From Gemmatimonadaceae bacterium (GTDB lineage Bacteria; Gemmatimonadota; Gemmatimonadetes; Gemmatimonadales; Gemmatimonadaceae), in assembly GCA_030647905.1 (NCBI GenBank), contig JAUSJA010000026.1:248001-312000 (forward strand): a stretch of DNA of 64,000 nucleotides, given 5' to 3'. Positions 1 to 64,000 of the stretch are shown in pieces. The position numbers and the translations under genes were made by a program. The stretch's first letter is position 1. Each line of letters begins with the position of its first letter. Below the pieces are notes generated by a model, which made no database searches, had not been told where the DNA came from, and saw only the letters and a program-made list of their open reading frames with translations.

Positions 1-228
1 GACGACAAATTTGACTCCGGGACCGGCTGGCCGAGCTTCACACGACCTGTCTCCGACCACAGTGCCGAGACGGAGACGGACAGCAGCTTGTTCATGAAGC
101 GCACGGAAGTTCACTGTAGTCGCTGCGACGCGCATCTCGGTCACGTCTTCGACGACGGCCCCGCACCAACAGGCCTGCGCTACTGCATCAACTCTGCGTC
201 GCTCGAAAAGATCGACAAGCCGCTCTAG
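1..228 (+). CDS. msrB: Peptide-methionine (R)-S-oxide reductase MsrB, C-terminal part
   Basis: The window opens inside this gene; 75 C-terminal residues are visible in frame 1, ending at TAG. MsrB reduces the R epimer of methionine sulfoxide in proteins. Visible family marks are GTGWPSF near the beginning, the second zinc-binding Cys pair in [12 protein letters not shown], and RYCIN, which carries the catalytic Cys. The first CxxC pair and the N-terminus lie outside the window. A free-methionine-R-sulfoxide reductase is also encoded at 37768-38259, so this genome repairs both protein-bound and free R-sulfoxide. Assignment is firm; only the 5' end is unknown. Confidence 0.96.
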
Positions 229-315
229 AGACCGGCGCTCAGCGCCTGGCGTTGCGCTTATTCGCGCGCACGCCTCCGCGAGCCTGTGTCAGGGGTCCGG
301 TAGTAATAGCTCGAG

Positions 316-387
316 AGGCGCCGGTCAGAATCGAACTGACGAATAGCAGATTTGCAGTCTGCCGCCTTACCACTTGGCCACGGCGCC
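316..387 (-). tRNA. tRNA-Cys (anticodon GCA)
   Basis: The minus strand folds as a full cloverleaf: acceptor GGCGCCG pairs with CGGCGCC, the D stem is GCC/GGC, the anticodon stem GCAGA/TCTGC encloses CTGCAAA with anticodon GCA, and the T arm is GTCAG-TTCGATT-CTGAC. The discriminator base is T (rather than U73-identical: it is the expected U for cysteine tRNA). The 3' CCA is not encoded. Length is 72 nt. Confidence 0.96.
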
Positions 388-396
388 GGAAAACGC

Positions 397-425
397 AAGT
401 TACCCCCGCCCCTGGGCTCGTTCAA
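397..425 (-). promoter_or_regulatory. Candidate sigma-70 promoter of tRNA-Cys
   Basis: On the minus strand TTGAAC (420-425) and TAACTT (397-402) are separated by exactly 17 bases. The -10 ends 9 bases before the tRNA 5' end, so transcription would start at or just before the mature end. It is a motif match only. Confidence 0.5.
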
Positions 426-495
426 GCGCCGGCGACACGACTCGTCGCCCTTTGCGTCTCGTTGACACCGGTCCGGGCACGATGGATAATCACCC

Positions 496-996
496 ATGCG
501 CCCGCACATCACTATCATGACGGCCGAGGAGAAGGACGTTCCTCTCATCCTCGAGTTCATCGAGGGCCTCGCCGGGTATGAGCGGCTGCGCCACGCCTGC
601 GTCGCCACTGAAGAGAAGCTAACGAATACGCTGTTCGGCGATCGTCCCGCCGCCGAGGTGCTGATCGCCCGCATGAGCGGACAGCCAGTTGGATTCGCAC
701 TTTTCTTCCATAACTACTCCACCTTCCTCGCCCAGCGCGGCCTCTTTCTCGAAGATCTCTTCGTGAAGCCGGATGCGCGCGGACACGGTGTCGGCGACGC
801 TCTCTTCTCGTCTCTCGCCCGTATTGCACTCGACCGCAACTGCGGCCGCCTTGAATGGTCGGTGCTCAACTGGAATGATCTGGCGATCGGATTCTACAAG
901 CGGTTGGGCGCACAGCCGATGAACGAGTGGACGACGTTTCGCATGACCGGTCAGCCTCTGCACGAGCTCGCGTCCCGGGCGCCGGCCATCGCATGA
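496..996 (+). CDS. GNAT N-acetyltransferase, diamine/thialysine acetyltransferase-like
   Basis: A 166-residue single-domain GNAT enzyme that would transfer acetyl from acetyl-CoA to an amino group. The acetyl-CoA-binding motif A is in the segment LFVKPDARGHGVGDALF (R-G-H-G-V-G pyrophosphate loop), and the C-terminal LEWSVLNWNDLAIGFYKRLG segment is typical of the spermidine/spermine and thialysine acetyltransferase group. It overlaps the next small gene by 4 bases (ATGA), so the two are probably cotranscribed. The precise amine substrate cannot be read from sequence. Confidence 0.88.
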   Translation: MRPHITIMTAEEKDVPLILEFIEGLAGYERLRHACVATEEKLTNTLFGDRPAAEVLIARMSGQPVGFALFFHNYSTFLAQRGLFLEDLFVKPDARGHGVGDALFSSLARIALDRNCGRLEWSVLNWNDLAIGFYKRLGAQPMNEWTTFRMTGQPLHELASRAPAIA

Positions 997-1253
997 AACG
1001 CCATCGCCTCTTCTACGGACGGAGCCCCGGCCCATTATTCGGTCCATTGATCACGTGCGTTATTGTCGCCACTCTGGCTTTTGCGTTCGAGCGGTCGATG
1101 CCGGCGTTCCATGACGTCGTTCAGCCCGTTTACTGGATTCTCGCCGCCATCGCACTTATCGCGATATGGAGGTGGCTGCGCGTACGGTCCGGCAACAGAC
1201 GGGAAGCCGATCGCCGAAAGGCCGACAGGCCCGGGGACGACGAGGACCGCTAG
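993..1253 (+). CDS. Small two-helix membrane protein, function unknown
   Basis: 86 residues starting at the ATG that overlaps the stop of the GNAT gene. A basic N-terminus (MKRHRLFYGR) is followed by two hydrophobic segments (about residues 16-33 and 43-60) and a highly charged tail rich in Arg, Asp and Lys. Longer upstream starts exist in the frame but would lie inside the GNAT gene. I do not recognise the family; the overlap suggests it is expressed with the acetyltransferase. Confidence 0.6.
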   Translation: MKRHRLFYGRSPGPLFGPLITCVIVATLAFAFERSMPAFHDVVQPVYWILAAIALIAIWRWLRVRSGNRREADRRKADRPGDDEDR

Positions 1254-1371
1254 GCGCTCTCCATGGCACGCGGTCGCGTATCTCGCCGCTCGAGGCGATT
1301 CAAAAATTCTCCCAGCGCCTCACGCCGGAGATTCAGCGGATCGAAGAGCCCGCTCCGGAGCCCGTGGATAT

Positions 1372-1761
1372 CTAGGTCTTCGGGTGAAGGGTCTTTAGCC
1401 ACTCCTCCACCGACAACGCAGTCTCCCATGTGTCCACGTTCGCGCGCAGCATCTCGGCGATCTTTTCGCAACCGGGCTCGTTCTCCACCACCAGCTGCGT
1501 TAGATCATCCACTCTGTCGCGAAGCAGGCTGTCTGTCGCGCGGGAGAGAGACGCGGCGCGCCGCGTCACCTCGTCCACAGCCGCTCGAACGACGGCTGCA
1601 TCCTCGGTCTCGATCAGCATCTGCATCAGTGCCGCGGCCGGAGAAAGCGTTCCTGAGAGACAGCGTATCATTATCTCGCACTGCGCCGGCGGAACGATTC
1701 CTGACGTGAGACGGAGCACCGCACCCGATTCGGACTCCGATTCCGGACTCAGTCCAGCCAT
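1372..1761 (-). CDS. Hypothetical helical protein
   Basis: 129 residues from the ATG at 1761, chosen because AGAGGTGAG lies about nine bases upstream. The protein is soluble and mostly helical, with an acidic centre (IETEDAAVVRAAVDEV, RDRVDDLTQLVVENEPG) and no cysteine pairs or membrane segments. It is the last gene before a strand switch. I do not recognise a family. Supporting points are the ribosome-binding site and normal codon use; there is no motif-level support. Confidence 0.5.
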   Translation of the reverse strand: MAGLSPESESESGAVLRLTSGIVPPAQCEIMIRCLSGTLSPAAALMQMLIETEDAAVVRAAVDEVTRRAASLSRATDSLLRDRVDDLTQLVVENEPGCEKIAEMLRANVDTWETALSVEEWLKTLHPKT

Positions 1762-1885
1762 CCTAGGGCTCACCTCTTGCATATGGGGTTCATGCAGGGT
1801 GCCTGAATGCAAGCGCCGCACCGCTCGTCACAATCGCGGCCTGGGCCGCTTGCACCACCCACCTTTTCCAGAGGAGTGAGCTGTC

Positions 1886-2095
1886 ATGGCGGCGCGAAAA
1901 TCATCCGGGGGAAGGAAGTACGGCAAGGCAGCAGGCGAGCGTGTCGAATCGGCGATGCGGCGGCGAAAGAAGGGAACTCTGAAGAGCGGCAAGGGACGAA
2001 AGGTCACGAGCCGCGAGCAGGCGATCGCAATCGGTCTCTCCGAGGCGCGGGAGAAGGGAGCCAAGGTTCCGCCCGCGAAGAAGTCGTCGTCATGA
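1886..2095 (+). CDS. Small basic DUF6496-like protein
   Basis: A 69-residue Lys/Arg-rich protein preceded by GAGGAGTGAG. Its core (KYGKAAGERVESAMRRRKKG, then a Gly-Lys linker and SREQAIAIGLSEARE) matches the small basic family I know as DUF6496, found in diverse bacteria and of unknown function. The helix with AIAIGLSEAR is the most conserved part. Nucleic-acid binding is plausible from charge but unproven. It converges with the anti-sigma gene. Confidence 0.75.
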   Translation: MAARKSSGGRKYGKAAGERVESAMRRRKKGTLKSGKGRKVTSREQAIAIGLSEAREKGAKVPPAKKSSS

Positions 2096-2104
2096 AATAA
2101 GACG

Positions 2105-2126
2105 TCCGGGAGAAAACGCTCCTGGA
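2105..2126. terminator. Weak hairpin between convergent genes
   Basis: TCCGGGAG and CTCCTGGA form an 8-bp stem with one G-T type mismatch around AAAACG. It sits between the stops of the DUF6496-like gene (2095) and the anti-sigma gene (2132). There is no T tract, so terminator function is uncertain. Confidence 0.35.
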
Positions 2127-2131
2127 AGCGG

Positions 2132-3070
2132 CTACGCGGAGCCCGCAACAACCATCGGTCCGGTCGGCGCGGGCATCCCGCCTTCCGGCTCTTCCGTGAT
2201 CGCGACTGCGCGTAATGCATTGCGCGCAAGCGCGTAATGCGCGTGCATCACCGTCTTTCCCTGTGGATCGGGACGGAAGGTTCCCGCGGAGATCTTCGCA
2301 CTGTCGGTGACGAGCCAGACCTGGTACGTCATCCCCGGCTTGGGCGGTTTCAGGTTGTAAGTCACCATGATCCAGTCGTCCGAGGCGCGGTTCCACATCA
2401 TCTTGCCGAGTGGCTGCGCTGCGCTCTTGTTGACGAGCGCTACGACCTTCACGTCCGGGCCGCTCATTGCCGCGATCATCGCGTCTTTCTGCAGCAGGGC
2501 CGACGAAAAACTGTCGGCTCGCGGCACGAGAGTATCGGCGGCGGCGAGCTGATCACGCATCGCGTTGCGGTCGGCTGTGACACGGAGCTGCTGCGCGCCG
2601 CTGGCGATCAGCGCCAGCGTGGCGGCGATCGCCAACCAGTTCATCGGACGCGATGCCGGCGACGTCGGTGGAATCTGCCAGACGGGCTGCGCGGGCGTGA
2701 CACGTTTCGTCTCTCCCGTCGCCACCCGCTGCGAGCCGGGCGTGATTCTCTGTCCGAGTCCGGTAAGGCTCGCGACCCCGCGCGCCAGGTCAGGCGGTCC
2801 AGGCGGTGCTGCGGATCGCGATTCGCGCTCGGCGCGCGCGCGCATTACCAGCCGCGATCGAATCCCCGCTTTCCGCCCGCGATTCATCTCGGCCGACGGA
2901 ACGAGCTCTCCAAGCATGGTCACCGTCTCTTCCATTGCCGCGAGCTCGGGTCCGCACTCGGGGCACACTGCGGCGTGAGCGCGCACGGCCTGGCCGACGT
3001 CGGCCGAAACCGCGTCGAGTGCGACCGCGGCCAGCTCGGAGAATACCTCCTCGTGGCTCATGTCGTTCAC
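2132..3070 (-). CDS. Anti-sigma factor, RskA-like, single membrane span
   Basis: 312 residues. The N-terminus carries a ZAS-type zinc site (His near residue 32 then CPEC), followed by a basic linker, one membrane helix (about residues 143-160) and an extracytoplasmic anti-sigma-K C-terminal domain (MTYQVWLV, SAGTFRPDPQG, AVAITEEPEGG). It would hold its partner ECF sigma factor at the membrane. The GTG start at 3070 overlaps the sigma stop as GTGA; an ATG three codons later is an alternative. The partner sigma gene immediately upstream is disrupted, so this regulator may have no target at this locus. It contains a local direct repeat around GCGCGTAATGC. Confidence 0.9.
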   Translation of the reverse strand: MNDMSHEEVFSELAAVALDAVSADVGQAVRAHAAVCPECGPELAAMEETVTMLGELVPSAEMNRGRKAGIRSRLVMRARAERESRSAAPPGPPDLARGVASLTGLGQRITPGSQRVATGETKRVTPAQPVWQIPPTSPASRPMNWLAIAATLALIASGAQQLRVTADRNAMRDQLAAADTLVPRADSFSSALLQKDAMIAAMSGPDVKVVALVNKSAAQPLGKMMWNRASDDWIMVTYNLKPPKPGMTYQVWLVTDSAKISAGTFRPDPQGKTVMHAHYALARNALRAVAITEEPEGGMPAPTGPMVVAGSA

Positions 3071-3520
3071 TCCAACAGCCCGCGATGCATCGATAGCGGC
3101 TCCCTCAACTTCTGCATTGCCAGACGCATTCGCGTCTTCACGGTTCCGAGCGGCTGCCCAGTCGCGTCAGCGATCTCCGTCTGGCTCATTCCACGGAAAT
3201 ACCCCAGCTCGAGCACTTCTCTCTGCTCTACCAGCAGCTCACGCAACGCCGCACGGACGTGCTCACGCAGCTCCGCGCGAAGGCTCGTAGGAGGACGCCT
3301 TCCGCCACGCCTGCCAGAAAGTCTCTTCAACTACGTCTTCCGCTTCGTCTGGATCCTTGAGCAAGTGCAGGACGAGCGAATAGAGCGACGATGTCCAACG
3401 GTCATACAGCGCGCCGAGCGCGGTTTCATCCGCTTCACACATTCGCCGGATCAAAGCCACATCATCGGCATTCAATCTGGTCTCAGCAGAATACGACAGC
3501 TCACGCTCGGGCGGATTCAT
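3067..3520 (-). pseudogene. ECF sigma-70 factor, broken by internal deletion and frameshift
   Basis: Two frames together cover an ECF sigma factor. The first, from 3520, encodes region 2 (ALYDRWTSSLYSLVLHLLKD, EAEDVVEETFWQAWRK) and stops after SRGAA near 3263. The second continues from about 3290 as LRAELREHVRAALREL and then region 4 (EQREVLELGYFRGMSQTEIA, GTVKTRMRLAMQKLRE) to 3067. The end of region 2 and the linker, where the family has AWLxTIARxRAxDxxR and a variable spacer, are absent. At the junction one short sequence reads sensibly in both frames, as SRGAA and as RAELR, which suggests a deletion between short repeats. The following anti-sigma gene is intact. An assembly collapse would look the same. 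Confidence 0.85.
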
Positions 3521-3545
3521 CGTCTCGAATGTAAACGCGCTACGC

Positions 3546-3617
3546 CTTACCCGTTACCCGTTACCGGCTGCCCGTTACCTGACAGCTACGAGCCTCGGGC
3601 AACGGGAAACGGGCAGC
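3546..3617. repeat. CCCGTTACC tandem units and inverted repeat after glnA
   Basis: The gap between glnA and the sigma gene holds three spaced copies of CCCGTTACC (3549-3579) and an inverted repeat: GCTGCCCGTT at 3567-3576 pairs with AACGGGCAGC at 3608-3617. The hairpin lies directly beyond the glnA stop and could terminate transcription, although no T tract follows. Tandem units of this kind often mark small palindromic intergenic repeats. Confidence 0.6.
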
Positions 3618-3620
3618 GGT

Positions 3621-4988
3621 TTAGTACTTCGCCAGGTAGTTGTCGAGCTCCCACTGCGACACCTGTGTGATGTACTCCTCCCACTCCATTCGCTTCGCCG
3701 CAAGGAAGTGCGTCGTGATGTGCTCTCCCAGCGCTTTCTTGACGACAGCGTCCTTCTCCAGCTCGTTGCACGCCTCTTCGAGGTTATGCGGCAGGTCGTC
3801 GATCCGCAGCCGGCGCTTCTCGCGGTGCGACATCTCCCAGATGTTGGCGTTCACCGGCTCGCGCGCGTCGGTCTTGTTCTCCACGCCGTCGAGCCCGGCC
3901 GCCAGCTGCACCGCCAGAGCGAGGTACGGGTTCGCCGCCGGATCGGGAATGCGAAGCTCCACGCGCGTGCCCAGGCCGCGCCGGTCGGGAATGCGGATCA
4001 TCGGCGTGCGATTGCGCATCGACCACGCCACGTTCACCGGCGCCTCGTAGCCCGGAACAAGCCGCTTGTACGAGTTCACCAGCGGGTTGGTGATGGCGCA
4101 GAACCCGCGCGCATGCTGCAGAAGCCCGCCAATGTAGTGGAGCGCAGTCTGCGACAACTCCCACTTCGCGCCCTTGTCCCAGAACGCGTTCTCCTTCCCG
4201 CGGAACAGCGACTGGTGAGTGTGCATGCCACTTCCGTTCTGCCCGAAGACCGGCTTCGGCATGAACGACGCCATCAATCCGAACTGCTGCGCCACGTGAC
4301 GCACGATGAAACGGAATGTCGCGATGTTGTCCGCCGTCTTGAGAGCGTCGGCATAGCGGAAATCGATCTCGTGCTGGCCGTGCGCCACCTCGTGGTGCGC
4401 CGCCTCCACCTCGAATCCCATCTGCTCCAGAACGTCCACTATCGCGCGTCGCGCATCCTCTCCCAGATCGACCGGCGCCAGATCGAAGTACGCACCGACG
4501 TCATGAGTAGTCGTCGTCGCCTCTCCATCGGGTCCCGTCTTGAACATGAAGAACTCGGCTTCCATCCCCGCGTTCATCGTCGAGAATCCCATGCTGCGCG
4601 CGCGGTCGAGCTGCCGGCGCAGAACCCGGCGCGGGTCACCCTCGAACGGCTGTCCGTCGGGCGTGTTGATGTCGCAGATGAGACGCGCTACGCAATTCTC
4701 CGGATCGCCCCATGGAAAGATCTGGAACGTGCTGAAGTCGGGCGCCAGCAGCATGTCCGACTCCTCGATGCGCACGAACCCTTCGATCGAAGAGCCATCA
4801 AACATGATGTCCCCGTCGAGCGCCTTGTCGAACTGTGAGCGCGGAATCTCGACGTTCTTGTTGACGCCGAGGATGTCGGTGAACTGGAGACGCAGAAAGC
4901 GAACGTTGCCCTTGGCAGCCAGGTCCAGAATATCCTTCTTGCTGGCGCCGGCCGTGTTGCGCGGAACGGATTTTGGTTTGGGTGGCAC
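3621..4988 (-). CDS. glnA: Glutamine synthetase, type I alpha
   Basis: 455 residues, the usual size of short GSI-alpha enzymes, which make glutamine from glutamate, ammonia and ATP. The beta-grasp N-terminal domain includes the Asp-latch region FDGSSIEGF (about residue 64); the catalytic domain shows the metal ligands in NAGMEAEFFMF, the GSGMHTHQSL loop, SYKRLVPGYEAPVN, and RNRTPMIRIP. The adenylylation loop and insertion typical of GSI-beta enzymes are absent, so regulation by adenylylation is unlikely. Start is GTG at 4988. A promoter with a perfect TTGACA lies 48-76 bases upstream. It is monocistronic. Confidence 0.97.
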   Translation of the reverse strand: MPPKPKSVPRNTAGASKKDILDLAAKGNVRFLRLQFTDILGVNKNVEIPRSQFDKALDGDIMFDGSSIEGFVRIEESDMLLAPDFSTFQIFPWGDPENCVARLICDINTPDGQPFEGDPRRVLRRQLDRARSMGFSTMNAGMEAEFFMFKTGPDGEATTTTHDVGAYFDLAPVDLGEDARRAIVDVLEQMGFEVEAAHHEVAHGQHEIDFRYADALKTADNIATFRFIVRHVAQQFGLMASFMPKPVFGQNGSGMHTHQSLFRGKENAFWDKGAKWELSQTALHYIGGLLQHARGFCAITNPLVNSYKRLVPGYEAPVNVAWSMRNRTPMIRIPDRRGLGTRVELRIPDPAANPYLALAVQLAAGLDGVENKTDAREPVNANIWEMSHREKRRLRIDDLPHNLEEACNELEKDAVVKKALGEHITTHFLAAKRMEWEEYITQVSQWELDNYLAKY

Positions 4989-5035
4989 AGGGAGTCTCGG
5001 AAAAGGGCGGTATGGACAGGGAGAGGGAAGCAGCG

Positions 5036-5064
5036 AAGCTACAGGACGCGATTTCCGGTGTCAA
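5036..5064 (-). promoter_or_regulatory. Candidate glnA promoter
   Basis: On the minus strand TTGACA (5059-5064) and TAGCTT (5036-5041) are 17 bases apart and lie about 48 bases before the GTG start of glnA. The -35 is perfect, the -10 weak. The whole 4989-5288 gap is otherwise free of a convincing gene. Confidence 0.45.
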
Positions 5065-5288
5065 TGAAATCGTGCAGAAGCTGCAAAACAATGCCCGACT
5101 GTTGCGCCCCATCACCAGGGATGCCGCAAAATTGTGTGCCGAAACGTGCAACATTAGCAAATTAGCCGATCACACCGATGCTCCAGGTCGCCGACTCCCT
5201 TTCGCCGCTCGAAACGCTGCCGGCACCGTCATCGCCATGTCCTTCTTCATCGTGCGCCCCGCGTGAGCGGCATATTAGGTTGTAGCTC

Positions 5289-6125
5289 ATGACCCAGCCT
5301 TCGACCTCCAAGATCGTTTGTGCCGCCTGCTCGACCCCTGGCACGGGACGATTCTGCGCCAATTGCGGCGGCACCCTCAAAGCCTCTGTCTGCGCCGGCT
5401 GCAACGCCTCTCTGAGCCCTGACGCTCGATTCTGTCACAATTGCGGGAAGACGATGGGAGGCCTGAGTGTTCAGCCGATCGTTCCTGCGCAGCAGTCATC
5501 CATATCAGCGTCCCTTCCATGGATCGTCGTGGCAATAGCTCTCGCGACATTGCTGGCGCTTCTCGCCGGAAACGCGTTCATCTCGCGCCGCGGGAACACA
5601 TTCGACGCGCCGCAGAACGCACTTCCACAAGCGGGCCTCGATAATCGAGGCACGGGCGGCGGCGTGGAATCCGTCCGAGGTACCGACATCTTGCAGCTCT
5701 CGCCGCAGGAGCGTGTTGACCGACTTTTCGACCGGGTGATGCTTCTCAACAGCCAGGGGAAAAGCGATAGCGTGCTTTTCTTCGTGCCGATAGCAATCAG
5801 CGCCTACCAGATGCTGGGCTCGATGAACGCCGACCAGCGCTATGACCTCGGTCGCATCGCCGAAGTCGCCGGCGCATTGCCCCTCGCCCGCGCGCAGGCC
5901 GACACGATTCTCCAGCAGAATCCGACGCATCTGCTCGGCCTCATACTGGGCGCACGGGTTGCGAATCTCGACAATCGCACCGCCGACCGGAAAACGTTCG
6001 AGACCCGAATTCTCGCGGCGTATTCGACCGAATTGGCGAAGAAGCTGCCCGAGTACGAGCGCCACGAGAACGACATCGGGAGCGCCCTCGCCGACGCGCG
6101 CCGGTCATCCCAAACCGCGAAGTAG
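5289..6125 (+). CDS. Double zinc-ribbon membrane protein with helical C-terminal domain
   Basis: 278 residues. The N-terminus has four CxxC knuckles (CAAC, CANC, CAGC, CHNC within residues 11-53), forming two zinc ribbons. One membrane helix follows (about residues 76-95), then a soluble helical region with TPR-like spacing (RVDRLFDRVMLLNSQGKSDS, YDLGRIAEVAGALPLARAQAD). The ribbons would be cytoplasmic and the helical part periplasmic. Proteins of this design are common and mostly uncharacterised. It stands alone between glnA and the H1-like gene. Confidence 0.8.
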   Translation: MTQPSTSKIVCAACSTPGTGRFCANCGGTLKASVCAGCNASLSPDARFCHNCGKTMGGLSVQPIVPAQQSSISASLPWIVVAIALATLLALLAGNAFISRRGNTFDAPQNALPQAGLDNRGTGGGVESVRGTDILQLSPQERVDRLFDRVMLLNSQGKSDSVLFFVPIAISAYQMLGSMNADQRYDLGRIAEVAGALPLARAQADTILQQNPTHLLGLILGARVANLDNRTADRKTFETRILAAYSTELAKKLPEYERHENDIGSALADARRSSQTAK

Positions 6126-6295
6126 CGGCTCGGGTGACCGGCCATGATTCTGCCGATGGACATGCGCTCTTGACGCGCCACGATTGACGCTGTATTCGCT
6201 TTCCACGAAAGGGAATTGCGGCTTCAGCCGTTCCGGGCAAGGCACGCGACGTGCAACGTGGCCCGCCGCACGACAGGCGCTGAACGAAGAGAACG

Positions 6296-7027
6296 ATGAA
6301 ACAGTCAAAGGGGGATGGTATGCCGGGCGGTGATGAGACAAGAGAGACTTACAGATTCGCCGATGATGACGACTCTGATGATCTCGGCGGTTTCGGCCGC
6401 GGCAAGCGGTCGTACGACGACGACGAAGACGAAGAGAACGGTGGCTGGGCGATAAACGAGGACCACAGCGACCGTCTCTGGGACAGCGCCGATGACGTAG
6501 ATGATGATGACGAAGAAGAGTCAGTCGCCACTGATGCGGACGACGTTGACGACGACGAAGAGGAGGAGGACGTGTTCGGGGGTGGCGCCCCGCGCGGAAG
6601 ACGCGGACGTCCCAAGGGATCTACCGCCGCGAACCGCGAGAAGCAGCTTCTCGCTGCCACTCGCCCCTCGCGCGAAGCGCCGACCGAGCTCGTCGCCGAG
6701 AACTCTCTTCTGTTCGGCGATGACGATGCGTCTCTGACCGACGAGTCTGCTTCCGGCCCGCCCGCAGCTGTGAATAAGAAGGCGGGATGGTCGAAGTCCG
6801 GCGCAAAGTTGGCCTCGAAGGCTGCATCCGGAGCTTCTTCGAAGAAATCTGCTCCGAAGAAGGCTGCTGCGAAGAAGGTTGCTGCGAAGAAGCCGGCTCG
6901 CCGCAAGCCCGCTCCGAAGAAAGCCGCCAGCAAGAGCACGGCAAAAAAGAAGTCTTCGACCCGCGGCGCAGCGAAGAAGAAGTCGGGCTCGTCGGCGAGA
7001 AAAGCCAGCAGTGGCCGGAGGCGCTAG
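6296..7027 (+). CDS. Bipartite acidic / histone H1-like protein
   Basis: 243 residues in two contrasting halves. Residues 1-95 are very acidic, with long Asp/Glu runs; then comes an AT-hook-like RGRRGRPKG (about residue 100). Residues 165-243 form a Lys/Ala/Ser/Pro tail made of AAKK and PKKA repeats, as in bacterial H1-like proteins. The tail should bind DNA non-specifically, while the acidic half could mask it or bind partners. An ATG eight codons downstream is an alternative start. Low-complexity tails of this kind expand and contract easily. A second H1-like gene is at 24805. Confidence 0.8.
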   Translation: MKQSKGDGMPGGDETRETYRFADDDDSDDLGGFGRGKRSYDDDEDEENGGWAINEDHSDRLWDSADDVDDDDEEESVATDADDVDDDEEEEDVFGGGAPRGRRGRPKGSTAANREKQLLAATRPSREAPTELVAENSLLFGDDDASLTDESASGPPAAVNKKAGWSKSGAKLASKAASGASSKKSAPKKAAAKKVAAKKPARRKPAPKKAASKSTAKKKSSTRGAAKKKSGSSARKASSGRRR

Positions 7028-7040
7028 ATCGAGAGGACAG

Positions 7041-8072
7041 ATGGACGAGAACGATAACCGCTGGCGAAAAATTCTTCTGTCGGGTGGCGCGCTGGTCGGC
7101 GCCGCCGCGGCGTACAATGCGTTCGCCCGCAAGGGAATCGACAAACTCACCAACCTCATTGGTGGCGAAGAAGGCGGGTTCGAGTGGAGGGGCCGCCGCA
7201 TCGCTTTCACCAGAAGAGGAAGCGGTCCGCCGATTCTTCTCGTGCACGGAATACATGCCGCCGCATCGTCCTACGAGTGGCACGACAACGTCGAATACCT
7301 CGCACGCGGAAACACGGTCTACACCATTGACCTGCTTGGATTCGGCAGATCAGACCGGCCCTCGATCCGCTATTCGGCGCGGCTCTACATCTCGCTCATC
7401 TCGGACTTCGTCCATCAGGTAATTGGCGAGCCATGCGTGCTCGTCGCGACCTCACTGTCCGGAGCGTACGCGATCGTTCTTGCGGCACGTGATCCGGAGC
7501 GGTTCCCCGCTATCGCGCTGATCGCGCCCACCGGTCTCGTGCGCCTCAACAAGACGGCGGGAGTCGGAGGCGAAGCGGGACGGCTCGCCGTCGAAGCTCC
7601 GATCATTGGAACCGCAATGTTCAACGGCCTGGTATCACGACGCAGCATTCGCATGCACCTGGAGAAGACGTACGCCGACGACACCATCGTCACCAACGAC
7701 CTGGTTGATATGTATTACTGGACGTCGCACCAGCGCGGTGCCCGTCATGCGCCAGCCGCGTTCATCTCGGGACACCTGAACATCGACGTGCGTCAGGCGC
7801 TGCGGCGTCTCACTCAGCCTGCATTGCTCGTCTGGGGCGAGGAGGGATCTATTGCTCCCGTTGAGGAGTTCCGCGGATTCCGCGCGATCAAACCCGACTT
7901 CGAGTTGTCCGTGCTGTCGCCAGCCGGCGATCTGCCGCACGACGAGCGGCCGGATGACTTTAATGTTATCCTATCCACATGGCTGAATCGGCTGTCTCTC
8001 TCCTCCGCGCCCACTCCCGCCACGCTCCCTGGAACGCCCGAGGACTCGCTGCCCACGTCACGGCTCTCGTAG
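7041..8072 (+). CDS. Alpha/beta hydrolase
   Basis: 343 residues from the ATG at 7041; the open frame runs further upstream, but only inside the H1-like gene. An N-terminal hydrophobic stretch (LLSGGALVGAAAAYNAFA) may anchor the protein. The fold shows the oxyanion-loop motif LLVHGIH, the nucleophile elbow ATSLSGA (Ser in a small-x-Ser-x-small context rather than strict GxSxG), and a likely acid (WGEEGS) and His (DLPHDER). The substrate is unknown. It begins 13 bases after the H1-like gene and overlaps the next gene by 94 bases, suggesting one transcript. Confidence 0.88.
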   Translation: MDENDNRWRKILLSGGALVGAAAAYNAFARKGIDKLTNLIGGEEGGFEWRGRRIAFTRRGSGPPILLVHGIHAAASSYEWHDNVEYLARGNTVYTIDLLGFGRSDRPSIRYSARLYISLISDFVHQVIGEPCVLVATSLSGAYAIVLAARDPERFPAIALIAPTGLVRLNKTAGVGGEAGRLAVEAPIIGTAMFNGLVSRRSIRMHLEKTYADDTIVTNDLVDMYYWTSHQRGARHAPAAFISGHLNIDVRQALRRLTQPALLVWGEEGSIAPVEEFRGFRAIKPDFELSVLSPAGDLPHDERPDDFNVILSTWLNRLSLSSAPTPATLPGTPEDSLPTSRLS

Positions 8073-8524
8073 ACGCGGCAGGCATGCGGCCGACCAACGC
8101 GTCGGCCCGCGCGGCACCAACCGCACGCTCAGTCAGGTTCTACGTCGCGAACGGACTGCTCGATCACCCCGAGGGAACGGGTACTGCGGCCACGTACAAC
8201 TATCGTCATCTGCTCCAGCTTCTCGCGATCAAGATCCGGCAACGCGAAGGCCAGAGTCTCGAGAAGATCAAGGAAGAGATGAAGGACATGACTGGCGACG
8301 CACTCGAGCGTCGCATCGCGACATCACTCGCTCCCGCCCTCATGTCCGGTGCCGACAACACCGTCGAGCGCGAAGACGGCAATACCTACATGTGGCGCCG
8401 GGCGCCCGTCGCCGACGGAATTGAGCTGCATATTCGCGAGGACAGCCCCGCCGCCCGCGAGGAAGCCGTCATCGCCATGCGCGAGGCGGTGCGCGCAGCT
8501 CTCGGACGGGCCGATATCCGGTAG
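7979..8524 (+). CDS. MerR-family transcriptional regulator
   Basis: 181 residues. The N-terminal third contains a winged-helix of MerR type (TARSVRFYVANGLLDHPEGT, then ATYNYRHLLQLLAIK with REGQSLEKIKEEM), where the R-F-Y-x-x-x-G-L-L sequence is the family hallmark. The C-terminal region is short, with no cysteine ligands, so a metal-sensing role is unlikely. The long 94-base overlap with the hydrolase means the true start may be downstream, but the ATG at 7979 is the first consistent one. The likely target is the upstream gene pair. Confidence 0.82.
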   Translation: MAESAVSLLRAHSRHAPWNARGLAAHVTALVDAAGMRPTNASARAAPTARSVRFYVANGLLDHPEGTGTAATYNYRHLLQLLAIKIRQREGQSLEKIKEEMKDMTGDALERRIATSLAPALMSGADNTVEREDGNTYMWRRAPVADGIELHIREDSPAAREEAVIAMREAVRAALGRADIR

Positions 8525-8537
8525 CCGTCGCCGCGTG

Positions 8538-9836
8538 CTAGAGCACCCGCCGCAGCTTCTCCGCGCCCCACTCGAGCACCTTTCCCGTCCAGGGCCGCTT
8601 GCGGAACGTTTCCAGCTTCATTTCCTGCGAATACTTGAGATCGTTCATGAAGATCTCATCCATTTTCGTGCCCACGCCGGCATCGAGCGCTACGATCTGC
8701 GCTTCGTTGTTGAACGCGATCGACCGGTTGTCGAAGTTCATCGAACCGATCGACGACCACAGGCCGTCCACCACGATTGTCTTCGCGTGCATCATGGTCG
8801 GACTGTATTCGTAGATCTTCACTCCTCCTTCGAGGAGCTTCTCGTAAAGTGCGCGGCTCGCGTACCACGTGCTCTTGAGGTCTGTCTTGTCGCTCACGGT
8901 CAGCACCCGTACGTCTACGCCCCGCTTTGCGGCGAGTATCAACAGCTCGCAGAAATCGTCGTTCGGGATGAAATAGGAGTTCGCGATGTACAGGCTCTTG
9001 CGTGACCCCGCGATCGTGAGCGCCAGGAAGCGCTCGGCGGGAGTGCTCCCGATTGTCGGCAAGCTGTGCATCAGTCCGGCGTTGACGTTCCCTCCGTCCT
9101 CGAAGGAGATAGACGGAAAGAAAACGTCACCAGTCAGAAGCTCACCGGTGGTCTCCGCCCAGCCGGAAGCGAACGCAGCCTGAAGCCCCGCTACCGTCGG
9201 ACCGTGAAAGCGCACGTTGGTCTCCCGCCATTGGTCTTCGTGCAAACCGTCGCCGAGCCAGTAGTCCGCCAGGCCGAATCCGCCGGTGTAGCCGACTCGT
9301 CCGTCCACGACCACCACGCGGACGTGCGACCGTTGTGTCGCCCTGTGAAGCGTGTACCATTTGAGCGGACGCAGCCACGCGACCCTTACTCCGGCGGCCG
9401 TCAGCCCGCTCACCCATTCCTTCGTCAGTGGCTGCGAGCCGAACGTGTCGAGCAGCAGGAGCACTCGCACCCCGGCTCGCGCCCGCTCCGCCAGATACTT
9501 CGCCATCGTGTCGGCGACCGCGCCGGGCTGCGAGTAGTACATCTGCACCGTGATCGTTTTCTTCGCCGAAGCCAGGTCCTTCCAAAGCAACGGGTAGGTT
9601 CCTTCGCCATTGAGAAGAATCTCGACCCTGTTGCCGGCGTCTATGTGAGTGCCCGTGAAGAGCTCGATCGTGCGGGGAAACAGCGGATCGCTCACCCGGG
9701 GCGGTCCTTCGCGGTCTCCTCTGGCGATGACTGTCCGGACCGTCGCGCCCCGGGTTACAGAGAGCGCCCCGATCAGAACCATTATCAGCGCGAGAATCAC
9801 CACGACGGTGAGGAGACTGTATTTCAGGATGCTCAT
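8538..9836 (-). CDS. Phospholipase D-family protein, cardiolipin synthase-like
   Basis: 432 residues with an N-terminal membrane anchor (about residues 6-28) and two PLD half-sites. The second is canonical, HAKTIVVDG near residue 350. The first reads HVRVVVVDG near residue 172, with Arg in place of the catalytic-site Lys. Other marks are YTGGFGLADYW, QMYYSQPG and MNFDNRS. Such enzymes transfer phosphatidyl groups, for example to make cardiolipin. The Lys-to-Arg change may be a subfamily trait and leaves the exact activity open. It converges with the MerR-type gene. Confidence 0.87.
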   Translation of the reverse strand: MSILKYSLLTVVVILALIMVLIGALSVTRGATVRTVIARGDREGPPRVSDPLFPRTIELFTGTHIDAGNRVEILLNGEGTYPLLWKDLASAKKTITVQMYYSQPGAVADTMAKYLAERARAGVRVLLLLDTFGSQPLTKEWVSGLTAAGVRVAWLRPLKWYTLHRATQRSHVRVVVVDGRVGYTGGFGLADYWLGDGLHEDQWRETNVRFHGPTVAGLQAAFASGWAETTGELLTGDVFFPSISFEDGGNVNAGLMHSLPTIGSTPAERFLALTIAGSRKSLYIANSYFIPNDDFCELLILAAKRGVDVRVLTVSDKTDLKSTWYASRALYEKLLEGGVKIYEYSPTMMHAKTIVVDGLWSSIGSMNFDNRSIAFNNEAQIVALDAGVGTKMDEIFMNDLKYSQEMKLETFRKRPWTGKVLEWGAEKLRRVL

Positions 9837-9939
9837 CGGTTCCCGTTGCCTCTGGTGCGTGTTTCCTGAGTAAGAACGCCTGGCAGGTGCTCTGCCCGCT
9901 CCTTGCCGTGCTCATATAGTTGCAACAGTTTCACACTAC

Positions 9940-10791
9940 ATGCCTCTCACAGCCCGCAAACGTTCCGTGAATCGGGCCATCTATCTGGACCGGGCTCTCG
10001 AAGCCCTTCCCATTTTCCGTCTCAGCGATTCAGCTGATGAGTCGACGATAACATACTCACCGGCTTCAGGCGGACGCTGGCGGGTACTGCCGTCTCCCGG
10101 CGATCGCGTCCCTGGCACGTTCGATCAGGACGTGTACGTCGAGATACTGCATCGCTACTGCGAAGCAGGGTTCCCGAATGACGGGACTGTCACCTTCACC
10201 CTGCACTCGTTCCTTCGTTCCATCGGAAGAAGGGTCGATGGGCGGACCTACGAACAGCTCCGCTCCGCGCTGAACAGACTTGAGAGAACCATCCTCGAAT
10301 CTTCCGGAGTCTATGTCTCGGCCCGAAACTCCGCGCCATTGGACGACCGCTTTACTATCCTGAGCTCCGTCGCGATCGAGCGTAGACGCCTCGCCGACCG
10401 TGAGCAGTTCACCTTCTTTCCCGTGCTTACCGCCTCCGAGCCGGGCGATGCCCGGGTCGTCATCTCCCCACTGCTACGCGAAAACATTGCCGCGGGGTGT
10501 ACGGTCACGCTTTCTTCTCCCCTCTATCAGTCGCTTAGCAGCCCCGTGGCGCGGCGGCTTTACCGCCTGATGGAGGTCGCACGCGAAGGTGGAATGGTGA
10601 CCTGGCGCGTGCCCCTCGAAGAGCTCGCACAACAGCTCCCGCTCGCCCAGCGCTATCCATCTCATCTGCAGCGCGTTCTCCAACCGGCACACGAGATGCT
10701 TGTCGCTACCGGTGTGGTGCGCAGCGCTGTCTTCCGGCAGGTCAGCCGCGACTGGCTCGTTGACTACACGCTCGCGAGCCGCAACGTATAG
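9940..10791 (+). CDS. Replication initiator protein A (RPA)-like protein
   Basis: 283 residues resembling the RPA family of plasmid replication initiators: a central FDQDVYVEIL-type segment, then TFTLHSFLRSIGRRVDGRTYEQLRSAL and a C-terminal winged helix (PVARRLYRLMEVAREGG, VPLEELAQQLPL). Here it is a lone gene among housekeeping genes, with no plasmid, partition or mobilisation genes nearby. It may be a domesticated initiator or a regulator of the same fold. The gene is intact with normal base composition. Confidence 0.75.
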   Translation: MPLTARKRSVNRAIYLDRALEALPIFRLSDSADESTITYSPASGGRWRVLPSPGDRVPGTFDQDVYVEILHRYCEAGFPNDGTVTFTLHSFLRSIGRRVDGRTYEQLRSALNRLERTILESSGVYVSARNSAPLDDRFTILSSVAIERRRLADREQFTFFPVLTASEPGDARVVISPLLRENIAAGCTVTLSSPLYQSLSSPVARRLYRLMEVAREGGMVTWRVPLEELAQQLPLAQRYPSHLQRVLQPAHEMLVATGVVRSAVFRQVSRDWLVDYTLASRNV

Positions 10792-10905
10792 GGCGGATCG
10801 CGTGTCAAACATCCAGGTCGTCACGGTGATCGCCCCCGGGAACTCTCACAGTTTCAAGGCGTATCTGCTACCTTCAGGCAAGCCCTAAATCAGACGCAGG
10901 CAAGC

Positions 10906-12498
10906 ATGTCCAACCGTCGCAGGTTTTTGCTCTTCGGAATTATCGCCGCCCCCTTGATCGCGGGCGGTTTCGTCGCGCAGGATCGTTCCGCCACCGATGG
11001 AGCGCGGCTCCTCGACCAAGTCCTGACGATCGTGTCGGGACGCTTTGTGGACAGTGTCGACGCAGCGGCGCTTTACGAAAAGGCCGCTCGCGGACTGGTC
11101 CATGAGCTCAACGATCCCTATTCCGTTCTGCTCTCCCCGAAAGAGCTCGCCACCTTCACCGCCCAGACCGGCGGTAAGTACGGCGGCGTCGGAATGGAGA
11201 TTGGCGAAGTCCAGGGGTTCATCACCGTTCAGCGTGTATTCCCTCACACGCCAGCCGAGCAGGCCGGCGTGATCGAGGGTGACCGGATCATCCAGGTGGA
11301 CACCGCCAACACGCGCGGCTGGTCCACGGCACAGGTCTCCGATGTCCTCAAGGGGCGTCCCGGCACCAAGGTCGCCGTGAAGTTCATGCGCACGGGTGTC
11401 GCCGAGCTGATCCCGGTGACGTTCACTCGCGCGAGCGTCCGCATACCGGCCGTCCCCTACACTATCATGCTCGACGGCAAGGTTGGCTACATCCCGCTTC
11501 AACAGTTCAACGAGACTGCAACCGCAGAGCTGGAAGCTTCGATCAAGCGCCTCTCCGGTGAGGGAGCGAAAGGACTTGTTCTTGATCTCCGCGGCAATGG
11601 CGGCGGATACCTGGAGCAGTCGGCTACCGTTGCCAACCTCTTCCTGAAGAAGGGACTGGAGGTCTCCAGCGTTCGAGGGCGCGCCGGCTTCCGGGAAGTG
11701 CTCTACGCGACCGATAATCCGACGGCCCCGGAAATTCCGCTCGTCGTTCTCACCGACGGCCGCACTGCATCGGCCTCGGAGATCGTCGCTGGCGCTCTTC
11801 AGGACCACGACCGCGCGGTGATCGTCGGCACCACCTCGTTCGGAAAAGGGCTCGTCCAGACTGTCTATCCTCTCGATGGCGGCTACGCCCTCAAGATGAC
11901 GACGGCCAAGTGGTATACGCCGAGCGGCCGGTCCATCCAGAAAGAGCGCAAGCTTCTTCCCGACGGATCGTTCGTCGAGGTTCTCTCCGACTCGATGGAG
12001 ACTGACTCGGTCCGGAAGTCCCGGCCCAGGTTCAAGTCCGACGCCGGCCGTATCGTCTATGGCGGCGGCGCTGTGACTCCTGACGTCATCGTCCAGCCGG
12101 ACACCCTCACCACGACAGAGCAGAAGCTGCTCAACGCTCTTGCCCCCAAGGCGCAGGTCGTTCGCTCGACACTGATCAACTACGCCGTCGAGCAAAAGGG
12201 GAACGTGCAGCCGAACTTCGTCGTCTTGAAGGCATGGAGAGACGAGTTCTACAATCGCCTCGTCGCTCAGGGCGTGAAGGTGGACAAGGCGCAGTTCGAG
12301 GCCGGCGGATCGGAAATAGATCGCCTGCTTGGCTCGAGCATCGCCCGAATCGCTTTCGGAGATTCCACCGCAAAGCGGCGTGACATCGCCGACGATGCGC
12401 AACTGCGCCGCTCTCTCGAGCTGCTAAAGCGGGGCCAGACCCAGCGCGATCTGTTCGCCGTCGCTCTTCAACCCACTACGGCATCGACGAATCGCTGA
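10906..12498 (+). CDS. Carboxy-terminal processing protease, S41 family
   Basis: 530 residues. An N-terminal signal or anchor (residues 7-24) places it in the periplasm. A PDZ domain covers about residues 85-170 (GVGMEIGEVQG, PAEQAGVIEGDRIIQVD). The protease core has VLDLRGNGGG, the nucleophile Ser in TASASEIVAGALQD and the general-base Lys in SFGKGLVQT, the CtpA Ser-Lys pair. A ~130-residue C-terminal extension follows. A long open frame on the opposite strand (505 codons) is a by-product of codon bias. Upstream neighbours do not suggest a specific substrate. Confidence 0.93.
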   Translation: MSNRRRFLLFGIIAAPLIAGGFVAQDRSATDGARLLDQVLTIVSGRFVDSVDAAALYEKAARGLVHELNDPYSVLLSPKELATFTAQTGGKYGGVGMEIGEVQGFITVQRVFPHTPAEQAGVIEGDRIIQVDTANTRGWSTAQVSDVLKGRPGTKVAVKFMRTGVAELIPVTFTRASVRIPAVPYTIMLDGKVGYIPLQQFNETATAELEASIKRLSGEGAKGLVLDLRGNGGGYLEQSATVANLFLKKGLEVSSVRGRAGFREVLYATDNPTAPEIPLVVLTDGRTASASEIVAGALQDHDRAVIVGTTSFGKGLVQTVYPLDGGYALKMTTAKWYTPSGRSIQKERKLLPDGSFVEVLSDSMETDSVRKSRPRFKSDAGRIVYGGGAVTPDVIVQPDTLTTTEQKLLNALAPKAQVVRSTLINYAVEQKGNVQPNFVVLKAWRDEFYNRLVAQGVKVDKAQFEAGGSEIDRLLGSSIARIAFGDSTAKRRDIADDAQLRRSLELLKRGQTQRDLFAVALQPTTASTNR

Positions 12499-12593
12499 GA
12501 CGATTGAAACGTAGTTCCGGCTGGCATCATGGAATTCCGTGATGCCGGCTTTTCTTGCATTATTCCCCTGTTGATTCCTCCTCCGGAGATCCT

Positions 12594-13637
12594 ATGGGTG
12601 CTGGATTGATTTCCCTCGCCGTCATTGCCGCTCTTGCGGCCCTCATCGTCTTCAAGTCCTTCAAGATCGTCGGACAGGCGGAGGTGATGGTGGTGGAGCG
12701 GCTGGGCCGCTTTCATCGAGTCGCGCGATCGGGCCTCAATATTCTGCTTCCTTTCATCGAGTTGCCACGAACTATCGACGTTCGCTACTTCGAAAGCGAT
12801 GTTACCGGTATCAAGCGCGTTACCGCCGGGCACACTTCGCGCATTGATCTTCGCGAGCAGGTGCTGAACTTCCCGAGTCAGCCGGTAATCACCAAGGACA
12901 ACGTCACCATAGACATTGACGCTGTCATCTACTACCGCGTAGCCGACCCGCAAAAGGCAACGTACTCGGTGCAGAACCTTCCCTACGCACTCGAGACGCT
13001 GACGCGAACGACACTACGCAACATCGTCGGCGAAATGGAGCTCGATTCGACACTCGGCAGCCGCGACGTGATCAACAGGCGCATGCGCGAAGTGATCGAG
13101 GAAGCATCCATCGGATGGGGAGTGGACGTGACACGTGTGGAGCTTCAGGCGATAGAGCCGCCGCGCGACATTCAACAGTCCATGGAGTTGCAGATGCGCG
13201 CGGAACGCGAGCGGCGTGCCGCCGTCACGAACGCCGAAGCCGGAAAACGCGCAGCGATTCTCGAAGCCGAAGGTGTCCGCGAATCGCAGGTTCGCCGCGC
13301 CGAAGGCGAGAAGGATGCCTCGGTTCTCCGCGCGCAGGGCCTGGCCACCGCTCGTCTCGCGATGGCCGAAGCGGAAGCCGAGGCGATTCGGCGGATCGCT
13401 GCCGCACTTCCCGAAGGGCAGGCCGCGATGTACCTGCTCGGCATGAAGTATCTCGAGGCACTTCCCACTCTCGCGCAGGGAAAGAATTCGACGATCTTCC
13501 TGCCCGCCGAAGCCGCCGGCGTGATGGGAGCGATCGGCGGACTGAGAGAATTGGTGGCGCGTGCTGCCATACCGGCGCACAGGAGCGAGATCGAACAGCC
13601 TGTTCCAGCTCCCGATGCGCCGCGGAAGTTGACTTGA
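12594..13637 (+). CDS. SPFH-domain membrane protein (paraslipin, QmcA-like)
   Basis: 347 residues from the ATG at 12594, preceded by CTCCGGAGATC. One N-terminal membrane helix is followed by the SPFH/Band-7 domain (VVERLGRFHRVARSGLNILL, DNVTIDIDAVIYYRV, TTLRNIVGEMELD) and a long Ala/Glu/Arg-rich coiled coil (residues 200-265), then a conserved YLLGMKYLEALPTLAQG segment typical of paraslipins. These proteins oligomerise in membranes. The partner NfeD is usually adjacent; here an NfeD-like gene is far away at 50145. The next small gene overlaps by 4 bases. Confidence 0.92.
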   Translation: MGAGLISLAVIAALAALIVFKSFKIVGQAEVMVVERLGRFHRVARSGLNILLPFIELPRTIDVRYFESDVTGIKRVTAGHTSRIDLREQVLNFPSQPVITKDNVTIDIDAVIYYRVADPQKATYSVQNLPYALETLTRTTLRNIVGEMELDSTLGSRDVINRRMREVIEEASIGWGVDVTRVELQAIEPPRDIQQSMELQMRAERERRAAVTNAEAGKRAAILEAEGVRESQVRRAEGEKDASVLRAQGLATARLAMAEAEAEAIRRIAAALPEGQAAMYLLGMKYLEALPTLAQGKNSTIFLPAEAAGVMGAIGGLRELVARAAIPAHRSEIEQPVPAPDAPRKLT

Positions 13638-13855
13638 CCGAGATCACGCAGGAACGCGCAGAGCGTATCGCGCGCGCCCACCCGTGTGATCACTGCGGCG
13701 AGTACAGCTTCAAGAGCCTGAAGGTCAAGCGGGCGTCCGAATTTCACCACAAGGCATTGGGTGAAGTCTGGCATGTGATCAAGACATGCGGTGTGTGCGG
13801 TATGCATCAGGAGGTAGGTATAGACACCGAAGGGGATATCGTCTACGCGACCTGA
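13634..13855 (+). CDS. Small zinc-ribbon-like protein
   Basis: 73 residues beginning with TTG that overlaps the paraslipin stop (TTGA). Two knuckles, CDHC near residue 17 and CGVC near residue 53, could bind one zinc ion, separated by a basic stretch (KVKRASEFHHK). Overlap indicates translational coupling with the paraslipin gene. The family is not one I can name. Confidence 0.7.
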   Translation: MTEITQERAERIARAHPCDHCGEYSFKSLKVKRASEFHHKALGEVWHVIKTCGVCGMHQEVGIDTEGDIVYAT

Positions 13856-13882
13856 TGCGCCGTCGCAAAAGTACAGTGGCGG

Positions 13883-14731
13883 CTAGATCCCTTCGGGCCA
13901 GTTCGGCTTGTGCGAATACTGGCCGAACACCGCCTGCAGCACGTTCTCGGGCTTGTCTGTCAAGGTTACCGCATCGAGTCTGTCTGAAAGCGGCATAACC
14001 CGGGAGAAATCCCGGTAGCGTCGGTAACTGTGCGGGAAAGTCGCAGGCCCGCCCCGCATCACCCTCGACAGCAGCATGTCGGGCACGAGGAATCGCGTCG
14101 CGGCGAAGAAGAAGTTGAGCGTCATGGGCTTCGGCAAGCTGCTCTCCACGATCCGCCTCGGCAACGATCCGTGCTTGCCCCACTGCACGTTAATCGCTAC
14201 CTGCGACTTCGGCCATCGAGTATGCAGCAACGTGCCGTGCCAGTAGGTCCAAACGTCTACCGGCGCACCCGTGCTGTCGTAGCGAAGCCACACCACCTCC
14301 TCGTCTGTCGGGACCGTGAAAGGAATCCATGCCCCGTTGACGTCGTCCCGCCACAGCAGATGGTAGGCAATCACCGACTTTGTCGGGTGGACCACGGCGA
14401 CGACCCGGGATAGCAGGAACCTCTCGTCGCGTTGGAGGTACAACACGGGTGCGAGGCTGCGCGCCATCATGGCGACACTGTCGTCTGGTGCGAGCGTGCC
14501 TTGCAAATCAATGGATCGCAAGGGGATGTGAGCGCGAGGCCCGCATCCGACCGACAGGACCGCGAGCATGACTGCGGATGTCTTCCGTACGTACTGACCG
14601 TAGTTCTGGCGTAGTAAAGCGACTCCAACAGTGAGGTTCGTGCTCCCACAGCTTACGGGGGAGGACAAGCCCTCGGAGGGCCGATGCGTAAGCCGCGTCC
14701 AAATACGTACAACCCCGCGCAAGTCCTTCAC
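13883..14731 (-). CDS. Putative lipoprotein, function unknown
   Basis: The open frame is 282 codons. A lipobox-like LSVGC lies at codons 59-63 behind a hydrophobic run (SAVMLAVL) and a basic VRK, so the first ~45 codons are probably not translated; but no ATG, GTG or TTG sits at the ideal place, and the ATG at 14569 leaves only eight residues before the Cys. The mature part is rich in aromatic residues (TYWHGTLLHTRWPKSQVAI, FPHSYRRYRDFSRVM) without a family I recognise. Its 5' end overlaps the divergent gene at 14684. Confidence 0.6.
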   Translation of the reverse strand: MKDLRGVVRIWTRLTHRPSEGLSSPVSCGSTNLTVGVALLRQNYGQYVRKTSAVMLAVLSVGCGPRAHIPLRSIDLQGTLAPDDSVAMMARSLAPVLYLQRDERFLLSRVVAVVHPTKSVIAYHLLWRDDVNGAWIPFTVPTDEEVVWLRYDSTGAPVDVWTYWHGTLLHTRWPKSQVAINVQWGKHGSLPRRIVESSLPKPMTLNFFFAATRFLVPDMLLSRVMRGGPATFPHSYRRYRDFSRVMPLSDRLDAVTLTDKPENVLQAVFGQYSHKPNWPEGI

Positions 14732-14902
14732 CTCATCAACGGTGATCGGTCAGGCGGACTGCTCAGCTGTCCTTCGTGCCCCGGACCCATCGAGCGTGAT
14801 CCCGCCCGTTATCCTCCCGCACCCATGTCGCACGTCACCCTCCGGTGTCGAAGCTGCGGCCGCACCGCGAAATACGTCGCCAGCGCGGCAGGAGCAGCCT
14901 GA
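14684..14902 (+). CDS. Small zinc-knuckle protein
   Basis: 72 residues with CPSC near residue 29 and CRSC near residue 55, spaced like a zinc ribbon. The N-terminus (MRKPRPNTYNPAQVLHLI) is basic. Two small CxxC proteins (this and 13634) flank the lipoprotein gene. Function is unknown. The start is the ATG at 14684; codon use is normal. Confidence 0.6.
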   Translation: MRKPRPNTYNPAQVLHLINGDRSGGLLSCPSCPGPIERDPARYPPAPMSHVTLRCRSCGRTAKYVASAAGAA

Positions 14903-15109
14903 AAAAAAACTCCCCTCGCCGAGCGATCGCCCGGACAATTGCACAAAACTTGCCCGCTTTTTCTCCGGCATCTATCGCTCGCGCGCCGAGACGATGATCC
15001 GGGTACTGAAACGATGTCGGCTCGAGTCGCCGGTACGATACACTGAAGCGCCACACACCGACGCATCAGTGGGTACAGTCAGGCCCCTCGGAGGGGAAAG
15101 GAAAGAGTT

Positions 15110-15316
15110 ATGGCACGCATTACCGGCACAGTGAAGTGGTTCAACGACGCGAAGGGATTCGGGTTTATCTCCAGAGAAGGCGGCCCCGATGTCTTCGTCC
15201 ACTTCAGCGCAATCTCCGGCTCGGGTTTCAAATCCCTTGCTGAGGGGGACAAGGTGGAGTTCGAAGTAGTTGAGGGACAGAAAGGCCCCCAGGCCGCGAA
15301 CGTCACTAAGGCCTGA
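15110..15316 (+). CDS. Cold-shock domain protein
   Basis: 68 residues of a single cold-shock domain, a small beta-barrel that binds single-stranded RNA and DNA. RNP1 (KGFGFIS) and RNP2 (VFVHFS) are intact. GGAAAGGAAAGAG lies just upstream of the ATG. A 207-base gap precedes it, consistent with the long regulated leader of csp genes; it holds no other gene I can see. A GC-rich hairpin follows. A second csp gene is at 35022. Confidence 0.95.
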
Positions 15317-15338
15317 ACACCAAAGAGCGAAGTTCCTG

Positions 15339-15365
15339 GCCCCGGGCAACCCCCGGGGCTTCTCT
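15339..15365 (+). terminator. Terminator hairpin of the cold-shock gene
   Basis: GCCCCGGG (15339-15346) pairs with CCCGGGGC (15352-15359) around a five-base loop, followed by the weak pyrimidine run TTCTCT. It lies 22 bases after the csp stop and directly abuts the first recognisable ku codons. Confidence 0.6.
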
Positions 15366-15497
15366 GAAAATCTCGCCGAGCCCTTCGATTCCAATCGCTA
15401 TACCGACGATTATCGCGCCAATCTGATGAAGCTCATCAAGGCCAGGATGAAGGGAAAGAAGATCAAGCTCGAGGAGCCCGCCGAAGAGTCGGCATGA
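15360..15497 (+). pseudogene. ku: Ku protein remnant (C-terminal ~45 codons)
   Basis: The frame encodes SENLAEPFDSNRYTDDYRAN, then LMKLIKARMKGKKI and an acidic end, stopping at 15495-15497. This is the Ku C-terminal pattern: a Pro-Phe-Asp turn, Tyr-x-Asp-x-Tyr-Arg, and a Leu-Ile-x-x-Lys helix with a Lys-Gly-Lys tail. The rest of Ku, about 220-240 residues including the DNA-encircling beta-barrel, is missing; the sequence upstream is instead the csp gene and its terminator. No start codon precedes the conserved part. ligD follows after 9 bases, the usual ku-ligD order, so this is what is left of the end-joining operon's first gene. Confidence 0.82.
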
Positions 15498-15506
15498 GCC
15501 TGTTCC

Positions 15507-18260
15507 GTGACGACACTCACCCGTCGCGCTAAAAGCGCCAGACAGCAGCTCGCCGAGTATCGCAGAAAGCGCGATTTCGCGAAGACTGCCGAGCCTTCCG
15601 GGAGCGAGCCGACTTCCGAGGCCGACCGTCTCCGCTTCGTCATACAGAAACACGCCGCATCTCACCTTCACTTCGATCTTCGCCTCGAGCTCGACGGCGT
15701 GATGAAGAGCTGGGCCCTTCCGAAGGGACCGAGCACCGACCCTTCAGTGAAGCGACTGGCAATGCAGGTTGAGGATCATCCCATCGATTACAACACCTTC
15801 GAAGGGACGATTCCGGAGGGAGAGTATGGCGCTGGAACCGTGATGCTCTGGGACACTGGCAGATACACGGCAGACGGAGTCGCCCCTGAAGAAGCCGGGC
15901 ACACAATCCGCACGGGCTATGAGAGGGGCGAGCTGAAGGTCACATTCTTCGGCAGCCGGATGCGCGGCTCATGGGCGCTGGTGCGAACCAAGCTTTCGCG
16001 CGGCAGGGTTACCTCGTCCAAGCCGCAGTGGCTTTTCATCAAGCGCCGAGACGAGTACGCATCGAGCAATGACGTCGTCGCGGAGAACATGACTTCCGTC
16101 ACCACTGGACGCACCATGGAAGAGATCGCCGAAGGTCGGAGCAAAGTGTGGCGCGGCAACCGTTCGAAGAACGATCGAAAGTCAACGGACTTCGCTTCGC
16201 TCGCGCGCGAGCTCGAGCCGATGTACGCCAGCATCGGTGTGGCGATCCCCGGCGACGGGTGGACGTTCGAGCCCAAGTACGACGGAGTACGCGTGCTGGC
16301 CTTCGTCACCGCTGGTGAAGTTTCACTCATCACCAGGAATGGCAAGGACAAGGCGGCGCAGTTTCCGGAGATCACCGACGCGCTCCAGGCGCTGGCAAAG
16401 AAGCGAAAGAAAGATTTCGTGCTCGATGGCGAGATCGTAGCGCTGATCAATGGAAAGCCCGGACGCTTTCAAAAGCTGCAGAGTCGGATGCACGTGAAGG
16501 GATCACACGTCATCGCCCGGCACCGAAGCTCGACACCCGCAGCTCTCGTGCTTTTCGATATCCTGGCGGCCGGCAACGACATTCTCCTTTGCGAGCTGTG
16601 GACCACGCGGCGAGCCCGGCTCGTGAAGGAGCTTGGCAAGCACACCTCCTCTCAGATCCGGATAACTGAATCTGGTGGAGGTAACGGCGGCAGGATGCTC
16701 GCCCTGGCGCGGAAGCAGGGCTGGGAAGGGATCATCGCCAAACGCACCGACTCGCTCTATGAGCCCGGCGTTCGGACCCGCGCATGGCTCAAGCTCAAGA
16801 TCGAGTTCAGGCAGGAGTTCGTCGTCGGCGGCTTCACCGAGCCCCGCAAGTCACGACAGCACCTCGGCGCACTTCTGCTCGGCTGCTTCGACCACAACCG
16901 TTTCATTTACGTCGGACATGCAGGTGGCGGGTTTACTGGCGCGGGGCTCGCGGAGATGTACCGTCGGTTGAAGCCGCTCGAGCAGAAGAACTCTCCATTC
17001 GAGGAGACGCCGAAGACCAACGAGCGCGCCCATTGGGTCAAGCCGAAGGTCGTGGTGGAGGTGAAGTTCAACGAATGGACGAGCGATGGAAGGCTTCGCC
17101 AGCCGATCTACCTCGGCATACGTGATGACAAGAAGGCGACAGACGTAGGACGCGAGAGCACCAGCATGCAGAATAAGAACGGAAGGACAGAGACAACGAT
17201 CAGAGATTCCGCCGCGAGCGCCACGTCGAAACCAACTGCTCGCCGGCGTATCTACGCGCAGCGCACCGTCGCGTCGGGATCTCCCGCGGTGAAAGCCCCG
17301 CAACGCAGCGGAAAACCGATTGCGCTGGAGAAGATCCTCGCCCAGCTCGACGAGATTCAAAGCGGCGGCGGCGACGGCCGACTCGAAATCGCGCCCCATG
17401 CGAGCCTCGACGTCACCAATCTCGACAAGGTCTTCTTTCCGAAGAAGAAGCTCACGAAGGGCGATCTAATGCGGTACTACGTCACTGTCGCGACACTGAT
17501 CCTTCCGGTCATGAAGGATCGCCCGCTCGTGCTAAAGCGGTTTCCCGATGGCGTTGAAGGCCCTTCGTTCTTTCAGCAGAACGCCGGAGAGCCGCCCGAG
17601 GTCGTTCACACCGAGAAGATTCACGCGCAGGACGGCTCGACGAATGTCCGAATCATCGGGGGTGACCTCGCAACGCTGCTCTACACAGTGCAGCTCGGCA
17701 GTATTTCGGTGGATCCATGGCATTCGCGGCTCCAGTCGCTCGATCATGCAGACTACAGCATCATCGATCTGGATCCGGGACCGCGGGCTCCGTTCAGCCG
17801 CGTCGTCGAGGTAGCGCAATGGGCACACGAGGCGATGGACGATCTGGGGCTTGGTGGCGCTATCAAGACGTCCGGTTCCACAGGACTCCACATCTACATT
17901 CCGCTTCCGCCGAAGACGCCCAACGAGGCGGCGACGCTGGTCGCGCGGATCATCGCCACCCGCGTGAGCGAGGCGCATCCGAAGGCTGCCACCATCAAGC
18001 GATCGGTGAAGGCGCGGGGTGCTACGACGGTGTACGTGGACTACCTGCAGAACGTCACCGGGAAGACCGTCGCCGGGGCCTACTCCGCCCGAGCCAATCC
18101 CGATGCCATGGTGTCGACGCCCCTCGCATGGGACGAGCTTGCCAACGACCTCGATCCCCGTGATTTCACAATCGAGTCTGCGCCACAGTGGTTCGCTGAA
18201 GTCGGCGACATATGGAGCGCTCAGTTGAAGAAGAAGAATTCCCTGAAGGCGCTGGTCTAG
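15507..18260 (+). CDS. ligD: Multifunctional DNA ligase D
   Basis: 917 residues with all three LigD modules. The 3'-phosphoesterase domain is N-terminal (about residues 45-185; HLHFDLRLELDG, PKGPSTDP). The ATP-dependent ligase is central (about 240-550), with the nucleotidyl Lys in EPKYDGVR and the OB-fold segment VGGFTEPRKSRQHLGALL. The primase-polymerase domain is C-terminal (about 630-900; DLMRYYVTVATLILPVM, SSTGLHIYIP-like KTSGSTGLHIY, YSARANPDAMVSTPL). It fills, trims and seals broken ends in bacterial end joining, normally recruited by Ku. Start is GTG at 15507. The gene is intact although ku upstream is not. Confidence 0.96.
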   Translation: MTTLTRRAKSARQQLAEYRRKRDFAKTAEPSGSEPTSEADRLRFVIQKHAASHLHFDLRLELDGVMKSWALPKGPSTDPSVKRLAMQVEDHPIDYNTFEGTIPEGEYGAGTVMLWDTGRYTADGVAPEEAGHTIRTGYERGELKVTFFGSRMRGSWALVRTKLSRGRVTSSKPQWLFIKRRDEYASSNDVVAENMTSVTTGRTMEEIAEGRSKVWRGNRSKNDRKSTDFASLARELEPMYASIGVAIPGDGWTFEPKYDGVRVLAFVTAGEVSLITRNGKDKAAQFPEITDALQALAKKRKKDFVLDGEIVALINGKPGRFQKLQSRMHVKGSHVIARHRSSTPAALVLFDILAAGNDILLCELWTTRRARLVKELGKHTSSQIRITESGGGNGGRMLALARKQGWEGIIAKRTDSLYEPGVRTRAWLKLKIEFRQEFVVGGFTEPRKSRQHLGALLLGCFDHNRFIYVGHAGGGFTGAGLAEMYRRLKPLEQKNSPFEETPKTNERAHWVKPKVVVEVKFNEWTSDGRLRQPIYLGIRDDKKATDVGRESTSMQNKNGRTETTIRDSAASATSKPTARRRIYAQRTVASGSPAVKAPQRSGKPIALEKILAQLDEIQSGGGDGRLEIAPHASLDVTNLDKVFFPKKKLTKGDLMRYYVTVATLILPVMKDRPLVLKRFPDGVEGPSFFQQNAGEPPEVVHTEKIHAQDGSTNVRIIGGDLATLLYTVQLGSISVDPWHSRLQSLDHADYSIIDLDPGPRAPFSRVVEVAQWAHEAMDDLGLGGAIKTSGSTGLHIYIPLPPKTPNEAATLVARIIATRVSEAHPKAATIKRSVKARGATTVYVDYLQNVTGKTVAGAYSARANPDAMVSTPLAWDELANDLDPRDFTIESAPQWFAEVGDIWSAQLKKKNSLKALV

Positions 18261-18270
18261 CACCGGGACG

Positions 18271-18579
18271 TTAGCGGGAGCTGACCTTTCTCAGGGGAAG
18301 GTCAAGTTGATCGGCCTTGGCTGCGGGCTCGTCTCGGGGGGAGCTGCTCTCGAACGTCGGATCGCTGCTCTCGTCCACCATGTGCGTGAGCTTGTAATAC
18401 AAATGGAGCGCGTTGACCGGGGCGATGAAGCTCCTTCGCCCGGCCCGCGAAATGGCCACCGCCTCCTCGCGGACGCGGCGGGGCAGGTCCTGCGCCATCG
18501 GGTGGGCCAGGAGGCGCCTGATTTCAGATGTATCTCTCGCCAACAGTGCAGCGCAGAGGCTGTCCAGGTATGCGAGCAT
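18271..18579 (-). CDS. Small hypothetical protein under a NrtR-like operator
   Basis: 102 residues, helical, starting at the ATG at 18579 with CCGGAG upstream. The N-terminal half (YLDSLCAALLARDTSEIRRL, HPMAQDLPRRVREEAVAI) is better structured than the acidic, polar tail. A 21-bp imperfect palindrome matching the one before the NrtR-like gene lies 29-49 bases upstream and covers a TACAAT sequence. I do not recognise the family. Its control by the adjacent regulator is an inference from the shared operator. Confidence 0.65.
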   Translation of the reverse strand: MLAYLDSLCAALLARDTSEIRRLLAHPMAQDLPRRVREEAVAISRAGRRSFIAPVNALHLYYKLTHMVDESSDPTFESSSPRDEPAAKADQLDLPLRKVSSR

Positions 18580-18607
18580 CGGTCTCCGGTGGGATCTTAA
18601 TCAAACC

Positions 18608-18628
18608 TTAGGTACACATTGTAACTAA
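18608..18628. promoter_or_regulatory. Second NrtR-like operator
   Basis: TTAGGTAC and GTAACTAA, separated by ACATT, make an imperfect palindrome (7 of 8 arm positions pair). Arm ends and five-base spacer match the operator at 19373-19393. On the minus strand it contains TACAAT, a good -10 hexamer for the gene starting at 18579. Confidence 0.65.
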
Positions 18629-18685
18629 TACACGCGGAGCGCAATATGTGCCAGTATCCTTCGATTTCCGGTACAGTCCTTTTAC

Positions 18686-19360
18686 TTAGGACGAAAGAAG
18701 GTCCAGTCTGATACCCCGCTGGGCCGGCCGACGTTTCCTCGGGGCATACCGGTAGAGCTGGGCGGGTCTTCCCCGTCCCTCGCTCCTCCATTCGTCCGTC
18801 GGCTCCACCAGCCAGGCCGCCTGCAGTGCCCTGCGAAAGCTTGCCTTGTGCAACCTCTTGGCCAGCAACAGCTCGTACATTTGCTGGAGCTCGGTCAGGG
18901 TAAACATTTGTGGTAGAAAACGGAAAGCGACCGGAGACTGGTCCATCCGGCCACGGATCATACCCACCGAAGCGTCCAGAATCTGCCGCTGTCTCAGGGC
19001 CAGCTGAGGGACGCCGTCAAGCGGAAACCAGGCGTAGACACCGCCCACCGGCGACGGCGTACCCATCGGAACGAGGCCGGCGTAGGCCACCGAAACGTCG
19101 AGATCCGAAGGATGACGCCTCCCGTCCCCGAACGCTCCGACCTGCTCCATCCATCCGGGCTCACCGACACCCACCGATTTCGCGATACGCGTGGCCGAAG
19201 CCTCCATCATCTCGCTTTGCCGCGGCGCGTCCCATGGCAGCATCCACTTCTCTCGCCCTTCGGGCGAGCGGCAGAGAAGCACCGCAAGCTGCCCGCCCAC
19301 CGCTGTCAGCAAAACGATGTCGATGGCATACGAGGGCTTTCGGGATTTGCCGTCAGACAT
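18686..19360 (-). CDS. NrtR-like transcriptional regulator (Nudix fold plus winged helix)
   Basis: 224 residues. The N-terminal part (to about 140) is a Nudix fold whose catalytic box is degraded (PWDAPRQSEMMEASATRIAK instead of G-x5-E-x7-REUxEE), as in Nudix-derived regulators. The C-terminal part is a winged helix (FTLTELQQMYELLLAKRLHK, SFRRAL, GRPAQLYRY), the NrtR arrangement. Family members sense ADP-ribose or related nucleotides and repress NAD or sugar metabolism genes. A perfect palindrome lies inside its own promoter (19372-19399), and a second copy precedes the next gene, so autorepression is likely. The ligand is unknown. Confidence 0.85.
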   Translation of the reverse strand: MSDGKSRKPSYAIDIVLLTAVGGQLAVLLCRSPEGREKWMLPWDAPRQSEMMEASATRIAKSVGVGEPGWMEQVGAFGDGRRHPSDLDVSVAYAGLVPMGTPSPVGGVYAWFPLDGVPQLALRQRQILDASVGMIRGRMDQSPVAFRFLPQMFTLTELQQMYELLLAKRLHKASFRRALQAAWLVEPTDEWRSEGRGRPAQLYRYAPRKRRPAQRGIRLDLLSS

Positions 19361-19371
19361 TGTACCGCGAA

Positions 19372-19399
19372 TTAGTCACTTCTCGTGACTAATGTCAAG
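19372..19399 (-). promoter_or_regulatory. Promoter and operator of the NrtR-like gene
   Basis: On the minus strand TTGACA (19394-19399) and ACTAAT (19372-19377) are 16 bases apart. A perfect palindrome with nine-base arms (ATTAGTCAC / GTGACTAAT, spacer TTCTC) fills 19372-19394, between and over the two hexamers. The predicted start of transcription is within about ten bases of the ATG at 19360, so the mRNA is nearly leaderless. Confidence 0.75.
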
Positions 19400-19500
19400 C
19401 CCGGATTTGGGGGTTAGTATCAACTTGCTAATTAATAGCGATCCGGAGGAGGGGAATATATACGACCTTTCGCGCACAACGGACAACCAGATACGGCTGA

Positions 19501-21294
19501 TTATCTGTCGCGCGCCGCTCTGACGATTCCCGTGCCGCGGGGAACGATGCGATTCTCCAGCGGAATCGAGATCGGCAGCTTCCCCCCAATTACATTCTTT
19601 CCGAGAAGCGCCCGTGCCGCGGCTGTCTGCGAAAGCGGAAACCCGCCCCACGCCACGACATAGGTCGGGACCCATGGTATCTGCTGTAGCAGATACGGAT
19701 TGCCGAAACTCACTACTATCGGCCGCTTCCCTCTTGTCGTGAGCCGCCCGATGAACGACGCCAAGGCCTGTGGAGCGCTCGCCGATACCGCGTCCCAGTT
19801 CTGGCCTACATAAGAGCTCACAACCGTCACGTCTGCCGAATCGGCGGCGCGCTCGATCCTGGTATAGTCGGCCGCCGGATCTTCGGAGGCGAGAAACTCC
19901 GCGCGCAGATTTCGCGCTCCGCTCCGCAACTCGCCGTTGAACGCCACTCCCGCAGAGAGATCGGCCCGGCGCCCCACAGTTACAGAGAGAACACGAGGGT
20001 TGCCGCTCAGTGCCAGTGGCACTTCTCCAAGCGAATCCTTCACTAGCGTGATCGACCGCTCCGCGGCGCGGCGCGCCATTGCGGCATGCGAGCTGTCTCC
20101 AACTATGAAGCGGAGTGAATCGAGGCTTACGAGCTTCCGGCGGTCGAGACCTAGTTCCCGCTTGGCCTGCAGAATCCGCCGCACGGATTCGTCGAGTCTC
20201 GCTTCCGTGAACCTGCCTTCCTTCACACCCGCCACCACCGCGTCAATCGTCTGCGTGACATCGAGCGGCTGAATCAGGATATCTACCCCGGCCGTCACGG
20301 CCCGCTTCGCCGCTTCAACGGCGCCGTACTGCTCGAGCACACCAGCCATGTCCATCGCGTCCGAAATAATGATGCCCTTGAACTGCAGCTCGTTGCGAAG
20401 AAGTCCCGTTAAAACCTTCTGCGAGAGCGTTCCGGGAACACCAGAGGAGTCGAGCGCGGGCATCGCGCCGTGAAATGACATTATCGCGCCAACGCCGCTG
20501 TTGATGGCCGCGCGAAATGGTACCAGTTCGACACTATCGAGCCTGCTTCGGCTCACAGTGACGACAGGAAGGGCAAGATGCGAATTAGTTCCGGTGTCCC
20601 CGTGACCAGGGAAATGCTTGCCCGTCGCTATCATACCGTTCGCCTGAACGCCCCGGATGAATGCCGCCCCGAGCTGCGCCGCCATCGCCGGGTCCTCGCC
20701 GTAGGACCTGGTGTTGATGACGGGGTTCGCCGGATTGTTGTTTACGTCCAGAACCGGCGCATAGGCGATGTGAATCCCGAGCGCCCGGCCTTCCAGGGCC
20801 GTCAACCGCCCCTGTTGGTACGCGAGAAGCGTATCTCCCGTAGCACCGATCGCCATTTCCGGCGGAAACACGACGGCGCCGCCGAGATCGATCGCATTGG
20901 GAATGAAATATCCGCCCCGCGCGCGGAAGCCGGCGCCGGCTTCGAGGTCCGCTCCAAACAGCAGCGGCACCAAGCTCATCTCCTGCATCGCGTTCAGCTT
21001 TACCGCGAGCTCGGTCGGAGAACCGACCGATATCGTGAAGCCGCCAACCTTATCCTTCCGGATGTAGCCGGAAAGCCTCTGCCACTGGGGCGAGTCGCCC
21101 GAAGCGTAGTCGCCGAGAACCGTTGGCCAGACCATCTGGGCGGTCTTTTCGCGAAGCGTGAGACTCGCCAGAACCGAGTCGGCCCATTCGGACCGTGATA
21201 CCGGCGGCGGTCGGTTCCCGGGGCTTGCCGAACCGGCCGTCGTACAACCAGCAGCAACCGCCGCCACAAGTATCAGCAAGCTCTTGAGCCGCAT
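19501..21294 (-). CDS. Glycoside hydrolase family 3 lipoprotein (beta-N-acetylhexosaminidase-like)
   Basis: 597 residues from the ATG at 21294, followed by a lipoprotein signal (MRLKSLLILVAAVAAGC). The GH3 barrel shows KHFPGHGDTGTNSH (about residue 225), which carries the His-Asp of NagZ-type enzymes, and the likely nucleophile Asp in IIISDAMDM. A C-terminal domain (about 410-597) follows, as in longer GH3 members. It should cleave N-acetylglucosamine-containing oligosaccharides such as cell-wall or chitin fragments outside the cytoplasm. The NrtR-like gene lies downstream on the same strand. Confidence 0.92.
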   Translation of the reverse strand: MRLKSLLILVAAVAAGCTTAGSASPGNRPPPVSRSEWADSVLASLTLREKTAQMVWPTVLGDYASGDSPQWQRLSGYIRKDKVGGFTISVGSPTELAVKLNAMQEMSLVPLLFGADLEAGAGFRARGGYFIPNAIDLGGAVVFPPEMAIGATGDTLLAYQQGRLTALEGRALGIHIAYAPVLDVNNNPANPVINTRSYGEDPAMAAQLGAAFIRGVQANGMIATGKHFPGHGDTGTNSHLALPVVTVSRSRLDSVELVPFRAAINSGVGAIMSFHGAMPALDSSGVPGTLSQKVLTGLLRNELQFKGIIISDAMDMAGVLEQYGAVEAAKRAVTAGVDILIQPLDVTQTIDAVVAGVKEGRFTEARLDESVRRILQAKRELGLDRRKLVSLDSLRFIVGDSSHAAMARRAAERSITLVKDSLGEVPLALSGNPRVLSVTVGRRADLSAGVAFNGELRSGARNLRAEFLASEDPAADYTRIERAADSADVTVVSSYVGQNWDAVSASAPQALASFIGRLTTRGKRPIVVSFGNPYLLQQIPWVPTYVVAWGGFPLSQTAAARALLGKNVIGGKLPISIPLENRIVPRGTGIVRAARDR

Positions 21295-21299
21295 AGCCT

Positions 21300-21578
21300 T
21301 CAGTGCGAGATGGTTCCCTGCTTGCTCGTGTCGATCTCCGACCCGGCTCCTGTCTTGAACAGGAATGCGGACATGTTCCGCGTGAGGAACGAACGGGCCT
21401 GCGGATCCATCACGTCCAGCCCGTAATGGTTGATGAGCATCGTCTGCTGCTTGCCCCAGTCCGCCCAGCACTGGCGACAGGTTTCGCTTACGACACGCGC
21501 GCCGATGGGTCCCGGAAACGGCGGCTTCTCGAACCCTTCCCGAGTCTGCCCGCAGCGCGAGCAGGTAACGTCAGCCAC
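21300..21578 (-). CDS. YggX-like Fe(II)-trafficking protein with four cysteines
   Basis: 92 residues from a GTG at 21578. The YggX signature is clear: a Pro-Gly-Pro-Ile-Gly turn, then WADWGKQQTMLINHYGLDVM and RNMSAFLF. YggX proteins support Fe-S cluster repair and iron handling. Unlike the Escherichia coli form, this one has two cysteine pairs, CSRC near residue 6 and CRQC near residue 34, so it may bind a metal itself. The stop of the desaturase lies two bases upstream, so the genes are cotranscribed; the desaturase needs a di-iron centre. Confidence 0.85.
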   Translation of the reverse strand: MADVTCSRCGQTREGFEKPPFPGPIGARVVSETCRQCWADWGKQQTMLINHYGLDVMDPQARSFLTRNMSAFLFKTGAGSEIDTSKQGTISH

Positions 21579-21580
21579 CC

Positions 21581-22363
21581 CTACAACCCCGCGTACTCGA
21601 TCTTCGCCAATCCGAAGAACGACAGAAGACGCAGATACATCCAGCCGATGTCGAACTCGTACCACTTCGCCTTGAACTTCGCGGAGTGGGGATCGGCGTG
21701 GTGATTGTTGTGAAGCTCCTCACCCCCGAGCCAGATCGCGATGGGCAGCATGTTACGACTCTGGTCCTTCACGCTGAAATTGCGATAACCGACCGCGTGG
21801 CCAACCCCATTGATGATTCCCGCAGCCCAGAATGGGATCCAGATCATCTGCGCTCCCCACACCAGTGGTCCGACGAAGAAGCCGAAGAGCCACACGTCCA
21901 CGGCAAGCATCAGCAGAATGCCAAGCGAGTTCCGACGCGCCAGAACATGACGCTCGAGCCAGTCGTTCGGCGTCCCTTTTCCATACTTGTCGAGGACCCC
22001 GGGCTGCCGCACCGCTTTCCTATAGTAGAATGCTCCCTTGAGGACGATGTTTCTGAGCCCTTCTACCAACGGGCTGTGCGGATCTCCCTCTCGGTCAGCG
22101 AAGGCGTGGTGCTTTCTGTGGCAAGCCACCCATTCCTTGGTCACGATGGCCGTGGAAAGCCACAACCACAGGCGCATCGGGAGGGCGGCCAGATAGTGCA
22201 GCTTGACGCTGCGATGTGTCTGGGCGCGATGCAGGAACAGCGTCACACAGACGTTGGTGAGATGACCGGCGATCACGATGAAGAGAACCGGCTTCCACCA
22301 ATCCGCTGCCCAGCTTCCAAAATCCGGCATTTGCGACGACTCCGTTGTTTGAGCGAACACCAT
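21581..22363 (-). CDS. Membrane fatty-acyl desaturase (delta-9 type)
   Basis: 260 residues with hydrophobic segments and the three His boxes of the acyl-CoA desaturase family: HRAQTH (about residue 46), CHRKHH (about 81) and LHNNHH (about 221). These bind a di-iron centre that introduces a double bond into saturated acyl chains to adjust membrane fluidity. Start is the ATG at 22363, with MPDFGSW eleven codons later as an alternative. It forms a tight pair with the iron-trafficking gene downstream. Confidence 0.92.
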   Translation of the reverse strand: MVFAQTTESSQMPDFGSWAADWWKPVLFIVIAGHLTNVCVTLFLHRAQTHRSVKLHYLAALPMRLWLWLSTAIVTKEWVACHRKHHAFADREGDPHSPLVEGLRNIVLKGAFYYRKAVRQPGVLDKYGKGTPNDWLERHVLARRNSLGILLMLAVDVWLFGFFVGPLVWGAQMIWIPFWAAGIINGVGHAVGYRNFSVKDQSRNMLPIAIWLGGEELHNNHHADPHSAKFKAKWYEFDIGWMYLRLLSFFGLAKIEYAGL

Positions 22364-22462
22364 CCTTTCTCGCTCAATCTACCCGGCTTGCGCTACGCCT
22401 GCCAACTGATCATCCCGGCTGACCTTGCGTCTCCAACCCCTTCTGCCTAGCGTCCCGCGCAC

Positions 22463-23596
22463 ATGACCGGATCGGGGAAAAAGAAACGCAGCGATGGCGA
22501 CGCATCGGATCGCGCCGTCCACGGCAGAGCGACCCCCGATGGGACGCGGCGACTGTCCTCCCGCTTCCGCCATGCTTTCGCCGGTGATTTTTACCGCGAG
22601 ACCTCGATGGGTCTCGCCGTCTCATCCATCGGCATGGGCACCTATCTCGGCGAATGTGACGACCGGGAGGATGCACGATATGCCCGGCTGCTCGCGACCG
22701 GTATCGCGCATGGACTGAACGTGCTCGACACGGCGATCAACTATCGCTGCCAGCGCTCGGAGCGCGCCGTCGGTCGCGCGCTGAAAGAGGCTCTCGCATC
22801 GGGCAGTGCATCACGCGATGAGATCGTCATCTGCACCAAGGGCGGATACGTGCCGCTGGAAGGGTCGCCACCGGACTCTCGCGACGACTACGATGCATAC
22901 CTGCGCGAGCAATATTTCGACCGCGGCATCATGAGCCGGGAAGATCTCGTCGCGGGCGGGCATTGCCTTCGGCCGCGGTTCCTCGCTGACCAGATTGACA
23001 GAAGCCGCCGGAATCTCGGCGTGGAATGCATCGATCTTTACTATCTGCACAACCCCGAGCAGCAGCTCGATACACTGGACCGGGCTCGATTCCTGTCAGT
23101 TCTCCGCGAAGCATTCGCCGAGCTCGAGTCGCAGGTCGCAGCCGGCCGGATCGCGGCGTACGGCTGCGCCACGTGGCATGGTTTCAGGGTTTTCGCGGCA
23201 GGCCGAAATTACCTTTCGCTCGAGGAGCTTCTGGCCGTCGCGCGCGATGTTGGCGGAAGCGGCCATCACTTCCGCGCGATTCAGCTGCCCATCAACCTGG
23301 CCATGACTGAAGCGGTGAGAGCTCCCACGCAATCCGTTGACGGCAGACACGTAGCGCTGCTCGCACTCGCCGAAGAGTTCGGCGTTTCCGTCTTCGCCAG
23401 CGCTTCACTGATGCAGGCACAGCTCGCTGGAAATCTCCCCGATACGGTCAGATCGCTCTTCCCTCTCGACACCGACGCACAGCGCGCCATCGCGTTTGTT
23501 CGGTCCCTGCCCGTTGCCACCGCGCTTGTCGGCATGCGATCGATCGACCACTTGACCGAGAATCTGGGCGCCGGCCGCGCCGTCACTCAATCCTGA
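22463..23596 (+). CDS. Aldo/keto reductase
   Basis: 377 residues of (beta/alpha)8 type. A variable ~45-residue leader precedes SMGLAVSSIGMGTYLGE. The catalytic Asp is in LDTAINYR and the Lys in VICTKGGY; the LVGMRSIDHLTENL end is typical of the NADPH-binding part. Most relatives reduce aldehydes with NADPH. An internal segment (DLYYLHNPEQQLDTL) is characteristic. Substrate unknown; the gene is intact and stands alone. Confidence 0.88.
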   Translation: MTGSGKKKRSDGDASDRAVHGRATPDGTRRLSSRFRHAFAGDFYRETSMGLAVSSIGMGTYLGECDDREDARYARLLATGIAHGLNVLDTAINYRCQRSERAVGRALKEALASGSASRDEIVICTKGGYVPLEGSPPDSRDDYDAYLREQYFDRGIMSREDLVAGGHCLRPRFLADQIDRSRRNLGVECIDLYYLHNPEQQLDTLDRARFLSVLREAFAELESQVAAGRIAAYGCATWHGFRVFAAGRNYLSLEELLAVARDVGGSGHHFRAIQLPINLAMTEAVRAPTQSVDGRHVALLALAEEFGVSVFASASLMQAQLAGNLPDTVRSLFPLDTDAQRAIAFVRSLPVATALVGMRSIDHLTENLGAGRAVTQS

Positions 23597-23639
23597 GATC
23601 GTTCATCGCCCGCATCGTGCTATCCACTACGGCGATACG

Positions 23640-24677
23640 GTGCGCATTGGTATCCGCGACGTAGGCTGCGGGGGTCGAAGAGAATTGCCGAGCCATCACC
23701 ATAAGGGCGCTTTCCGGAATCCCTGGCCGGATTCCGCGCCGCACGGAGTCGGGGGGCTTATCGGGTGGATGCTGACGAGATCCCGCCAGCAGCCCGCTGT
23801 GGTTCCCGCTGCGCATCGCATGCGTCCGGTAATCGCGTCACCTGTCCGGCGTCCCGCGGAGCGAGTCGATACGCTGACGATCACGTGGATAGGACACAGC
23901 TCGTTTCTTATCCAGTGCCGGGGCCTCAACATTCTCACCGATCCGATATGGTCGGATCGTGCCTCGCCTGTTTCGTTCGCCGGACCGCGCCGGCTTGTTC
24001 CACCGTTTCTGCGTCTCGAAGACCTGCCGCCGATCGACGTGACGCTGATATCGCACGACCACTACGATCACCTGGATGACCCCACAATCGGACGGTTGAT
24101 CGGGCGCTTTCCGGCAATGTGCTGGCTCGCCCCGCTTCGTGTCGGAGGTTTTCTCGAGCGACGCGGCGCGGCAAACGTGAAAGAGCTCGACTGGTGGCAG
24201 GAGCACGAGACCGCCGGCATCATCATCGGCTGTACTCCCGCCCAGCATTTTTCCGGACGCTATCCGTGGAACAGAAACTCGACTCTCTGGTGCGGGTGGA
24301 CGCTGTCATTTGGTCGCCCTCGTGTCTTTTTCGCAGGCGATACCGCGCTGCACCCCGAGTTCGGCGCGATTGCGGAGCGTTTCGGTCCGTTCGATATGGC
24401 GATCCTGCCCATCGGGGCCTATGAGCCGCGCTGGTTCATGCGGCAAGTGCACATGAATCCGACAGACAGCATCGCTGCGTTCCAGCAGCTGACTGCAGTT
24501 CATCCCGACCATCCATGCATCATGGTGGGATCGCACTGGGGAACGTTCCGGCTCACCGATGAGCCGGTCATGGAGCCGCCGATTCTCGCACGCGAGATCT
24601 GGTCGCGCGCCAGCTTGTCGCCCAACCTGCTCTGGATTCTCGCGCACGGAGAAACCCGCGAAGTCCCGGCTCTTTGA
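23640..24677 (+). CDS. Metallo-beta-lactamase-fold hydrolase, NAPE-PLD-like
   Basis: 345 residues starting with GTG. The early motif HHHKGAFRNPWP matches the conserved lead-in of NAPE-PLD-like proteins, supporting this start. The metal site shows ISHDHYDHLD (about residue 140), with further ligands in PAQHFSGRY, FFAGDTALH and GSHWGTF. Mammalian NAPE-PLD cleaves N-acylphosphatidylethanolamine; bacterial relatives are little studied. No transmembrane segment is clear, but a lipid substrate is plausible. Confidence 0.85.
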   Translation: MRIGIRDVGCGGRRELPSHHHKGAFRNPWPDSAPHGVGGLIGWMLTRSRQQPAVVPAAHRMRPVIASPVRRPAERVDTLTITWIGHSSFLIQCRGLNILTDPIWSDRASPVSFAGPRRLVPPFLRLEDLPPIDVTLISHDHYDHLDDPTIGRLIGRFPAMCWLAPLRVGGFLERRGAANVKELDWWQEHETAGIIIGCTPAQHFSGRYPWNRNSTLWCGWTLSFGRPRVFFAGDTALHPEFGAIAERFGPFDMAILPIGAYEPRWFMRQVHMNPTDSIAAFQQLTAVHPDHPCIMVGSHWGTFRLTDEPVMEPPILAREIWSRASLSPNLLWILAHGETREVPAL

Positions 24678-24804
24678 ATGGATGCATTCACGCGCGGCTT
24701 CATCGTGCTGTTTTTTTATTATGCAACGACAATCACATCTGTTATAGTTTGTGCGCGGAAGTTGCTACAGAGTGACATGGAACCCCTACATTGGAGCTCA
24801 TAAC

Positions 24805-25254
24805 ATGGCTGCAGCCAGGAAGTCGTCGCGCGGTGGTTCGAAGGGCAGGAAGAGAAGTGGCGGTAGTTCCGGCGGCCGGAAGCCGTCGGCTCGCAAGTCA
24901 TCCTCTCGCGGCTCCAGCGCGAAGAAGAGCGCCAGAAAGAGCGGCGCGAAGAAGTCGTCCGCACGGAAGAGCACGAGGAAGAGCACCAGGAAGAGCGCGT
25001 CGAAGCGCGCCTCATCTGCCCGCAAGTCTTCCGCAAAGCGTGGTACAACCAGTCGCAAGCGCGCGACTTCCGGACGCAAGGTATCTCTGCCAAGTCGCAA
25101 GACCGTGAAGAAAGCTGCATCCGGCGTTACGAAGCGGGCCAAGTCCCTCGCCAAGCGTGTCAGCCGTGTCGCCACGGGAGTGGTTCAACAGGCTGTGGCG
25201 GGCGCTGAGCAGGCCGTTGACGCCACCAAGGAATTCGTTCAGGACCACACCTGA
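24805..25254 (+). CDS. Histone H1-like Ser/Lys/Arg-rich protein
   Basis: 149 residues from the ATG at 24805. Residues 1-110 consist of repeats such as SARKSS, KKSARKSG and STRKST with almost no hydrophobic residues; residues 112-149 form an amphipathic helix (SGVTKRAKSLAKRVSRVA, TGVVQQAVAGAEQAVDATKE). It should coat or compact DNA like other bacterial H1-like proteins. The frame opens further upstream, but the region there is AT-rich and looks non-coding. The gene ends at a long perfect hairpin. Confidence 0.82.
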   Translation: MAAARKSSRGGSKGRKRSGGSSGGRKPSARKSSSRGSSAKKSARKSGAKKSSARKSTRKSTRKSASKRASSARKSSAKRGTTSRKRATSGRKVSLPSRKTVKKAASGVTKRAKSLAKRVSRVATGVVQQAVAGAEQAVDATKEFVQDHT

Positions 25255-25260
25255 CCTCTC

Positions 25261-25296
25261 GGCGATGACGGCCTGAAGATTCAGGCCGTCATCGCC
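25261..25296. terminator. Perfect 17-bp hairpin between convergent genes
   Basis: GGCGATGACGGCCTGAA (25261-25277) and its exact reverse complement (25280-25296) are separated by two bases. The element starts six bases after the H1-like stop and runs over the stop codon of the hydrolase on the other strand. It could end transcription from both sides, though no T tract follows. Confidence 0.7.
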
Positions 25297-26086
25297 GCTG
25301 GTGGGCGTGAGCCCCAATCCACGCGGCTACCTCCTCGAACACCCGCGCGCGGCCGTAATCCACCGTGATGATGTGGCCTGTGTTTTCCACCCACACGAGC
25401 TTTTTTACCGTGCACCCAAGGGCGGCGAACACGCGCTCCGCTACCCCCTGAGCGATGCGCGGGTCGGTGTGGGACTGAATGAGCAGCGTCGGCGCCGCTA
25501 TTTTCGCCAGCGATCTGCGCGCCCTCGCCGCGAGGCGCCATAGCTCGTACAAGAGCCGGCCGGAGTAGGCACCGTAGCCGAGGTTTTTCTCACGCTCCAG
25601 TGGATCGCGAATGGATCCGGGGCTGTTTGATCTCCGTGCACCGGCGACGGCGCTCCATATCCAGTGCGTTGCCGAAGCGAGTTTTTGCGACTTCGGCATG
25701 TCGAGGTATGGCGCCATCAGCACCAGCGAGGAGATGTCGCCGGTCTCGGCGGCAAGTATCGCAGCCAGAGCGCCACCCATCGACAAACCGCCGATTGATA
25801 CGCCATCGTGAGTCGCCCGCATTCGCGCCAGCTCAGCTCTGGCACAGGCGAGCCATTCCTCGCGACGCGAGCTCATGAACGACTCCACCGTCCTGCCATG
25901 TCCCGGAAGCAGCGGAGCCCGCACGTCATAGCCCGCCGCGTGCAGGTGCCGCGCGAGCAGCCCGAGAGTCTGAGGCGTGTCCCCAAAGCCATGCAGGAGG
26001 AGAATTCCGTGTGAATTCTCCTCCTGCATATCTATGCTTTCCGCGCCGGCTATTAGCCCAACCGTATCCGTCTTTCCCGAAGGCAT
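25289..26086 (-). CDS. Alpha/beta hydrolase, monoacylglycerol lipase / carboxylesterase-like
   Basis: 265 residues from the ATG at 26086; an open frame extends upstream but inside the crp gene. The oxyanion motif is ILLLHGFGDTP, the nucleophile elbow GGLSMGG (about residue 101), the acid in QSHTDPRI, and the His in VENTGHIITVDYGR. This matches the bacterial thermostable monoglyceride lipase and Est30 group. The coding sequence from MQEEN to ILLLH contains a perfect 17-bp-arm palindrome (25991-26029), and the gene ends in another. It lies 8 bases after the Crp-family gene. Confidence 0.88.
   Translation of the reverse strand: MPSGKTDTVGLIAGAESIDMQEENSHGILLLHGFGDTPQTLGLLARHLHAAGYDVRAPLLPGHGRTVESFMSSRREEWLACARAELARMRATHDGVSIGGLSMGGALAAILAAETGDISSLVLMAPYLDMPKSQKLASATHWIWSAVAGARRSNSPGSIRDPLEREKNLGYGAYSGRLLYELWRLAARARRSLAKIAAPTLLIQSHTDPRIAQGVAERVFAALGCTVKKLVWVENTGHIITVDYGRARVFEEVAAWIGAHAHQRR
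25991..26029. repeat. Perfect palindrome inside the hydrolase coding sequence
   Basis: ATGCAGGAGGAGAATTC (25991-26007) and its exact reverse complement (26013-26029) surround the five-base loop CGTGT. On the coding strand it spans the codons for M-Q-E-E-N through I-L-L-L-H, so one arm encodes the conserved oxyanion-loop strand. In mRNA it would make a very stable stem that includes AGGAGG. Confidence 0.95.
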
Positions 26087-26094
26087 TCGTATGG

Positions 26095-26820
26095 CTAAGG
26101 TCGCATTGACTCCTGCGCGAGCGGGAGGGTGCTCTCCACATCCGCTCCGTCGTGGGTAATATGAGCCGCGATGCCCGAGGGCGCGATCACGAACGTCATT
26201 CCACGTCTCTCTGCTACTCCGGCACCCACCAGCCGCCCAAGCGCGATCGCGATCGATTCGCGTGTGGCACCCACCATCTCGCACAACAGTCGGTGATGCC
26301 GCAGCTCCAGGAGAAGACGACCGTCGGCGCCAAGGAAAGACCTGTCACCGAGAAGCCGCTGCAGCGACGATATGAGGCGCTGCTCCACGTTCTGCGACGC
26401 CATCGCGTGCAGCTTCTCGAGCAGATGCGATCGCTCGCTCATCAGCTGCCCGATGATCGCGAGAGTCTCGCCCGGATTTTCTCTCACGAACGCGCGAAAA
26501 TGCTCGCCGCTCAGATACAGTGTTTCCGTGTCGTCCGCGGAATACGCGTCCGTTACGTAAAGAGCTTCGGGCGTGACTCCTTCAACACCGAACGTTTCGC
26601 CCGGAGTGACGATCGCCGGCACGAACCCCCTTCCAGTGCGGATTTTGTTACGAAGAATCACGTGGCCGTGCAGCACAACCGACAACCCGTCGGCGGGTGT
26701 GCCATTCTGGTAGATCTGGAAGCCAGAAGGCCATGTTGTGCGGGCTCCGTAGGCGGCCAGGATGGTCGCATTCTCGGGGCTCAGCTTCGAGCGCTTGGCG
26801 GAAGGCTTTGATTTTTTCAT
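26095..26820 (-). CDS. Crp/Fnr-family transcriptional regulator
   Basis: 241 residues from the ATG at 26820. The N-terminal cyclic-nucleotide-binding fold (residues 30-140; GFQIYQNGTPADGLSVVLHG, TPGETFGVEG, LSGEHFRAFVRENP) is followed by the dimer helix and a winged helix with LLCEMVGATRESIAIALGRL as recognition region. No cluster-binding cysteines are present, so it is not an Fnr oxygen sensor; residues for cAMP are not obvious. It likely controls the hydrolase 8 bases downstream. Confidence 0.9.
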   Translation of the reverse strand: MKKSKPSAKRSKLSPENATILAAYGARTTWPSGFQIYQNGTPADGLSVVLHGHVILRNKIRTGRGFVPAIVTPGETFGVEGVTPEALYVTDAYSADDTETLYLSGEHFRAFVRENPGETLAIIGQLMSERSHLLEKLHAMASQNVEQRLISSLQRLLGDRSFLGADGRLLLELRHHRLLCEMVGATRESIAIALGRLVGAGVAERRGMTFVIAPSGIAAHITHDGADVESTLPLAQESMRP

Positions 26821-26908
26821 GACGTGCCGTTGCAACCCTGACACGGGAACATGTCGCAATGTCCGGGCCGCAAATTCCAGCGGCTAATTCGGATTTGCAG
26901 ATCGGCAT

Positions 26909-27523
26909 TTACTCGACGATTTCGTCGATCGCCTTGAGAATGGCGTTACAAAGCAGACGCTCTCTGTCCGCACCTGCCGGAATGGCCCTCGCCAGAGCAG
27001 AAAACGTTCGTGTCATTTCCTCTTCCACGAATTGCTCCGTCTCGATCACTCCCAGAGATTCCAGATTCTGTATCGCGAGTTGTCGCAGCAGCACAAGCGT
27101 TTCTGGCTGAAGGCCGATGAGTGAACCTCCGGGGGACGCGCGTTCCGTGTCAATGTTGTCGCGTTTGCGTTGCGGTGGCGTGAGCATCGAGCTCAGCGGC
27201 GCCATTTTCACCACGATCGACCCCGGCGAATGCTCTCTCCAGCTTTCCACCACGCCACGGCGCCTGAGCGATGGAAGCATGTTCAGAATCTCCTGGCGAA
27301 CGACCCCGATCCCGCCGATACTCTGATTGCCGCGGCCGGTGATCACCAGCACCTCCTGGGCTTTCGTCACCTGGCGCGCTCTCAGCCAGACGTCCGTGCG
27401 TGCGCGCGCTTCCGCCGCCGATGGCAGCAACTCGCGAAGATTGAGCGTTCGTTCCGTACCGAACGCCGCTTCGTCGAGTGCGTGCCATAACGAAGTCAGT
27501 TGCGGCTTGCCCCGATGGACCAT
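26909..27523 (-). CDS. Smr-like domain protein of the arginine cluster
   Basis: 204 residues from the ATG at 27523. The central region (about 50-115) resembles an Smr domain: AQEVLVITGRGNQSIGGIG corresponds to the V-x-x-I-H-G-x-G core with Thr replacing His, followed by VRQEILNML and GSIVVKMAPL. Smr domains bind or nick nucleic acids. The C-terminal ~80 residues are helical and unfamiliar. It follows argD by 7 bases, so it is probably expressed with the arginine genes, although no link to arginine synthesis is known to me. Confidence 0.65.
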   Translation of the reverse strand: MVHRGKPQLTSLWHALDEAAFGTERTLNLRELLPSAAEARARTDVWLRARQVTKAQEVLVITGRGNQSIGGIGVVRQEILNMLPSLRRRGVVESWREHSPGSIVVKMAPLSSMLTPPQRKRDNIDTERASPGGSLIGLQPETLVLLRQLAIQNLESLGVIETEQFVEEEMTRTFSALARAIPAGADRERLLCNAILKAIDEIVE

Positions 27524-27530
27524 TTCGATA

Positions 27531-28745
27531 TCAGCCGAGGATCTTCTCGAGCATCTCCAGCCCACGCTCGAGATCGGCCCGCTCCATAATCAACGGCGGA
27601 AGCAGCCGAAGAGTGTGATCGCCCGCCGTGATGATTAGAAGTCCTGCATCCCATCCGCGCTGGACGATTTCCGCGGCCGGATCCACGACGTCGATGCCCC
27701 ACATGTAGCCCATGCCGCGCACCGCGCGCACCCGCCCACTGCGTCGCGCGATCACCGACAATCTCTCTCCCAGCCACTCGCCATTCCGGGTCACCGATGC
27801 CAGCAGCGCAGGTTCAGCGAGCCGCCGTATTACGTAGTCGGCGACAGCGGCCACCATCGGACCGCCACCGAACGTCGTACCGTGATCACCAGGCTTTATC
27901 GTCTCGCCTATCTCGCCAGTGATGAGGACCGCTCCCATCGGAAGTCCTCCGGCGAGCGGCTTCGCCAGGGTGACCATGTCAGGTACCACGCCGACACGCT
28001 CGTACGCCATGAAGGTGCCGAGACGTCCCAGTCCGCACTGAATCTCGTCGAAGATGAGCGCGATGCCGCGCTCCGACGTCAGCTTGCGGATATGGCGGAG
28101 CAGCTCGGTCTCGATTACACGCACCCCTCCTTCCCCCTGCACGGGCTCGACGATTACCGCGGCAACAGAATCGCCGTCGAGCGCTGCGTCAAGCTCTACC
28201 GGGTCGCGCTCACAGATGCTTATCCCGCCCGCGAGCGGGCGGAACGGCGCGCGGTAGGAAGGCCTGTCCGTCGCGGCAAGCGAAGCGAACAGCCTGCCGT
28301 GAAATCCTCCTCGAAGCGCGACGATGCCGGTCTTACCATCAGTGCCAACAGTCCTTCCCCACCGGCGCGCGAATTTGAACGCGCCCTCATTCGCCTCAGC
28401 GCCCGAGTTGCAGAAGAATACGTTCGACGCGAACGAGTTCTCCACCAGGAAATGAGCGAGGCGCTCGCCGGGCTCTGTTCTGTAGAGATTGGAGACATGG
28501 ATCAATCCGCTCTCCATGACATCCTCGATCACCTGACGCATTCCCGCGTCGCCATAGCCGAGTGCGTTCACGGCGATTCCACTGGAGAAGTCGAGATACA
28601 ATTTTTCGTCCTCGTCGAACAGCTCGACACCCGATCCGCGAATGAAACGCATCGGGGCCCGCTTGTACGTTCCGAGAATGTCAGGAGAAGAAACGCCGGG
28701 CGTCCCTCCACGCTTCTCCGCGCCCTTCGTCATCGTGTCCGTCAT
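27531..28745 (-). CDS. argD: Acetylornithine aminotransferase
   Basis: 404 residues of a class III PLP aminotransferase that converts N-acetylglutamate semialdehyde to N-acetylornithine using glutamate. Family marks are YLDFSSGIAVNALGYG, FFCNSGAEANEGAFKFAR, IFDEIQCGLGRLG and the PLP-binding Lys in TLAKPLAGGLPMGA. Order in a leftward operon is argR-argC-argB-argD; its start overlaps the argB stop by 4 bases. Succinyl-diaminopimelate use is also possible in this family. Confidence 0.94.
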   Translation of the reverse strand: MTDTMTKGAEKRGGTPGVSSPDILGTYKRAPMRFIRGSGVELFDEDEKLYLDFSSGIAVNALGYGDAGMRQVIEDVMESGLIHVSNLYRTEPGERLAHFLVENSFASNVFFCNSGAEANEGAFKFARRWGRTVGTDGKTGIVALRGGFHGRLFASLAATDRPSYRAPFRPLAGGISICERDPVELDAALDGDSVAAVIVEPVQGEGGVRVIETELLRHIRKLTSERGIALIFDEIQCGLGRLGTFMAYERVGVVPDMVTLAKPLAGGLPMGAVLITGEIGETIKPGDHGTTFGGGPMVAAVADYVIRRLAEPALLASVTRNGEWLGERLSVIARRSGRVRAVRGMGYMWGIDVVDPAAEIVQRGWDAGLLIITAGDHTLRLLPPLIMERADLERGLEMLEKILG

Positions 28746-29506
28746 GCGGTGCCCGTTGTTGGAGACAACAGCGTTCCTGCATCCTTTTCGGAAAGTCCTT
28801 TCAGTCCGGCGATTCTCACGCTGCTGGCTCCCGCCGCGAGAGCGGCAAAGCCCGCCTCCAGCTTGGCGAGCATCCCCCGGTTCACCGTGCCCGTCGCCAC
28901 CAGCGACTCCATCCGCGCTGGATCGAGCGACGGCAGCACGTTCCGGTGCTCGTCCATCACTCCCGGAACATCGGCCACAAGCCAGAGCTCCGCGCCCATC
29001 GCCGCTGCCAGTGCCCCCGCGGCATCGTCACCATTCACGTTCAGCGCTTCACCATCGCGTGATGTCGCGTCCCGCGCGACCGGCGAGATCACGGGTAGAA
29101 ACCGGCTCGCGAGCAGCGTCTCGATCAACTCCACCCGTACGGTGGTCGGCTTGCCCGATCTTCCGAACTTTTCGACATCGATCGGTTCTGCAGCGAGAAG
29201 CCCGCCATCTTCGCCGGACACTCCGACCGCCGGCACTCCCGCGGCGCCAAGCGCCGACACCAATCGCTTGTTGGCGCTGCCCGACAGCACCATTCTCACA
29301 AGCTCCATATCATCCGCAGTGGTAATCCGCCGGCCATTCACGAACGATGGCTCACGCCCGAGCTGTTTCTGCAGCGATGAGATCTCGTCACCGCCGCCGT
29401 GCACGATGCAGAACGATCCTGGCCGGGTGCTCCACATTCGCTGCAGCACGGTCACGAGCTCCGGACTCGATTGCACCCGGCTTCCCAGCTTGATCACCGA
29501 GATCAC
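28742..29506 (-). CDS. argB: Acetylglutamate kinase
   Basis: 254 residues from a GTG at 29506 that overlaps the argC stop as GTGA; the longer open frame upstream is the shadow of argC. It phosphorylates N-acetylglutamate, the second step to ornithine. Visible marks are VIKLGS, the glycine-rich IVHGGGDEI, GRRITTADDMELVRMVLSG, and NVNGDDAAGALAAAMGA. The N-terminal arginine-sensing helix of hexameric, feedback-inhibited kinases is absent, suggesting the dimeric uninhibited form. Confidence 0.92.
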   Translation of the reverse strand: MISVIKLGSRVQSSPELVTVLQRMWSTRPGSFCIVHGGGDEISSLQKQLGREPSFVNGRRITTADDMELVRMVLSGSANKRLVSALGAAGVPAVGVSGEDGGLLAAEPIDVEKFGRSGKPTTVRVELIETLLASRFLPVISPVARDATSRDGEALNVNGDDAAGALAAAMGAELWLVADVPGVMDEHRNVLPSLDPARMESLVATGTVNRGMLAKLEAGFAALAAGASSVRIAGLKGLSEKDAGTLLSPTTGTA

Positions 29507-30474
29507 GCCGGGAGCCCGGCAGTCTCTTCGAGACCAAGCATCAGATTCGCGTTCTGAACCGCTTGCCCCGCCGCTCCCTTCATGAGATTGTCGATTGCCG
29601 AAGTGATGATGAGAGTGGGGCTGCTGGTATTCGCCGCCTTTGCTGCGGAGATGCGCACGACGTTCCGCCGCACCACCTCCCGGAGGGACGGCGTCGCTTC
29701 GCTTACTTCGATGAAGGGCTCTCCAGCGTAGGCATCCAACCACAGGCCGAGAGGCGGGTCGATCTCGTGGGCGAGCCGCACCACGATCGTCGCCAGGATT
29801 CCCCGCGCTACGGGAAGGAGATGCGGCGTGAAGATGAGGTCGTTGATCGCACCCCGGCCCCGAAGCACCGAGGTCATCTCCGCAAGATGCCGATGGTTGT
29901 TGCTGACTTCATACGCTCTGAAGTCCTCGCTCACCTCCGCGAACAGCAGGTCCCGCCTCGGAGTGAATCCGGCACCGGTAACACCGCTTGCCGCGGATAC
30001 GGCGATCGTGGAGCCCTGCTCGAGCAGGCCGGCGGAGGCGAGCGGCGCGAGAGCGAGGAGTATCGCGGTAGGATAGCAGCCAGGATTGGCGATGACATTC
30101 GCTCCACGCACGTCAGCGCGCGCGAGCTCCGTCAATCCATACGGCACCGGCGCTCCTTCGATGCTTCCGTCGCTGCCAGGCCTCAGGTCCGATGAAAGAT
30201 CGACCACCTTCGATCCCGACGCCCGCGCCCGTTTGACCCACTCTAGTGAGGTTCCGTGAGGCAGCGAGCTGAAAATGAGTTCGGCATCTCCCAGTGGAGC
30301 GTCCTCTGTCGCGATGAACGTGATCTCCCGCCCCCCGACTCGCACGCTCCGCCCGCGTTGTCCGTGAGCGGTTGCGAAACGCAGCTCGAGATGCGGGTGC
30401 TGCGCGATGAGCAGACACAGCTCGCGCCCCGTGTACCCGCTCGCACCCAGTACCCCGACCGAAAGTTTATGCAC
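29503..30474 (-). CDS. argC: N-acetyl-gamma-glutamyl-phosphate reductase
   Basis: 323 residues from a GTG at 30474. It reduces N-acetylglutamyl phosphate with NADPH. The nucleotide-binding GASGYTGRELC is at residue 10, the catalytic Cys is in NPGCYPTA (about residue 131), and SAASGVTGAG and NNHRHLAEM follow. A short inverted repeat, TATGCA / TGCATA with a seven-base spacer, covers the start region. It is the second gene of the leftward arginine operon, 54 bases after argR. Confidence 0.95.
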   Translation of the reverse strand: MHKLSVGVLGASGYTGRELCLLIAQHPHLELRFATAHGQRGRSVRVGGREITFIATEDAPLGDAELIFSSLPHGTSLEWVKRARASGSKVVDLSSDLRPGSDGSIEGAPVPYGLTELARADVRGANVIANPGCYPTAILLALAPLASAGLLEQGSTIAVSAASGVTGAGFTPRRDLLFAEVSEDFRAYEVSNNHRHLAEMTSVLRGRGAINDLIFTPHLLPVARGILATIVVRLAHEIDPPLGLWLDAYAGEPFIEVSEATPSLREVVRRNVVRISAAKAANTSSPTLIITSAIDNLMKGAAGQAVQNANLMLGLEETAGLPA

Positions 30475-30528
30475 GTCGAATGCATAACATTACAGAGGTG
30501 TGTCGTCAATCTCGCGCTGGCCCGTTTG

Positions 30529-30990
30529 CTACTGCGGCTCTCCGGCCAGAGACTTGATCCGGCGAACCACTCTGTCCCGGGCAAGACCGGATCGGCACAC
30601 GATGAGGATCGTGTCGTCTCCCCCAACCGTGCCCAGAATGTCGGGCCAGCCCTCGCCGTCCAGCGCCGCCGCGATTGGCTGCGCCCCGCCGGGCACCGTC
30701 CTCAGCACGATCATCTCGCTCACACTGTCCACCCGCAGAAAGAGCTGCGGCAGAAGAGTCTCCAGCGCCGCCCGGCTCTCTTCGATCGTTCCATCGGTGA
30801 CCGCGTATCGCGCTCCCTCTGGTGTCGGCACGCGCGCCAGACGAAGCTCTCTGAGATCTCTCGACAGAGTCGCCTGCGTGACGTCCCAACCCCTGTGCAG
30901 AAGCAGCTTCCGGAGGTCCTCCTGGCTGCTCACCGCACGGGTTTCGATCACCTCGAGTATAGCCGACTGCCGCTCTCTCTTGTTCGCCAT
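30529..30990 (-). CDS. argR: Arginine repressor
   Basis: 153 residues. The N-terminal winged helix (RERQSAILEVIETRAVSSQE, VTQATLSRDLRELRL) recognises ARG boxes, and the C-terminal domain has the arginine-binding and hexamer motif (GGAQPIAAALDGEGW, ILGTVGGDDTILIV). With arginine bound it would repress both arms of the divergent cluster. Two ARG boxes sit in the intergenic region between argR and argG. As first gene of the leftward operon it is likely autoregulated. Confidence 0.95.
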   Translation of the reverse strand: MANKRERQSAILEVIETRAVSSQEDLRKLLLHRGWDVTQATLSRDLRELRLARVPTPEGARYAVTDGTIEESRAALETLLPQLFLRVDSVSEMIVLRTVPGGAQPIAAALDGEGWPDILGTVGGDDTILIVCRSGLARDRVVRRIKSLAGEPQ

Positions 30991-31055
30991 TTATCTCCTC
31001 CGCGCACACATTATCACCGCACCGCCCCACAGGCGAGTGACACCCCCCGCGAGCA

Positions 31056-31084
31056 TTGACGGTGATCGGTCAACTGATTAAATA
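31056..31084 (+). promoter_or_regulatory. argG promoter
   Basis: TTGACG (31056-31061) and TAAATA (31079-31084) are 17 bases apart. The -10 lies inside the first ARG box, so ArgR binding would block polymerase. Confidence 0.65.
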
Positions 31085-31111
31085 TACGACTGGAATGAAT
31101 AGTTATTTAGG
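31073..31111. promoter_or_regulatory. Tandem ARG boxes (ArgR operator)
   Basis: Two 18-bp boxes, 31073-31090 and 31094-31111, are separated by 3 bp, the classical ArgR spacing. Box 2 (AATGAATAGTTATTTAGG) has a perfect left half of the consensus AATGAAT-WWWW-ATTCATT; box 1 (ACTGATTAAATATACGAC) is weaker. Box 1 overlaps the -10 and box 2 overlaps the argG ribosome-binding site. Confidence 0.8.
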
Positions 31112-31117
31112 AGGGAT

Positions 31118-32386
31118 ATGACCCGCACAATTGCGCTCGCCTACTCCGGCGGTCTTGATACTTCCATCATCGTCCCCTGGCTCAAGGAGCACTACGACGG
31201 CGCGCGGATTGTATGCGTTGCTGCCGACATCGGCCAGGGTGAAGAGCTTGAGGGCGTACGCGCCAAGGCGATCGCCTCGGGGGCGGATGAATGCTACATC
31301 GAAGATCTCCGTCAGGAGTTCGTCGAGGACTTCATCTGGCCGACGCTCCGCGCCGGAGCGATCTACGGCCGCAAGTATCTCCTCGGTACGTCCATGGGAC
31401 GGCCGCTCATTGCTCGCCGGCAGGTCGAGGTCGCGCGCCGCATCGGCGCGGATGCTCTTGCGCACGGCTGCACCGGCAAGGGTAACGACCAGGTGCGGTT
31501 CGAGCTCACCTACGCCGCATTCGCGCCGGAGCTCGCCGTCATCGCGCCCTGGCGCGAGTGGGACATTCGCAGCCGCGAGGACGCACTTGCCTACGCCGAG
31601 AAACACAACGTCCCGGTAACCGCGTCCCGCGAGAAGATCTATTCGCGCGATCGCAACATCTGGCATATCTCCCATGAAGGTGGAGTGCTCGAGGATCCTT
31701 CGCAGCCGCCCCCGGCCGATCTTTTCATGCTCACCACTTCGCCTGAGCTCGCTCCGGACGAGCCTGAGGAGGTTTCCATCGGCTTTAACCAGGGAACTCC
31801 GGTTGCGGTCAACGGCGTTTTCCTCGACCCGGTCGCCATTCTCACTACGCTGAACGGAATCGCTGGACGCCACGGCGTCGGGCGCATTGATCTCGTCGAG
31901 GATCGCCTCGTCGGGATGAAGTCGCGCGGCGTCTACGAGACCCCAGGCGGCACCCTTCTCTACACGGCCCACAGCGAGCTTGAGCAGCTCATTCTGGATC
32001 GCCGCACGCTCGCTGCCAAGGATCTTATCGCTCCCCGCTATGCCGATCTCGTGTACGAGGGCCGGTGGTGGACGACCGAGCGCGAGGCCTACGACGCGTT
32101 CGTCAATGTCACTCAGGAGCGTGTCACCGGAGGCGTCACCCTGCGACTCTACAAGGGAAACATCTCCGTAGTGAGTCGCGCCAGCGAGTACGCCCTCTAC
32201 GACGAACGGTTCGTCACGTTCGGCGAGGACGACGTCTACGAGCAGAGCGATGCGGCCGGTTTCATCAGACTCTATTCCCTTCCCGACCGCGTGCGCGCTC
32301 TGCGCGACCGCGAGCTCGCGGCGAAGGCCGTCGCTCCTGTTGCGAGCGACGACACGCCTGCACTCGCCGCATCCTGGCAGGACTAG
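31118..32386 (+). CDS. argG: Argininosuccinate synthase
   Basis: 422 residues. It joins citrulline and aspartate with ATP. The PP-loop pyrophosphatase motif [10 protein letters not shown] is at residue 8, and [29 protein letters not shown]-type [10 protein letters not shown], and [12 protein letters not shown] are family signatures. AGGAGGGATATG gives a strong ribosome-binding site. It is the first gene of the rightward arginine operon, with argH 5 bases downstream. Confidence 0.97.
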
Positions 32387-32391
32387 CCCGA

Positions 32392-33825
32392 ATGATTGCG
32401 GGACCGAAATCGCACAAGCTCTGGGGCGGTCGCTTTTCCGTTCCCACCGCGGCTGCACTCGAGGCGCTCAATCGTTCTATCGGAATTGATTTCCGGCTCT
32501 GGCCTCACGACGTCCATCTATCCCAAGCGTGGGCCATGGCGCTGTGGGGCGCCGGTGTTCTGACCCTCGAGGAAAGCCGGCAGATAGAAAGCGGTCTTTC
32601 CAGGGTGGGCGATCAGCTCGCTGAAGGTGCCCTGCCTCAGGAGTCCGACGAAGACGTCCATACGATGATTGACCGCATGCTCCACGATGAGATCGGCAAC
32701 GTTGCGTCCAAGCTTCACACCGGAAGAAGCCGCAACGATCAGGTCGCCACTGCGACGCGCCTCTGGACGATGGAGATGTGCACCGAGCTGGACGAGTCAG
32801 TTCGTGCGCTGCAGCAGGTCATGATAGATCAGGCCAGGACGCTCGAGCATGATCTGATGCCGTCATACACTCATCTGCAACGCGCCCAGCCCGTGTCGGG
32901 AGCGCACTGGATGCTCTCGCACTTCTGGCCGCTCGAGCGGGATCGTGCACGCGTTTCTTCGGTGGCGCGCTCGACGGCGGTTCTTCCCCTTGGGTCGGGC
33001 GCGATCGCAGGATCCGCGTACCCGGTCTCACGCGTCCTCCTCCAGGGCAGTCTCGGCTTCACCTCGCTTTCACCGAACAGCATCGACGCCGTCGGCGACC
33101 GCGACTTCATCGCCGAAACGCTGTTCGCGGTCGCGTTGATCTGCACTCATCTCTCACGCCTTGCTGAAGATCTGATTCTCTACGGCTCCAGCGAGTTCGG
33201 ATTCGTGCGGTTTGGCGAAGCGTTCACGACGGGTTCGAGCATGATGCCGCAGAAGCGTAATCCCGATGCGCTGGAGCTGGCACGCGCATCTGGCGCCAGA
33301 ACGCTCGGCGATCTCACCGCCTTGCTCGCGACTCTTAAGGGATTGCCGAGTGGATACAACAAGGATCTTCAGGATGACAAGCGAGCGCTGTTCGGTGCGG
33401 TCGACCTGATCATGCTCGTACTTCCCGCGGTTGCCGGTGCGCTTGGCGAGCTTCGGTTCGATCGCAAGCGAATGCGCGGAGCACTGTCGAGCACGATGAT
33501 GGCGACCGACCTGGCCGATTATCTGGTAGGGAAGGGAGCGACCTTCCGCGATGCGCATGAAGCGGTCGGCTCCCTGATCCGTGAGGCCGAGGGTAGGGGT
33601 TGCGAGCTTACTGAGCTCCCTGGGGAAAGCTTTGCTACGGCCAATGCCTTGTTCGGAGATGACGTCATGGATTGGCTCGATCCAGCACAATCAGTGATGC
33701 GTCGCGATGTTCCGGGCGGGACCGGACCGGAGGCAATTCGCGTCCAGATTGAAGCGGCGATCGCGGCGATTCGGCCGATGAGGGAAACCCCCCGCGGCAA
33801 CGAGCTCAATCTGCGCCCAATTTGA
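32392..33825 (+). CDS. argH: Argininosuccinate lyase
   Basis: 477 residues from the ATG at 32392; the open frame extends upstream only within argG. It splits argininosuccinate to arginine and fumarate. Signatures are KLWGGRF at the start, HTGRSRNDQVATATRLW, TPSYTHLQRAQP-type PSYTHLQRAQPVS, and the catalytic-loop GSSMMPQKRNPDALEL (about residue 282). The two operons supply steps for arginine synthesis, but argA/argJ and argF are not in the window. Confidence 0.97.
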   Translation: MIAGPKSHKLWGGRFSVPTAAALEALNRSIGIDFRLWPHDVHLSQAWAMALWGAGVLTLEESRQIESGLSRVGDQLAEGALPQESDEDVHTMIDRMLHDEIGNVASKLHTGRSRNDQVATATRLWTMEMCTELDESVRALQQVMIDQARTLEHDLMPSYTHLQRAQPVSGAHWMLSHFWPLERDRARVSSVARSTAVLPLGSGAIAGSAYPVSRVLLQGSLGFTSLSPNSIDAVGDRDFIAETLFAVALICTHLSRLAEDLILYGSSEFGFVRFGEAFTTGSSMMPQKRNPDALELARASGARTLGDLTALLATLKGLPSGYNKDLQDDKRALFGAVDLIMLVLPAVAGALGELRFDRKRMRGALSSTMMATDLADYLVGKGATFRDAHEAVGSLIREAEGRGCELTELPGESFATANALFGDDVMDWLDPAQSVMRRDVPGGTGPEAIRVQIEAAIAAIRPMRETPRGNELNLRPI

Positions 33826-33848
33826 TTCTTATCTAATTCGGTTGCATG

Positions 33849-33880
33849 AAAAAACGCCGGACAATTTGCCCGGCGTTTTT
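33849..33880. terminator. Bidirectional terminator between argH and the outer-membrane gene
   Basis: AAAAACGCCGG and CCGGCGTTTTT pair around a nine-base loop, with T runs on both strands. It lies 24 bases after the argH stop and 20 bases beyond the stop of the convergent gene, serving both. Confidence 0.9.
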
Positions 33881-33899
33881 CATTGCGTCCCGGCTCCGA

Positions 33900-34436
33900 C
33901 TAGAAGCTTATACCGAACGTGATCGGTATGAACTGCGTGGTTGCGTCGGACATGATGTGATGGAATCTCGCCTCGACGAACGTATTGAAGCCGCTCAACG
34001 GGAACGAGGCGCCGATACCGCCGTTGAAACCGAAATCGGTGATGTTCTTGGCACCGCTTACATCAGGCTTCTGCCCATAGATGCCAGCGCCACCAATGAG
34101 ATACGGGCGCATGCCAGTTCCCGGGAGAGCGTAAACGATGTTCGCATTCGCGCCGATGATCCTGTAGTCAGGACGTGAGCTCGTGAGATCATCGCGGCCG
34201 GAGAAGTTGTTGAACATCCCGTCAATTCGGAATCCGAGGGGCATACCAACCGAATTCAGACCGAGCGAGACGGTACCGTTATATCCGGTCTTGTAAACGT
34301 CCCCGAAATCACCGGTCGGGATCGCTGCGCCGAGCGAGACGCCCAGGCTGACCGGCTTCGTGGACTGTGCTGAGCTCGTTGTGCCGAAGACTGCGACGGC
34401 GGCTACCGCTGTGAGCGCCAAGGAAATTCGTTTCAT
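33900..34436 (-). CDS. Outer-membrane beta-barrel protein
   Basis: 178 residues from the ATG at 34436, with signal peptide MKRISLALTAVAAVAVFGTTSSAQ cleaved after Ala. The mature part alternates polar and hydrophobic residues and is rich in Gly, Phe and Tyr (SLGVSLGAAIPTGDFGDVYK, PYLIGGAGIYGQ, FVEARFHHI) and ends in Phe, as expected for BamA-recognised barrels of eight strands. Substrate or role is unknown. Part of the OmpX/OmpA-like small barrel type. Confidence 0.85.
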   Translation of the reverse strand: MKRISLALTAVAAVAVFGTTSSAQSTKPVSLGVSLGAAIPTGDFGDVYKTGYNGTVSLGLNSVGMPLGFRIDGMFNNFSGRDDLTSSRPDYRIIGANANIVYALPGTGMRPYLIGGAGIYGQKPDVSGAKNITDFGFNGGIGASFPLSGFNTFVEARFHHIMSDATTQFIPITFGISF

Positions 34437-34556
34437 GGTGTCTTGCTCCTGCATAAGGTACTGGTTGATCGGGTTAGCCCGATGCTCATGAGCATCCATG
34501 AGTACCCGTGATCAGGGCAATTGTTGCACCTGTGGCCGAGTTGGATGATATCTTTT

Positions 34557-34582
34557 AATTATCCTTTATTGATAGGATAATT
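34557..34582. promoter_or_regulatory. Palindromic operator in the promoter of the gene at 34587
   Basis: AATTATCCT (34557-34565) and AGGATAATT (34574-34582) are perfect inverted arms with spacer TTATTGAT. The right arm contains GATAAT, a five-of-six match to a -10 hexamer placed so that transcription would start at about the GTG codon at 34587. This fits autoregulation of a leaderless gene. Confidence 0.65.
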
Positions 34583-34586
34583 TGAC

Positions 34587-34964
34587 GTGCGAGCCTATAC
34601 CGTTGCGGCTACAGCTGTTACCCTGAAGACGTCTCCCAAATGGGTGGACAACATTTTGTCCCACCACACTGTTCCCGGTGTTTCCAGGGCCCGGCAGGGA
34701 GTAATGCGTCGGCTTACCCCTCGTGCCGTCACGACCCTCGAGATCGCTTTGCGGATAGCCCGGTCACTCGCTCTCCCTATGCACCGGGCGCTCTCGATCG
34801 CCGGTAACCTGATCGAAACGGGCGGATCCGACGCAAGCCTTCAACTCTCGCCGACAATCCGCGTCGTCGTGAACGTCGACGCGATCATCTCGGAGACCAT
34901 GGCTCGCCTGGATGAAGCGGTGGAAGTTACGCCCGTGCCCAAGAGGGGACGTCCACGCCGATAA
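34587..34964 (+). CDS. Small DNA-binding-like protein, unnamed family
   Basis: 125 residues starting with GTG. The N-terminal half looks like a helix-turn-helix region (VTLKTSPKWVDNILSHHTVP, then RRLTPRAVTTLEIALRIARS), followed by a hydrophobic strand (IRVVVNVDAIISETMARLDE) and a basic AT-hook-like end (PKRGRPRR). A perfect palindrome sits over its predicted promoter, so it may repress itself. There is no adjacent gene on the same strand to regulate. I cannot name its family; toxin-antitoxin membership is not supported because no toxin gene is next to it. Confidence 0.65.
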   Translation: MRAYTVAATAVTLKTSPKWVDNILSHHTVPGVSRARQGVMRRLTPRAVTTLEIALRIARSLALPMHRALSIAGNLIETGGSDASLQLSPTIRVVVNVDAIISETMARLDEAVEVTPVPKRGRPRR

Positions 34965-34968
34965 ACAA

Positions 34969-34994
34969 AGAAGGACGCCCCTCGGCGCCCTTCC
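34969..34994. terminator. Hairpin between 34587 gene and csp
   Basis: GAAGGACGCC and GGCGCCCTTC form a ten-base stem with one mismatch around CCTC, between two convergent genes. No strong T tract. Confidence 0.45.
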
Positions 34995-35021
34995 CATGCT
35001 GTAAATCGTGCAACCCTCGCC

Positions 35022-35231
35022 TCAGCCGCTTTTCGTGACGTTCTCAGCGGCTGGACCCTTCTGTCCTTCCACGATGTCGAACTCCACCGTATCACCTTCG
35101 GCGAGAGACTTGAATCCGTTTCCGGAGATCGCGCTGTAATGCACGAAGCAGTCCTTCTGTCCGTTGTCAGGGGTGATGAAGCCAAAGCCCTTCGCATCGT
35201 TGAACCACTTTACCTTGCCGGTCGTACGCAT
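35022..35231 (-). CDS. Cold-shock domain protein
   Basis: 69 residues, one cold-shock domain with RNP1 KGFGFIT and RNP2 CFVHYS; very similar to the csp at 15110, from which it differs mainly in the N-terminus and the loop PDNGQKD. Ribosome-binding sequence CAGGAG precedes the ATG. A promoter at 35371-35399 gives a leader of about 130 nt, the usual setting for cold-shock mRNA structure. The 35232-35410 gap holds only this leader and promoter. Confidence 0.95.
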
Positions 35232-35370
35232 TCCTGCTCCTGGTAAAAAATCCCGGTGACGGATAACCCATTACCGAGACAACTGGTGGCGCCGCCCCAC
35301 TGTGGACCGTCGCCGGTTGAAGCACTCGAGGATCCCTGACAGGGCTCCCAAGGCCGGGTTACTTGGCGAA

Positions 35371-35399
35371 AGCATACAACGGTCAGGAAATACGGTCAA
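35371..35399 (-). promoter_or_regulatory. Promoter of the cold-shock gene
   Basis: On the minus strand TTGACC (35394-35399) and TATGCT (35371-35376) are 17 bases apart. The start would be near 35364, giving a long leader before the ATG at 35231. Confidence 0.6.
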
Positions 35400-35410
35400 T
35401 AGAAGATTGT

Positions 35411-35818
35411 TCAAGGCTCAACCATCCGCACATTTGTGATGTAATACTCGGTCTCCCCGAAGCACGATGTCGGTACTCCGCGGTGCTGAGCAAATGACAA
35501 AGACACCCGCTTGCCGAGGTTGATCTCGAGAATTTTCGCGATCGAATCATTCCGCACGCTGAATCTGAAAATCTCGGGCATTGTTCCAGGAAGGTTCGCC
35601 ATCGCCAGCTCACCTTCCCACGTCTTGCACAGCCAGCCTTTCTGAGAAAGCTTCTGCGCATATCCCGCTCGCTCTCCCGTCGAGTACGAATAGTTCAACG
35701 TTACCCACGTCCAGCCAGCCAACAGCAGCGCCGGAAAGATCAACACCGTGAGGAACGTAAGCAGTTGCCAGTGCCGCCTTTTCCAGGAGGGCGACGATGG
35801 TGCGGATGTCTCAGGCAT
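35411..35818 (-). CDS. Conserved hypothetical membrane-anchored protein
   Basis: 135 residues: a basic N-terminus, one membrane helix (about residues 18-39; LLTFLTVLIFPALLLAGWTW), then a small periplasmic domain with YSYSTGERAGYAQKLSQKGW and CKTWEGELAM, a conserved pattern I associate with an uncharacterised family sometimes misannotated as 6-phosphogluconate dehydrogenase. Two cysteines (in WLCKTW and TSCFGE) could form a disulfide. The function is unknown. Confidence 0.72.
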   Translation of the reverse strand: MPETSAPSSPSWKRRHWQLLTFLTVLIFPALLLAGWTWVTLNYSYSTGERAGYAQKLSQKGWLCKTWEGELAMANLPGTMPEIFRFSVRNDSIAKILEINLGKRVSLSFAQHRGVPTSCFGETEYYITNVRMVEP

Positions 35819-35927
35819 TCAGATGCTCCGTTGAGCCGGTTATCGAACGTGGGCAGCGAGCCGATGCTCACAACTGCATGGCCAGAGCCGCCGAATTAGC
35901 TTTATCAGCAGCCCCCTAAGATAACAA

Positions 35928-37163
35928 GTGACATTCAGCCCACGCAGAAAAACAGTCTCCGTCTCCGTTGGCGGAGTACCCGTCGGATCCTCCCACGCCG
36001 TTGTCGTGCAGTCCATGACGAACACCGATACGGCCGACGCAGCCGGCACTGCCGCCCAGGTGGCGCAACTCGCCGCGGCAGGATCCCAGCTCGTCCGGAT
36101 CACCGTCAATAACGAAGAGGCGGCCGCCGCCGTCCCTGAGATCGCCAGTCGTCTTGCTGACACCGGCGTCGCCGTCCCGCTTATCGGCGACTTTCACTAC
36201 AACGGGCATCTGCTGCTCGCCAATTATCCCGATTGCGCGCGAATTCTCGCCAAGTACCGCATCAATCCCGGGAACGTCGGAAGCAAGAGGCGGGACGAGA
36301 ACTTCAGCATCATCGCGCGTATCGCCGCCGAAAACCAGAAGCCCGTGCGCATCGGAGTTAACTGGGGGTCTCTCGACCAGGATCTGCTCACACGAATGAT
36401 GGACGCCAACGCAGCGAGCGCATATCCGCGTCCGGCGAAGGACGTCTACATAGAAGCCATGCTGGAGAGCGCTCTGCGCTCGGCCGATCTTGCCGAGGAG
36501 TGCGGCGTCGCGCACGACGCCATCATAATCTCCGCCAAGGTCTCCGGCGTGCCGGATCTCGTAGAGGTCTACCGCCGGCTTGCTTCCCGCTGCGACTTTC
36601 CGCTTCACCTCGGACTCACCGAAGCAGGGATGGGAAGCAAGGGCGTCGTGTCGAGCGCCGCGGCTCTCTCAATCCTTCTCTCCGAAGGAATCGGTGACAC
36701 CATTCGCGTCTCGCTCACGCCGAAGCCCAGCGGCGATCGCACGGAAGAAGTGCAGATCGCCCAGCAAATCCTGCAATCGCTGGAGCTCAGGCGATTCAAT
36801 CCGCAGGTGACAGCATGCCCTGGCTGCGGCAGAACAACGTCGACGTTTTTCCAGCACATGGCCGAGGATATCCAGACCTATCTGCGCGAGCAGATGCCGG
36901 TGTGGCGCGAGCGCTACCCTGAAGTCACGGATCTCAAGGTCGCCGTCATGGGATGCGTGGTAAACGGCCCTGGAGAATCCAAGCACGCCAACATCGGGAT
37001 ATCTCTGCCTGGAACTTTCGAGGAGCCCAAGGCGCCGGTGTACGTGGATGGCAGGCTCATGGTCACATTGAAGGGCGACAACATAGTTCCCGAGTTCCTG
37101 CAGATTCTCGAGGAGTACGTGGCCCGCAAATACGCGGTTCCACTCGAGCCAGTGCCTGCCTAG
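35928..37163 (+). CDS. ispG: 4-hydroxy-3-methylbut-2-en-1-yl diphosphate synthase (flavodoxin)
   Basis: 411 residues from a GTG at 35928. IspG carries out the penultimate step of the MEP isoprenoid pathway. Marks are [20 protein letters not shown], the domain with FHYNGHLLL, and the 4Fe-4S ligands in [13 protein letters not shown] and CVVNGPGE, with a Glu after the last Cys motif. The length matches bacterial forms without the plant-type insert. It converges with the HD-domain gene, overlapping it by 4 bases. Confidence 0.96.
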
Positions 37164-37771
37164 GGCCGACTCTCGAGATCCGAGACTGCCGCACGGAGCT
37201 CGTCCACGATTGGCGCATCGAAGCCAATCTCGTCCAGACGGCTCACAACCCTGCGATACCACTCCACTATTCCCGCCCTTCTTCCGGTAAAGCGTGACCA
37301 CACCGAGTTTGAATCGATGGTCCGTCGCAGATCGGAGAGAATAGAGTTCGCGTTATGCACGTTGTCCGCCGCGCACACCCAGAGCGCGGATTCGTTCGCG
37401 ACGCTGAGCCGCTCCAGGTAGTCGTTCTTCCTCTCGTCAGAGGAAAGCTCGACACCGTCGTCGTCCACTCGTCGATAAGTCACACCGAGCACGCTTTCCA
37501 GCACGTCGTCGCCGAATTTCTCTCCGATTCTCTGCTCGAGCATGTCACGCGTGTAACCGTCCCGGACACAATCCTCCACGGCATCGTGAAGAATCCCCGC
37601 AACTACAGTTTTCTCATCGCGTCCATAGCGCGTCAGGATGATCGCGACGTTTGCCGGATGGGTGAGGTAGGGAAGCCTGGTCCCCTTGCGAACCTGCCGG
37701 TCGTGATGTTTTGCGGCGAACGCAAAGGCGTGGTTGATCGTGTCGGAGTATCCGGCCTGCGTCGCCTTCAT
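37160..37771 (-). CDS. HD-domain phosphohydrolase, small alarmone hydrolase-like
   Basis: 203 residues from the ATG at 37771, chosen because it overlaps the upstream stop as ATGA. It resembles the hydrolase half of RelA/SpoT (MESH1 type): [12 protein letters not shown], the metal motif [10 protein letters not shown] (about residue 66), and [12 protein letters not shown] ppGpp synthetase domain is absent. It may degrade (p)ppGpp or another nucleotide. It is translationally coupled to the fRMsr gene. Confidence 0.82.
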
Positions 37772-38259
37772 CCTGCTTTCCTGAACCATTGCATCACTCG
37801 CTCGAGGCCTGTGCGATCCTCTTCGGTGAACGCAGACGGCTGTTCAGAGTCGATGTCGAGCACCGCGATCAGCTCTCTGCTTCGGTCGAACACCGGCACC
37901 ACAATCTCCGATCGCGAGCGCGCATCGCAGGCTATGTGCCCGGGGAAGGCGAACACGTCACCCACGATTATCGTCTTTCCGTCGGCTGCCGCTGTACCGC
38001 ATACGCCGCGTCCGAATTCGATCTCCATACATCCCAGCGTTCCCTGATACGGGCCGACACGAAGCTTTCGACCCGGCTCCACCACCCTGTAGAATCCGGT
38101 CCACAGATGACCGAATCCGTAGTGGATGAGAGCGCTGATAGTCGCCATGGCGGCGACCGGATCGTCTATTCCCTCGAGGACGGCTTCAATTTGTCCATGC
38201 AGCTCGTCATATGCTTCAGCGAGCGGCAGCCCACGCAAATCGATTGTCGTTTCAGCCAT
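37768..38259 (-). CDS. msrC: Free methionine-(R)-sulfoxide reductase (GAF fold)
   Basis: 163 residues from the ATG at 38259; a further 24 codons upstream are open but unlike the family. The pattern RVGPYQGTLGCMEIEFGRGV and CGTAA, then GHIACDARSRSEIVVPV, holds the three conserved cysteines of fRMsr (YebR/MsrC), which reduces free methionine-R-sulfoxide. It precedes and overlaps the HD-domain gene. Confidence 0.9.
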   Translation of the reverse strand: MAETTIDLRGLPLAEAYDELHGQIEAVLEGIDDPVAAMATISALIHYGFGHLWTGFYRVVEPGRKLRVGPYQGTLGCMEIEFGRGVCGTAAADGKTIIVGDVFAFPGHIACDARSRSEIVVPVFDRSRELIAVLDIDSEQPSAFTEEDRTGLERVMQWFRKAG

Positions 38260-38266
38260 CTGGTCG

Positions 38267-39973
38267 TCAGCGAACCCCTGCCAGGTTGGACGCGTCGGAG
38301 CTTCTCGCACGACGCGGCTCGTCGGGCTCATCGTGCGCCTCGATCACGGGTAGCTCGTCATCCCAAAGGACGAGACCATGAATCCGAAGATCGAGCGCGC
38401 GCAGGCTATCCACTGCCTCGCGCAGACGAGTGATCTTCGTGCGCGTTACCCGTGCACACAATACTACATCCGGACCGGGAATGATGCTCGCTGGCCCCCG
38501 CTGGACATAGGCCGTCGGAGCAGCGATCACGATCAGATCATAGCGCCGCTCCATTCTCGCGAAATCGCCCCGGATTCGCTCCGCTATCGCTGCATCGGGC
38601 GCACCAGCCCGCCGTGTTCCGCTCGGAAGAACGTCAAGTGCCCGGTCGCGCCCGATTGTCGTCTGCACGACCGAGCCGGCCCAATCTGATTTTCCGGCAA
38701 TGATTCCCGCCAAGCCGGGATTCGATGCGATGCGGAAGATCTTCGAGATCGTGGACGTCGTCGGATCCACGTCCACCAGCAGCGTGCTCCGCGCCTCATA
38801 TGCCGCTGCCGCTGCAATGTTCGCCGCTACTGTCGCGACAATGCCCGCATCGTCGCCCGCCACCGTCACGATCGGCACGTTGGCCTCGGTTGCCACAAGA
38901 TGCAGATACAGGCGGCGATAGCTATCCGATACGACGTCGATCAAAGGCGGTCCCGAGACGTCTGCCTGACGCCTGCTGCGTTCTGCCAGCACTTCCGTCG
39001 GCTCTATCACCGACAATACCCGTACCCCCGTCACCTGCTCGGCCTCACGGGCATCGGCAACGCTCGGCTTTCTCAGCTCAAGAAACAACGATGCAGCAAA
39101 ACCAAGGGTGAGAGCCAGCACGAACGCGGCCGCCAGCATCGCCAGTGGCGGCGCACCGACGTTTGCAAGCTCCCTCGCACGGGAGCTCTCGCGGTCGATA
39201 CGATCGTTCGCCGCCTTGACCTGCGACAACGCCTGCACCGCACTGGCGTATTCCTGCTGTGCAGCCGCCCTTTGCGCGAGATATCGGGCGGTATCCACAC
39301 GCACTTGCGCCACGGGTAGCGCTGCTGCAGGACGCAGCAACACAAGTTGCTGGCGCGCTGTGGCTCTCTTCGATTCGGCGATCTCCTGAATCGCTCGGCC
39401 AAGTGCAGTTGCCCGCGATGTCAGTGCGACGTAGACCGGGTCGACTCCTCCCACGGTTCCGAACGCGTCGCGCTCCCGCTCGATGTCCACAAGCGAGTCG
39501 AGCAGAGCGCGGACAGTCGGGTCATTGATGAGCGTCGGTGCCTGCGCGAACGCACGGTACGACGCGGGGAGAGGCGCGTTGTCCGCACGCTCGATCAGCC
39601 GATTGAGCGTGGCGACTTCCTCGGCCAGCACCTGGCGTTGCGCGACCATCTCCGGAGGGAAAGTGTCAGCAACCGGCGCAGGTGCAGGAGCCATCGTACG
39701 TCGCGCCACATCGAGCATGAAATCAGCCGATGCGATCAACGCCGTGGCGCGATTTCGGACGGATACCGTTCGATTCGAATCCGGGCGCTCTTCGAGCGTA
39801 GCCGATACACGAATCGCTGCCTTGGTGGCCTGACGCGGGACGAGCACGAATGCAATCAGGGCGGCTATGAACACGAGGCCCCCGACGATTCCCATCACAG
39901 CGAAGCGACGCGATGCATTTCGCGATCGCGCCGACATCCACCAGTAGCTCGCACCGCTGAATGGCCTGCTCAT
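38267..39973 (-). CDS. Wzc-like chain-length/tyrosine-kinase-type protein with degenerate P-loop
   Basis: 568 residues. A Wzz-like part has two membrane helices (about residues 25-46 and 280-298) around a long periplasmic coiled coil. The C-terminal domain (about 345-540) has the fold of BY-kinases: a Walker B-type STLLVDVDPTTS and later YDLIVIAAP. But where Walker A with GEGKS/T should be, the sequence is AGDDAGIVATVAANIA, without the Lys, and no Tyr-rich tail is present. It is probably a non-catalytic relative. No polysaccharide genes are nearby. Confidence 0.82.
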   Translation of the reverse strand: MSRPFSGASYWWMSARSRNASRRFAVMGIVGGLVFIAALIAFVLVPRQATKAAIRVSATLEERPDSNRTVSVRNRATALIASADFMLDVARRTMAPAPAPVADTFPPEMVAQRQVLAEEVATLNRLIERADNAPLPASYRAFAQAPTLINDPTVRALLDSLVDIERERDAFGTVGGVDPVYVALTSRATALGRAIQEIAESKRATARQQLVLLRPAAALPVAQVRVDTARYLAQRAAAQQEYASAVQALSQVKAANDRIDRESSRARELANVGAPPLAMLAAAFVLALTLGFAASLFLELRKPSVADAREAEQVTGVRVLSVIEPTEVLAERSRRQADVSGPPLIDVVSDSYRRLYLHLVATEANVPIVTVAGDDAGIVATVAANIAAAAAYEARSTLLVDVDPTTSTISKIFRIASNPGLAGIIAGKSDWAGSVVQTTIGRDRALDVLPSGTRRAGAPDAAIAERIRGDFARMERRYDLIVIAAPTAYVQRGPASIIPGPDVVLCARVTRTKITRLREAVDSLRALDLRIHGLVLWDDELPVIEAHDEPDEPRRARSSDASNLAGVR

Positions 39974-40135
39974 GCGGCCGACCGGACTCCTGTTCGGATG
40001 ATGACGTGGATAATGCGCATCGTATATGAATGGTATACCCTGCTACCGACGTAAAGGGAGGAGCCAGGATCATGAAAAGCGGTGCATTCGCCTTACATGC
40101 AAGGTGAGCGCCTCTCTCACGCCTGTCTCGGACTC

Positions 40136-40168
40136 AAAAAAGCGGGGGCATCTTTAGAGGCCCCCGCT
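40136..40168 (-). terminator. Terminator of the cupredoxin gene
   Basis: AGCGGGGGC (40141-40149) pairs with GCCCCCGCT (40160-40168); on the minus strand a T run follows. It lies 24 bases beyond the stop of the gene at 40192. The rest of 39974-40191 shows no gene. Confidence 0.88.
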
Positions 40169-40191
40169 TCCACGTCTCAGCTTTCCGTTGA

Positions 40192-40710
40192 CTACTGAAC
40201 CGTGATCTCGCCCTTCATGCCGAGAGCAAGGTGCGGGGTACAGTGGAAGGGGTACTTGCCAGGCTTGATGTTCGCGAAGGATATCGTGACCGACTCGCCG
40301 GCGTTCATCTTAAGAGCGCTGGAAAGCTGGCCCATCTTCTCGGGGATATTGGCATCGAGCTGTGGCTGAACATCGGTCGGGATAGTTGCAGGATCGAACG
40401 CGACGTTGTGCGGGCCGCCGCTGATCGTGGTGAACTTGATGCCGTCGCCAGCCTTGACGATGATGTTAGCGGGCTCGAAGCGGTAGCCTGTCGCATCACC
40501 AAGCATCTTCACTTCGTGAATCGTGCCGGTGACCGGCGCCATCGTGGCCGTGCCGGCGGCGGCTGGCGTGGTGGTAGCTGCAGGAGCTGACGCGGCAGGC
40601 GCCGCGGTGTCCATAGCGACTGCCGTAGTGTCGCCGGCGCTCTTGTCACCACCGGCGCACGCGCCGAGAACCGCCGCGCTCGCTGCGAGCGCAATTCCAT
40701 AAAACCGCAT
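40192..40710 (-). CDS. Cupredoxin lipoprotein (plastocyanin/azurin-like)
   Basis: 172 residues from the ATG at 40710. A lipoprotein signal (MRFYGIALAASAAVLGAC) leads to a ~40-residue Ala/Thr/Pro linker, then a type I copper domain with His in GGPHNVAF, Cys and His in FHCTPH, and Met in LGMKGEITV. It would carry electrons in the periplasm as a small blue copper protein, or bind copper. Monocistronic, with its own terminator. Confidence 0.9.
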   Translation of the reverse strand: MRFYGIALAASAAVLGACAGGDKSAGDTTAVAMDTAAPAASAPAATTTPAAAGTATMAPVTGTIHEVKMLGDATGYRFEPANIIVKAGDGIKFTTISGGPHNVAFDPATIPTDVQPQLDANIPEKMGQLSSALKMNAGESVTISFANIKPGKYPFHCTPHLALGMKGEITVQ

Positions 40711-40837
40711 TTTTCTAGAGGCCTCCAGTGCCGTACTAGTTACAAACTGGTTGAGGGCTTTGGCGCTCACGAGGGCCCTCGTGAGATGTTGTGAATTTAT
40801 TCACAAAGCGCGGGGAAATCAACGAGAAACAGCGGCC

Positions 40838-41159
40838 GCGTAGTGGGTCAGTTTCGAGTTGGCAGGATGGAGGCGAGCCGCCCGGCGTGCCACGGAGACA
40901 CGAAGACACGGTGAAAAACGCCTCAATCTTCGTATGTCGATTCCAGCAATCCCGGTCCAGGATGCCGATGCACTTCTATCGCAGCGCCGATAATACGTTC
41001 CGTGAGGCTCTCAGTCTCCTTATGGCTCAGGCTCATGCTCAATGGAGGCCCTCAGCACCGCACTATGCGTGGTCCCGCAGTTCCCCCAACAACCGTTTTC
41101 CTCCGTGTGCTTCGTGTCTTGTGGCAAGTGCAGAGACATGGCTAAACTGACCCACTACC
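40838..41159. mobile_element. MITE-like element, 322 bp, with terminal inverted repeats and 8-bp target duplication
   Basis: A 15-bp perfect terminal inverted repeat (GTAGTGGGTCAGTTT at 40840-40854, its complement at 41144-41158) continues inward imperfectly: TGCCACGGAGACACGAAG (from 40888) matches the complement of 41103-41126 with few changes. The element is bracketed by the direct repeat CAGCGGCC (40830-40837 and 41160-41167), as left by an insertion. No transposase is encoded; a 119-codon open frame inside resembles nothing. It sits in the intergenic region 40711-41202, upstream of the cupredoxin gene and downstream of the M16 pair. Other copies in the genome are expected but cannot be seen here. 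Confidence 0.75.
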
Positions 41160-41202
41160 CAGCGGCCATGCGTCACGATCTGTGAATCCGTAACTTCGCG
41201 GG

Positions 41203-42468
41203 CTAGAACAACGTGATCAGGTCCCGCCGAAGCCGTGATGGATCGCCGACGTAGGCAAATCGGATTCCTTTCATGTACCTCCGCGCCACGCGACGGACTG
41301 CTTCCGGCGTGACACTTCTCAGCTCGTCGACGAACTTCTCCGCAAGCCTGTAATCGCCGCGATACAGTTGCGCTCGCGCCAGAAAGCTGGCCTGGGCATC
41401 GTTAGTCTCGTTGTCCAGGAAATACTCGGTCAGAAACTGCTGCTCGAGCCGTTCCAGTCCGCCGGGATCGAGCAAACCCTCCTGGAGCTCACGCACAGCG
41501 CTGTACATGAGCTTGAGCGTCGTGTCAGGTACGGTTGTCGAAACGTAAAGGCCGCCCGCGCTCGCCGCGCGATCGAGGAAAGGTGCGTGAACATCGTACG
41601 TCAGGTTCTGTCTCGTGCGAATCTCGGAGAACATTCTCCCCGTCAACACAGACGTCGCGATTCGCAGCGCCTGGTAATCCTCGCTGTTGGCAAGCGGACC
41701 GCTGTAGTAGCCGACGATGTAGTTCGTTGGCAGGACCCGCTGCTCGACTACGACAGCTGCCTTTCCTTCCGGAAGGCGCGGCGGTGGCGTCCATATGTAG
41801 CTCCCCTGCGGCATGGTTGACAGCGTTCCCCGCACGAGTTTTTCGACATGCGCGCGATCGATGTTGCCGACCACCACCAGAAGCATCCGTGATTTCACGA
41901 ACTGGCTCGTGTGATATTCACGCAGGGATCTGGCGTCGAGCGAAGAGATCGACGCCTCTGTTCCAATGACGGGAATTCCGTAGGGATGTCCGGTAAAAGC
42001 GATGCTGTCGGCCAGGTATTCGGCGAGCGCGTCGGGGTCGTCGCGCCTCTGCCGGATCCCGGAGACGAACTGGGTCTTGATGAGCGCGACGTCTTCCGGA
42101 GCCAGTGTCGGCCGCATCACCCTGTCGGCGAAAACTGCCCAGGTCGAGTCAAGCACTTCACTGGTGCCGCGAAGACCGAACATCGTCCAGTCGTCGCCTG
42201 GCACTGTCACGATCTCGCTCCCGAGCCGGGACATCTTCCGGCGCAGCTCAGCTCTCGGATAGTTCTTCGTGCCGCGATCGGACACCTCAAGCAGCAGTGC
42301 CTCGATCCCGGCGTTCGAAGCTGTGACCTGCCGTGAACCGCCGAGCAGATACAGGTTCGCCGCCACTACATTGTTAGCGTCGCTCTGTCTGAGAATGACC
42401 TTGATTCCGCCGACGTCAAAGCTCGTCGTCAGGATTGTTATCGCGACGGCCAGTGGGAGAAGCATCAT
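41203..42468 (-). CDS. M16-family peptidase-like protein, non-catalytic partner
   Basis: 421 residues with a signal peptide (MMLLPLAVAITILTT). The fold follows M16 (pitrilysin) proteins, with YGIPVIGTEASI and FVKSRMLLVVVGNI, but the zinc motif HxxEH is missing from the expected place (GIEALLLEVSDRG). It overlaps the gene before it by 4 bases; that gene has the motif. The two probably form a heterodimer in the periplasm like other paired M16 proteins. Confidence 0.85.
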   Translation of the reverse strand: MMLLPLAVAITILTTSFDVGGIKVILRQSDANNVVAANLYLLGGSRQVTASNAGIEALLLEVSDRGTKNYPRAELRRKMSRLGSEIVTVPGDDWTMFGLRGTSEVLDSTWAVFADRVMRPTLAPEDVALIKTQFVSGIRQRRDDPDALAEYLADSIAFTGHPYGIPVIGTEASISSLDARSLREYHTSQFVKSRMLLVVVGNIDRAHVEKLVRGTLSTMPQGSYIWTPPPRLPEGKAAVVVEQRVLPTNYIVGYYSGPLANSEDYQALRIATSVLTGRMFSEIRTRQNLTYDVHAPFLDRAASAGGLYVSTTVPDTTLKLMYSAVRELQEGLLDPGGLERLEQQFLTEYFLDNETNDAQASFLARAQLYRGDYRLAEKFVDELRSVTPEAVRRVARRYMKGIRFAYVGDPSRLRRDLITLF

Positions 42469-43868
42469 TCTGTTCCCTCGCGCATCAGCTCCATCGTCGT
42501 CAGGTTGATCTGCTGCCTCGCGGCGGGGTCAATCAGCACGCCGGTGATGCGCGGCTTCCCTACTATGTATCTTCTCGCATAAGCGCGAAGATCGGCTGTC
42601 GTCTGCTTCGCCATGTTGTCCACGTATCCCATGTAATATTCGAGGTCGGCCACGCTCCACCAGAACCCGAGCGTGTGCGCAAAGCCCGACGCGCGCTCCC
42701 GGTCAAATGCCGAGGTAACGGCGCGATGCGCTTTCACGGCCTCCAGCTCGCCTGCATCGAAATAGCCGGGATCGTTGAACTTCCTGATCTCCGCTTCCAG
42801 GGCGGCAATCGCTTTCCTCAGATTCCCCGGCGACGTCTGGCCACTGATCGTAATCGGCCCGACATTGTTGAGCGTGTAATAGTTGACACCCATGCTTTGC
42901 CAGAGCCCGCTGTCCACGAGCCGTTGCTGGAAGTTCGACCCGGGATCGTTCAGTACATCCGAGAAGACGTCGGCTGCGTAGGTCGACTTCGGATCTTTGC
43001 CAACGCTCGGCCCCTGCCACTGAAGGAACACGGTAACAGCGCCAACGCCCGCCTCGACGACAACGGCCTCGTTCTTCGTCAGCGCCGGGATCGGAGGAAC
43101 TGGGTCTGCGACGAATGGATCTGGTCCTCTCTTCCACCCGTTCAGCTCTCGCTCAGCCGTGGCGAATACCCGCGAGGCATCCACGTCACCTGAAACGATC
43201 AGCGCAGAGTTGTTCGGTACATAGTACTTACGTTGTATCGCCCGCATCTTTTCCGGCGTCGTCGTTAGAATGACCTGACGGTCTCCGATGATGTTCTTCC
43301 GGCTGAAGTTGCCTGGGTAGAGCAGCCTGTCCATCTCCTGGTTCAGCTGAAAGAACGGGCTCGATTCGTTGCGATCGTATTCGCCTATCACGACCTGGCG
43401 CTCTCGCTCGAGCTCGTCCTGCCGGAAGAGCGGCGAGAGGAGCGCCGCCGAGAGAAAACGGATGCCCGCATCGAGGCTGTCCGTGGACACCGTCAGGTAG
43501 TAGTTGACTCGCTCTTCGGCAGTGGTTCCGTTGAAGACCGCCCCCAGGTCACCGGCCTGCCCGACGAAGGCTTCCGGATCGGGATACTTCGAGTTCGCGC
43601 GGAAGAACATGTGCTCGTACATGTGCGCGAGTCCGGCATACTCCGGAGTCTGCGTAAACGAGCCGTTCCTGACGTCCACTTCGATCGTCGCGAGCGGAAC
43701 TCCGTGGTTCTCCACGACTATGACCTCGAGTCCGTTGGAAAGAACCTTTCGCTTGATGATTTTCTCGAGCTCCGCCCGCTGAGCCGTGAGCAGTGACGGC
43801 ACAAGGAGCGAGCCCAGAATCATCAGCAGAGTGGCGAGCCGGGCACGAGTGCGATTTCTTTGTGACAT
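42465..43868 (-). CDS. M16-family zinc peptidase, catalytic partner
   Basis: 467 residues from the ATG at 43868, with signal peptide ending LLTAQ. The inverted zinc motif is HMYEHMFF (HxxEH, about residue 81), with the third ligand Glu expected in TAEERVNYYL. A second M16 domain follows. It should degrade peptides in the periplasm together with the inactive partner encoded by the next gene. Confidence 0.9.
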   Translation of the reverse strand: MSQRNRTRARLATLLMILGSLLVPSLLTAQRAELEKIIKRKVLSNGLEVIVVENHGVPLATIEVDVRNGSFTQTPEYAGLAHMYEHMFFRANSKYPDPEAFVGQAGDLGAVFNGTTAEERVNYYLTVSTDSLDAGIRFLSAALLSPLFRQDELERERQVVIGEYDRNESSPFFQLNQEMDRLLYPGNFSRKNIIGDRQVILTTTPEKMRAIQRKYYVPNNSALIVSGDVDASRVFATAERELNGWKRGPDPFVADPVPPIPALTKNEAVVVEAGVGAVTVFLQWQGPSVGKDPKSTYAADVFSDVLNDPGSNFQQRLVDSGLWQSMGVNYYTLNNVGPITISGQTSPGNLRKAIAALEAEIRKFNDPGYFDAGELEAVKAHRAVTSAFDRERASGFAHTLGFWWSVADLEYYMGYVDNMAKQTTADLRAYARRYIVGKPRITGVLIDPAARQQINLTTMELMREGTE

Positions 43869-43888
43869 GTTGGTCAACAAGGGTCTCG

Positions 43889-44824
43889 ATGATTGATGCT
43901 TACGAAATATTAGCCGCTCGGCTGAAGCAGTCACAGCTCAGCCGGGATGAGCCGTTAGCCCAATACACCACTTTCCGTATTGGCGGTCCGGCCGATCTCT
44001 TCTATTTCACTCAAACTGCCGAAGATCTCGCCACCGCTGTTCTCGCAGCACGTGAACTGTCCGTCCCCTGGTTTGTGCTCGGCCTCGGCGCGAACATACT
44101 CATCGGCGACAAGGGGTTCCGCGGACTGATCATCCGGAATCAGGCTGGCCACTTCACGTTTTCCGATGACGGTATGCTGTGGGTAGAGAGCGGGGCCGTC
44201 GTGGCCGACCTGATACCCGAAGCCGTAGAGCGTGGCTGGTCGGGCCTCGAGCATTACGTCGGAATTCCGAGCACAGTCGGTGGTGCCGTCTGGCAGAATC
44301 TGCACTTCCTCGAGCCCGAGCCGGAACGTAAGAGAACCATGTTTATCGCTGACGTATTCAGCTCGTGCGACCTGCTGACCGAGGAAGGCGAGCGGAAGAC
44401 CGTGGACAGCGAATACATGCAGTTCGGCTACGACACGAGCGTTCTGCACCACCGGAGGGACGTCGCGCTTGCCGTCACTTTCCAGCTTCAACGCGGGGAC
44501 ACGGCAGTGATGCACCGCATCATGCAGGAAAACCTGAGCTGGCGCGGCGCACGCCATCCCTGGCTCCAGTTCCATCCCAGCGCCGGATCCATATTCAAAA
44601 AGATCGAAGGGATGGGTGCCGGCCGTCTGATAGACCAGTGCGGGCTCAAGGGACTTCGTCAGGGCGATGCCCAGATCTCGCACATTCATGCCAACATCAT
44701 GGTCAACCTGGGCAAGGCGACAGCACGGGATGTGCGAGAGCTGATCACGATTGCACAGGATGCGGTGGAAGGAAAATTCGGAGTGCGACTGGAGCCGGAG
44801 ATCAGCTTTATCGGCGAGTTCTAA
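43889..44824 (+). CDS. murB: UDP-N-acetylenolpyruvoylglucosamine reductase
   Basis: 311 residues from the ATG at 43889. MurB reduces the enolpyruvyl group in peptidoglycan precursor synthesis with NADPH and FAD. The FAD motif YTTFRIGGPADLFY is at residue 27, then LGLGANILIGDKGFRGLII, YVGIPSTVGGA, and the catalytic Ser in AGSIFKK and Glu near EPEISFIG. The gene starts 20 bases after the divergent M16 gene and overlaps the convergent ABC-F gene by 4 bases. It is an orphan murB, with no other mur gene nearby. Confidence 0.95.
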   Translation: MIDAYEILAARLKQSQLSRDEPLAQYTTFRIGGPADLFYFTQTAEDLATAVLAARELSVPWFVLGLGANILIGDKGFRGLIIRNQAGHFTFSDDGMLWVESGAVVADLIPEAVERGWSGLEHYVGIPSTVGGAVWQNLHFLEPEPERKRTMFIADVFSSCDLLTEEGERKTVDSEYMQFGYDTSVLHHRRDVALAVTFQLQRGDTAVMHRIMQENLSWRGARHPWLQFHPSAGSIFKKIEGMGAGRLIDQCGLKGLRQGDAQISHIHANIMVNLGKATARDVRELITIAQDAVEGKFGVRLEPEISFIGEF

Positions 44825-46776
44825 CGAGCGGACGAGGCAGACGCCTCGACTGCTTCCGTAGCTACCGTCCATTCCTCGATAGCCTGATCCAGCCTGCTCT
44901 TGAGCCGCTCCAGCTCACTGCCGGACTTAAGCGCGCGCCGTTGTCCATCATCTGTAGTGTAGAGTTCCGGGTTGGCGAGAGTCGAGCTCAGTGCTGCAAT
45001 TTTCGCTTCGAGCTCGGCGACCGTGCGTTCAGCATCGTCGGCCCTTTTTCTGGCATTACGGGTGGCGTTCCGCTGCTTGTTCTTGTCGTCGTCCCGGCGC
45101 TTGGTCTTCTGCCTCTCGTGCACGCGGCGGAGCGCTTCCTCCTCAGCCGCATTGACCGCCGCGGCATGAGCGCGTTCCTGGCTCACAATTTCCCATTCAG
45201 CGAATGTCCCCGGGAAGTCGGTGATGCGGCGATCATGCAGGACCCATACACGATCTACCAGCACACGTAGCAGCTCGCGGTCGTGGCTCACCAGCAGAAC
45301 CGTCCCGTCGTAGTCCTGGAGCGCGTCCTCCAGCGCTTCGATCGATTCAACGTCGAGATGGTTGGTCGGCTCGTCGAGTATGAGAAGGTTCGCCCGCGCG
45401 AGGACGATCATCGCCAATCCTACACGCGCTCGCTCTCCACCCGACATGCTGGCTGCAATCCGCTGCACCTCATCTCCGAAGAATCCGAAACGGGCGAGAT
45501 GGCTTTGCACCTGCCTGCGTTCCCACAGTGGTCTGATGTCGGCAATCACTTCGTACAGCGATTTGTCGAGTGGAACCTGACCCAGGTCCTGACGATAGTA
45601 GGCCGCCTTGATCGATCCTCCCAGCCGGAGCTCACCACCAAGCAGCTCATGCTCGCCGAGCAACGCACGAAGGAGTGTAGACTTCCCGGCACCGTTGAGT
45701 CCGAGAAGGCCCACGATCTCACCCCGTTTGAGTGCCGTGCTGAAATCCTCGATCAGAACTCGGTCACCTACTCCAATTGACAGATGATCAGCAATCACGA
45801 CCTGGTCACCGCCGCGGTTGGCGACGTCGAGCCGGAGCGCCATAGATCCATCCAACCCCAGTGGTGCACCCAGCCGTGGTAACCGGGAAAGAAGTTTTCT
45901 CCGCCCTTTTGCCTGTCGTGAGTTCTGTCCGGCGAGGTTGCGCCTGACGTAATCTTCCTGGCCGGCGATGAATCTCTGCTGCTTCTCGAACGCCCTTTGT
46001 TGTGTGAGCCGCTTTTCTTCGCGCTGTTTGACGAACGATTCGTATCCGCCGCCGTACGCAAACGCGGAATCCCCTTCAAAATGCAGTACATGATCCACGA
46101 CGTTCGCGAGGAATGCGCGATCGTGGCTTATCAGAAGGAGCGTCTTGTCCGTGGACTGGAGATAGCTCTCGAGCCACTGCGTCGTGTCGAGGTCGAGGTG
46201 GTTCGTCGGCTCATCCAGCAGCAGCACGTCGGCTGGACTGACCAGCTGTCGCGCGACACCTAGACGGCCGCGCTCACCGCCACTGAGTTGTGACAGCGGA
46301 CGTGTTCGTGCTTCGGCTGGATCAAACCCCAGTCCGTGCAACACCGCATCAACTCGTGGCGCGAAAGTGTAGCCTCCTTCCCGCTCGAAGCGCTCAAGAT
46401 CGCGATCATAGCGCGCGAGCATCGCCGGCGTCGAGGCTTCACCCAGCTCACCGATCTTCACCGCCTGTTCGCCAAGGGATTGCTCGAGTGCCAGGAGATC
46501 TGCGAACTGCCCGGCGGCAGCTTCCCATACGGTCGCCGCGGTTCCGAAATCGCGATGCTGCTCAAGCAGCGACACGCGAAGTCCGGGTTGCTTCGCGACA
46601 CTGCCGACACTTGGCTCCTGTTCTCCGGTGATCAGCCTGAACAGCGTGGTTTTGCCAGTTCCGTTTCGGCCGATGATTCCCCAGCGATCACCCCTGCTCG
46701 CCGTGAAAGTAATGTCGCGAAAAAGTGTCGTCGCGCCGAACTGAACCGCGGCCCCGGAAACCGATATCTGCGTCAA
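44821..46776 (-). CDS. ABC-F family ATPase
   Basis: 651 residues from a TTG at 46776 that overlaps the upstream stop (TTGA). Two ABC cassettes, with Walker A GRNGTGKTT and GLNGAGKST, signatures SGGERGRLGVARQ and MSGGERARVGLAM, and the ABC-F hallmark DEPTNHLD in both. A linker and a C-terminal charged coiled coil (about 545-640) follow. ABC-F proteins act on ribosomes, restoring translation or giving antibiotic resistance. The subfamily (EttA, Uup and others) is not resolved; the C-terminal coiled coil is Uup-like. Confidence 0.92.
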   Translation of the reverse strand: MTQISVSGAAVQFGATTLFRDITFTASRGDRWGIIGRNGTGKTTLFRLITGEQEPSVGSVAKQPGLRVSLLEQHRDFGTAATVWEAAAGQFADLLALEQSLGEQAVKIGELGEASTPAMLARYDRDLERFEREGGYTFAPRVDAVLHGLGFDPAEARTRPLSQLSGGERGRLGVARQLVSPADVLLLDEPTNHLDLDTTQWLESYLQSTDKTLLLISHDRAFLANVVDHVLHFEGDSAFAYGGGYESFVKQREEKRLTQQRAFEKQQRFIAGQEDYVRRNLAGQNSRQAKGRRKLLSRLPRLGAPLGLDGSMALRLDVANRGGDQVVIADHLSIGVGDRVLIEDFSTALKRGEIVGLLGLNGAGKSTLLRALLGEHELLGGELRLGGSIKAAYYRQDLGQVPLDKSLYEVIADIRPLWERRQVQSHLARFGFFGDEVQRIAASMSGGERARVGLAMIVLARANLLILDEPTNHLDVESIEALEDALQDYDGTVLLVSHDRELLRVLVDRVWVLHDRRITDFPGTFAEWEIVSQERAHAAAVNAAEEEALRRVHERQKTKRRDDDKNKQRNATRNARKRADDAERTVAELEAKIAALSSTLANPELYTTDDGQRRALKSGSELERLKSRLDQAIEEWTVATEAVEASASSAR

Positions 46777-47867
46777 TCGCGGATTGCCGCCTCGCACGCG
46801 GAAAAGCAACCTTCAAGAGTGGACACAGTATGGTCTCCCATGTGCCCTATCCTGAATGTCGAGTCACTGAGCTTGCCGTAGCCGCCACCCACTTGAATCC
46901 CGTACGCTTTCACTTTCCCGACGAAGGCCTTGGCGTTTACTGCAGCCGGCAGACGAATGGTGGAAACGGTAGGAGACCTCGATCCGATGCTCACTATGTT
47001 TTCCCAGTTTATGCCTAGCCGGTTCGAACTCTCCGTGAGCCAATTGTCGGTGGCGGTTGCCATCAGGTCATGGCGGGCCCAGCGATTCTTGATTCCTTCG
47101 CGGTGGATTCCGTCCAGCTGGACATCGAGCGCGTAGAGAAGAGAGAAGGCGGGAGTAGCAGGGACCTGGTTCGCGCGGGCGAAGCGATCCATCTCGACAA
47201 TGTCGAAATAGACTCCGCGTCCCTCAGCCTGATTGGCGAGAGCCACCATCTCGTCCGACGCGACCGCGAAAGCCAGCCCCGGTGGCAGGGCAAGGGCCTT
47301 CTGTGATCCGGTTAGAACATAATCTAATTTCCATTCGTCGAACCTCAGTTCGGCGCCACCCACCCCGCTGACACTGTCTATCATGCACAACACACTCCGC
47401 GAATGGGCCACGTCCGAAAGTGCTCGAACAGGATTCAACGCCCCTGTCGAAGTTTCCGAGTGTCCGACGGTGATCGCACGATAGTTTCGCCTTCCAAGAT
47501 TTTCGTCCAGACGCTCAGGAGAGTGCACCGATCCCCACGGTACCTCGTAACGATCCACCTCGCGCCCGCACATCTCCGCGATATGAGCGAACCGTTCGGA
47601 GAAAGCGCCGTTCACGAGGCTGAGGATCGGGCCAGGAGGCAGCGCACGTATTGCGGCTTCCATCAGGCCCGTTCCCGACGAAGCGGCAATGAACACGGGA
47701 CGGGTGGTCAGAAAGACCCCCCGAAGTCCTTCTTGGAGCCTCGTGAAGAGGGTTTCGAACTCCGCACTTCGATGCGGTATCATGGGGCCGAGCATCGCCG
47801 CCAAAACCTCGGGGCGAACCTCTGTCGGCCCAGGAAGGAAGAACGTCCCGAACTGCGGCTGGGTAGG
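46773..47867 (-). CDS. Class V aminotransferase (alanine-glyoxylate / serine-pyruvate type)
   Basis: 364 residues from the ATG at 47867. Fold-type I PLP enzyme: FFLPGPTEVRPEVL, HRSAEFETLF, ETSTGALNPV, and the PLP Lys in TGSQKALALPPGLAF (about residue 188). It may transfer amino groups between serine or alanine and glyoxylate or pyruvate, possibly replacing SerC in serine synthesis. The ABC-F gene follows with a 4-base overlap. Exact substrates are open. Confidence 0.9.
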   Translation of the reverse strand, partial: PTQPQFGTFFLPGPTEVRPEVLAAMLGPMIPHRSAEFETLFTRLQEGLRGVFLTTRPVFIAASSGTGLMEAAIRALPPGPILSLVNGAFSERFAHIAEMCGREVDRYEVPWGSVHSPERLDENLGRRNYRAITVGHSETSTGALNPVRALSDVAHSRSVLCMIDSVSGVGGAELRFDEWKLDYVLTGSQKALALPPGLAFAVASDEMVALANQAEGRGVYFDIVEMDRFARANQVPATPAFSLLYALDVQLDGIHREGIKNRWARHDLMATATDNWLTESSNRLGINWENIVSIGSRSPTVSTIRLPAAVNAKAFVGKVKAYGIQVGGGYGKLSDSTFRIGHMGDHTVSTLEGCFSACEAAIRD

Positions 47868-47913
47868 CATGCTCCAACCTAGCGCGGATGTGCCGCTTTC
47901 CAAACGACCGGAC

Positions 47914-48261
47914 TTATTTTCCAGCCCAATCCTTCCACACTGATTCGGCCAGCCCGATTGTCAGCTGATTGCCGTTCCGAACGAGCGGAACCTTCAGTAG
48001 CAGTGGCTCCTCCGACAATTTCCCGAGCCAGCTCTCATCCGACATTCGCGCATGCCTGAGTCCAAGACCCTGGAACGTGGTGGACTCGACATCTATGAGC
48101 GCTTCCACGCCGAATTTCTGCGCAAATCGCCTCAGCTCGCCCAGTGAAGCCGCTCGCTCGTTGAGATCTACGAAGTGAGTCTTGATCCGTCGCTCGGAGA
48201 AAAAACGCAGGGCCTTCCGGGTATCGGCACTCTTCCGCACACCAAAAATCTGTACTTCCAT
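47914..48261 (-). CDS. ArsC/Spx-family protein lacking the active Cys
   Basis: 115 residues with the ArsC-like thioredoxin fold: FGVRKSADTRKALRFFSERR, VDLNERAASLGELRRFA, and LLLKVPLVRNGNQLTIG. In family members the first helix starts with Cys (ArsC, Spx CxxC); here the corresponding segment is GVRKSAD with no cysteine, and the whole protein has none. Arsenate reduction is therefore excluded. A role like that of YffB-type proteins or a regulatory one is possible. Confidence 0.82.
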   Translation of the reverse strand: MEVQIFGVRKSADTRKALRFFSERRIKTHFVDLNERAASLGELRRFAQKFGVEALIDVESTTFQGLGLRHARMSDESWLGKLSEEPLLLKVPLVRNGNQLTIGLAESVWKDWAGK

Positions 48262-48358
48262 TGTAATTTCAGAGTGAAGGCTGTGAAGTTGATGTACAAT
48301 TCAGCTCTCGGATTCCGTTCATTTGTCCGACTCCCAACTCCCGTTCCCAAACCCATCC

Positions 48359-49215
48359 ATGTTTGAAGCAGCCTGGTGGCTGCCCGGTGCACACACACAG
48401 ACCCTCTAGGGAAAATTCTTCCGGCGACGATACCTGCACCACACCCGCGTGGAAAGGCTCGACACCCCAGACGGCGACTTTCTGGACATCCATCACCTCG
48501 ATGCCCCTCATGGAGCCCCAACCCTCGTCGTCCTCCATGGGCTCGAAGGCACGATCCGCTCCCATTATATCCAGGCGTTGCTCGTCGAAGCCAGCCGGCG
48601 GGGATGGCGGGTCTCGGTTCTCATGTTCAGATCGTGCGGGGAAGAGCCCAACCGTGTCCGGCGATTCTATCACTCCGGTGAGACGACCGATCTCGCATTT
48701 GCGCTTCGGCACATTCGCGGCGCTTTCCCCGAAACGTCGCTTTTGCTTACCGGAATTTCACTTGGCGGCAACGTTCTCCTCAAATACCTTGGCGAGCTCG
48801 GCAAAGAGGTTCCCCGCGAGATCAGAGGAGCGGTAGCCGTATCCGTTTCCTTCGATCTGGGCCGTGCCTCGAGATACATCGACAGGGGATTCTCGAAGCT
48901 CTATCAGCGGAGCTTCATCTGCTCGCTCAGACGGAAAGCAAACGCAAAGCTCAAGATCTTTCCGGATCTGGTATCGAGAGATGCCCTCCAGTCGGCAGCC
49001 ACGATGTTTGACTTCGACAACTGCTTCACTGCTCCCGTTCATGGCTTTCGCAACGCCGAGGACTATTACACACGCTCAAGCTGGATTTCACGTTGCATGG
49101 AGGTCACGTCGGATTTGTCGGGGGGCACAATCCGTTCGATCCCTTCTACTACATGGAAAGACACGCGGGTGATTTTCTTGCACGACAACTGCAGCTGAAA
49201 CCGATCGATACCTGA
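48359..49215 (+). pseudogene. YheT-like alpha/beta hydrolase, broken by amber codon and a downstream frameshift
   Basis: The N-terminus begins at 48359 (FEAAWWLPGAHTQTL) and meets TAG at 48407-48409 exactly where family members have Trp before GKFFRRRY. The frame continues after the stop as a normal YheT-type hydrolase (VLHGLEGTIRSHY, nucleophile GISLGGNVLLKYLGE, FDFDNCFTAPVHGF, YYTR). Near 49078 about 40 residues with the acid residue are missing and the sequence continues in another frame as LDFTLHGGHVGFVGG, which holds the catalytic His, to TGA at 49213-49215. A shortened product from the GTG at 48449 would lack the acid and the His. The gene is therefore inactive. Confidence 0.9.
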
Positions 49216-49238
49216 CCCCGGCCTTGGAGACACTACCG

Positions 49239-50138
49239 ATGCACGAGCGAAATCTTCGACATATCCCGTTGCTCATAATTGCCATCCTGGCCGCATGCAC
49301 GACAACTACCCGCATGAGCGGTGGTGATGAGCATTCGGGCCACGATTCGGTTTCGCCGTCGGGGTCAGTCTCTGTTGCGACCAGTTCCGGCTTACCGGCC
49401 GACGCAGAGAGTGCGCGAGCTCGTCTCGAGACGTCGTCCCGGCACGGAGAGTGGGTCATGATTTCCGCAGGGATGGACAGTGTTCGTGCATGGATTGTGT
49501 ATCCCGAGCGAAAGACCAAGGCTCCGGTCGTTGTGGTCGTGCATGAGATCTATGGCCTTACGCCATGGGTTCGGTCGATCGCGGATCAGCTCGCAGCCGA
49601 AGGGTTCATCGCCATTGCACCTGATCTGCTGACCACGAAAAATCTTCCAAACGCCACTGACAGCGTTCCCAGCCAGCTTGCCACCGCGGCGATCAAAACG
49701 CTCGACCCTGCGGATGTTCATCGGCAGATCAGCGCAGCGGCCAGGTACGGCATGGCGCTGCCCTCTGCGCTCCCCCGCTACGGCATCGTAGGATACTGCT
49801 GGGGTGGAGGCGTCTCCTTCGAGCACGCGGTTCGCTCGCCTGACCTTGGCGCAGCTGTGGTTTATTACGGAACGTCGCCAAAGAGCGAAACGCTTTCGTC
49901 CATCAAGGCTCCGGTGCTTGGGCTCTACGGAGAAAACGACGCGCGTGTGAACGCCACCATCTCACCCGTGGACTCTGTCATGACCACGCTTCGAAAAACG
50001 TATACACACAATATCTACGAAGGCGCAGGCCATGGCTTTCTGCGGCAGCAGAACGGGCAGAACGGAGCCAATCTCGCCGCAACCCAGCAGGCATGGCCGG
50101 CTACCGTTGCCTGGTTCCGCCGCTATCTCGGTGCCTGA
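49239..50138 (+). CDS. Dienelactone-hydrolase-family lipoprotein
   Basis: 299 residues from the ATG at 49239, with GGAG nearby upstream. Lipobox AILAAC after a hydrophobic stretch anchors it in a membrane. The fold has VVHEIYGLTPWVR, the nucleophile Cys in GYCWGGG, Asp in YGENDARV, and His in GAGHGFLR, the triad of dienelactone hydrolases. The substrate here is unlikely to be an aromatic lactone, as no catabolic genes are nearby. The next gene follows 6 bases later. Confidence 0.9.
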   Translation: MHERNLRHIPLLIIAILAACTTTTRMSGGDEHSGHDSVSPSGSVSVATSSGLPADAESARARLETSSRHGEWVMISAGMDSVRAWIVYPERKTKAPVVVVVHEIYGLTPWVRSIADQLAAEGFIAIAPDLLTTKNLPNATDSVPSQLATAAIKTLDPADVHRQISAAARYGMALPSALPRYGIVGYCWGGGVSFEHAVRSPDLGAAVVYYGTSPKSETLSSIKAPVLGLYGENDARVNATISPVDSVMTTLRKTYTHNIYEGAGHGFLRQQNGQNGANLAATQQAWPATVAWFRRYLGA

Positions 50139-50144
50139 TTACAG

Positions 50145-50672
50145 ATGATCTGGAAGACTGTTTATCTGGCGGTATTTGCCGGAGGGTTGGCACTCGCTGT
50201 TCATGCTATGCTGCATGGCGCTGAGCGCTGGCGGCGGCAACGCTCAGCGAAACCTTCACCGATGTTCAATCCTCCCACCGTGGCCGCGCTCGCGGCTGGA
50301 TTCGGCTCAGGGGGATACCTCCTGTACACCCGGACCGGACTGGGGCCGGTTGTAATACTCCTGCTCGCCGTCTGCGTCGGGACTGCCGCTTATTCAGGAA
50401 TGTCGGTACTGATGGCAAAGTGGGCATTGCGGTATCCCGCCACTCCAGGCGAGGGCGAGGAAATCAACGGACAGGTGGCCACGGTGACCCGCACGATAGG
50501 CGAATACGAATCAGGCGAAATCACCTACTTCGCCTGGGACCAGAGACACACTCTTCCCGCGCGAGCCGTTGATGGCTCCGAAATACCAATCGGTACCGAG
50601 GTCGTCATCGACACTGTCGAAGATGGCGTCGCCCAAGTCGAGCTCTGGTCGGTGGTGGAGCAGCGTCTCTAG
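50145..50672 (+). CDS. NfeD-like membrane protein
   Basis: 175 residues with two to three membrane helices (about 5-22, 45-60 and 65-85) and a C-terminal beta-rich OB-like domain (GEEINGQVATVTRTIGEYES, LPARAVDGSEIPIGTEVVI) typical of NfeD-like/YuaF proteins, which pair with SPFH proteins. No SPFH gene is adjacent; the paraslipin is at 12594. It lies 6 bases after the hydrolase and converges with the next gene. Confidence 0.75.
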   Translation: MIWKTVYLAVFAGGLALAVHAMLHGAERWRRQRSAKPSPMFNPPTVAALAAGFGSGGYLLYTRTGLGPVVILLLAVCVGTAAYSGMSVLMAKWALRYPATPGEGEEINGQVATVTRTIGEYESGEITYFAWDQRHTLPARAVDGSEIPIGTEVVIDTVEDGVAQVELWSVVEQRL

Positions 50673-50992
50673 GCTCGCATCACGTAGAGACTGAGCCATT
50701 CCGGCCAGTTTCCGCTCAGCTCGAAGAAATCGTCGTAGTAGGAAATGCCCTTCGTTTCCAGATACTCGACCAGAGGACCGACTGTTTCATCCGATGGAAG
50801 CGGACCGATTGCTATCAGGCTTCCCTCGATCCTGAACTCCGCATCGGTCAGATTGAAACGCAGATCGATATCCGAGCGGGTGAGGCCGGTGCGTTCGAAT
50901 GATTCCTTTCTGACGAATATCGTTGGCAACTCTGCCGATACCTGAAGCGGCATTCCTGGTCTCTCTGCGGTAATGACGCTGACAATCTCCAC
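50669..50992 (-). CDS. Hypothetical protein
   Basis: 107 residues, soluble alpha/beta pattern (MPLQVSAELPTIFVRKESFE, FNLTDAEFRIEGSLIAIG, LVEYLETKGISYYDDFF). No motif or membrane segment. The stop overlaps the stop of the NfeD-like gene by 4 bases; the start lies 24 bases from the divergent mnmG. Unknown function. Confidence 0.6.
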   Translation of the reverse strand: MEIVSVITAERPGMPLQVSAELPTIFVRKESFERTGLTRSDIDLRFNLTDAEFRIEGSLIAIGPLPSDETVGPLVEYLETKGISYYDDFFELSGNWPEWLSLYVMRA

Positions 50993-51016
50993 AACAGCAT
51001 CGCTAATTTCAATCTA

Positions 51017-52957
51017 ATGTCCGCATCTGATTCCCTGCGCTCCACAGAAGCCCGCTTTGACGTCATCGTGGTTGGCGCGGGTCACGCTGGCACCGAAGCC
51101 GCTGTCGCCGCTGCCCGAACCGGTGCCAGCGTCGGATTGATAACGAGCTCTCTTGAAACCATCGGTCAGATGTCGTGCAACCCCGCGATCGGCGGAGTTG
51201 CCAAAGGTACGGTAGTACGCGAAGTGGATGCCCTTGGCGGAATCATGGGCCGGGCAACCGATCTCGCTACTGTACAGTTCCGCATGCTCAACCGCAGTAA
51301 GGGGCCTGCAGTATGGGCACCGCGCGCGCAGTGTGACCGCGGCCTTTATCGGCGCGCAGCTCGCTCGCTAATCGAAGAGCAAAACCGACTTCAGACGATT
51401 CAGGGAACCGTCGCTCGGCTGCTGCTCAACGCGTCGGGCACCCACGTCCAGGGAGTAGAGACGCTCGAAGGCCGTGCCTTCGCCAGTCGCTGCGTCATCA
51501 TCACCACGGGCACTTTTCTGCGCGGCAGAATACATATCGGCACGGACACCAGCATCGCCGGCGGACGCGCCGGCGAATCATCGGCGACACACCTGGCAGA
51601 GCAGCTCGAAAGCGCCGGTCTGACCGTGTCTCGCTTCAAGACGGGCACGCCACCACGGATCGACGGCAGGTCGGTGAATTACTCGAAGCTTCAGCGACAG
51701 GAGAGCGAGATCGATCAGTTCGATTACTCGTGGTCTCACTTCTGGCGCACGTCACGCAGCGATAACGGCCTTTCACGCCATCCGTTACAGCTCCCTTGCT
51801 GGATCACATATCTCGAAGCGCCGGCGAAGGAGATCATTCAGGAGAACATCGGTAAATCGGCGATGTACGGCGGTGCGATCACAGCACGTGGTCCGAGGTA
51901 TTGTCCGTCGGTGGAGGACAAGGTGGTTCGCTTCCCGCATGCAGAGCGCCACCAGCTCTTCCTCGAGCCCGAGGGGCATGACACCGCTGAGCTCTACGTC
52001 AACGGCCTGTCCACCTCTCTTCCGGCTTCGGTTCAGCTTGACATCATGCGGACGGTTCCCGGCCTCGAGAATGTTCGAATGAACCGCGCCGGATATGCAA
52101 TCGAGTACGACTATTATCCGCCCACTCAGCTCGACGCGACGCTCCAGGTAAAAGCGATTGGTGGTCTCTACTTCGCTGGCCAGATCAACGGCACCACCGG
52201 TTACGAAGAAGCAGCCGGCCAAGGAGCGCTCGCTGGAATCAACGCCGGCCTTTCCGTTCGAGAACGTGACCCTCTCATACTCGGTCGCGAGACTTCGTAT
52301 ATCGGAGTACTTGCCGATGATCTCGTGACATGCGGCGTCGACGAACCGTACCGTCTCTTCACGTCGCGATCCGAGTTTCGTCTCACCATCCGGCAGGACA
52401 ATGCGTTGCAGCGGCTGGGCCCGATCGGGCTCAAGCTGGGCCTTTACGACGAGAGCGAGAAAGGAATTCTGGAACGAAAGCTCGATGAGGGACGGCGTAT
52501 TCATGAAGTCGCAGGGGCAACCAGCATCAGTCCCGCGCAAGCCGGTTCGCTGCTTGATTCCGCGAATACAGCCGCTATCGCGCACCCGGTCAAGATTGTC
52601 GAGCTTGCCCGGCGGCACGGTGTCTCGTTGGGCGCATTACTCGAAGCAGCTGGTGTCGAGTCCACGTTTACGTCAGAATCACTTCTCTCTGCAGATCTCG
52701 AGATCAAATACTCGGGTTACTTCGAGCGCGAGCGCGCGCAGGCGGAAAGAATGCGCGTGATGGGAAACTTTTCGATTCCCGGCGATTTGCCCTACGCCAA
52801 GATGCAGTCGCTTTCGTACGAAGCACGTCAGAAGCTTGAGGCAATTCAACCGCGCACTCTTGCACAGGCGTCGCGCATTCCCGGTGTGAGCCCGAGCGAC
52901 ATCCAGAATCTGGTGATAGAAATCGAAAAAAAACGCTCACACGCCTTGCTTCACTAG
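51017..52957 (+). CDS. mnmG: tRNA uridine-5-carboxymethylaminomethyl modification enzyme MnmG
   Basis: 646 residues. MnmG (GidA) with MnmE installs the carboxymethylaminomethyl group on the wobble uridine of several tRNAs. FAD site GAGHAGTEAAVAA at residue 14, MSCNPAIGGVAKGTVVRE, RAQCDRGLYRR, RTGTPPRIDGRS-type FKTGTPPRIDGRS and GLYFAGQINGTTGYEEAAGQ are signatures. The C-terminal helical domain ends in the expected place. In many bacteria it lies near oriC with parAB, as here (parA 2 kb downstream). MnmE is not in the window. Confidence 0.97.
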   Translation: MSASDSLRSTEARFDVIVVGAGHAGTEAAVAAARTGASVGLITSSLETIGQMSCNPAIGGVAKGTVVREVDALGGIMGRATDLATVQFRMLNRSKGPAVWAPRAQCDRGLYRRAARSLIEEQNRLQTIQGTVARLLLNASGTHVQGVETLEGRAFASRCVIITTGTFLRGRIHIGTDTSIAGGRAGESSATHLAEQLESAGLTVSRFKTGTPPRIDGRSVNYSKLQRQESEIDQFDYSWSHFWRTSRSDNGLSRHPLQLPCWITYLEAPAKEIIQENIGKSAMYGGAITARGPRYCPSVEDKVVRFPHAERHQLFLEPEGHDTAELYVNGLSTSLPASVQLDIMRTVPGLENVRMNRAGYAIEYDYYPPTQLDATLQVKAIGGLYFAGQINGTTGYEEAAGQGALAGINAGLSVRERDPLILGRETSYIGVLADDLVTCGVDEPYRLFTSRSEFRLTIRQDNALQRLGPIGLKLGLYDESEKGILERKLDEGRRIHEVAGATSISPAQAGSLLDSANTAAIAHPVKIVELARRHGVSLGALLEAAGVESTFTSESLLSADLEIKYSGYFERERAQAERMRVMGNFSIPGDLPYAKMQSLSYEARQKLEAIQPRTLAQASRIPGVSPSDIQNLVIEIEKKRSHALLH

Positions 52958-53862
52958 CGCAGCGGATCCGCAACAGGACTTTCTCTGCCGGTCCACTGAA
53001 GCAGAAGAACTGCACTGGCGATCATTGCGCCGCCTGCAAGTGTGCCTCGCGTTAACGACTCACCGAGAAGCAGAACCCCTAGCGTCACAGTGAAGAAGGG
53101 CTCGATCGTAGCGATGATAGAAGTGCGTACCGGGCCGAGAACGCGAAGACCGGCAATCAGAGTAGCGAACGCGAGCACCGTACTGACCATGGAGAGTAGA
53201 ACGAGGTACTTCCATATGGTCAACGATGCAGGAACCTGTAACTCATGCATAAAGACACTGCCTGCGAGAAACGCGATCAGTACGCCAGTTACGAGATAAA
53301 ACGTCGAAACCATTGCCGGCACGCCTTCCTGCACTTTCTGCAGCGCCGGCAGATAGAGCGCGTACAGGAATGCAGTTCCGAGAGCGATAACGACACCCAC
53401 CGGAGCGAGCGAAGCAGCATCGGGGGCACCCACCATCACAACGATTCCTGCCATCGCGATAACCAGGGCGAGCAGACGCCACAAAGTGACCTCCTCACGC
53501 CCCGTTACTGCAGCGATCAGGGCAACCCAGGCAGGATACGTATAAAAGAGAAACGCAAGTGGGCCAACCGGGAGATAATCCAGCGCGCGCAAGGAGAGAT
53601 AGGTAATGACGCCCTGGCCAAAGCCACCAACCAAAACAAGCCGTAATGCCTGTTGCCGGGTTACCTCCCTGTAGGCGGCGCCACGCAACACCACTACCAG
53701 AAATGCCGCCGCAAGAAAGTAGCGCCAGAACATTGCAGGGAGCAGCGGCAAGCCCGCGCGTGTCGTGAAGAGTGTCAGCGTGCTGAGTGATCCGAAACCG
53801 CAAGCGGAAAGCACGATTAGAAGCGTTGCACGTCCTGCTCCTCGGTCATTCGTCGTCAGCAT
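52954..53862 (-). CDS. EamA-family (DMT superfamily) transporter
   Basis: 302 residues with about ten membrane helices in two repeats (each an EamA domain): LLIVLSACGFGSLSTLTLFT, LPLLPAMFWRYFLAAAFLVV, and MVSTVLAFATLIAGLRVLGP, TSIIATIEPFFTVTLGVLLL. Family members export amino acids and other small metabolites. It converges with mnmG with a 4-base overlap. Substrate not predictable. Confidence 0.9.
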   Translation of the reverse strand: MLTTNDRGAGRATLLIVLSACGFGSLSTLTLFTTRAGLPLLPAMFWRYFLAAAFLVVVLRGAAYREVTRQQALRLVLVGGFGQGVITYLSLRALDYLPVGPLAFLFYTYPAWVALIAAVTGREEVTLWRLLALVIAMAGIVVMVGAPDAASLAPVGVVIALGTAFLYALYLPALQKVQEGVPAMVSTFYLVTGVLIAFLAGSVFMHELQVPASLTIWKYLVLLSMVSTVLAFATLIAGLRVLGPVRTSIIATIEPFFTVTLGVLLLGESLTRGTLAGGAMIASAVLLLQWTGRESPVADPLR

Positions 53863-54157
53863 GCCTCAATCTACGATCATTGAATACGAGACTCGTCGAC
53901 GATTGCTAGCTCGCCGGGTTACACCGTCGCCATTTTTCCCCGACTCAAGCAAGGATACGCACAATGACGAGCAGAATGGTTGAGCTCCATGCTAACGGAC
54001 GCATCGCTTACGGGTAGCGCCCTGAGATCTACCGCCGGGATGCTACGGCCCTTGCAATGGACTCGTGCATCCACCTTTGCAGAGCCCCCACTTGGCCTGA
54101 GCCAATTCAATAACGAGTCGGGCAACAATCCACATCCATGGAAACGAGAATACGATC

Positions 54158-54878
54158 ATGCGAAAAGTAATTCTTGGCGTATTGACATTGTTTTCAACGC
54201 CAGCAATAGCGCAGCAACCAGACAGTAATGCGTCAATTCCACAAATTGGCGTTAGCGCCCGCGGAGAGGTAAAAGTTGTGCCAGACCGTGCCACTATTCA
54301 GATCAGCGTTCAGACCAAGGCGGAGACTGCTGCGGCAGCTGCCACTGTGAATGCGCGGAAGCAGAAGGCTGTGATTGACGCGCTGCGAGCTCTTGGCATT
54401 GGCTCGAGCGACATTGCGACGATCAGTTACAGCGTTTACCCCGAGCAGCGTTATGAGCCTAACAGAGAGCCGGTGGTAGTTGGCTACAACGTGACGAATA
54501 CGCTCTCGGTCGAGCTCAAGTCACTGACGCTGCTTGGTCCTGCGATCGATGCGGCTCTGGCGAAGGGAGCGAACATGATCACTTCGCTTCAATTCTACGC
54601 CTCAAATACCGAGGCTGCTCGCCAGGAAGCCATCGCCTTGGCTGTACGCAAGGCGGCGGTCGGACGCCGAGTCGGCCGCTAGGGCGGCGGGTGGGTCCAT
54701 TACAGGGCTGCTCGAGGTGAGTATCGGGGCTTATTTCCCTCCACCCCCACGTTCGTTCGAACTCAAGGCGCGTGGTACGGTCGCATCTGTAGAGTCTGAT
54801 ACGCCCATTTCACCCGGGGATCAAACCGTGGCTGTGGACATCACCACGCGTTGGAGGTTCGCTCCCTCGGGACGCTAA
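54158..54878 (+). pseudogene. SIMPL-domain (DUF541) protein with single-base frameshift
   Basis: A signal peptide (MRKVILGVLTLFSTPAIA) leads into a SIMPL domain (IPQIGVSARGEVKVVPDRAT, QKAVIDALRALGIGSSDIAT, YNVTNTLSVELKSL). The frame ends early at TAG (54680-54682). A second frame continues the same family as RSDAESAARAAGGS, LLEVSIGAYFPPPPRSFELK and ITTRWRFAPSGR to TAA at 54876-54878. One extra base in the GGCGGCGG run (about 54653-54658) accounts for the break; without it the product would have 239 residues, normal for the family. It may be a true mutation or a sequencing error. The 53863-54157 gap before it has no gene. Confidence 0.85.
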
Positions 54879-54916
54879 GGCTGTTTCCACGTGGCACATT
54901 GAATCCCTAAGGCCGA

Positions 54917-54932
54917 TTTTTCACGTGAAACA
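54917..54932. promoter_or_regulatory. parS site
   Basis: TTTTTCACGTGAAACA differs at one position (second base) from the bacterial parS consensus TGTTTCACGTGAAACA. It lies 72 bases before parA. A looser CACGTG-centred sequence, TGTTTCCACGTGGCACA (54882-54898), is close by and may be a weaker site. Confidence 0.9.
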
Positions 54933-55003
54933 ACTTTTAAGGCTGGCGCCCCTGCCAAGGGGCCGCCGACCTTCGTACATTCCGGCACAATTCTACATCA
55001 CGG

Positions 55004-55801
55004 GTGCCGGTGGGTCGAGTAATAGCGGTTGCCAATCAGAAAGGCGGTGTCGGAAAGACCACGACAACTGTAAATCTGGCTGCGAGCCTCGCGGCGGCAG
55101 AGCAAAAAACCCTGATGATCGATGGAGATCCCCAGGGCAATGCCACCAGCGGGATAGGCCTCTCCGCTGCTGATCTCGATGTCACTCTGTATGACGTCCT
55201 CATAGGAGCCGCCCCCATCGGCGAGTCACTTCACAGGAAAGTCCACTTCGATCTCCTCGACGTCGTGCCGGCCACACCTGACTTAGCTGGGGCCGAGGTG
55301 GAGCTCATCGACAAGGAGCGCCGGGGAATGGCAATGCGCGAAGCGTTGGAGCCAATTCGCGACGACTACGACTTCGTTCTGATCGATTGCCCGCCATCGC
55401 TTGGGCTGATAACGCTAAATATGCTGGCTGCCGCAGACGCTGTGCTTATTCCATTGCAATGCGAGTACTATGCGCTCGAGGGGCTTTCTCAACTTTTGAA
55501 CACCGTACATCGCATCCAGCACGGAGTAAACGAGTCCCTTGGCATCACAGGCGTATTGCTAACCATGTATGACGCGCGTCTCAATCTTTCCAGGCAGGTC
55601 GCCGCTGATACCCGCGACTACTTCGGGGAAATGGTTTTCGACACGGTGATTCCCAGGAATGTGCGACTTGCCGAGGCACCAGGTTTCGGAAAGCCGATAA
55701 TCCTCTATGATATCAGCTCCGTCGGCGCAAAAGCCTACATGAGCGTCGCCCGCGAGCTGATTGCGCGGACTCTCCAAGGAAACGGACAACATGACACCTG
55801 A
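55004..55801 (+). CDS. parA: Chromosome-partitioning ATPase ParA (Soj)
   Basis: 265 residues starting with GTG (a second GTG is two codons later). Deviant Walker A KGGVGKTTTTVNLA at residue 14, MIDGDPQGNATSGIG, and LIDCPPSLGLITLNML are ParA-type. It binds DNA non-specifically in the ATP state and moves parS-ParB complexes. The upstream region has a near-perfect parS. parB overlaps its end by 11 bases. Confidence 0.96.
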   Translation: MPVGRVIAVANQKGGVGKTTTTVNLAASLAAAEQKTLMIDGDPQGNATSGIGLSAADLDVTLYDVLIGAAPIGESLHRKVHFDLLDVVPATPDLAGAEVELIDKERRGMAMREALEPIRDDYDFVLIDCPPSLGLITLNMLAAADAVLIPLQCEYYALEGLSQLLNTVHRIQHGVNESLGITGVLLTMYDARLNLSRQVAADTRDYFGEMVFDTVIPRNVRLAEAPGFGKPIILYDISSVGAKAYMSVARELIARTLQGNGQHDT

Positions 55802-56696
55802 AAAATCGACGCGAAGGCTGGGACGCGGGCTCGATGCCCTCTTTAACCCGACCGGTGGACAAGCCCAGGGCGCACGCGAGCAGAGCGCCCTTCGCAACAT
55901 CCCGCTTGCCCAGATTCAACCCAATCCATTTCAGCCAAGAAAAAACTTCGGACCTGTAGAACTCAAGGAGCTACAGGAGAGCCTGCATGCGAACGGCCTG
56001 CTGCAGCCTGTGACAGTTCGCTCAGCGCCAAAACGAAGCGGATACCAATTGATAGCAGGCGAACGGCGACTGCGCGCAGCGATAAATCTCGGATGGACTG
56101 AGATTCCCGCGCTCGTGAAGGAGCTGAGCGATCAGGAGATACTGACACTTTCGCTAGTTGAAAATCTTCAGAGAACCGACCTCAACCCCATCGAAGAAGC
56201 CGAAGGCTACGATCAACTTATCAGAGAATTCGGGTATACTCAGCAAACCGTGGCTGGTATCGTCGGAAAGGACCGATCCACGGTTGCGAACGTCCTCAGA
56301 ATTCTCCAGCTGCCTCAGTCGGTGCGGGCATTTATTCAGGAAGGACACTTGTCGGCGGGACAGGCAAGACCTCTTCTGGCTCTGGATGACGGAGCCAGAA
56401 TTACCGCCTTTGCGAGACAGGCCGTACAACATGGCTGGAGCGCGCGGGAAGTGGAGCGTAGGGTACGGGAGGCTGCAGCAGGGGATTCGGCCACCCGGAG
56501 GGGACGTCCAAGAAAGACTGACGACCGACCGGCAGAAATTCGAAGCCTTGAACAACGCTTACGCAAATACCTTCAGACAGATGTAGTGATCTCTCTCAAG
56601 CCCGGCAATCGTGGATCCCTTGTGATTGACTTCTATTCCCCGGAAGATCTTGACCGAGTCATTGACATCATTGGGTTAACAAACCATCCACGTTGA
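55791..56696 (+). CDS. parB: Chromosome-partitioning protein ParB
   Basis: 301 residues from the ATG at 55791. N-terminal LGRGLDALFNP binds ParA; the CTPase motif region includes IQPNPFQPRKNF and AGERRLRAAINLG; a helix-turn-helix (YTQQTVAGIVGKDRSTVANV) reads parS; the C-terminal dimer domain ends in DFYSPEDLDRVIDII. It loads at parS and spreads on DNA, helping segregate the origin region. Overlap with parA implies coupled translation. Confidence 0.96.
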   Translation: MTPEKSTRRLGRGLDALFNPTGGQAQGAREQSALRNIPLAQIQPNPFQPRKNFGPVELKELQESLHANGLLQPVTVRSAPKRSGYQLIAGERRLRAAINLGWTEIPALVKELSDQEILTLSLVENLQRTDLNPIEEAEGYDQLIREFGYTQQTVAGIVGKDRSTVANVLRILQLPQSVRAFIQEGHLSAGQARPLLALDDGARITAFARQAVQHGWSAREVERRVREAAAGDSATRRGRPRKTDDRPAEIRSLEQRLRKYLQTDVVISLKPGNRGSLVIDFYSPEDLDRVIDIIGLTNHPR

Positions 56697-56747
56697 TTTC
56701 AACAATTGGTCTAAGTCCTTGCCCTTAAATAAGTTACTCAACACACT

Positions 56748-57776
56748 ATGAGCTTTGTTCGCTTGTTATCCACAGCCATAGTGACGATTATCGCAATCAC
56801 GTTGGGGGCCTGTTCGGGGCACGACGCAGCCACAGCCAGGAAGCCGAAGGCCACATTCAAAGTAGCTCTTCTCACGCCCGGTCCAATCTCAGACAAGTCC
56901 TGGAATGCAGGCGCCTACGCCGGGCTCATGGCAATCCGAGACAGTCTCGGCGCCGAGGTCAGTCACATTCAGACCAGAACGCCAGCTGAATTCGATGAGA
57001 ACTTCCGCCAGTATGGAGCAAAAGGATTCAACCTCGTATTCGGTCATGGGTTTGAGTTTCAGGACGCTGCCTTACGGGTTGCGCCAAACTTTCCAAATAC
57101 GGTCTACGTCACGACTTCCGGGACAAGTGTAGCCAAGAACGTCGCAGGAGCCGAGTTCGGGTTCGAGGAGGCTTCATACCTCGCCGGGATGATTGCAGGA
57201 CACGTAACAAAATCGAACATCCTCGGCGTAATCGGAGGAACCGAGCTCCCGCCGGTCGCAAAGAGCTTCGCAGCTTTCGGGCAAGGAGCAAGATCCGTAA
57301 ATCCAAAAGTCAGAATCGTAGTTTCGTATATCGGAAATTGGGACGACGTCAGTGCAGGAAAAGAGCAGGCAATTGCACAGATATCGCGCGGAGTGGACGT
57401 GATCTTCCAAAACGCCGACGCTGCTGGTCTTGGAATATTTCAAGCGGTAAAGGAAGCAAAAGGCGTTTACATCATTGGCTCAAACTCGAACCAGAACGAC
57501 ATCACTCCACAGCAGACCCTTGGCAGTGTAGTCATAGATCTCCCGCACGCATTCCTGCTGATCGCAAGAGAAGTAAAGAAGGCCAATTTCACCGGGCATG
57601 TATTCTCCCTCGGCATTCATGATGATGTCGTGAACTTCGTTCTCAATTCGCGTATCGCAAACACGATACCGGCGGATGTGCTCGCAGCAGTTGATTCCGC
57701 GGAGAGGCAAATGATCATCGGATCCTTTCGCACCAGGCCGCTTCCCGATTCGCTCCGGGGGGCTACAAGCCAGTGA
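56748..57776 (+). CDS. BMP-family nucleoside-binding lipoprotein
   Basis: 342 residues with lipobox TLGAC. BMP/PnrA-type binding protein: VALLTPGPISDKSWNAGAYA, FNLVFGHGFEFQDAAL, AGAEFGFEEASYLAGMIAGH, and VIFQNADAAGLGIFQAVKE. It would deliver nucleosides to the ABC importer encoded downstream (58578-61853). The start codon region carries TTATCCACA (56766-56774), a chance-compatible DnaA-box sequence inside the signal peptide codons. First gene of the operon, 51 bases after parB. Confidence 0.92.
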   Translation: MSFVRLLSTAIVTIIAITLGACSGHDAATARKPKATFKVALLTPGPISDKSWNAGAYAGLMAIRDSLGAEVSHIQTRTPAEFDENFRQYGAKGFNLVFGHGFEFQDAALRVAPNFPNTVYVTTSGTSVAKNVAGAEFGFEEASYLAGMIAGHVTKSNILGVIGGTELPPVAKSFAAFGQGARSVNPKVRIVVSYIGNWDDVSAGKEQAIAQISRGVDVIFQNADAAGLGIFQAVKEAKGVYIIGSNSNQNDITPQQTLGSVVIDLPHAFLLIAREVKKANFTGHVFSLGIHDDVVNFVLNSRIANTIPADVLAAVDSAERQMIIGSFRTRPLPDSLRGATSQ

Positions 57777-58537
57777 TAGAGATCGTCAGGTACCTCGATA
57801 CGCTCCTTGAAACGAGCACCATTCCCGATTATCCGAACGCCATCAACGGTCTACAGCTCGCAAACGGCGGAGCCATTCGCAAGATCGCTGCATGTGTGGA
57901 TTTCTCGACACGAACCATTTCACACGCAATCGAGGAAAAGGCGAATCTCCTGCTCGTGCACCATGGAATGTTCTGGGGCGGTCTGAGGCCGATCACGGGT
58001 CCCGCTTACGAGAGACTGAGAATGCTGCTGGAAAACGACATCGCCGTGTACGCATCACATTTGCCCCTCGACCGGCACCCTATCTTTGGTAACAATGTGC
58101 TACTATCCAGACAGCTTGGACTCGGGGCGTCCGGCGAGTTCGCTCAATACAAGGGCATCGCCATTGGAGTGAGCGGCAATGCCGACATCGCCACCAACGA
58201 GTTGCTGGAACGCGCGAGACGCTTCGCACAGACTCATGGCGGTGATGTTGTCACGACAGTCATCCCGGAAGGCCGACGCACTTTGCGATGGGCTATCTGC
58301 ACCGGAGGCGGAGCATCCGCAGACACGCTGCAGGAGGCGGCCGAGACTGGTGTGGACACTCTGATCGTCGGGGAGGGGCCGCACTGGACAGCGGTAGAAG
58401 CAGCCGAGCTTGACATTATCATCATTTACGCCGGCCATTACGCGACAGAGACGCTCGGAGTAGGCGCACTCGCTCAGCATCTGGCAGAGAAATTCAATCT
58501 CGAATGGACGATGATTCACGCGCCCACGGGTCTTTGA
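57773..58537 (+). CDS. Nif3-like dinuclear metal centre protein
   Basis: 254 residues from a GTG that overlaps the stop of the binding-protein gene (GTGA). Family marks are YPNAINGLQLANGG, LLVHHGMFWGG, the metal-binding HLPLDRHPIFGNN, and VGEGPHWTAVEAAE with IYAGHYATETLGV. Nif3 (YbgI) proteins form hexameric rings with a dinuclear metal site; their biochemical role is unsettled. Its place inside a nucleoside-import operon hints at nucleotide or cyclic-nucleotide chemistry, but this is inference. Confidence 0.92.
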   Translation: MIEIVRYLDTLLETSTIPDYPNAINGLQLANGGAIRKIAACVDFSTRTISHAIEEKANLLLVHHGMFWGGLRPITGPAYERLRMLLENDIAVYASHLPLDRHPIFGNNVLLSRQLGLGASGEFAQYKGIAIGVSGNADIATNELLERARRFAQTHGGDVVTTVIPEGRRTLRWAICTGGGASADTLQEAAETGVDTLIVGEGPHWTAVEAAELDIIIIYAGHYATETLGVGALAQHLAEKFNLEWTMIHAPTGL

Positions 58538-58577
58538 TCACGCATCAGCAATTCCCAACAACGCGAGCCGGATCCGC

Positions 58578-60035
58578 ATGAGAGTGGTCTTGCCGGCGCT
58601 CGAGCTGCATGAGATAACCAGACGATTCGGAACACTGACCGCACTCGACAACGTTTCTCTCATCATCCGTCCGGGCACGATCCACGCCTTGCTCGGTGAG
58701 AACGGTGCCGGCAAGACCACTCTCATGCGCATCGCATTCGGAATGATCCCACCGGATACCGGATGGATTGTAGTCGCAGGTGTCAGGCGTCGGCTTTCTT
58801 CTCCCGCCGAAGCGATTGCCGCAGGCATTGGGATGGTGCATCAGCACTTTTCGCTGGTTCCCGCAATGACAGTGGCGGAAAATGTTGCCCTGGGCGGAAG
58901 AGGACTGTATCGCTTCGATGAAGCGGCGAAACGAATTGCCGAAGTAGGAAAGCAAACAGGCCTCAAGCTCGATCCATCTTCCAGGGTCTCGGATCTCGCT
59001 ACAGCAGACCGGCAGAAGCTCGAGATCGTGCGAACTTTGGCACACGGCGCGTCTGTGCTGATTCTCGACGAGCCAACAGCCGTACTCACTCCGAGGGATA
59101 CCAGTGAGTTGTTCGGACAGTTGAGACTGTTTGCCGAATCCGGAGGGAGCGTAGTGCTCATTACGCACAGGCTGCAGGACGTTCTCGATCACGCGGATGA
59201 AGTAACCGTACTCAGGCGTGGCCGCTTCGTGATGAACGCTCCCGTAAGCGATGTAACACGATCCACGCTTGCGATTGCCATGATCGGCTTATCCGATATG
59301 CAATCTCAGGAAACACGGAAGCCGGTGACCCGGACTGACGTCGTTGCGCAAATACACTCGGTACCCTTACCGGATCACCGTGGTATCTGCTCGGATTCTG
59401 AAGTAAGCCTGGAGCTGTTCGCAGGCGAGATTCTTGGGGTTGCTGCGCTCGAGGGAGCGGCAAACGGCCTGCTGCGAATACTGGCAGGAAGACTTGCCCC
59501 GAAATCGGGGCAGATTGAGCTTCCGTCTCACGTCGGGTTCGTTCCCGAAAACCGTCAGCAGGACGCGATCGTTCCAGAGTTCTCTCTTACCGAGAACTTC
59601 GCACTAAAGGGGGCAGGTAAAAGGAAAGGCTTGCTACGATGGAAGGACCTGCGCAATCGAACGGCTGCGATCGTCCGCGAGTTCGATGTACGCGCCGACA
59701 GCCCCGACATGGCAGCACAACAGCTCTCGGGCGGAAACCAGCAACGCTTTGTGCTCGGTCGTGAGCTGGCCGACAACCCTTCGCTGCTGGTTCTCGATAA
59801 TCCGACCCAGGGACTCGACGTAAGCGCTGCCGCATCAATTCATGCAAAAATGAGAAGCGCGTGCAACAGCGGAGCTGCAGTCATTTTCTTTTCCAGCGAC
59901 CTGGATGAAATTGTCGAGCTTTCGGACCGTGTCGCTGTGATCAATAACCGCCGCATCACAATGGCCCGGCCCGACCGCGATGAAATCGGCAGGATTCTTC
60001 TCGCCACCGATATTGCAACCGGTACCAGTGGCTGA
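58578..60035 (+). CDS. Nucleoside ABC importer, double ATPase
   Basis: 485 residues with two ABC cassettes, as in RbsA-type and NupA/BmpB importers. The first has Walker A GENGAGKTT, Q-loop GMVHQHFSLVP, and LDEPTAVLTP; its signature LATADRQKLEIVR is degenerate. The second has a degenerate Walker A (LEGAANGLLRIL), PENRQQDAIV, the signature QLSGGNQQRFVLGREL and DNPTQGLDV. This split of intact parts is normal for the family. The next gene overlaps by 8 bases. Confidence 0.93.
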   Translation: MRVVLPALELHEITRRFGTLTALDNVSLIIRPGTIHALLGENGAGKTTLMRIAFGMIPPDTGWIVVAGVRRRLSSPAEAIAAGIGMVHQHFSLVPAMTVAENVALGGRGLYRFDEAAKRIAEVGKQTGLKLDPSSRVSDLATADRQKLEIVRTLAHGASVLILDEPTAVLTPRDTSELFGQLRLFAESGGSVVLITHRLQDVLDHADEVTVLRRGRFVMNAPVSDVTRSTLAIAMIGLSDMQSQETRKPVTRTDVVAQIHSVPLPDHRGICSDSEVSLELFAGEILGVAALEGAANGLLRILAGRLAPKSGQIELPSHVGFVPENRQQDAIVPEFSLTENFALKGAGKRKGLLRWKDLRNRTAAIVREFDVRADSPDMAAQQLSGGNQQRFVLGRELADNPSLLVLDNPTQGLDVSAAASIHAKMRSACNSGAAVIFFSSDLDEIVELSDRVAVINNRRITMARPDRDEIGRILLATDIATGTSG

Positions 60036-60942
60036 GCTGTCTCTGCTGGCTGATGCGCTCGTCCGAGCCACTCCGCTCATCATAGCCGGTCTCGCCGTCG
60101 CACTCGCGTTTCGCGGTGGCGTCTTCAACATTGGCGCTGAGGGCCAGCTGTTGATGGGAGCAACAGCTTCTACTGCGGTGACGCTCGCATTCGGTCCTGC
60201 TCTTGGCAGAGGTGTGATCGTTGTCGCTCTGCTTGCCGGGTTGCTTGCCGGTGCGTTGTGGGCCGGAATCGCAGCAGAGCTGAAGAGACGGTTTCATGTG
60301 CTGGAAATCATCAGCACGATAATGCTCAACTTCATCGCCATTCATCTGGTCTCTTATCTCGTACGAGGTCCGCTTCAGGAGCCAAGCCACATTTACCCGC
60401 AGACAAAATCAATTACAGGCATCGGGCAGCTTCCGATCATTCTGCCACCAACCCGGTTGCATCTAGGGTTCGCAATTGCGGTGGCACTTGGGCTCCTCAC
60501 TGCCTGGGTGTTCCGACGTACCGTGGCAGGGTTCCGAATTCGTGCAACCGGCGCTTCTCCTGACGCTGCGTGGAGCGTTGGTCAGATAAACGTCGAACGA
60601 ACATCGGTTATTGTATTCCTCGTGAGCGGTGCGCTTGCCGGACTGGCCGGCAGCATCGAGGTGACTGGAGTGACTTTCGCTCTTTACGAGAACATCTCCC
60701 CTGGTTACGGCTATACCGCAATTGCAGTCGCGCTGATCGCGGGACTGAACCCACTGGGCGTTATTGCGTCTGGAATCTTCTTCGGAGTCCTCGAGACTGG
60801 GGCGATCGCGCTGCAGCGTGAGCTGGCAATTCCGTCTTCGCTCGCATCAGTGGCCGAGGCGGCATTCATTCTTGCGGCGCTCACAATTGCCAGCGTACGC
60901 GGCCGCGTTTTGTTCGCCGCGAGAAGGGTCACCACTTCGTGA
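60028..60942 (+). CDS. Nucleoside ABC importer permease, first subunit
   Basis: 304 residues from a GTG at 60028 (an ATG at 59980 would lengthen the overlap to 56 bases). About eight membrane helices; the conserved ATPLIIAGLAVALAFRGGVF and NIGAEGQLLMGA start almost at once, whereas relatives often have one or two extra N-terminal helices. HVLEIISTIMLNFIA and YTAIAVALIAGLNPLGVI are family marks. Pairs with the next gene, which overlaps by 4 bases. Confidence 0.9.
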   Translation: MAELSLLADALVRATPLIIAGLAVALAFRGGVFNIGAEGQLLMGATASTAVTLAFGPALGRGVIVVALLAGLLAGALWAGIAAELKRRFHVLEIISTIMLNFIAIHLVSYLVRGPLQEPSHIYPQTKSITGIGQLPIILPPTRLHLGFAIAVALGLLTAWVFRRTVAGFRIRATGASPDAAWSVGQINVERTSVIVFLVSGALAGLAGSIEVTGVTFALYENISPGYGYTAIAVALIAGLNPLGVIASGIFFGVLETGAIALQRELAIPSSLASVAEAAFILAALTIASVRGRVLFAARRVTTS

Positions 60943-61853
60943 TCGCTTTCGAGACGTTCCTGGAAGGAACCATTCGCACCGCGACACCCCTCGCATTTGC
61001 CGCACTGGGGGAAACCGTCGCTGAAAGATCTGGCGTTATCAATATCGGCCTCGAGGGCGCTATCATCGCCGGTGCATTTGGAGGCTTCGTCGCAGCTGGA
61101 TCAGGAAGCGTGTGGATCGGGTTCGTCGGGGCTGCTATCGCCGGCACATTGATCAGCACGCTATTCGCGTTCTTCACTGTGCGTATTCGCGCAGATCAGA
61201 TCATCGCTGGAACCGCTGTCAGCCTCTTGAGCCTTGGTCTGACAGCGACGATGTACCGGCAGGTCTATGGCGCAGCCGGTGCAGCGCTCAGCATTCCAAC
61301 GATGGGCGTGACCGAAGTGCCAGGCCTTTCATCCATTCCTGTCATCGGACGCGCGTTATTTGCGCAGCCATCCATCACGTATCTACTATACCTGCTCGTC
61401 CCGGCCGTCTGGTGGTGGATGTATCACACCCACACCGGCCTTGGGCTTCGCGCAACCGGAGAAGACCCGAGGGCTGCAACAGCTGCAGGTATTTCGACCC
61501 GCAAGGTACAGACTGCGGCAGTATTGTTCGGCGGAACGTTGGGAGGAATCGCGGGCGGTGTGCTGGTTATCGCTCAGGCAGGATCCTTTGCCGAAGGGAT
61601 GTCAGCGGGACGCGGGTTCATCGCCGTTGCAATCGTAGTGCTGGGTCGCTGGCACCCCCTTGGGGTTGCCGCTGCTGCAGTTGTATTCGGAGCTGCCAGC
61701 GCTTTGCAGTATCTCTTTCAGGCAATGGGGTGGTTATTACCATACCAGGCCTTTCTGGCACTTCCATACGTCTTAACGCTACTCGGCCTAGCCGGCATCG
61801 CAGGAAAAACCTCCGCTCCGGCCAGTCTTGGCAAATGGCACGACCAGTCCTGA
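60939..61853 (+). CDS. Nucleoside ABC importer permease, second subunit
   Basis: 304 residues from a GTG. The sequence TATPLAFAALGETVAERSGV and INIGLEGAIIAGAFGG is the usual second-permease start, followed by RADQIIAGTAVSLLSLGLTA and RGFIAVAIVVLGRWHPLGV. It completes the importer of a binding lipoprotein, double ATPase and two permeases, with Nif3 in the same operon. Confidence 0.93.
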   Translation: MIAFETFLEGTIRTATPLAFAALGETVAERSGVINIGLEGAIIAGAFGGFVAAGSGSVWIGFVGAAIAGTLISTLFAFFTVRIRADQIIAGTAVSLLSLGLTATMYRQVYGAAGAALSIPTMGVTEVPGLSSIPVIGRALFAQPSITYLLYLLVPAVWWWMYHTHTGLGLRATGEDPRAATAAGISTRKVQTAAVLFGGTLGGIAGGVLVIAQAGSFAEGMSAGRGFIAVAIVVLGRWHPLGVAAAAVVFGAASALQYLFQAMGWLLPYQAFLALPYVLTLLGLAGIAGKTSAPASLGKWHDQS

Positions 61854-61872
61854 ACCGCAACCACCACCCGGT

Positions 61873-62805
61873 TCAGCATCCCGCGTAAGCGCTTCGCCAC
61901 GTGATCTTCCACTGCGTGTCGGCAACTCTATCGAGCAGGATGATCCTCCCGCCGTCCTCGTACTCGAAGCTTACCACTACAGCAAGTCGGTTCGTGCGAA
62001 CGAAGCGTACGGCCCCGAGCACATCATTCGTGCGTACAAGATCTTCCGAGCCTGTCGCGCGACTCTGAAATGCTACGACATATTTGCCGTCTGTAGACGG
62101 AGAACGCTCAGCAATCAAAAGAAGGTTCTCTTCACGCGGGTTCGCTTCTTCATTGATCTTCCGCAGAACGTTTCCGACGACGACAGACGTGGCGCCCATC
62201 GAGAACCGATAAGCTTTTCTAATGGAGAACGGTAGCCCGCGAAACGCCGGGTCAGCGCCTTCAGCCACAGCCGATGCCAATCGTGCAAGCTCAGTCGAGA
62301 TCAGCGAAGAGTCGCTCGAGTTCATTCCTTCAAGCGAATCGAGCGGTAGCGGCTGGGCAACGCCCTTGCGAAAACCCACACGCCAGGAACGCTCCAGAGA
62401 TCCGAAAAGAGAAGCCACAGGCCACGACGGGCACTCCATATTCGATTTCTGCGACACAACGAGCAACGTCCCCGAAGCAATTGCACCCGAAGGACCGAAC
62501 AGGTCGACTGGCAGGTTTGCAAGTGAGTCGAGTTGAAAGGCCGAGGCATGAGACAGAGTACTGTCAGTCAAGTACGGGAGAACCACCGCGGCACGAGCGC
62601 CACTGTCTGACACAGGGACCAGTATCACCGGGCCTGCAACAGCTTCATCCCACCCCGTATTGGCAACTGGCGACGGAAGCTGAGCAGCAGGAAGGTGGGC
62701 TGCCAATGCCGAATCTGTCCGAGGTGAGGCTTTCTCACCACTGCACGCACTGGCGATCACAAGAAGGTAGACGGGCAGAGAAATCAGGGGGCGTTGCCGT
62801 ATCAT
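61873..62805 (-). CDS. Putative lipoprotein, function unknown
   Basis: 310 residues from the ATG at 62805, with lipobox VIASAC after a hydrophobic h-region. The mature part is rich in Ser and Ala with beta-type segments (ILVPVSDSGARAAVVLPYL, NLLLIAERSPSTDGKYVVAF, VSFEYEDGGRIILLD) and a terminal Cys. I do not recognise a family. It converges with the nucleoside importer operon. Confidence 0.72.
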   Translation of the reverse strand: MIRQRPLISLPVYLLVIASACSGEKASPRTDSALAAHLPAAQLPSPVANTGWDEAVAGPVILVPVSDSGARAAVVLPYLTDSTLSHASAFQLDSLANLPVDLFGPSGAIASGTLLVVSQKSNMECPSWPVASLFGSLERSWRVGFRKGVAQPLPLDSLEGMNSSDSSLISTELARLASAVAEGADPAFRGLPFSIRKAYRFSMGATSVVVGNVLRKINEEANPREENLLLIAERSPSTDGKYVVAFQSRATGSEDLVRTNDVLGAVRFVRTNRLAVVVSFEYEDGGRIILLDRVADTQWKITWRSAYAGC

Positions 62806-62910
62806 AGGTGATAATTTGCAGCCCCTCGAACCAGTCCGTCGAGTTGCGAGCAGATATGTCCCCCATGCAACAAGCGTAAGAATGACAGAAACCGCCACCG
62901 GAACTCCTCA

Positions 62911-64000
62911 ATGTCGCATGCTGAACACACGCAGCCGGTCATTACGGACACAGGTGATGTAATAGCCGTCAGGGCTCCGGCGAGAGAGAGGTGGAGCTGG
63001 GCTCTTTACGACTTCTCCAATACCATCTTCTCGATGAACATCGCGACGCTGTTTTTCGCGGTGTGGCTGGTCAGGGACGTAGGGACATCGAATACCATGG
63101 CTGCTGTTGCGAGTAGCGTATCGTCCCTTCTGGTGGTGATATCGATTCCCATTTTTGGGGCGATCTCCGATGCAACCCAGCGACGTAAGCCCTGGGTCGT
63201 CGGGTTCACCATCATCGCGGTCGCGATGACCATGGTAATGGGCATCATTGGACAGACCATGGTTCCGTTGATTGGAGAGGCTGTCAGAGATCCCTCGGTT
63301 GCCTCGTACACGCTTGCCGGTCTTCCCGCCGTTGCCATTCTAACCGCGTTCATTGTTGCGAACTGGGCGTACCAGGGAGCAATGCCATTCTACAACGCGA
63401 TGATGTTCGAGCTTGTGCCGCCGAACGAGCTCGGTCGTTTGTCCGGAGCAGGAACCGCTCTCGGATATGTAGGCTCGATCGTAGGCGTGCTTCTGGTCTC
63501 TCCGTTCTTCAACGGCGTAATGCCGGTAGTTGGAGCTCTGCCTGCCGAAGTGATTGGGTTTCTCCGCGCGGGCATCCCGTTCACCGGGCATGCAGGTCGA
63601 GTGTCAACTTTCGTACCTACAGCAATTTTGTTCCTGCTTTTTTCTCTTCCGCTATTTCTGTTTTGCAAAGATCACAACGCAAAGACAGGGAAACAGAGAA
63701 TTGCATGGAAGGAAGCATTCCAGGGTGTCATCGACACGCTTCGTGATTCCAGAAAATACCCGGGTGCGTTGCGCTTCCTGCTCGCGTCGTTTCTCTACCA
63801 GGACGCAATCGGTACGATCGTGCAGTACATGGCACTGTATGCTGTGATGGCCATGGGATTCGAGAAGGGCCAGGAAGTCACACTTTTCGTGGTTCTCACT
63901 GTGCCTGCCGTGATCGGCAGTTATCTCATCGGGCTGGTTGTGGACAGGATAGGGCCGAAGAAGAGTCTGGTATTCGTGATCGCCGGTTGGGTCGTGCTCC
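62911..64000 (+). CDS. UMF1-type MFS transporter, N-terminal part
   Basis: 363 residues are visible before the window ends. The sequence SWALYDFSNTIFSMNIATLF, PIFGAISDATQRRKPWVVGF, and NWAYQGAMPFYNAMMFELVP, then GRLSGAGTALGYVGS, are typical of the UMF1/Atg22-like group of the MFS, which includes vacuolar amino-acid effluxers and bacterial relatives. About eight membrane helices are visible. The start at 62911 is the first ATG. Substrate unknown. Confidence 0.88.
   Translation, partial: MSHAEHTQPVITDTGDVIAVRAPARERWSWALYDFSNTIFSMNIATLFFAVWLVRDVGTSNTMAAVASSVSSLLVVISIPIFGAISDATQRRKPWVVGFTIIAVAMTMVMGIIGQTMVPLIGEAVRDPSVASYTLAGLPAVAILTAFIVANWAYQGAMPFYNAMMFELVPPNELGRLSGAGTALGYVGSIVGVLLVSPFFNGVMPVVGALPAEVIGFLRAGIPFTGHAGRVSTFVPTAILFLLFSLPLFLFCKDHNAKTGKQRIAWKEAFQGVIDTLRDSRKYPGALRFLLASFLYQDAIGTIVQYMALYAVMAMGFEKGQEVTLFVVLTVPAVIGSYLIGLVVDRIGPKKSLVFVIAGWVVL

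Follow-up and report, generated by a model that had tools for sequence, protein, structure and literature searches.

Regulators of the NrtR family and its Bacteroides AraR branch normally have an impaired Nudix box (PMC4666351). In AraR, Arg180 and Asn181 intercalate into or contact the DNA (PMC4666351). The distinguishing feature of RefZ in Bacillus is a set of palindromes at conserved, origin-proximal positions, the RBM sites (PMC6657595), and Noc controls replication initiation in S. aureus (PMC5540599). Published beta-clamp-binding motifs include QL[SD]LF (PMC3919608) and the hexapeptide QL[SP]LPL, of which Hda carries the form QLSLPL (PMC3836487).

Here we describe a Gemmatimonadaceae locus with an NrtR-like regulator gene and a neighboring small gene, each preceded by a similar palindrome. 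It lies in a 64-kb window, by which we mean the whole stretch of DNA analyzed (Table 1). The genomes used for comparison were mostly draft MAGs.

An NrtR-family regulator and its operators

The regulator matched the Pfam profile NrtR_WHD (1.4e-20). Its closest solved relatives in the PDB were AraR (1.9e-20), then NadQ and SoNrtR. An AlphaFold2 model (pLDDT of 89.8) superposed on AraR with a Z score of 23.0 and on DNA-bound SoNrtR with one of 21.5, over approximately 205 to 217 residues. Together, Pfam, the PDB matches, and the model give a Nudix-fold N-terminal domain and an NrtR winged helix, in agreement with the original prediction of an NrtR-like regulator. That prediction had also called the Nudix site degraded and the domain a probable sensor, and this held as well. 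I59, S62, and V63 replace all three catalytic glutamates, which argues for a sensor rather than an enzyme. The named relatives were Gemmatimonadaceae MAGs and Roseisolibacter. Mean conservation was 0.86 for the winged-helix residues of the regulator versus 0.54 for its Nudix part.

The recognition segment HKASFRR was invariant in all 32 clade members, and canonical paralogues differed from it. At the positions of AraR Arg180 and Asn181, the clade has Ala and Ser. The half-site is TTAGTGT in other phyla (for example, TTAGTGTAGGACATACACTTA) versus TTAGTNRC in the clade. The change in the recognition helix from DKRNF to HKASF goes together with a change in the half-site.

The equivalents of three SoNrtR residues that contact ADP-ribose (Arg98, Lys76, and Asn43) have been lost from the regulator. 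In its clade, Arg98 is replaced by Ser or Gly and Lys76 is replaced by Val, and H83 and R123 are new and invariant. R31, the equivalent of the phosphate-contacting Arg41 of SoNrtR, was present in 17 of the 32 clade members, and R82 was present in 26. Of the AraR residues that contact arabinose (Arg34, Arg86, and His131), the first two have counterparts in R31 and R82, and the third, at position 124, is Gln (His in 9 of 32). These sequences make ADP-ribose, which had been named among the ligands to try, a weaker candidate. The basic pocket suggests that the ligand might be anionic. No NAD gene was found at the sites of this genome for which the context was read; this count leaves aside three weak sites on C1, C3, and C27.

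Table 1. Coordinates of the features discussed (window positions unless stated otherwise)
Feature	Position	Strand	Sequence, score, or basis
Regulator, NrtR-like, 224 aa, degenerate Nudix and winged helix	18686-19360	-	Pfam, PDB matches, model
Recognition segment HKASFRR, residues 171-177	18830-18850	-	DKRNFRR/K in canonical NrtR/AraR
Operator 1, in the regulator's own promoter	19372-19392	.	TTAGTCACTTCTCGTGACTAA
-35 TTGACA, abuts operator 1	19393-19398	-	CTTGACW conserved in relatives
-10 ACTAAT, overlaps operator 1	19371-19376	-	ACTAATT conserved in relatives
Operator 2, precedes the small gene	18608-18628	.	TTAGGTACACATTGTAACTAA; PWM 21.5; conserved in relatives
Operator 3, 42 bp (~4 helical turns) upstream of operator 1	19414-19434	.	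PWM 19.3
Small gene, 102 aa, helical domain (1-70) and disordered tail	18271-18579	-	No family match; AF2 model
C-terminal QLDLPL, residues 91-96, clamp-binding-type hexapeptide	18292-18309	-	Tail counts, published motif
Origin-array site inside Nif3-like CDS	58086-58106	.	PWM 19.0; synonymous shuffles 0/3000
dnaA	324348-325736 on 596-kb contig		

Operator 1 has the predicted perfect nine-base arms (ATTAGTCAC/GTGACTAAT, spanning 19371 to 19393). It occupies the whole 16-nt spacer that separates TTGACA from ACTAAT and extends into the -10 element, and the regulator ATG is at 19360. A palindrome of approximately 21 bp in the gene's own promoter is a family trait, and this arrangement suggests the autoregulation that had been predicted. 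The arms of operator 2 match at 8 of 9 bases. These two operators were the only two matches to TTAG-N13-CTAA in the window, where 0.09 was expected. We also used a PWM trained only on the promoters of the regulator in this genome and in relatives. It scored operator 1, which was in the training set, at 28.4 and operators 2 and 3, which were not, at 21.5 and 19.3. Under an order-3 Markov null, 0.017 sites per 64 kb are expected to score at least 18. Both of the predicted operators were recovered. Operator 3 was not part of the prediction and was found by the PWM.

Both promoter sites were kept in approximately 40 Gemmatimonadaceae genomes. Absence of the operators from relatives with both genes would count against the prediction, but they were conserved in most such genomes. 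Operator 1 is mostly preceded by CTTGACW and located approximately 30 nt upstream of the start codon, and among approximately 51 family loci it scored below 12 only in G102, G078, and G114. Three near relatives have a second, upstream site in the regulator promoter at a spacing close to that of operators 1 and 3 (-74/-32 in G096 and L209 and -71/-31 in L210). Operator 2 is mostly TTAGTTGCAAWRTGTAYMTAA, approximately 40 nt before the small gene. In 35 syntenic loci, the two promoter windows contained 55 sites scoring at least 10, versus 5 elsewhere in 260 kb, 3 or 4 of which occupy the place of the small gene. The original prediction had operator 2 covering a TACAAT. The site before the small gene is real, but the hexamer is mostly TGCAAT or TGCAAA in relatives, and we dropped this -10 element as evidence because it is not conserved.

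The two genes do not always occur together. Genus g13 has the small gene without the regulator, and there the operator 2 palindrome has been lost (scores of 2.0 and 5.4). Some genomes have the regulator and lack the small gene. Because the genes are adjacent and losses are few, their co-occurrence at the genus level is suggestive without settling the matter. A different small gene is driven from the same promoter-operator in genera g11 and g23, which suggests that the regulatory slot can outlive its content. This replacement protein (RVVTLDDGTRW...ARLVSE..., at L227 4742-5107 and L222 4779-5156, and also in G032) is uncharacterized and had no match in Pfam.

The original prediction of a compact two-gene regulon was not supported. 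The genome scan that it called for found five matches to TTAG-N13-CTAA in 3.1 Mb, including operators 1 and 2. There is also an array of sites near the origin (see below), and in several other genera the motif is upstream of a SIMPL-domain gene. Therefore, ordinary regulation probably occurs too. The SIMPL-domain gene of this genome has no operator-type site upstream. It is split into two frames (window positions 54248 to 54854, with matches at 302248-302655 and 302657-302854 on C26), by either a frameshift or an assembly error. Just after it, at positions 54919 to 54930 of the window, is a parS-like sequence, TTTCACGTGAAA, which is distinct from the regulator palindromes. A ParB gene follows at 55761 to 56696, so the window reaches an origin-proximal segregation locus.

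A small protein with a clamp-binding-type tail

The small protein had no match in Pfam, NCBIfam, or PHROG, and when single members of its family were compared with Pfam, every match was above 0.01. Among 249 sampled genomes of the phylum, strong matches were confined to Gemmatimonadaceae. It is a new family. The AF2 model has helices over residues 2 to 70 and a disordered tail, and a Foldseek search with it returned nothing usable (E of 0.75 or worse). The best structural match, to Hpt-type helical bundles, had a Z score of 4.7, which may reflect only a common arrangement, and the helical domain has no convincing match to a known fold.

Length and sequence vary freely among the tails of the family, apart from a terminal QMELPL, QIELPL, QTELPL, or QLDLPL. 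A motif of this QxELPL type was present in 52 of 57 distinct tails, compared to an average of 0.16 for shuffled tails, with the pattern having been written after the tails were inspected. Judged from sequence and model, a clamp-binding motif lies in an accessible segment, and the small protein is probably a beta-clamp-binding protein. That is a better description than the original one, a protein of unknown function, although it is true that it belongs to no known family.

The gene order around the locus (window positions 10906 to 25254) is conserved through the family: desaturase, YggX, glycosidase, regulator, small gene, LigD (convergent), cold-shock protein, SPFH, and CtpA. LigD is a convergent neighbor in many genomes and was considered as a partner of the small gene, but this was rejected. 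At several loci with the small gene, the neighborhood examined contained no LigD match, so the adjacency seems to be a matter of synteny and not of a functional pairing.

Palindromes around the replication origin

Genome-wide counts were made by pattern searches, and PWM scans were made on selected stretches. With up to two mismatches, the genome has 14 sites, and the 596-kb contig with dnaA accounts for 11 of these. Six sites scoring at least 12 were present in the 60 kb surrounding dnaA, where 0.08 was expected. They are in the Nif3-like gene, polA, rnpB, and mutS, and at the start and in the interior of a metallo-beta-lactamase-fold gene. Eight 20-kb stretches elsewhere in the genome had one weak site in total (10.2).

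This origin region had been picked after its sites were seen. Therefore, we repeated the test in seven relatives, using stretches chosen by dnaA position alone (743 kb). These contained 51 sites, 4 of which lie in promoters of the regulator or the small gene (in G010, G013, and G074). For 300 permuted palindromic PWMs, the mean was 3.2 and the maximum was 18. There was 1 site in 320 kb of non-origin stretches and 1 in 200 kb of origin stretches from G038 and G007, which have no regulator. The regulator-less genomes G007, G034, G058, and G038 had no site genome-wide at one mismatch, and the reversed-pattern control had two to four in each.

Genera g1, g4, and g10 have a clear array, in g20 it is thin near the origin, and g2, g8, and g9 have few or no strict sites at the thresholds used. 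Two g20 genomes, G128 and G108, have approximately 24 sites each over many contigs, versus 2 and 5 for the reversed control, and this scatter is possibly a genome-wide expansion of the array. Most array sites of our genome are not in promoters. Array sites before SIMPL or hydrolase genes may be ordinary operators in the species that have them. We also considered that all of the extra sites are promoters of further regulon genes, but for this genome the intragenic positions and distances from dnaA make that untenable.

Several sites are inside coding genes. Six genomes from three genera share the mutS palindrome (TTAGTNGC...AACTAT), even though the intervening codons change. It contains a TTA codon, and no other leucine codon of this mutS gene is TTA (TTA makes up 2.8% of leucine codons in the seven genes counted). 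In polA, the peptide LVTIRDDL is encoded by TTAGTAACGATACGAGACGAT, and similarly in G096, G074, and G050, whereas the regulator-less G038 encodes LVTIREDL by CTGGTGACGATCCGCGAGGAT and has no site. The hydrolase gene follows the same pattern, with the site absent from a regulator-less genome that has a near-identical peptide. The sites in all three genes are kept across genera with the rare TTA codon, and only 0 to 6 of 3,000 synonymous shuffles reached the observed scores of intragenic sites. This suggests selection on the DNA rather than the protein. Individual sites turn over: G010 and G013, which have the regulator, retain the site in the hydrolase gene and lack those in mutS and polA. The Nif3-like site was not kept at its position in relatives. 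The rnpB site (L005 5722-5742, G000:C26:321721) is also the P3 stem of RNase P RNA. That stem fits the operator motif in this genome, G096, G010, and G013, but not in other relatives, so it could be an RNA stem or a DNA site. By sequence, then, origin-proximal sites occur at conserved positions, a working likeness to RefZ and Noc.

A possible replication module and its alternatives

These observations might be explained if the regulator is an NrtR-derived autorepressor that marks the origin region and controls a clamp-binding protein, in a module for control of replication or of the origin domain. We give this an even chance. It draws on the sites and their conservation, the clustering at the origin, the dependence of sites on whether the regulator gene is present, the degeneration of the Nudix box, and the motif in the tail of the small protein. 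The regulator would be a dimeric NrtR-family repressor, with its Nudix domain as a pure sensor, that binds 21-bp palindromes of the form TTAGTNNC-N5-GNNACTAA. It would sit between its own -35 and -10 elements and block the promoter, probably helped by the upstream tandem site, and it would also repress the small-gene promoter. Ligand binding, or titration of the repressor, would free both promoters, and the small protein would dock on the beta sliding clamp through QLDLPL. The same repressor would occupy the array, approximately 50 kb either side of dnaA, with many sites inside polA, mutS, and other genes. A promoter-switch role is unlikely there, and the regulator might instead mark the origin region. 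We favor a module with a metabolite input because the coregulated product bears a clamp-binding motif. The fuller version is one to which we lend a little under even credence. In it, an NrtR-family metabolite sensor has become an origin-region factor on a position-conserved array, and a metabolite signal is coupled to replication via the clamp-binding partner.

One alternative is an ordinary local autorepressor that acts only on its own gene and the small gene and, in certain species, on SIMPL and hydrolase genes, with the array as a by-product of an AT-rich origin or as scattered weak operators. The promoter sites are indeed the strongest and most conserved, SIMPL genes have an upstream site in at least 10 relatives, and origin DNA is AT-richer (55 to 59% GC versus 62 to 65%). 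However, Markov models of local composition and permuted palindromic PWMs yield far fewer sites, many sites are in coding sequences at conserved positions, and regulator-less genomes have no array sites. We consider this explanation rather unlikely. The main variant of the replication-module reading is a titration timer. Origin duplication would double the decoys and dilute the repressor, so that both the regulator and the clamp-binding protein would be produced once initiation has occurred and would damp further initiation, as for Hda and YabA, which are clamp-dependent initiation regulators. It would suit the sites on both flanks of dnaA, the clamp motif in the other product, and the distance from the regulator gene to dnaA (44 to 96 kb in relatives with both on one contig and approximately 58 kb here). 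Decoy number varies from a few to 24, though, and a timer needs no conserved fixed positions, so we doubt it to a similar degree.

Binding of the regulator to the motif is deduced from sequence, and another protein might bind it, with the NrtR-like gene and the small gene merely as targets. NrtR-family genes in other phyla have TTAGT...ACTAA palindromes upstream, motif and regulator co-occur and decay together, and the recognition helix covaries with the motif, all of which make this very unlikely. Least probable of all is a classical NrtR, that is, an ADP-ribose-responsive repressor of NAD metabolism whose small protein has an unrecognized NAD role. Family membership and the arginines R31 and R82 fit it, but the loss of Arg98, Lys76, and Asn43, the new invariant H83 and R123, and the lack of NAD genes at the sites with context read do not. 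Given the conserved cluster of its sites around the origin, often inside unrelated genes, the regulator probably has a part in controlling the replication or positioning of the chromosome and not NAD metabolism.

To our knowledge, control of replication initiation and origin organization are uncharacterized in Gemmatimonadota, and a search of the open-access literature on the phylum for Nudix and replication origin found nothing. If the replication-module reading is correct, then a sensor-type repressor has taken on the part of a chromosome-positional factor, a role for which its family is not known. There would also be a new family of clamp-associated proteins and possibly a direct connection between metabolite level and the machinery of replication. 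The DNA sites are concrete, some of them inside polA and mutS, and open to simple binding assays.

The regulator shares with the NrtR family (SoNrtR, mycobacterial MsNrtR, and Agrobacterium NadQ) the Nudix and winged-helix fold, the impaired Nudix box, and the autoregulatory palindrome. It differs in HKASFRR, the half-site, the altered pocket, the origin-proximal array, and targets with no NAD gene among the contexts read. Its closest solved relative is in the Bacteroides AraR/XylR branch, which also reuses the Nudix fold as a nonenzymatic sensor (PMC4666351), but AraR His131 and Asp130 are Gln and Arg in the regulator, and the targets are not sugar genes. RefZ is likewise a transcription-factor-type protein with a few palindromes near oriC at conserved positions. 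However, it is a TetR-family, Bacillus-only protein with five sites, whereas our regulator has a Nudix and winged-helix fold, more sites, several of them in genes, and a partner with a clamp motif. Noc and SlmA are also DNA-binding proteins with nonuniform chromosomal sites, but Noc is a ParB relative and SlmA is a TetR-family protein, and neither has a sequence relation to the regulator. The small protein has the Hda type of clamp-binding hexapeptide (PMC3836487). Unlike Hda and YabA, it lacks an AAA+ or zinc domain and carries the motif at its C-terminal end.
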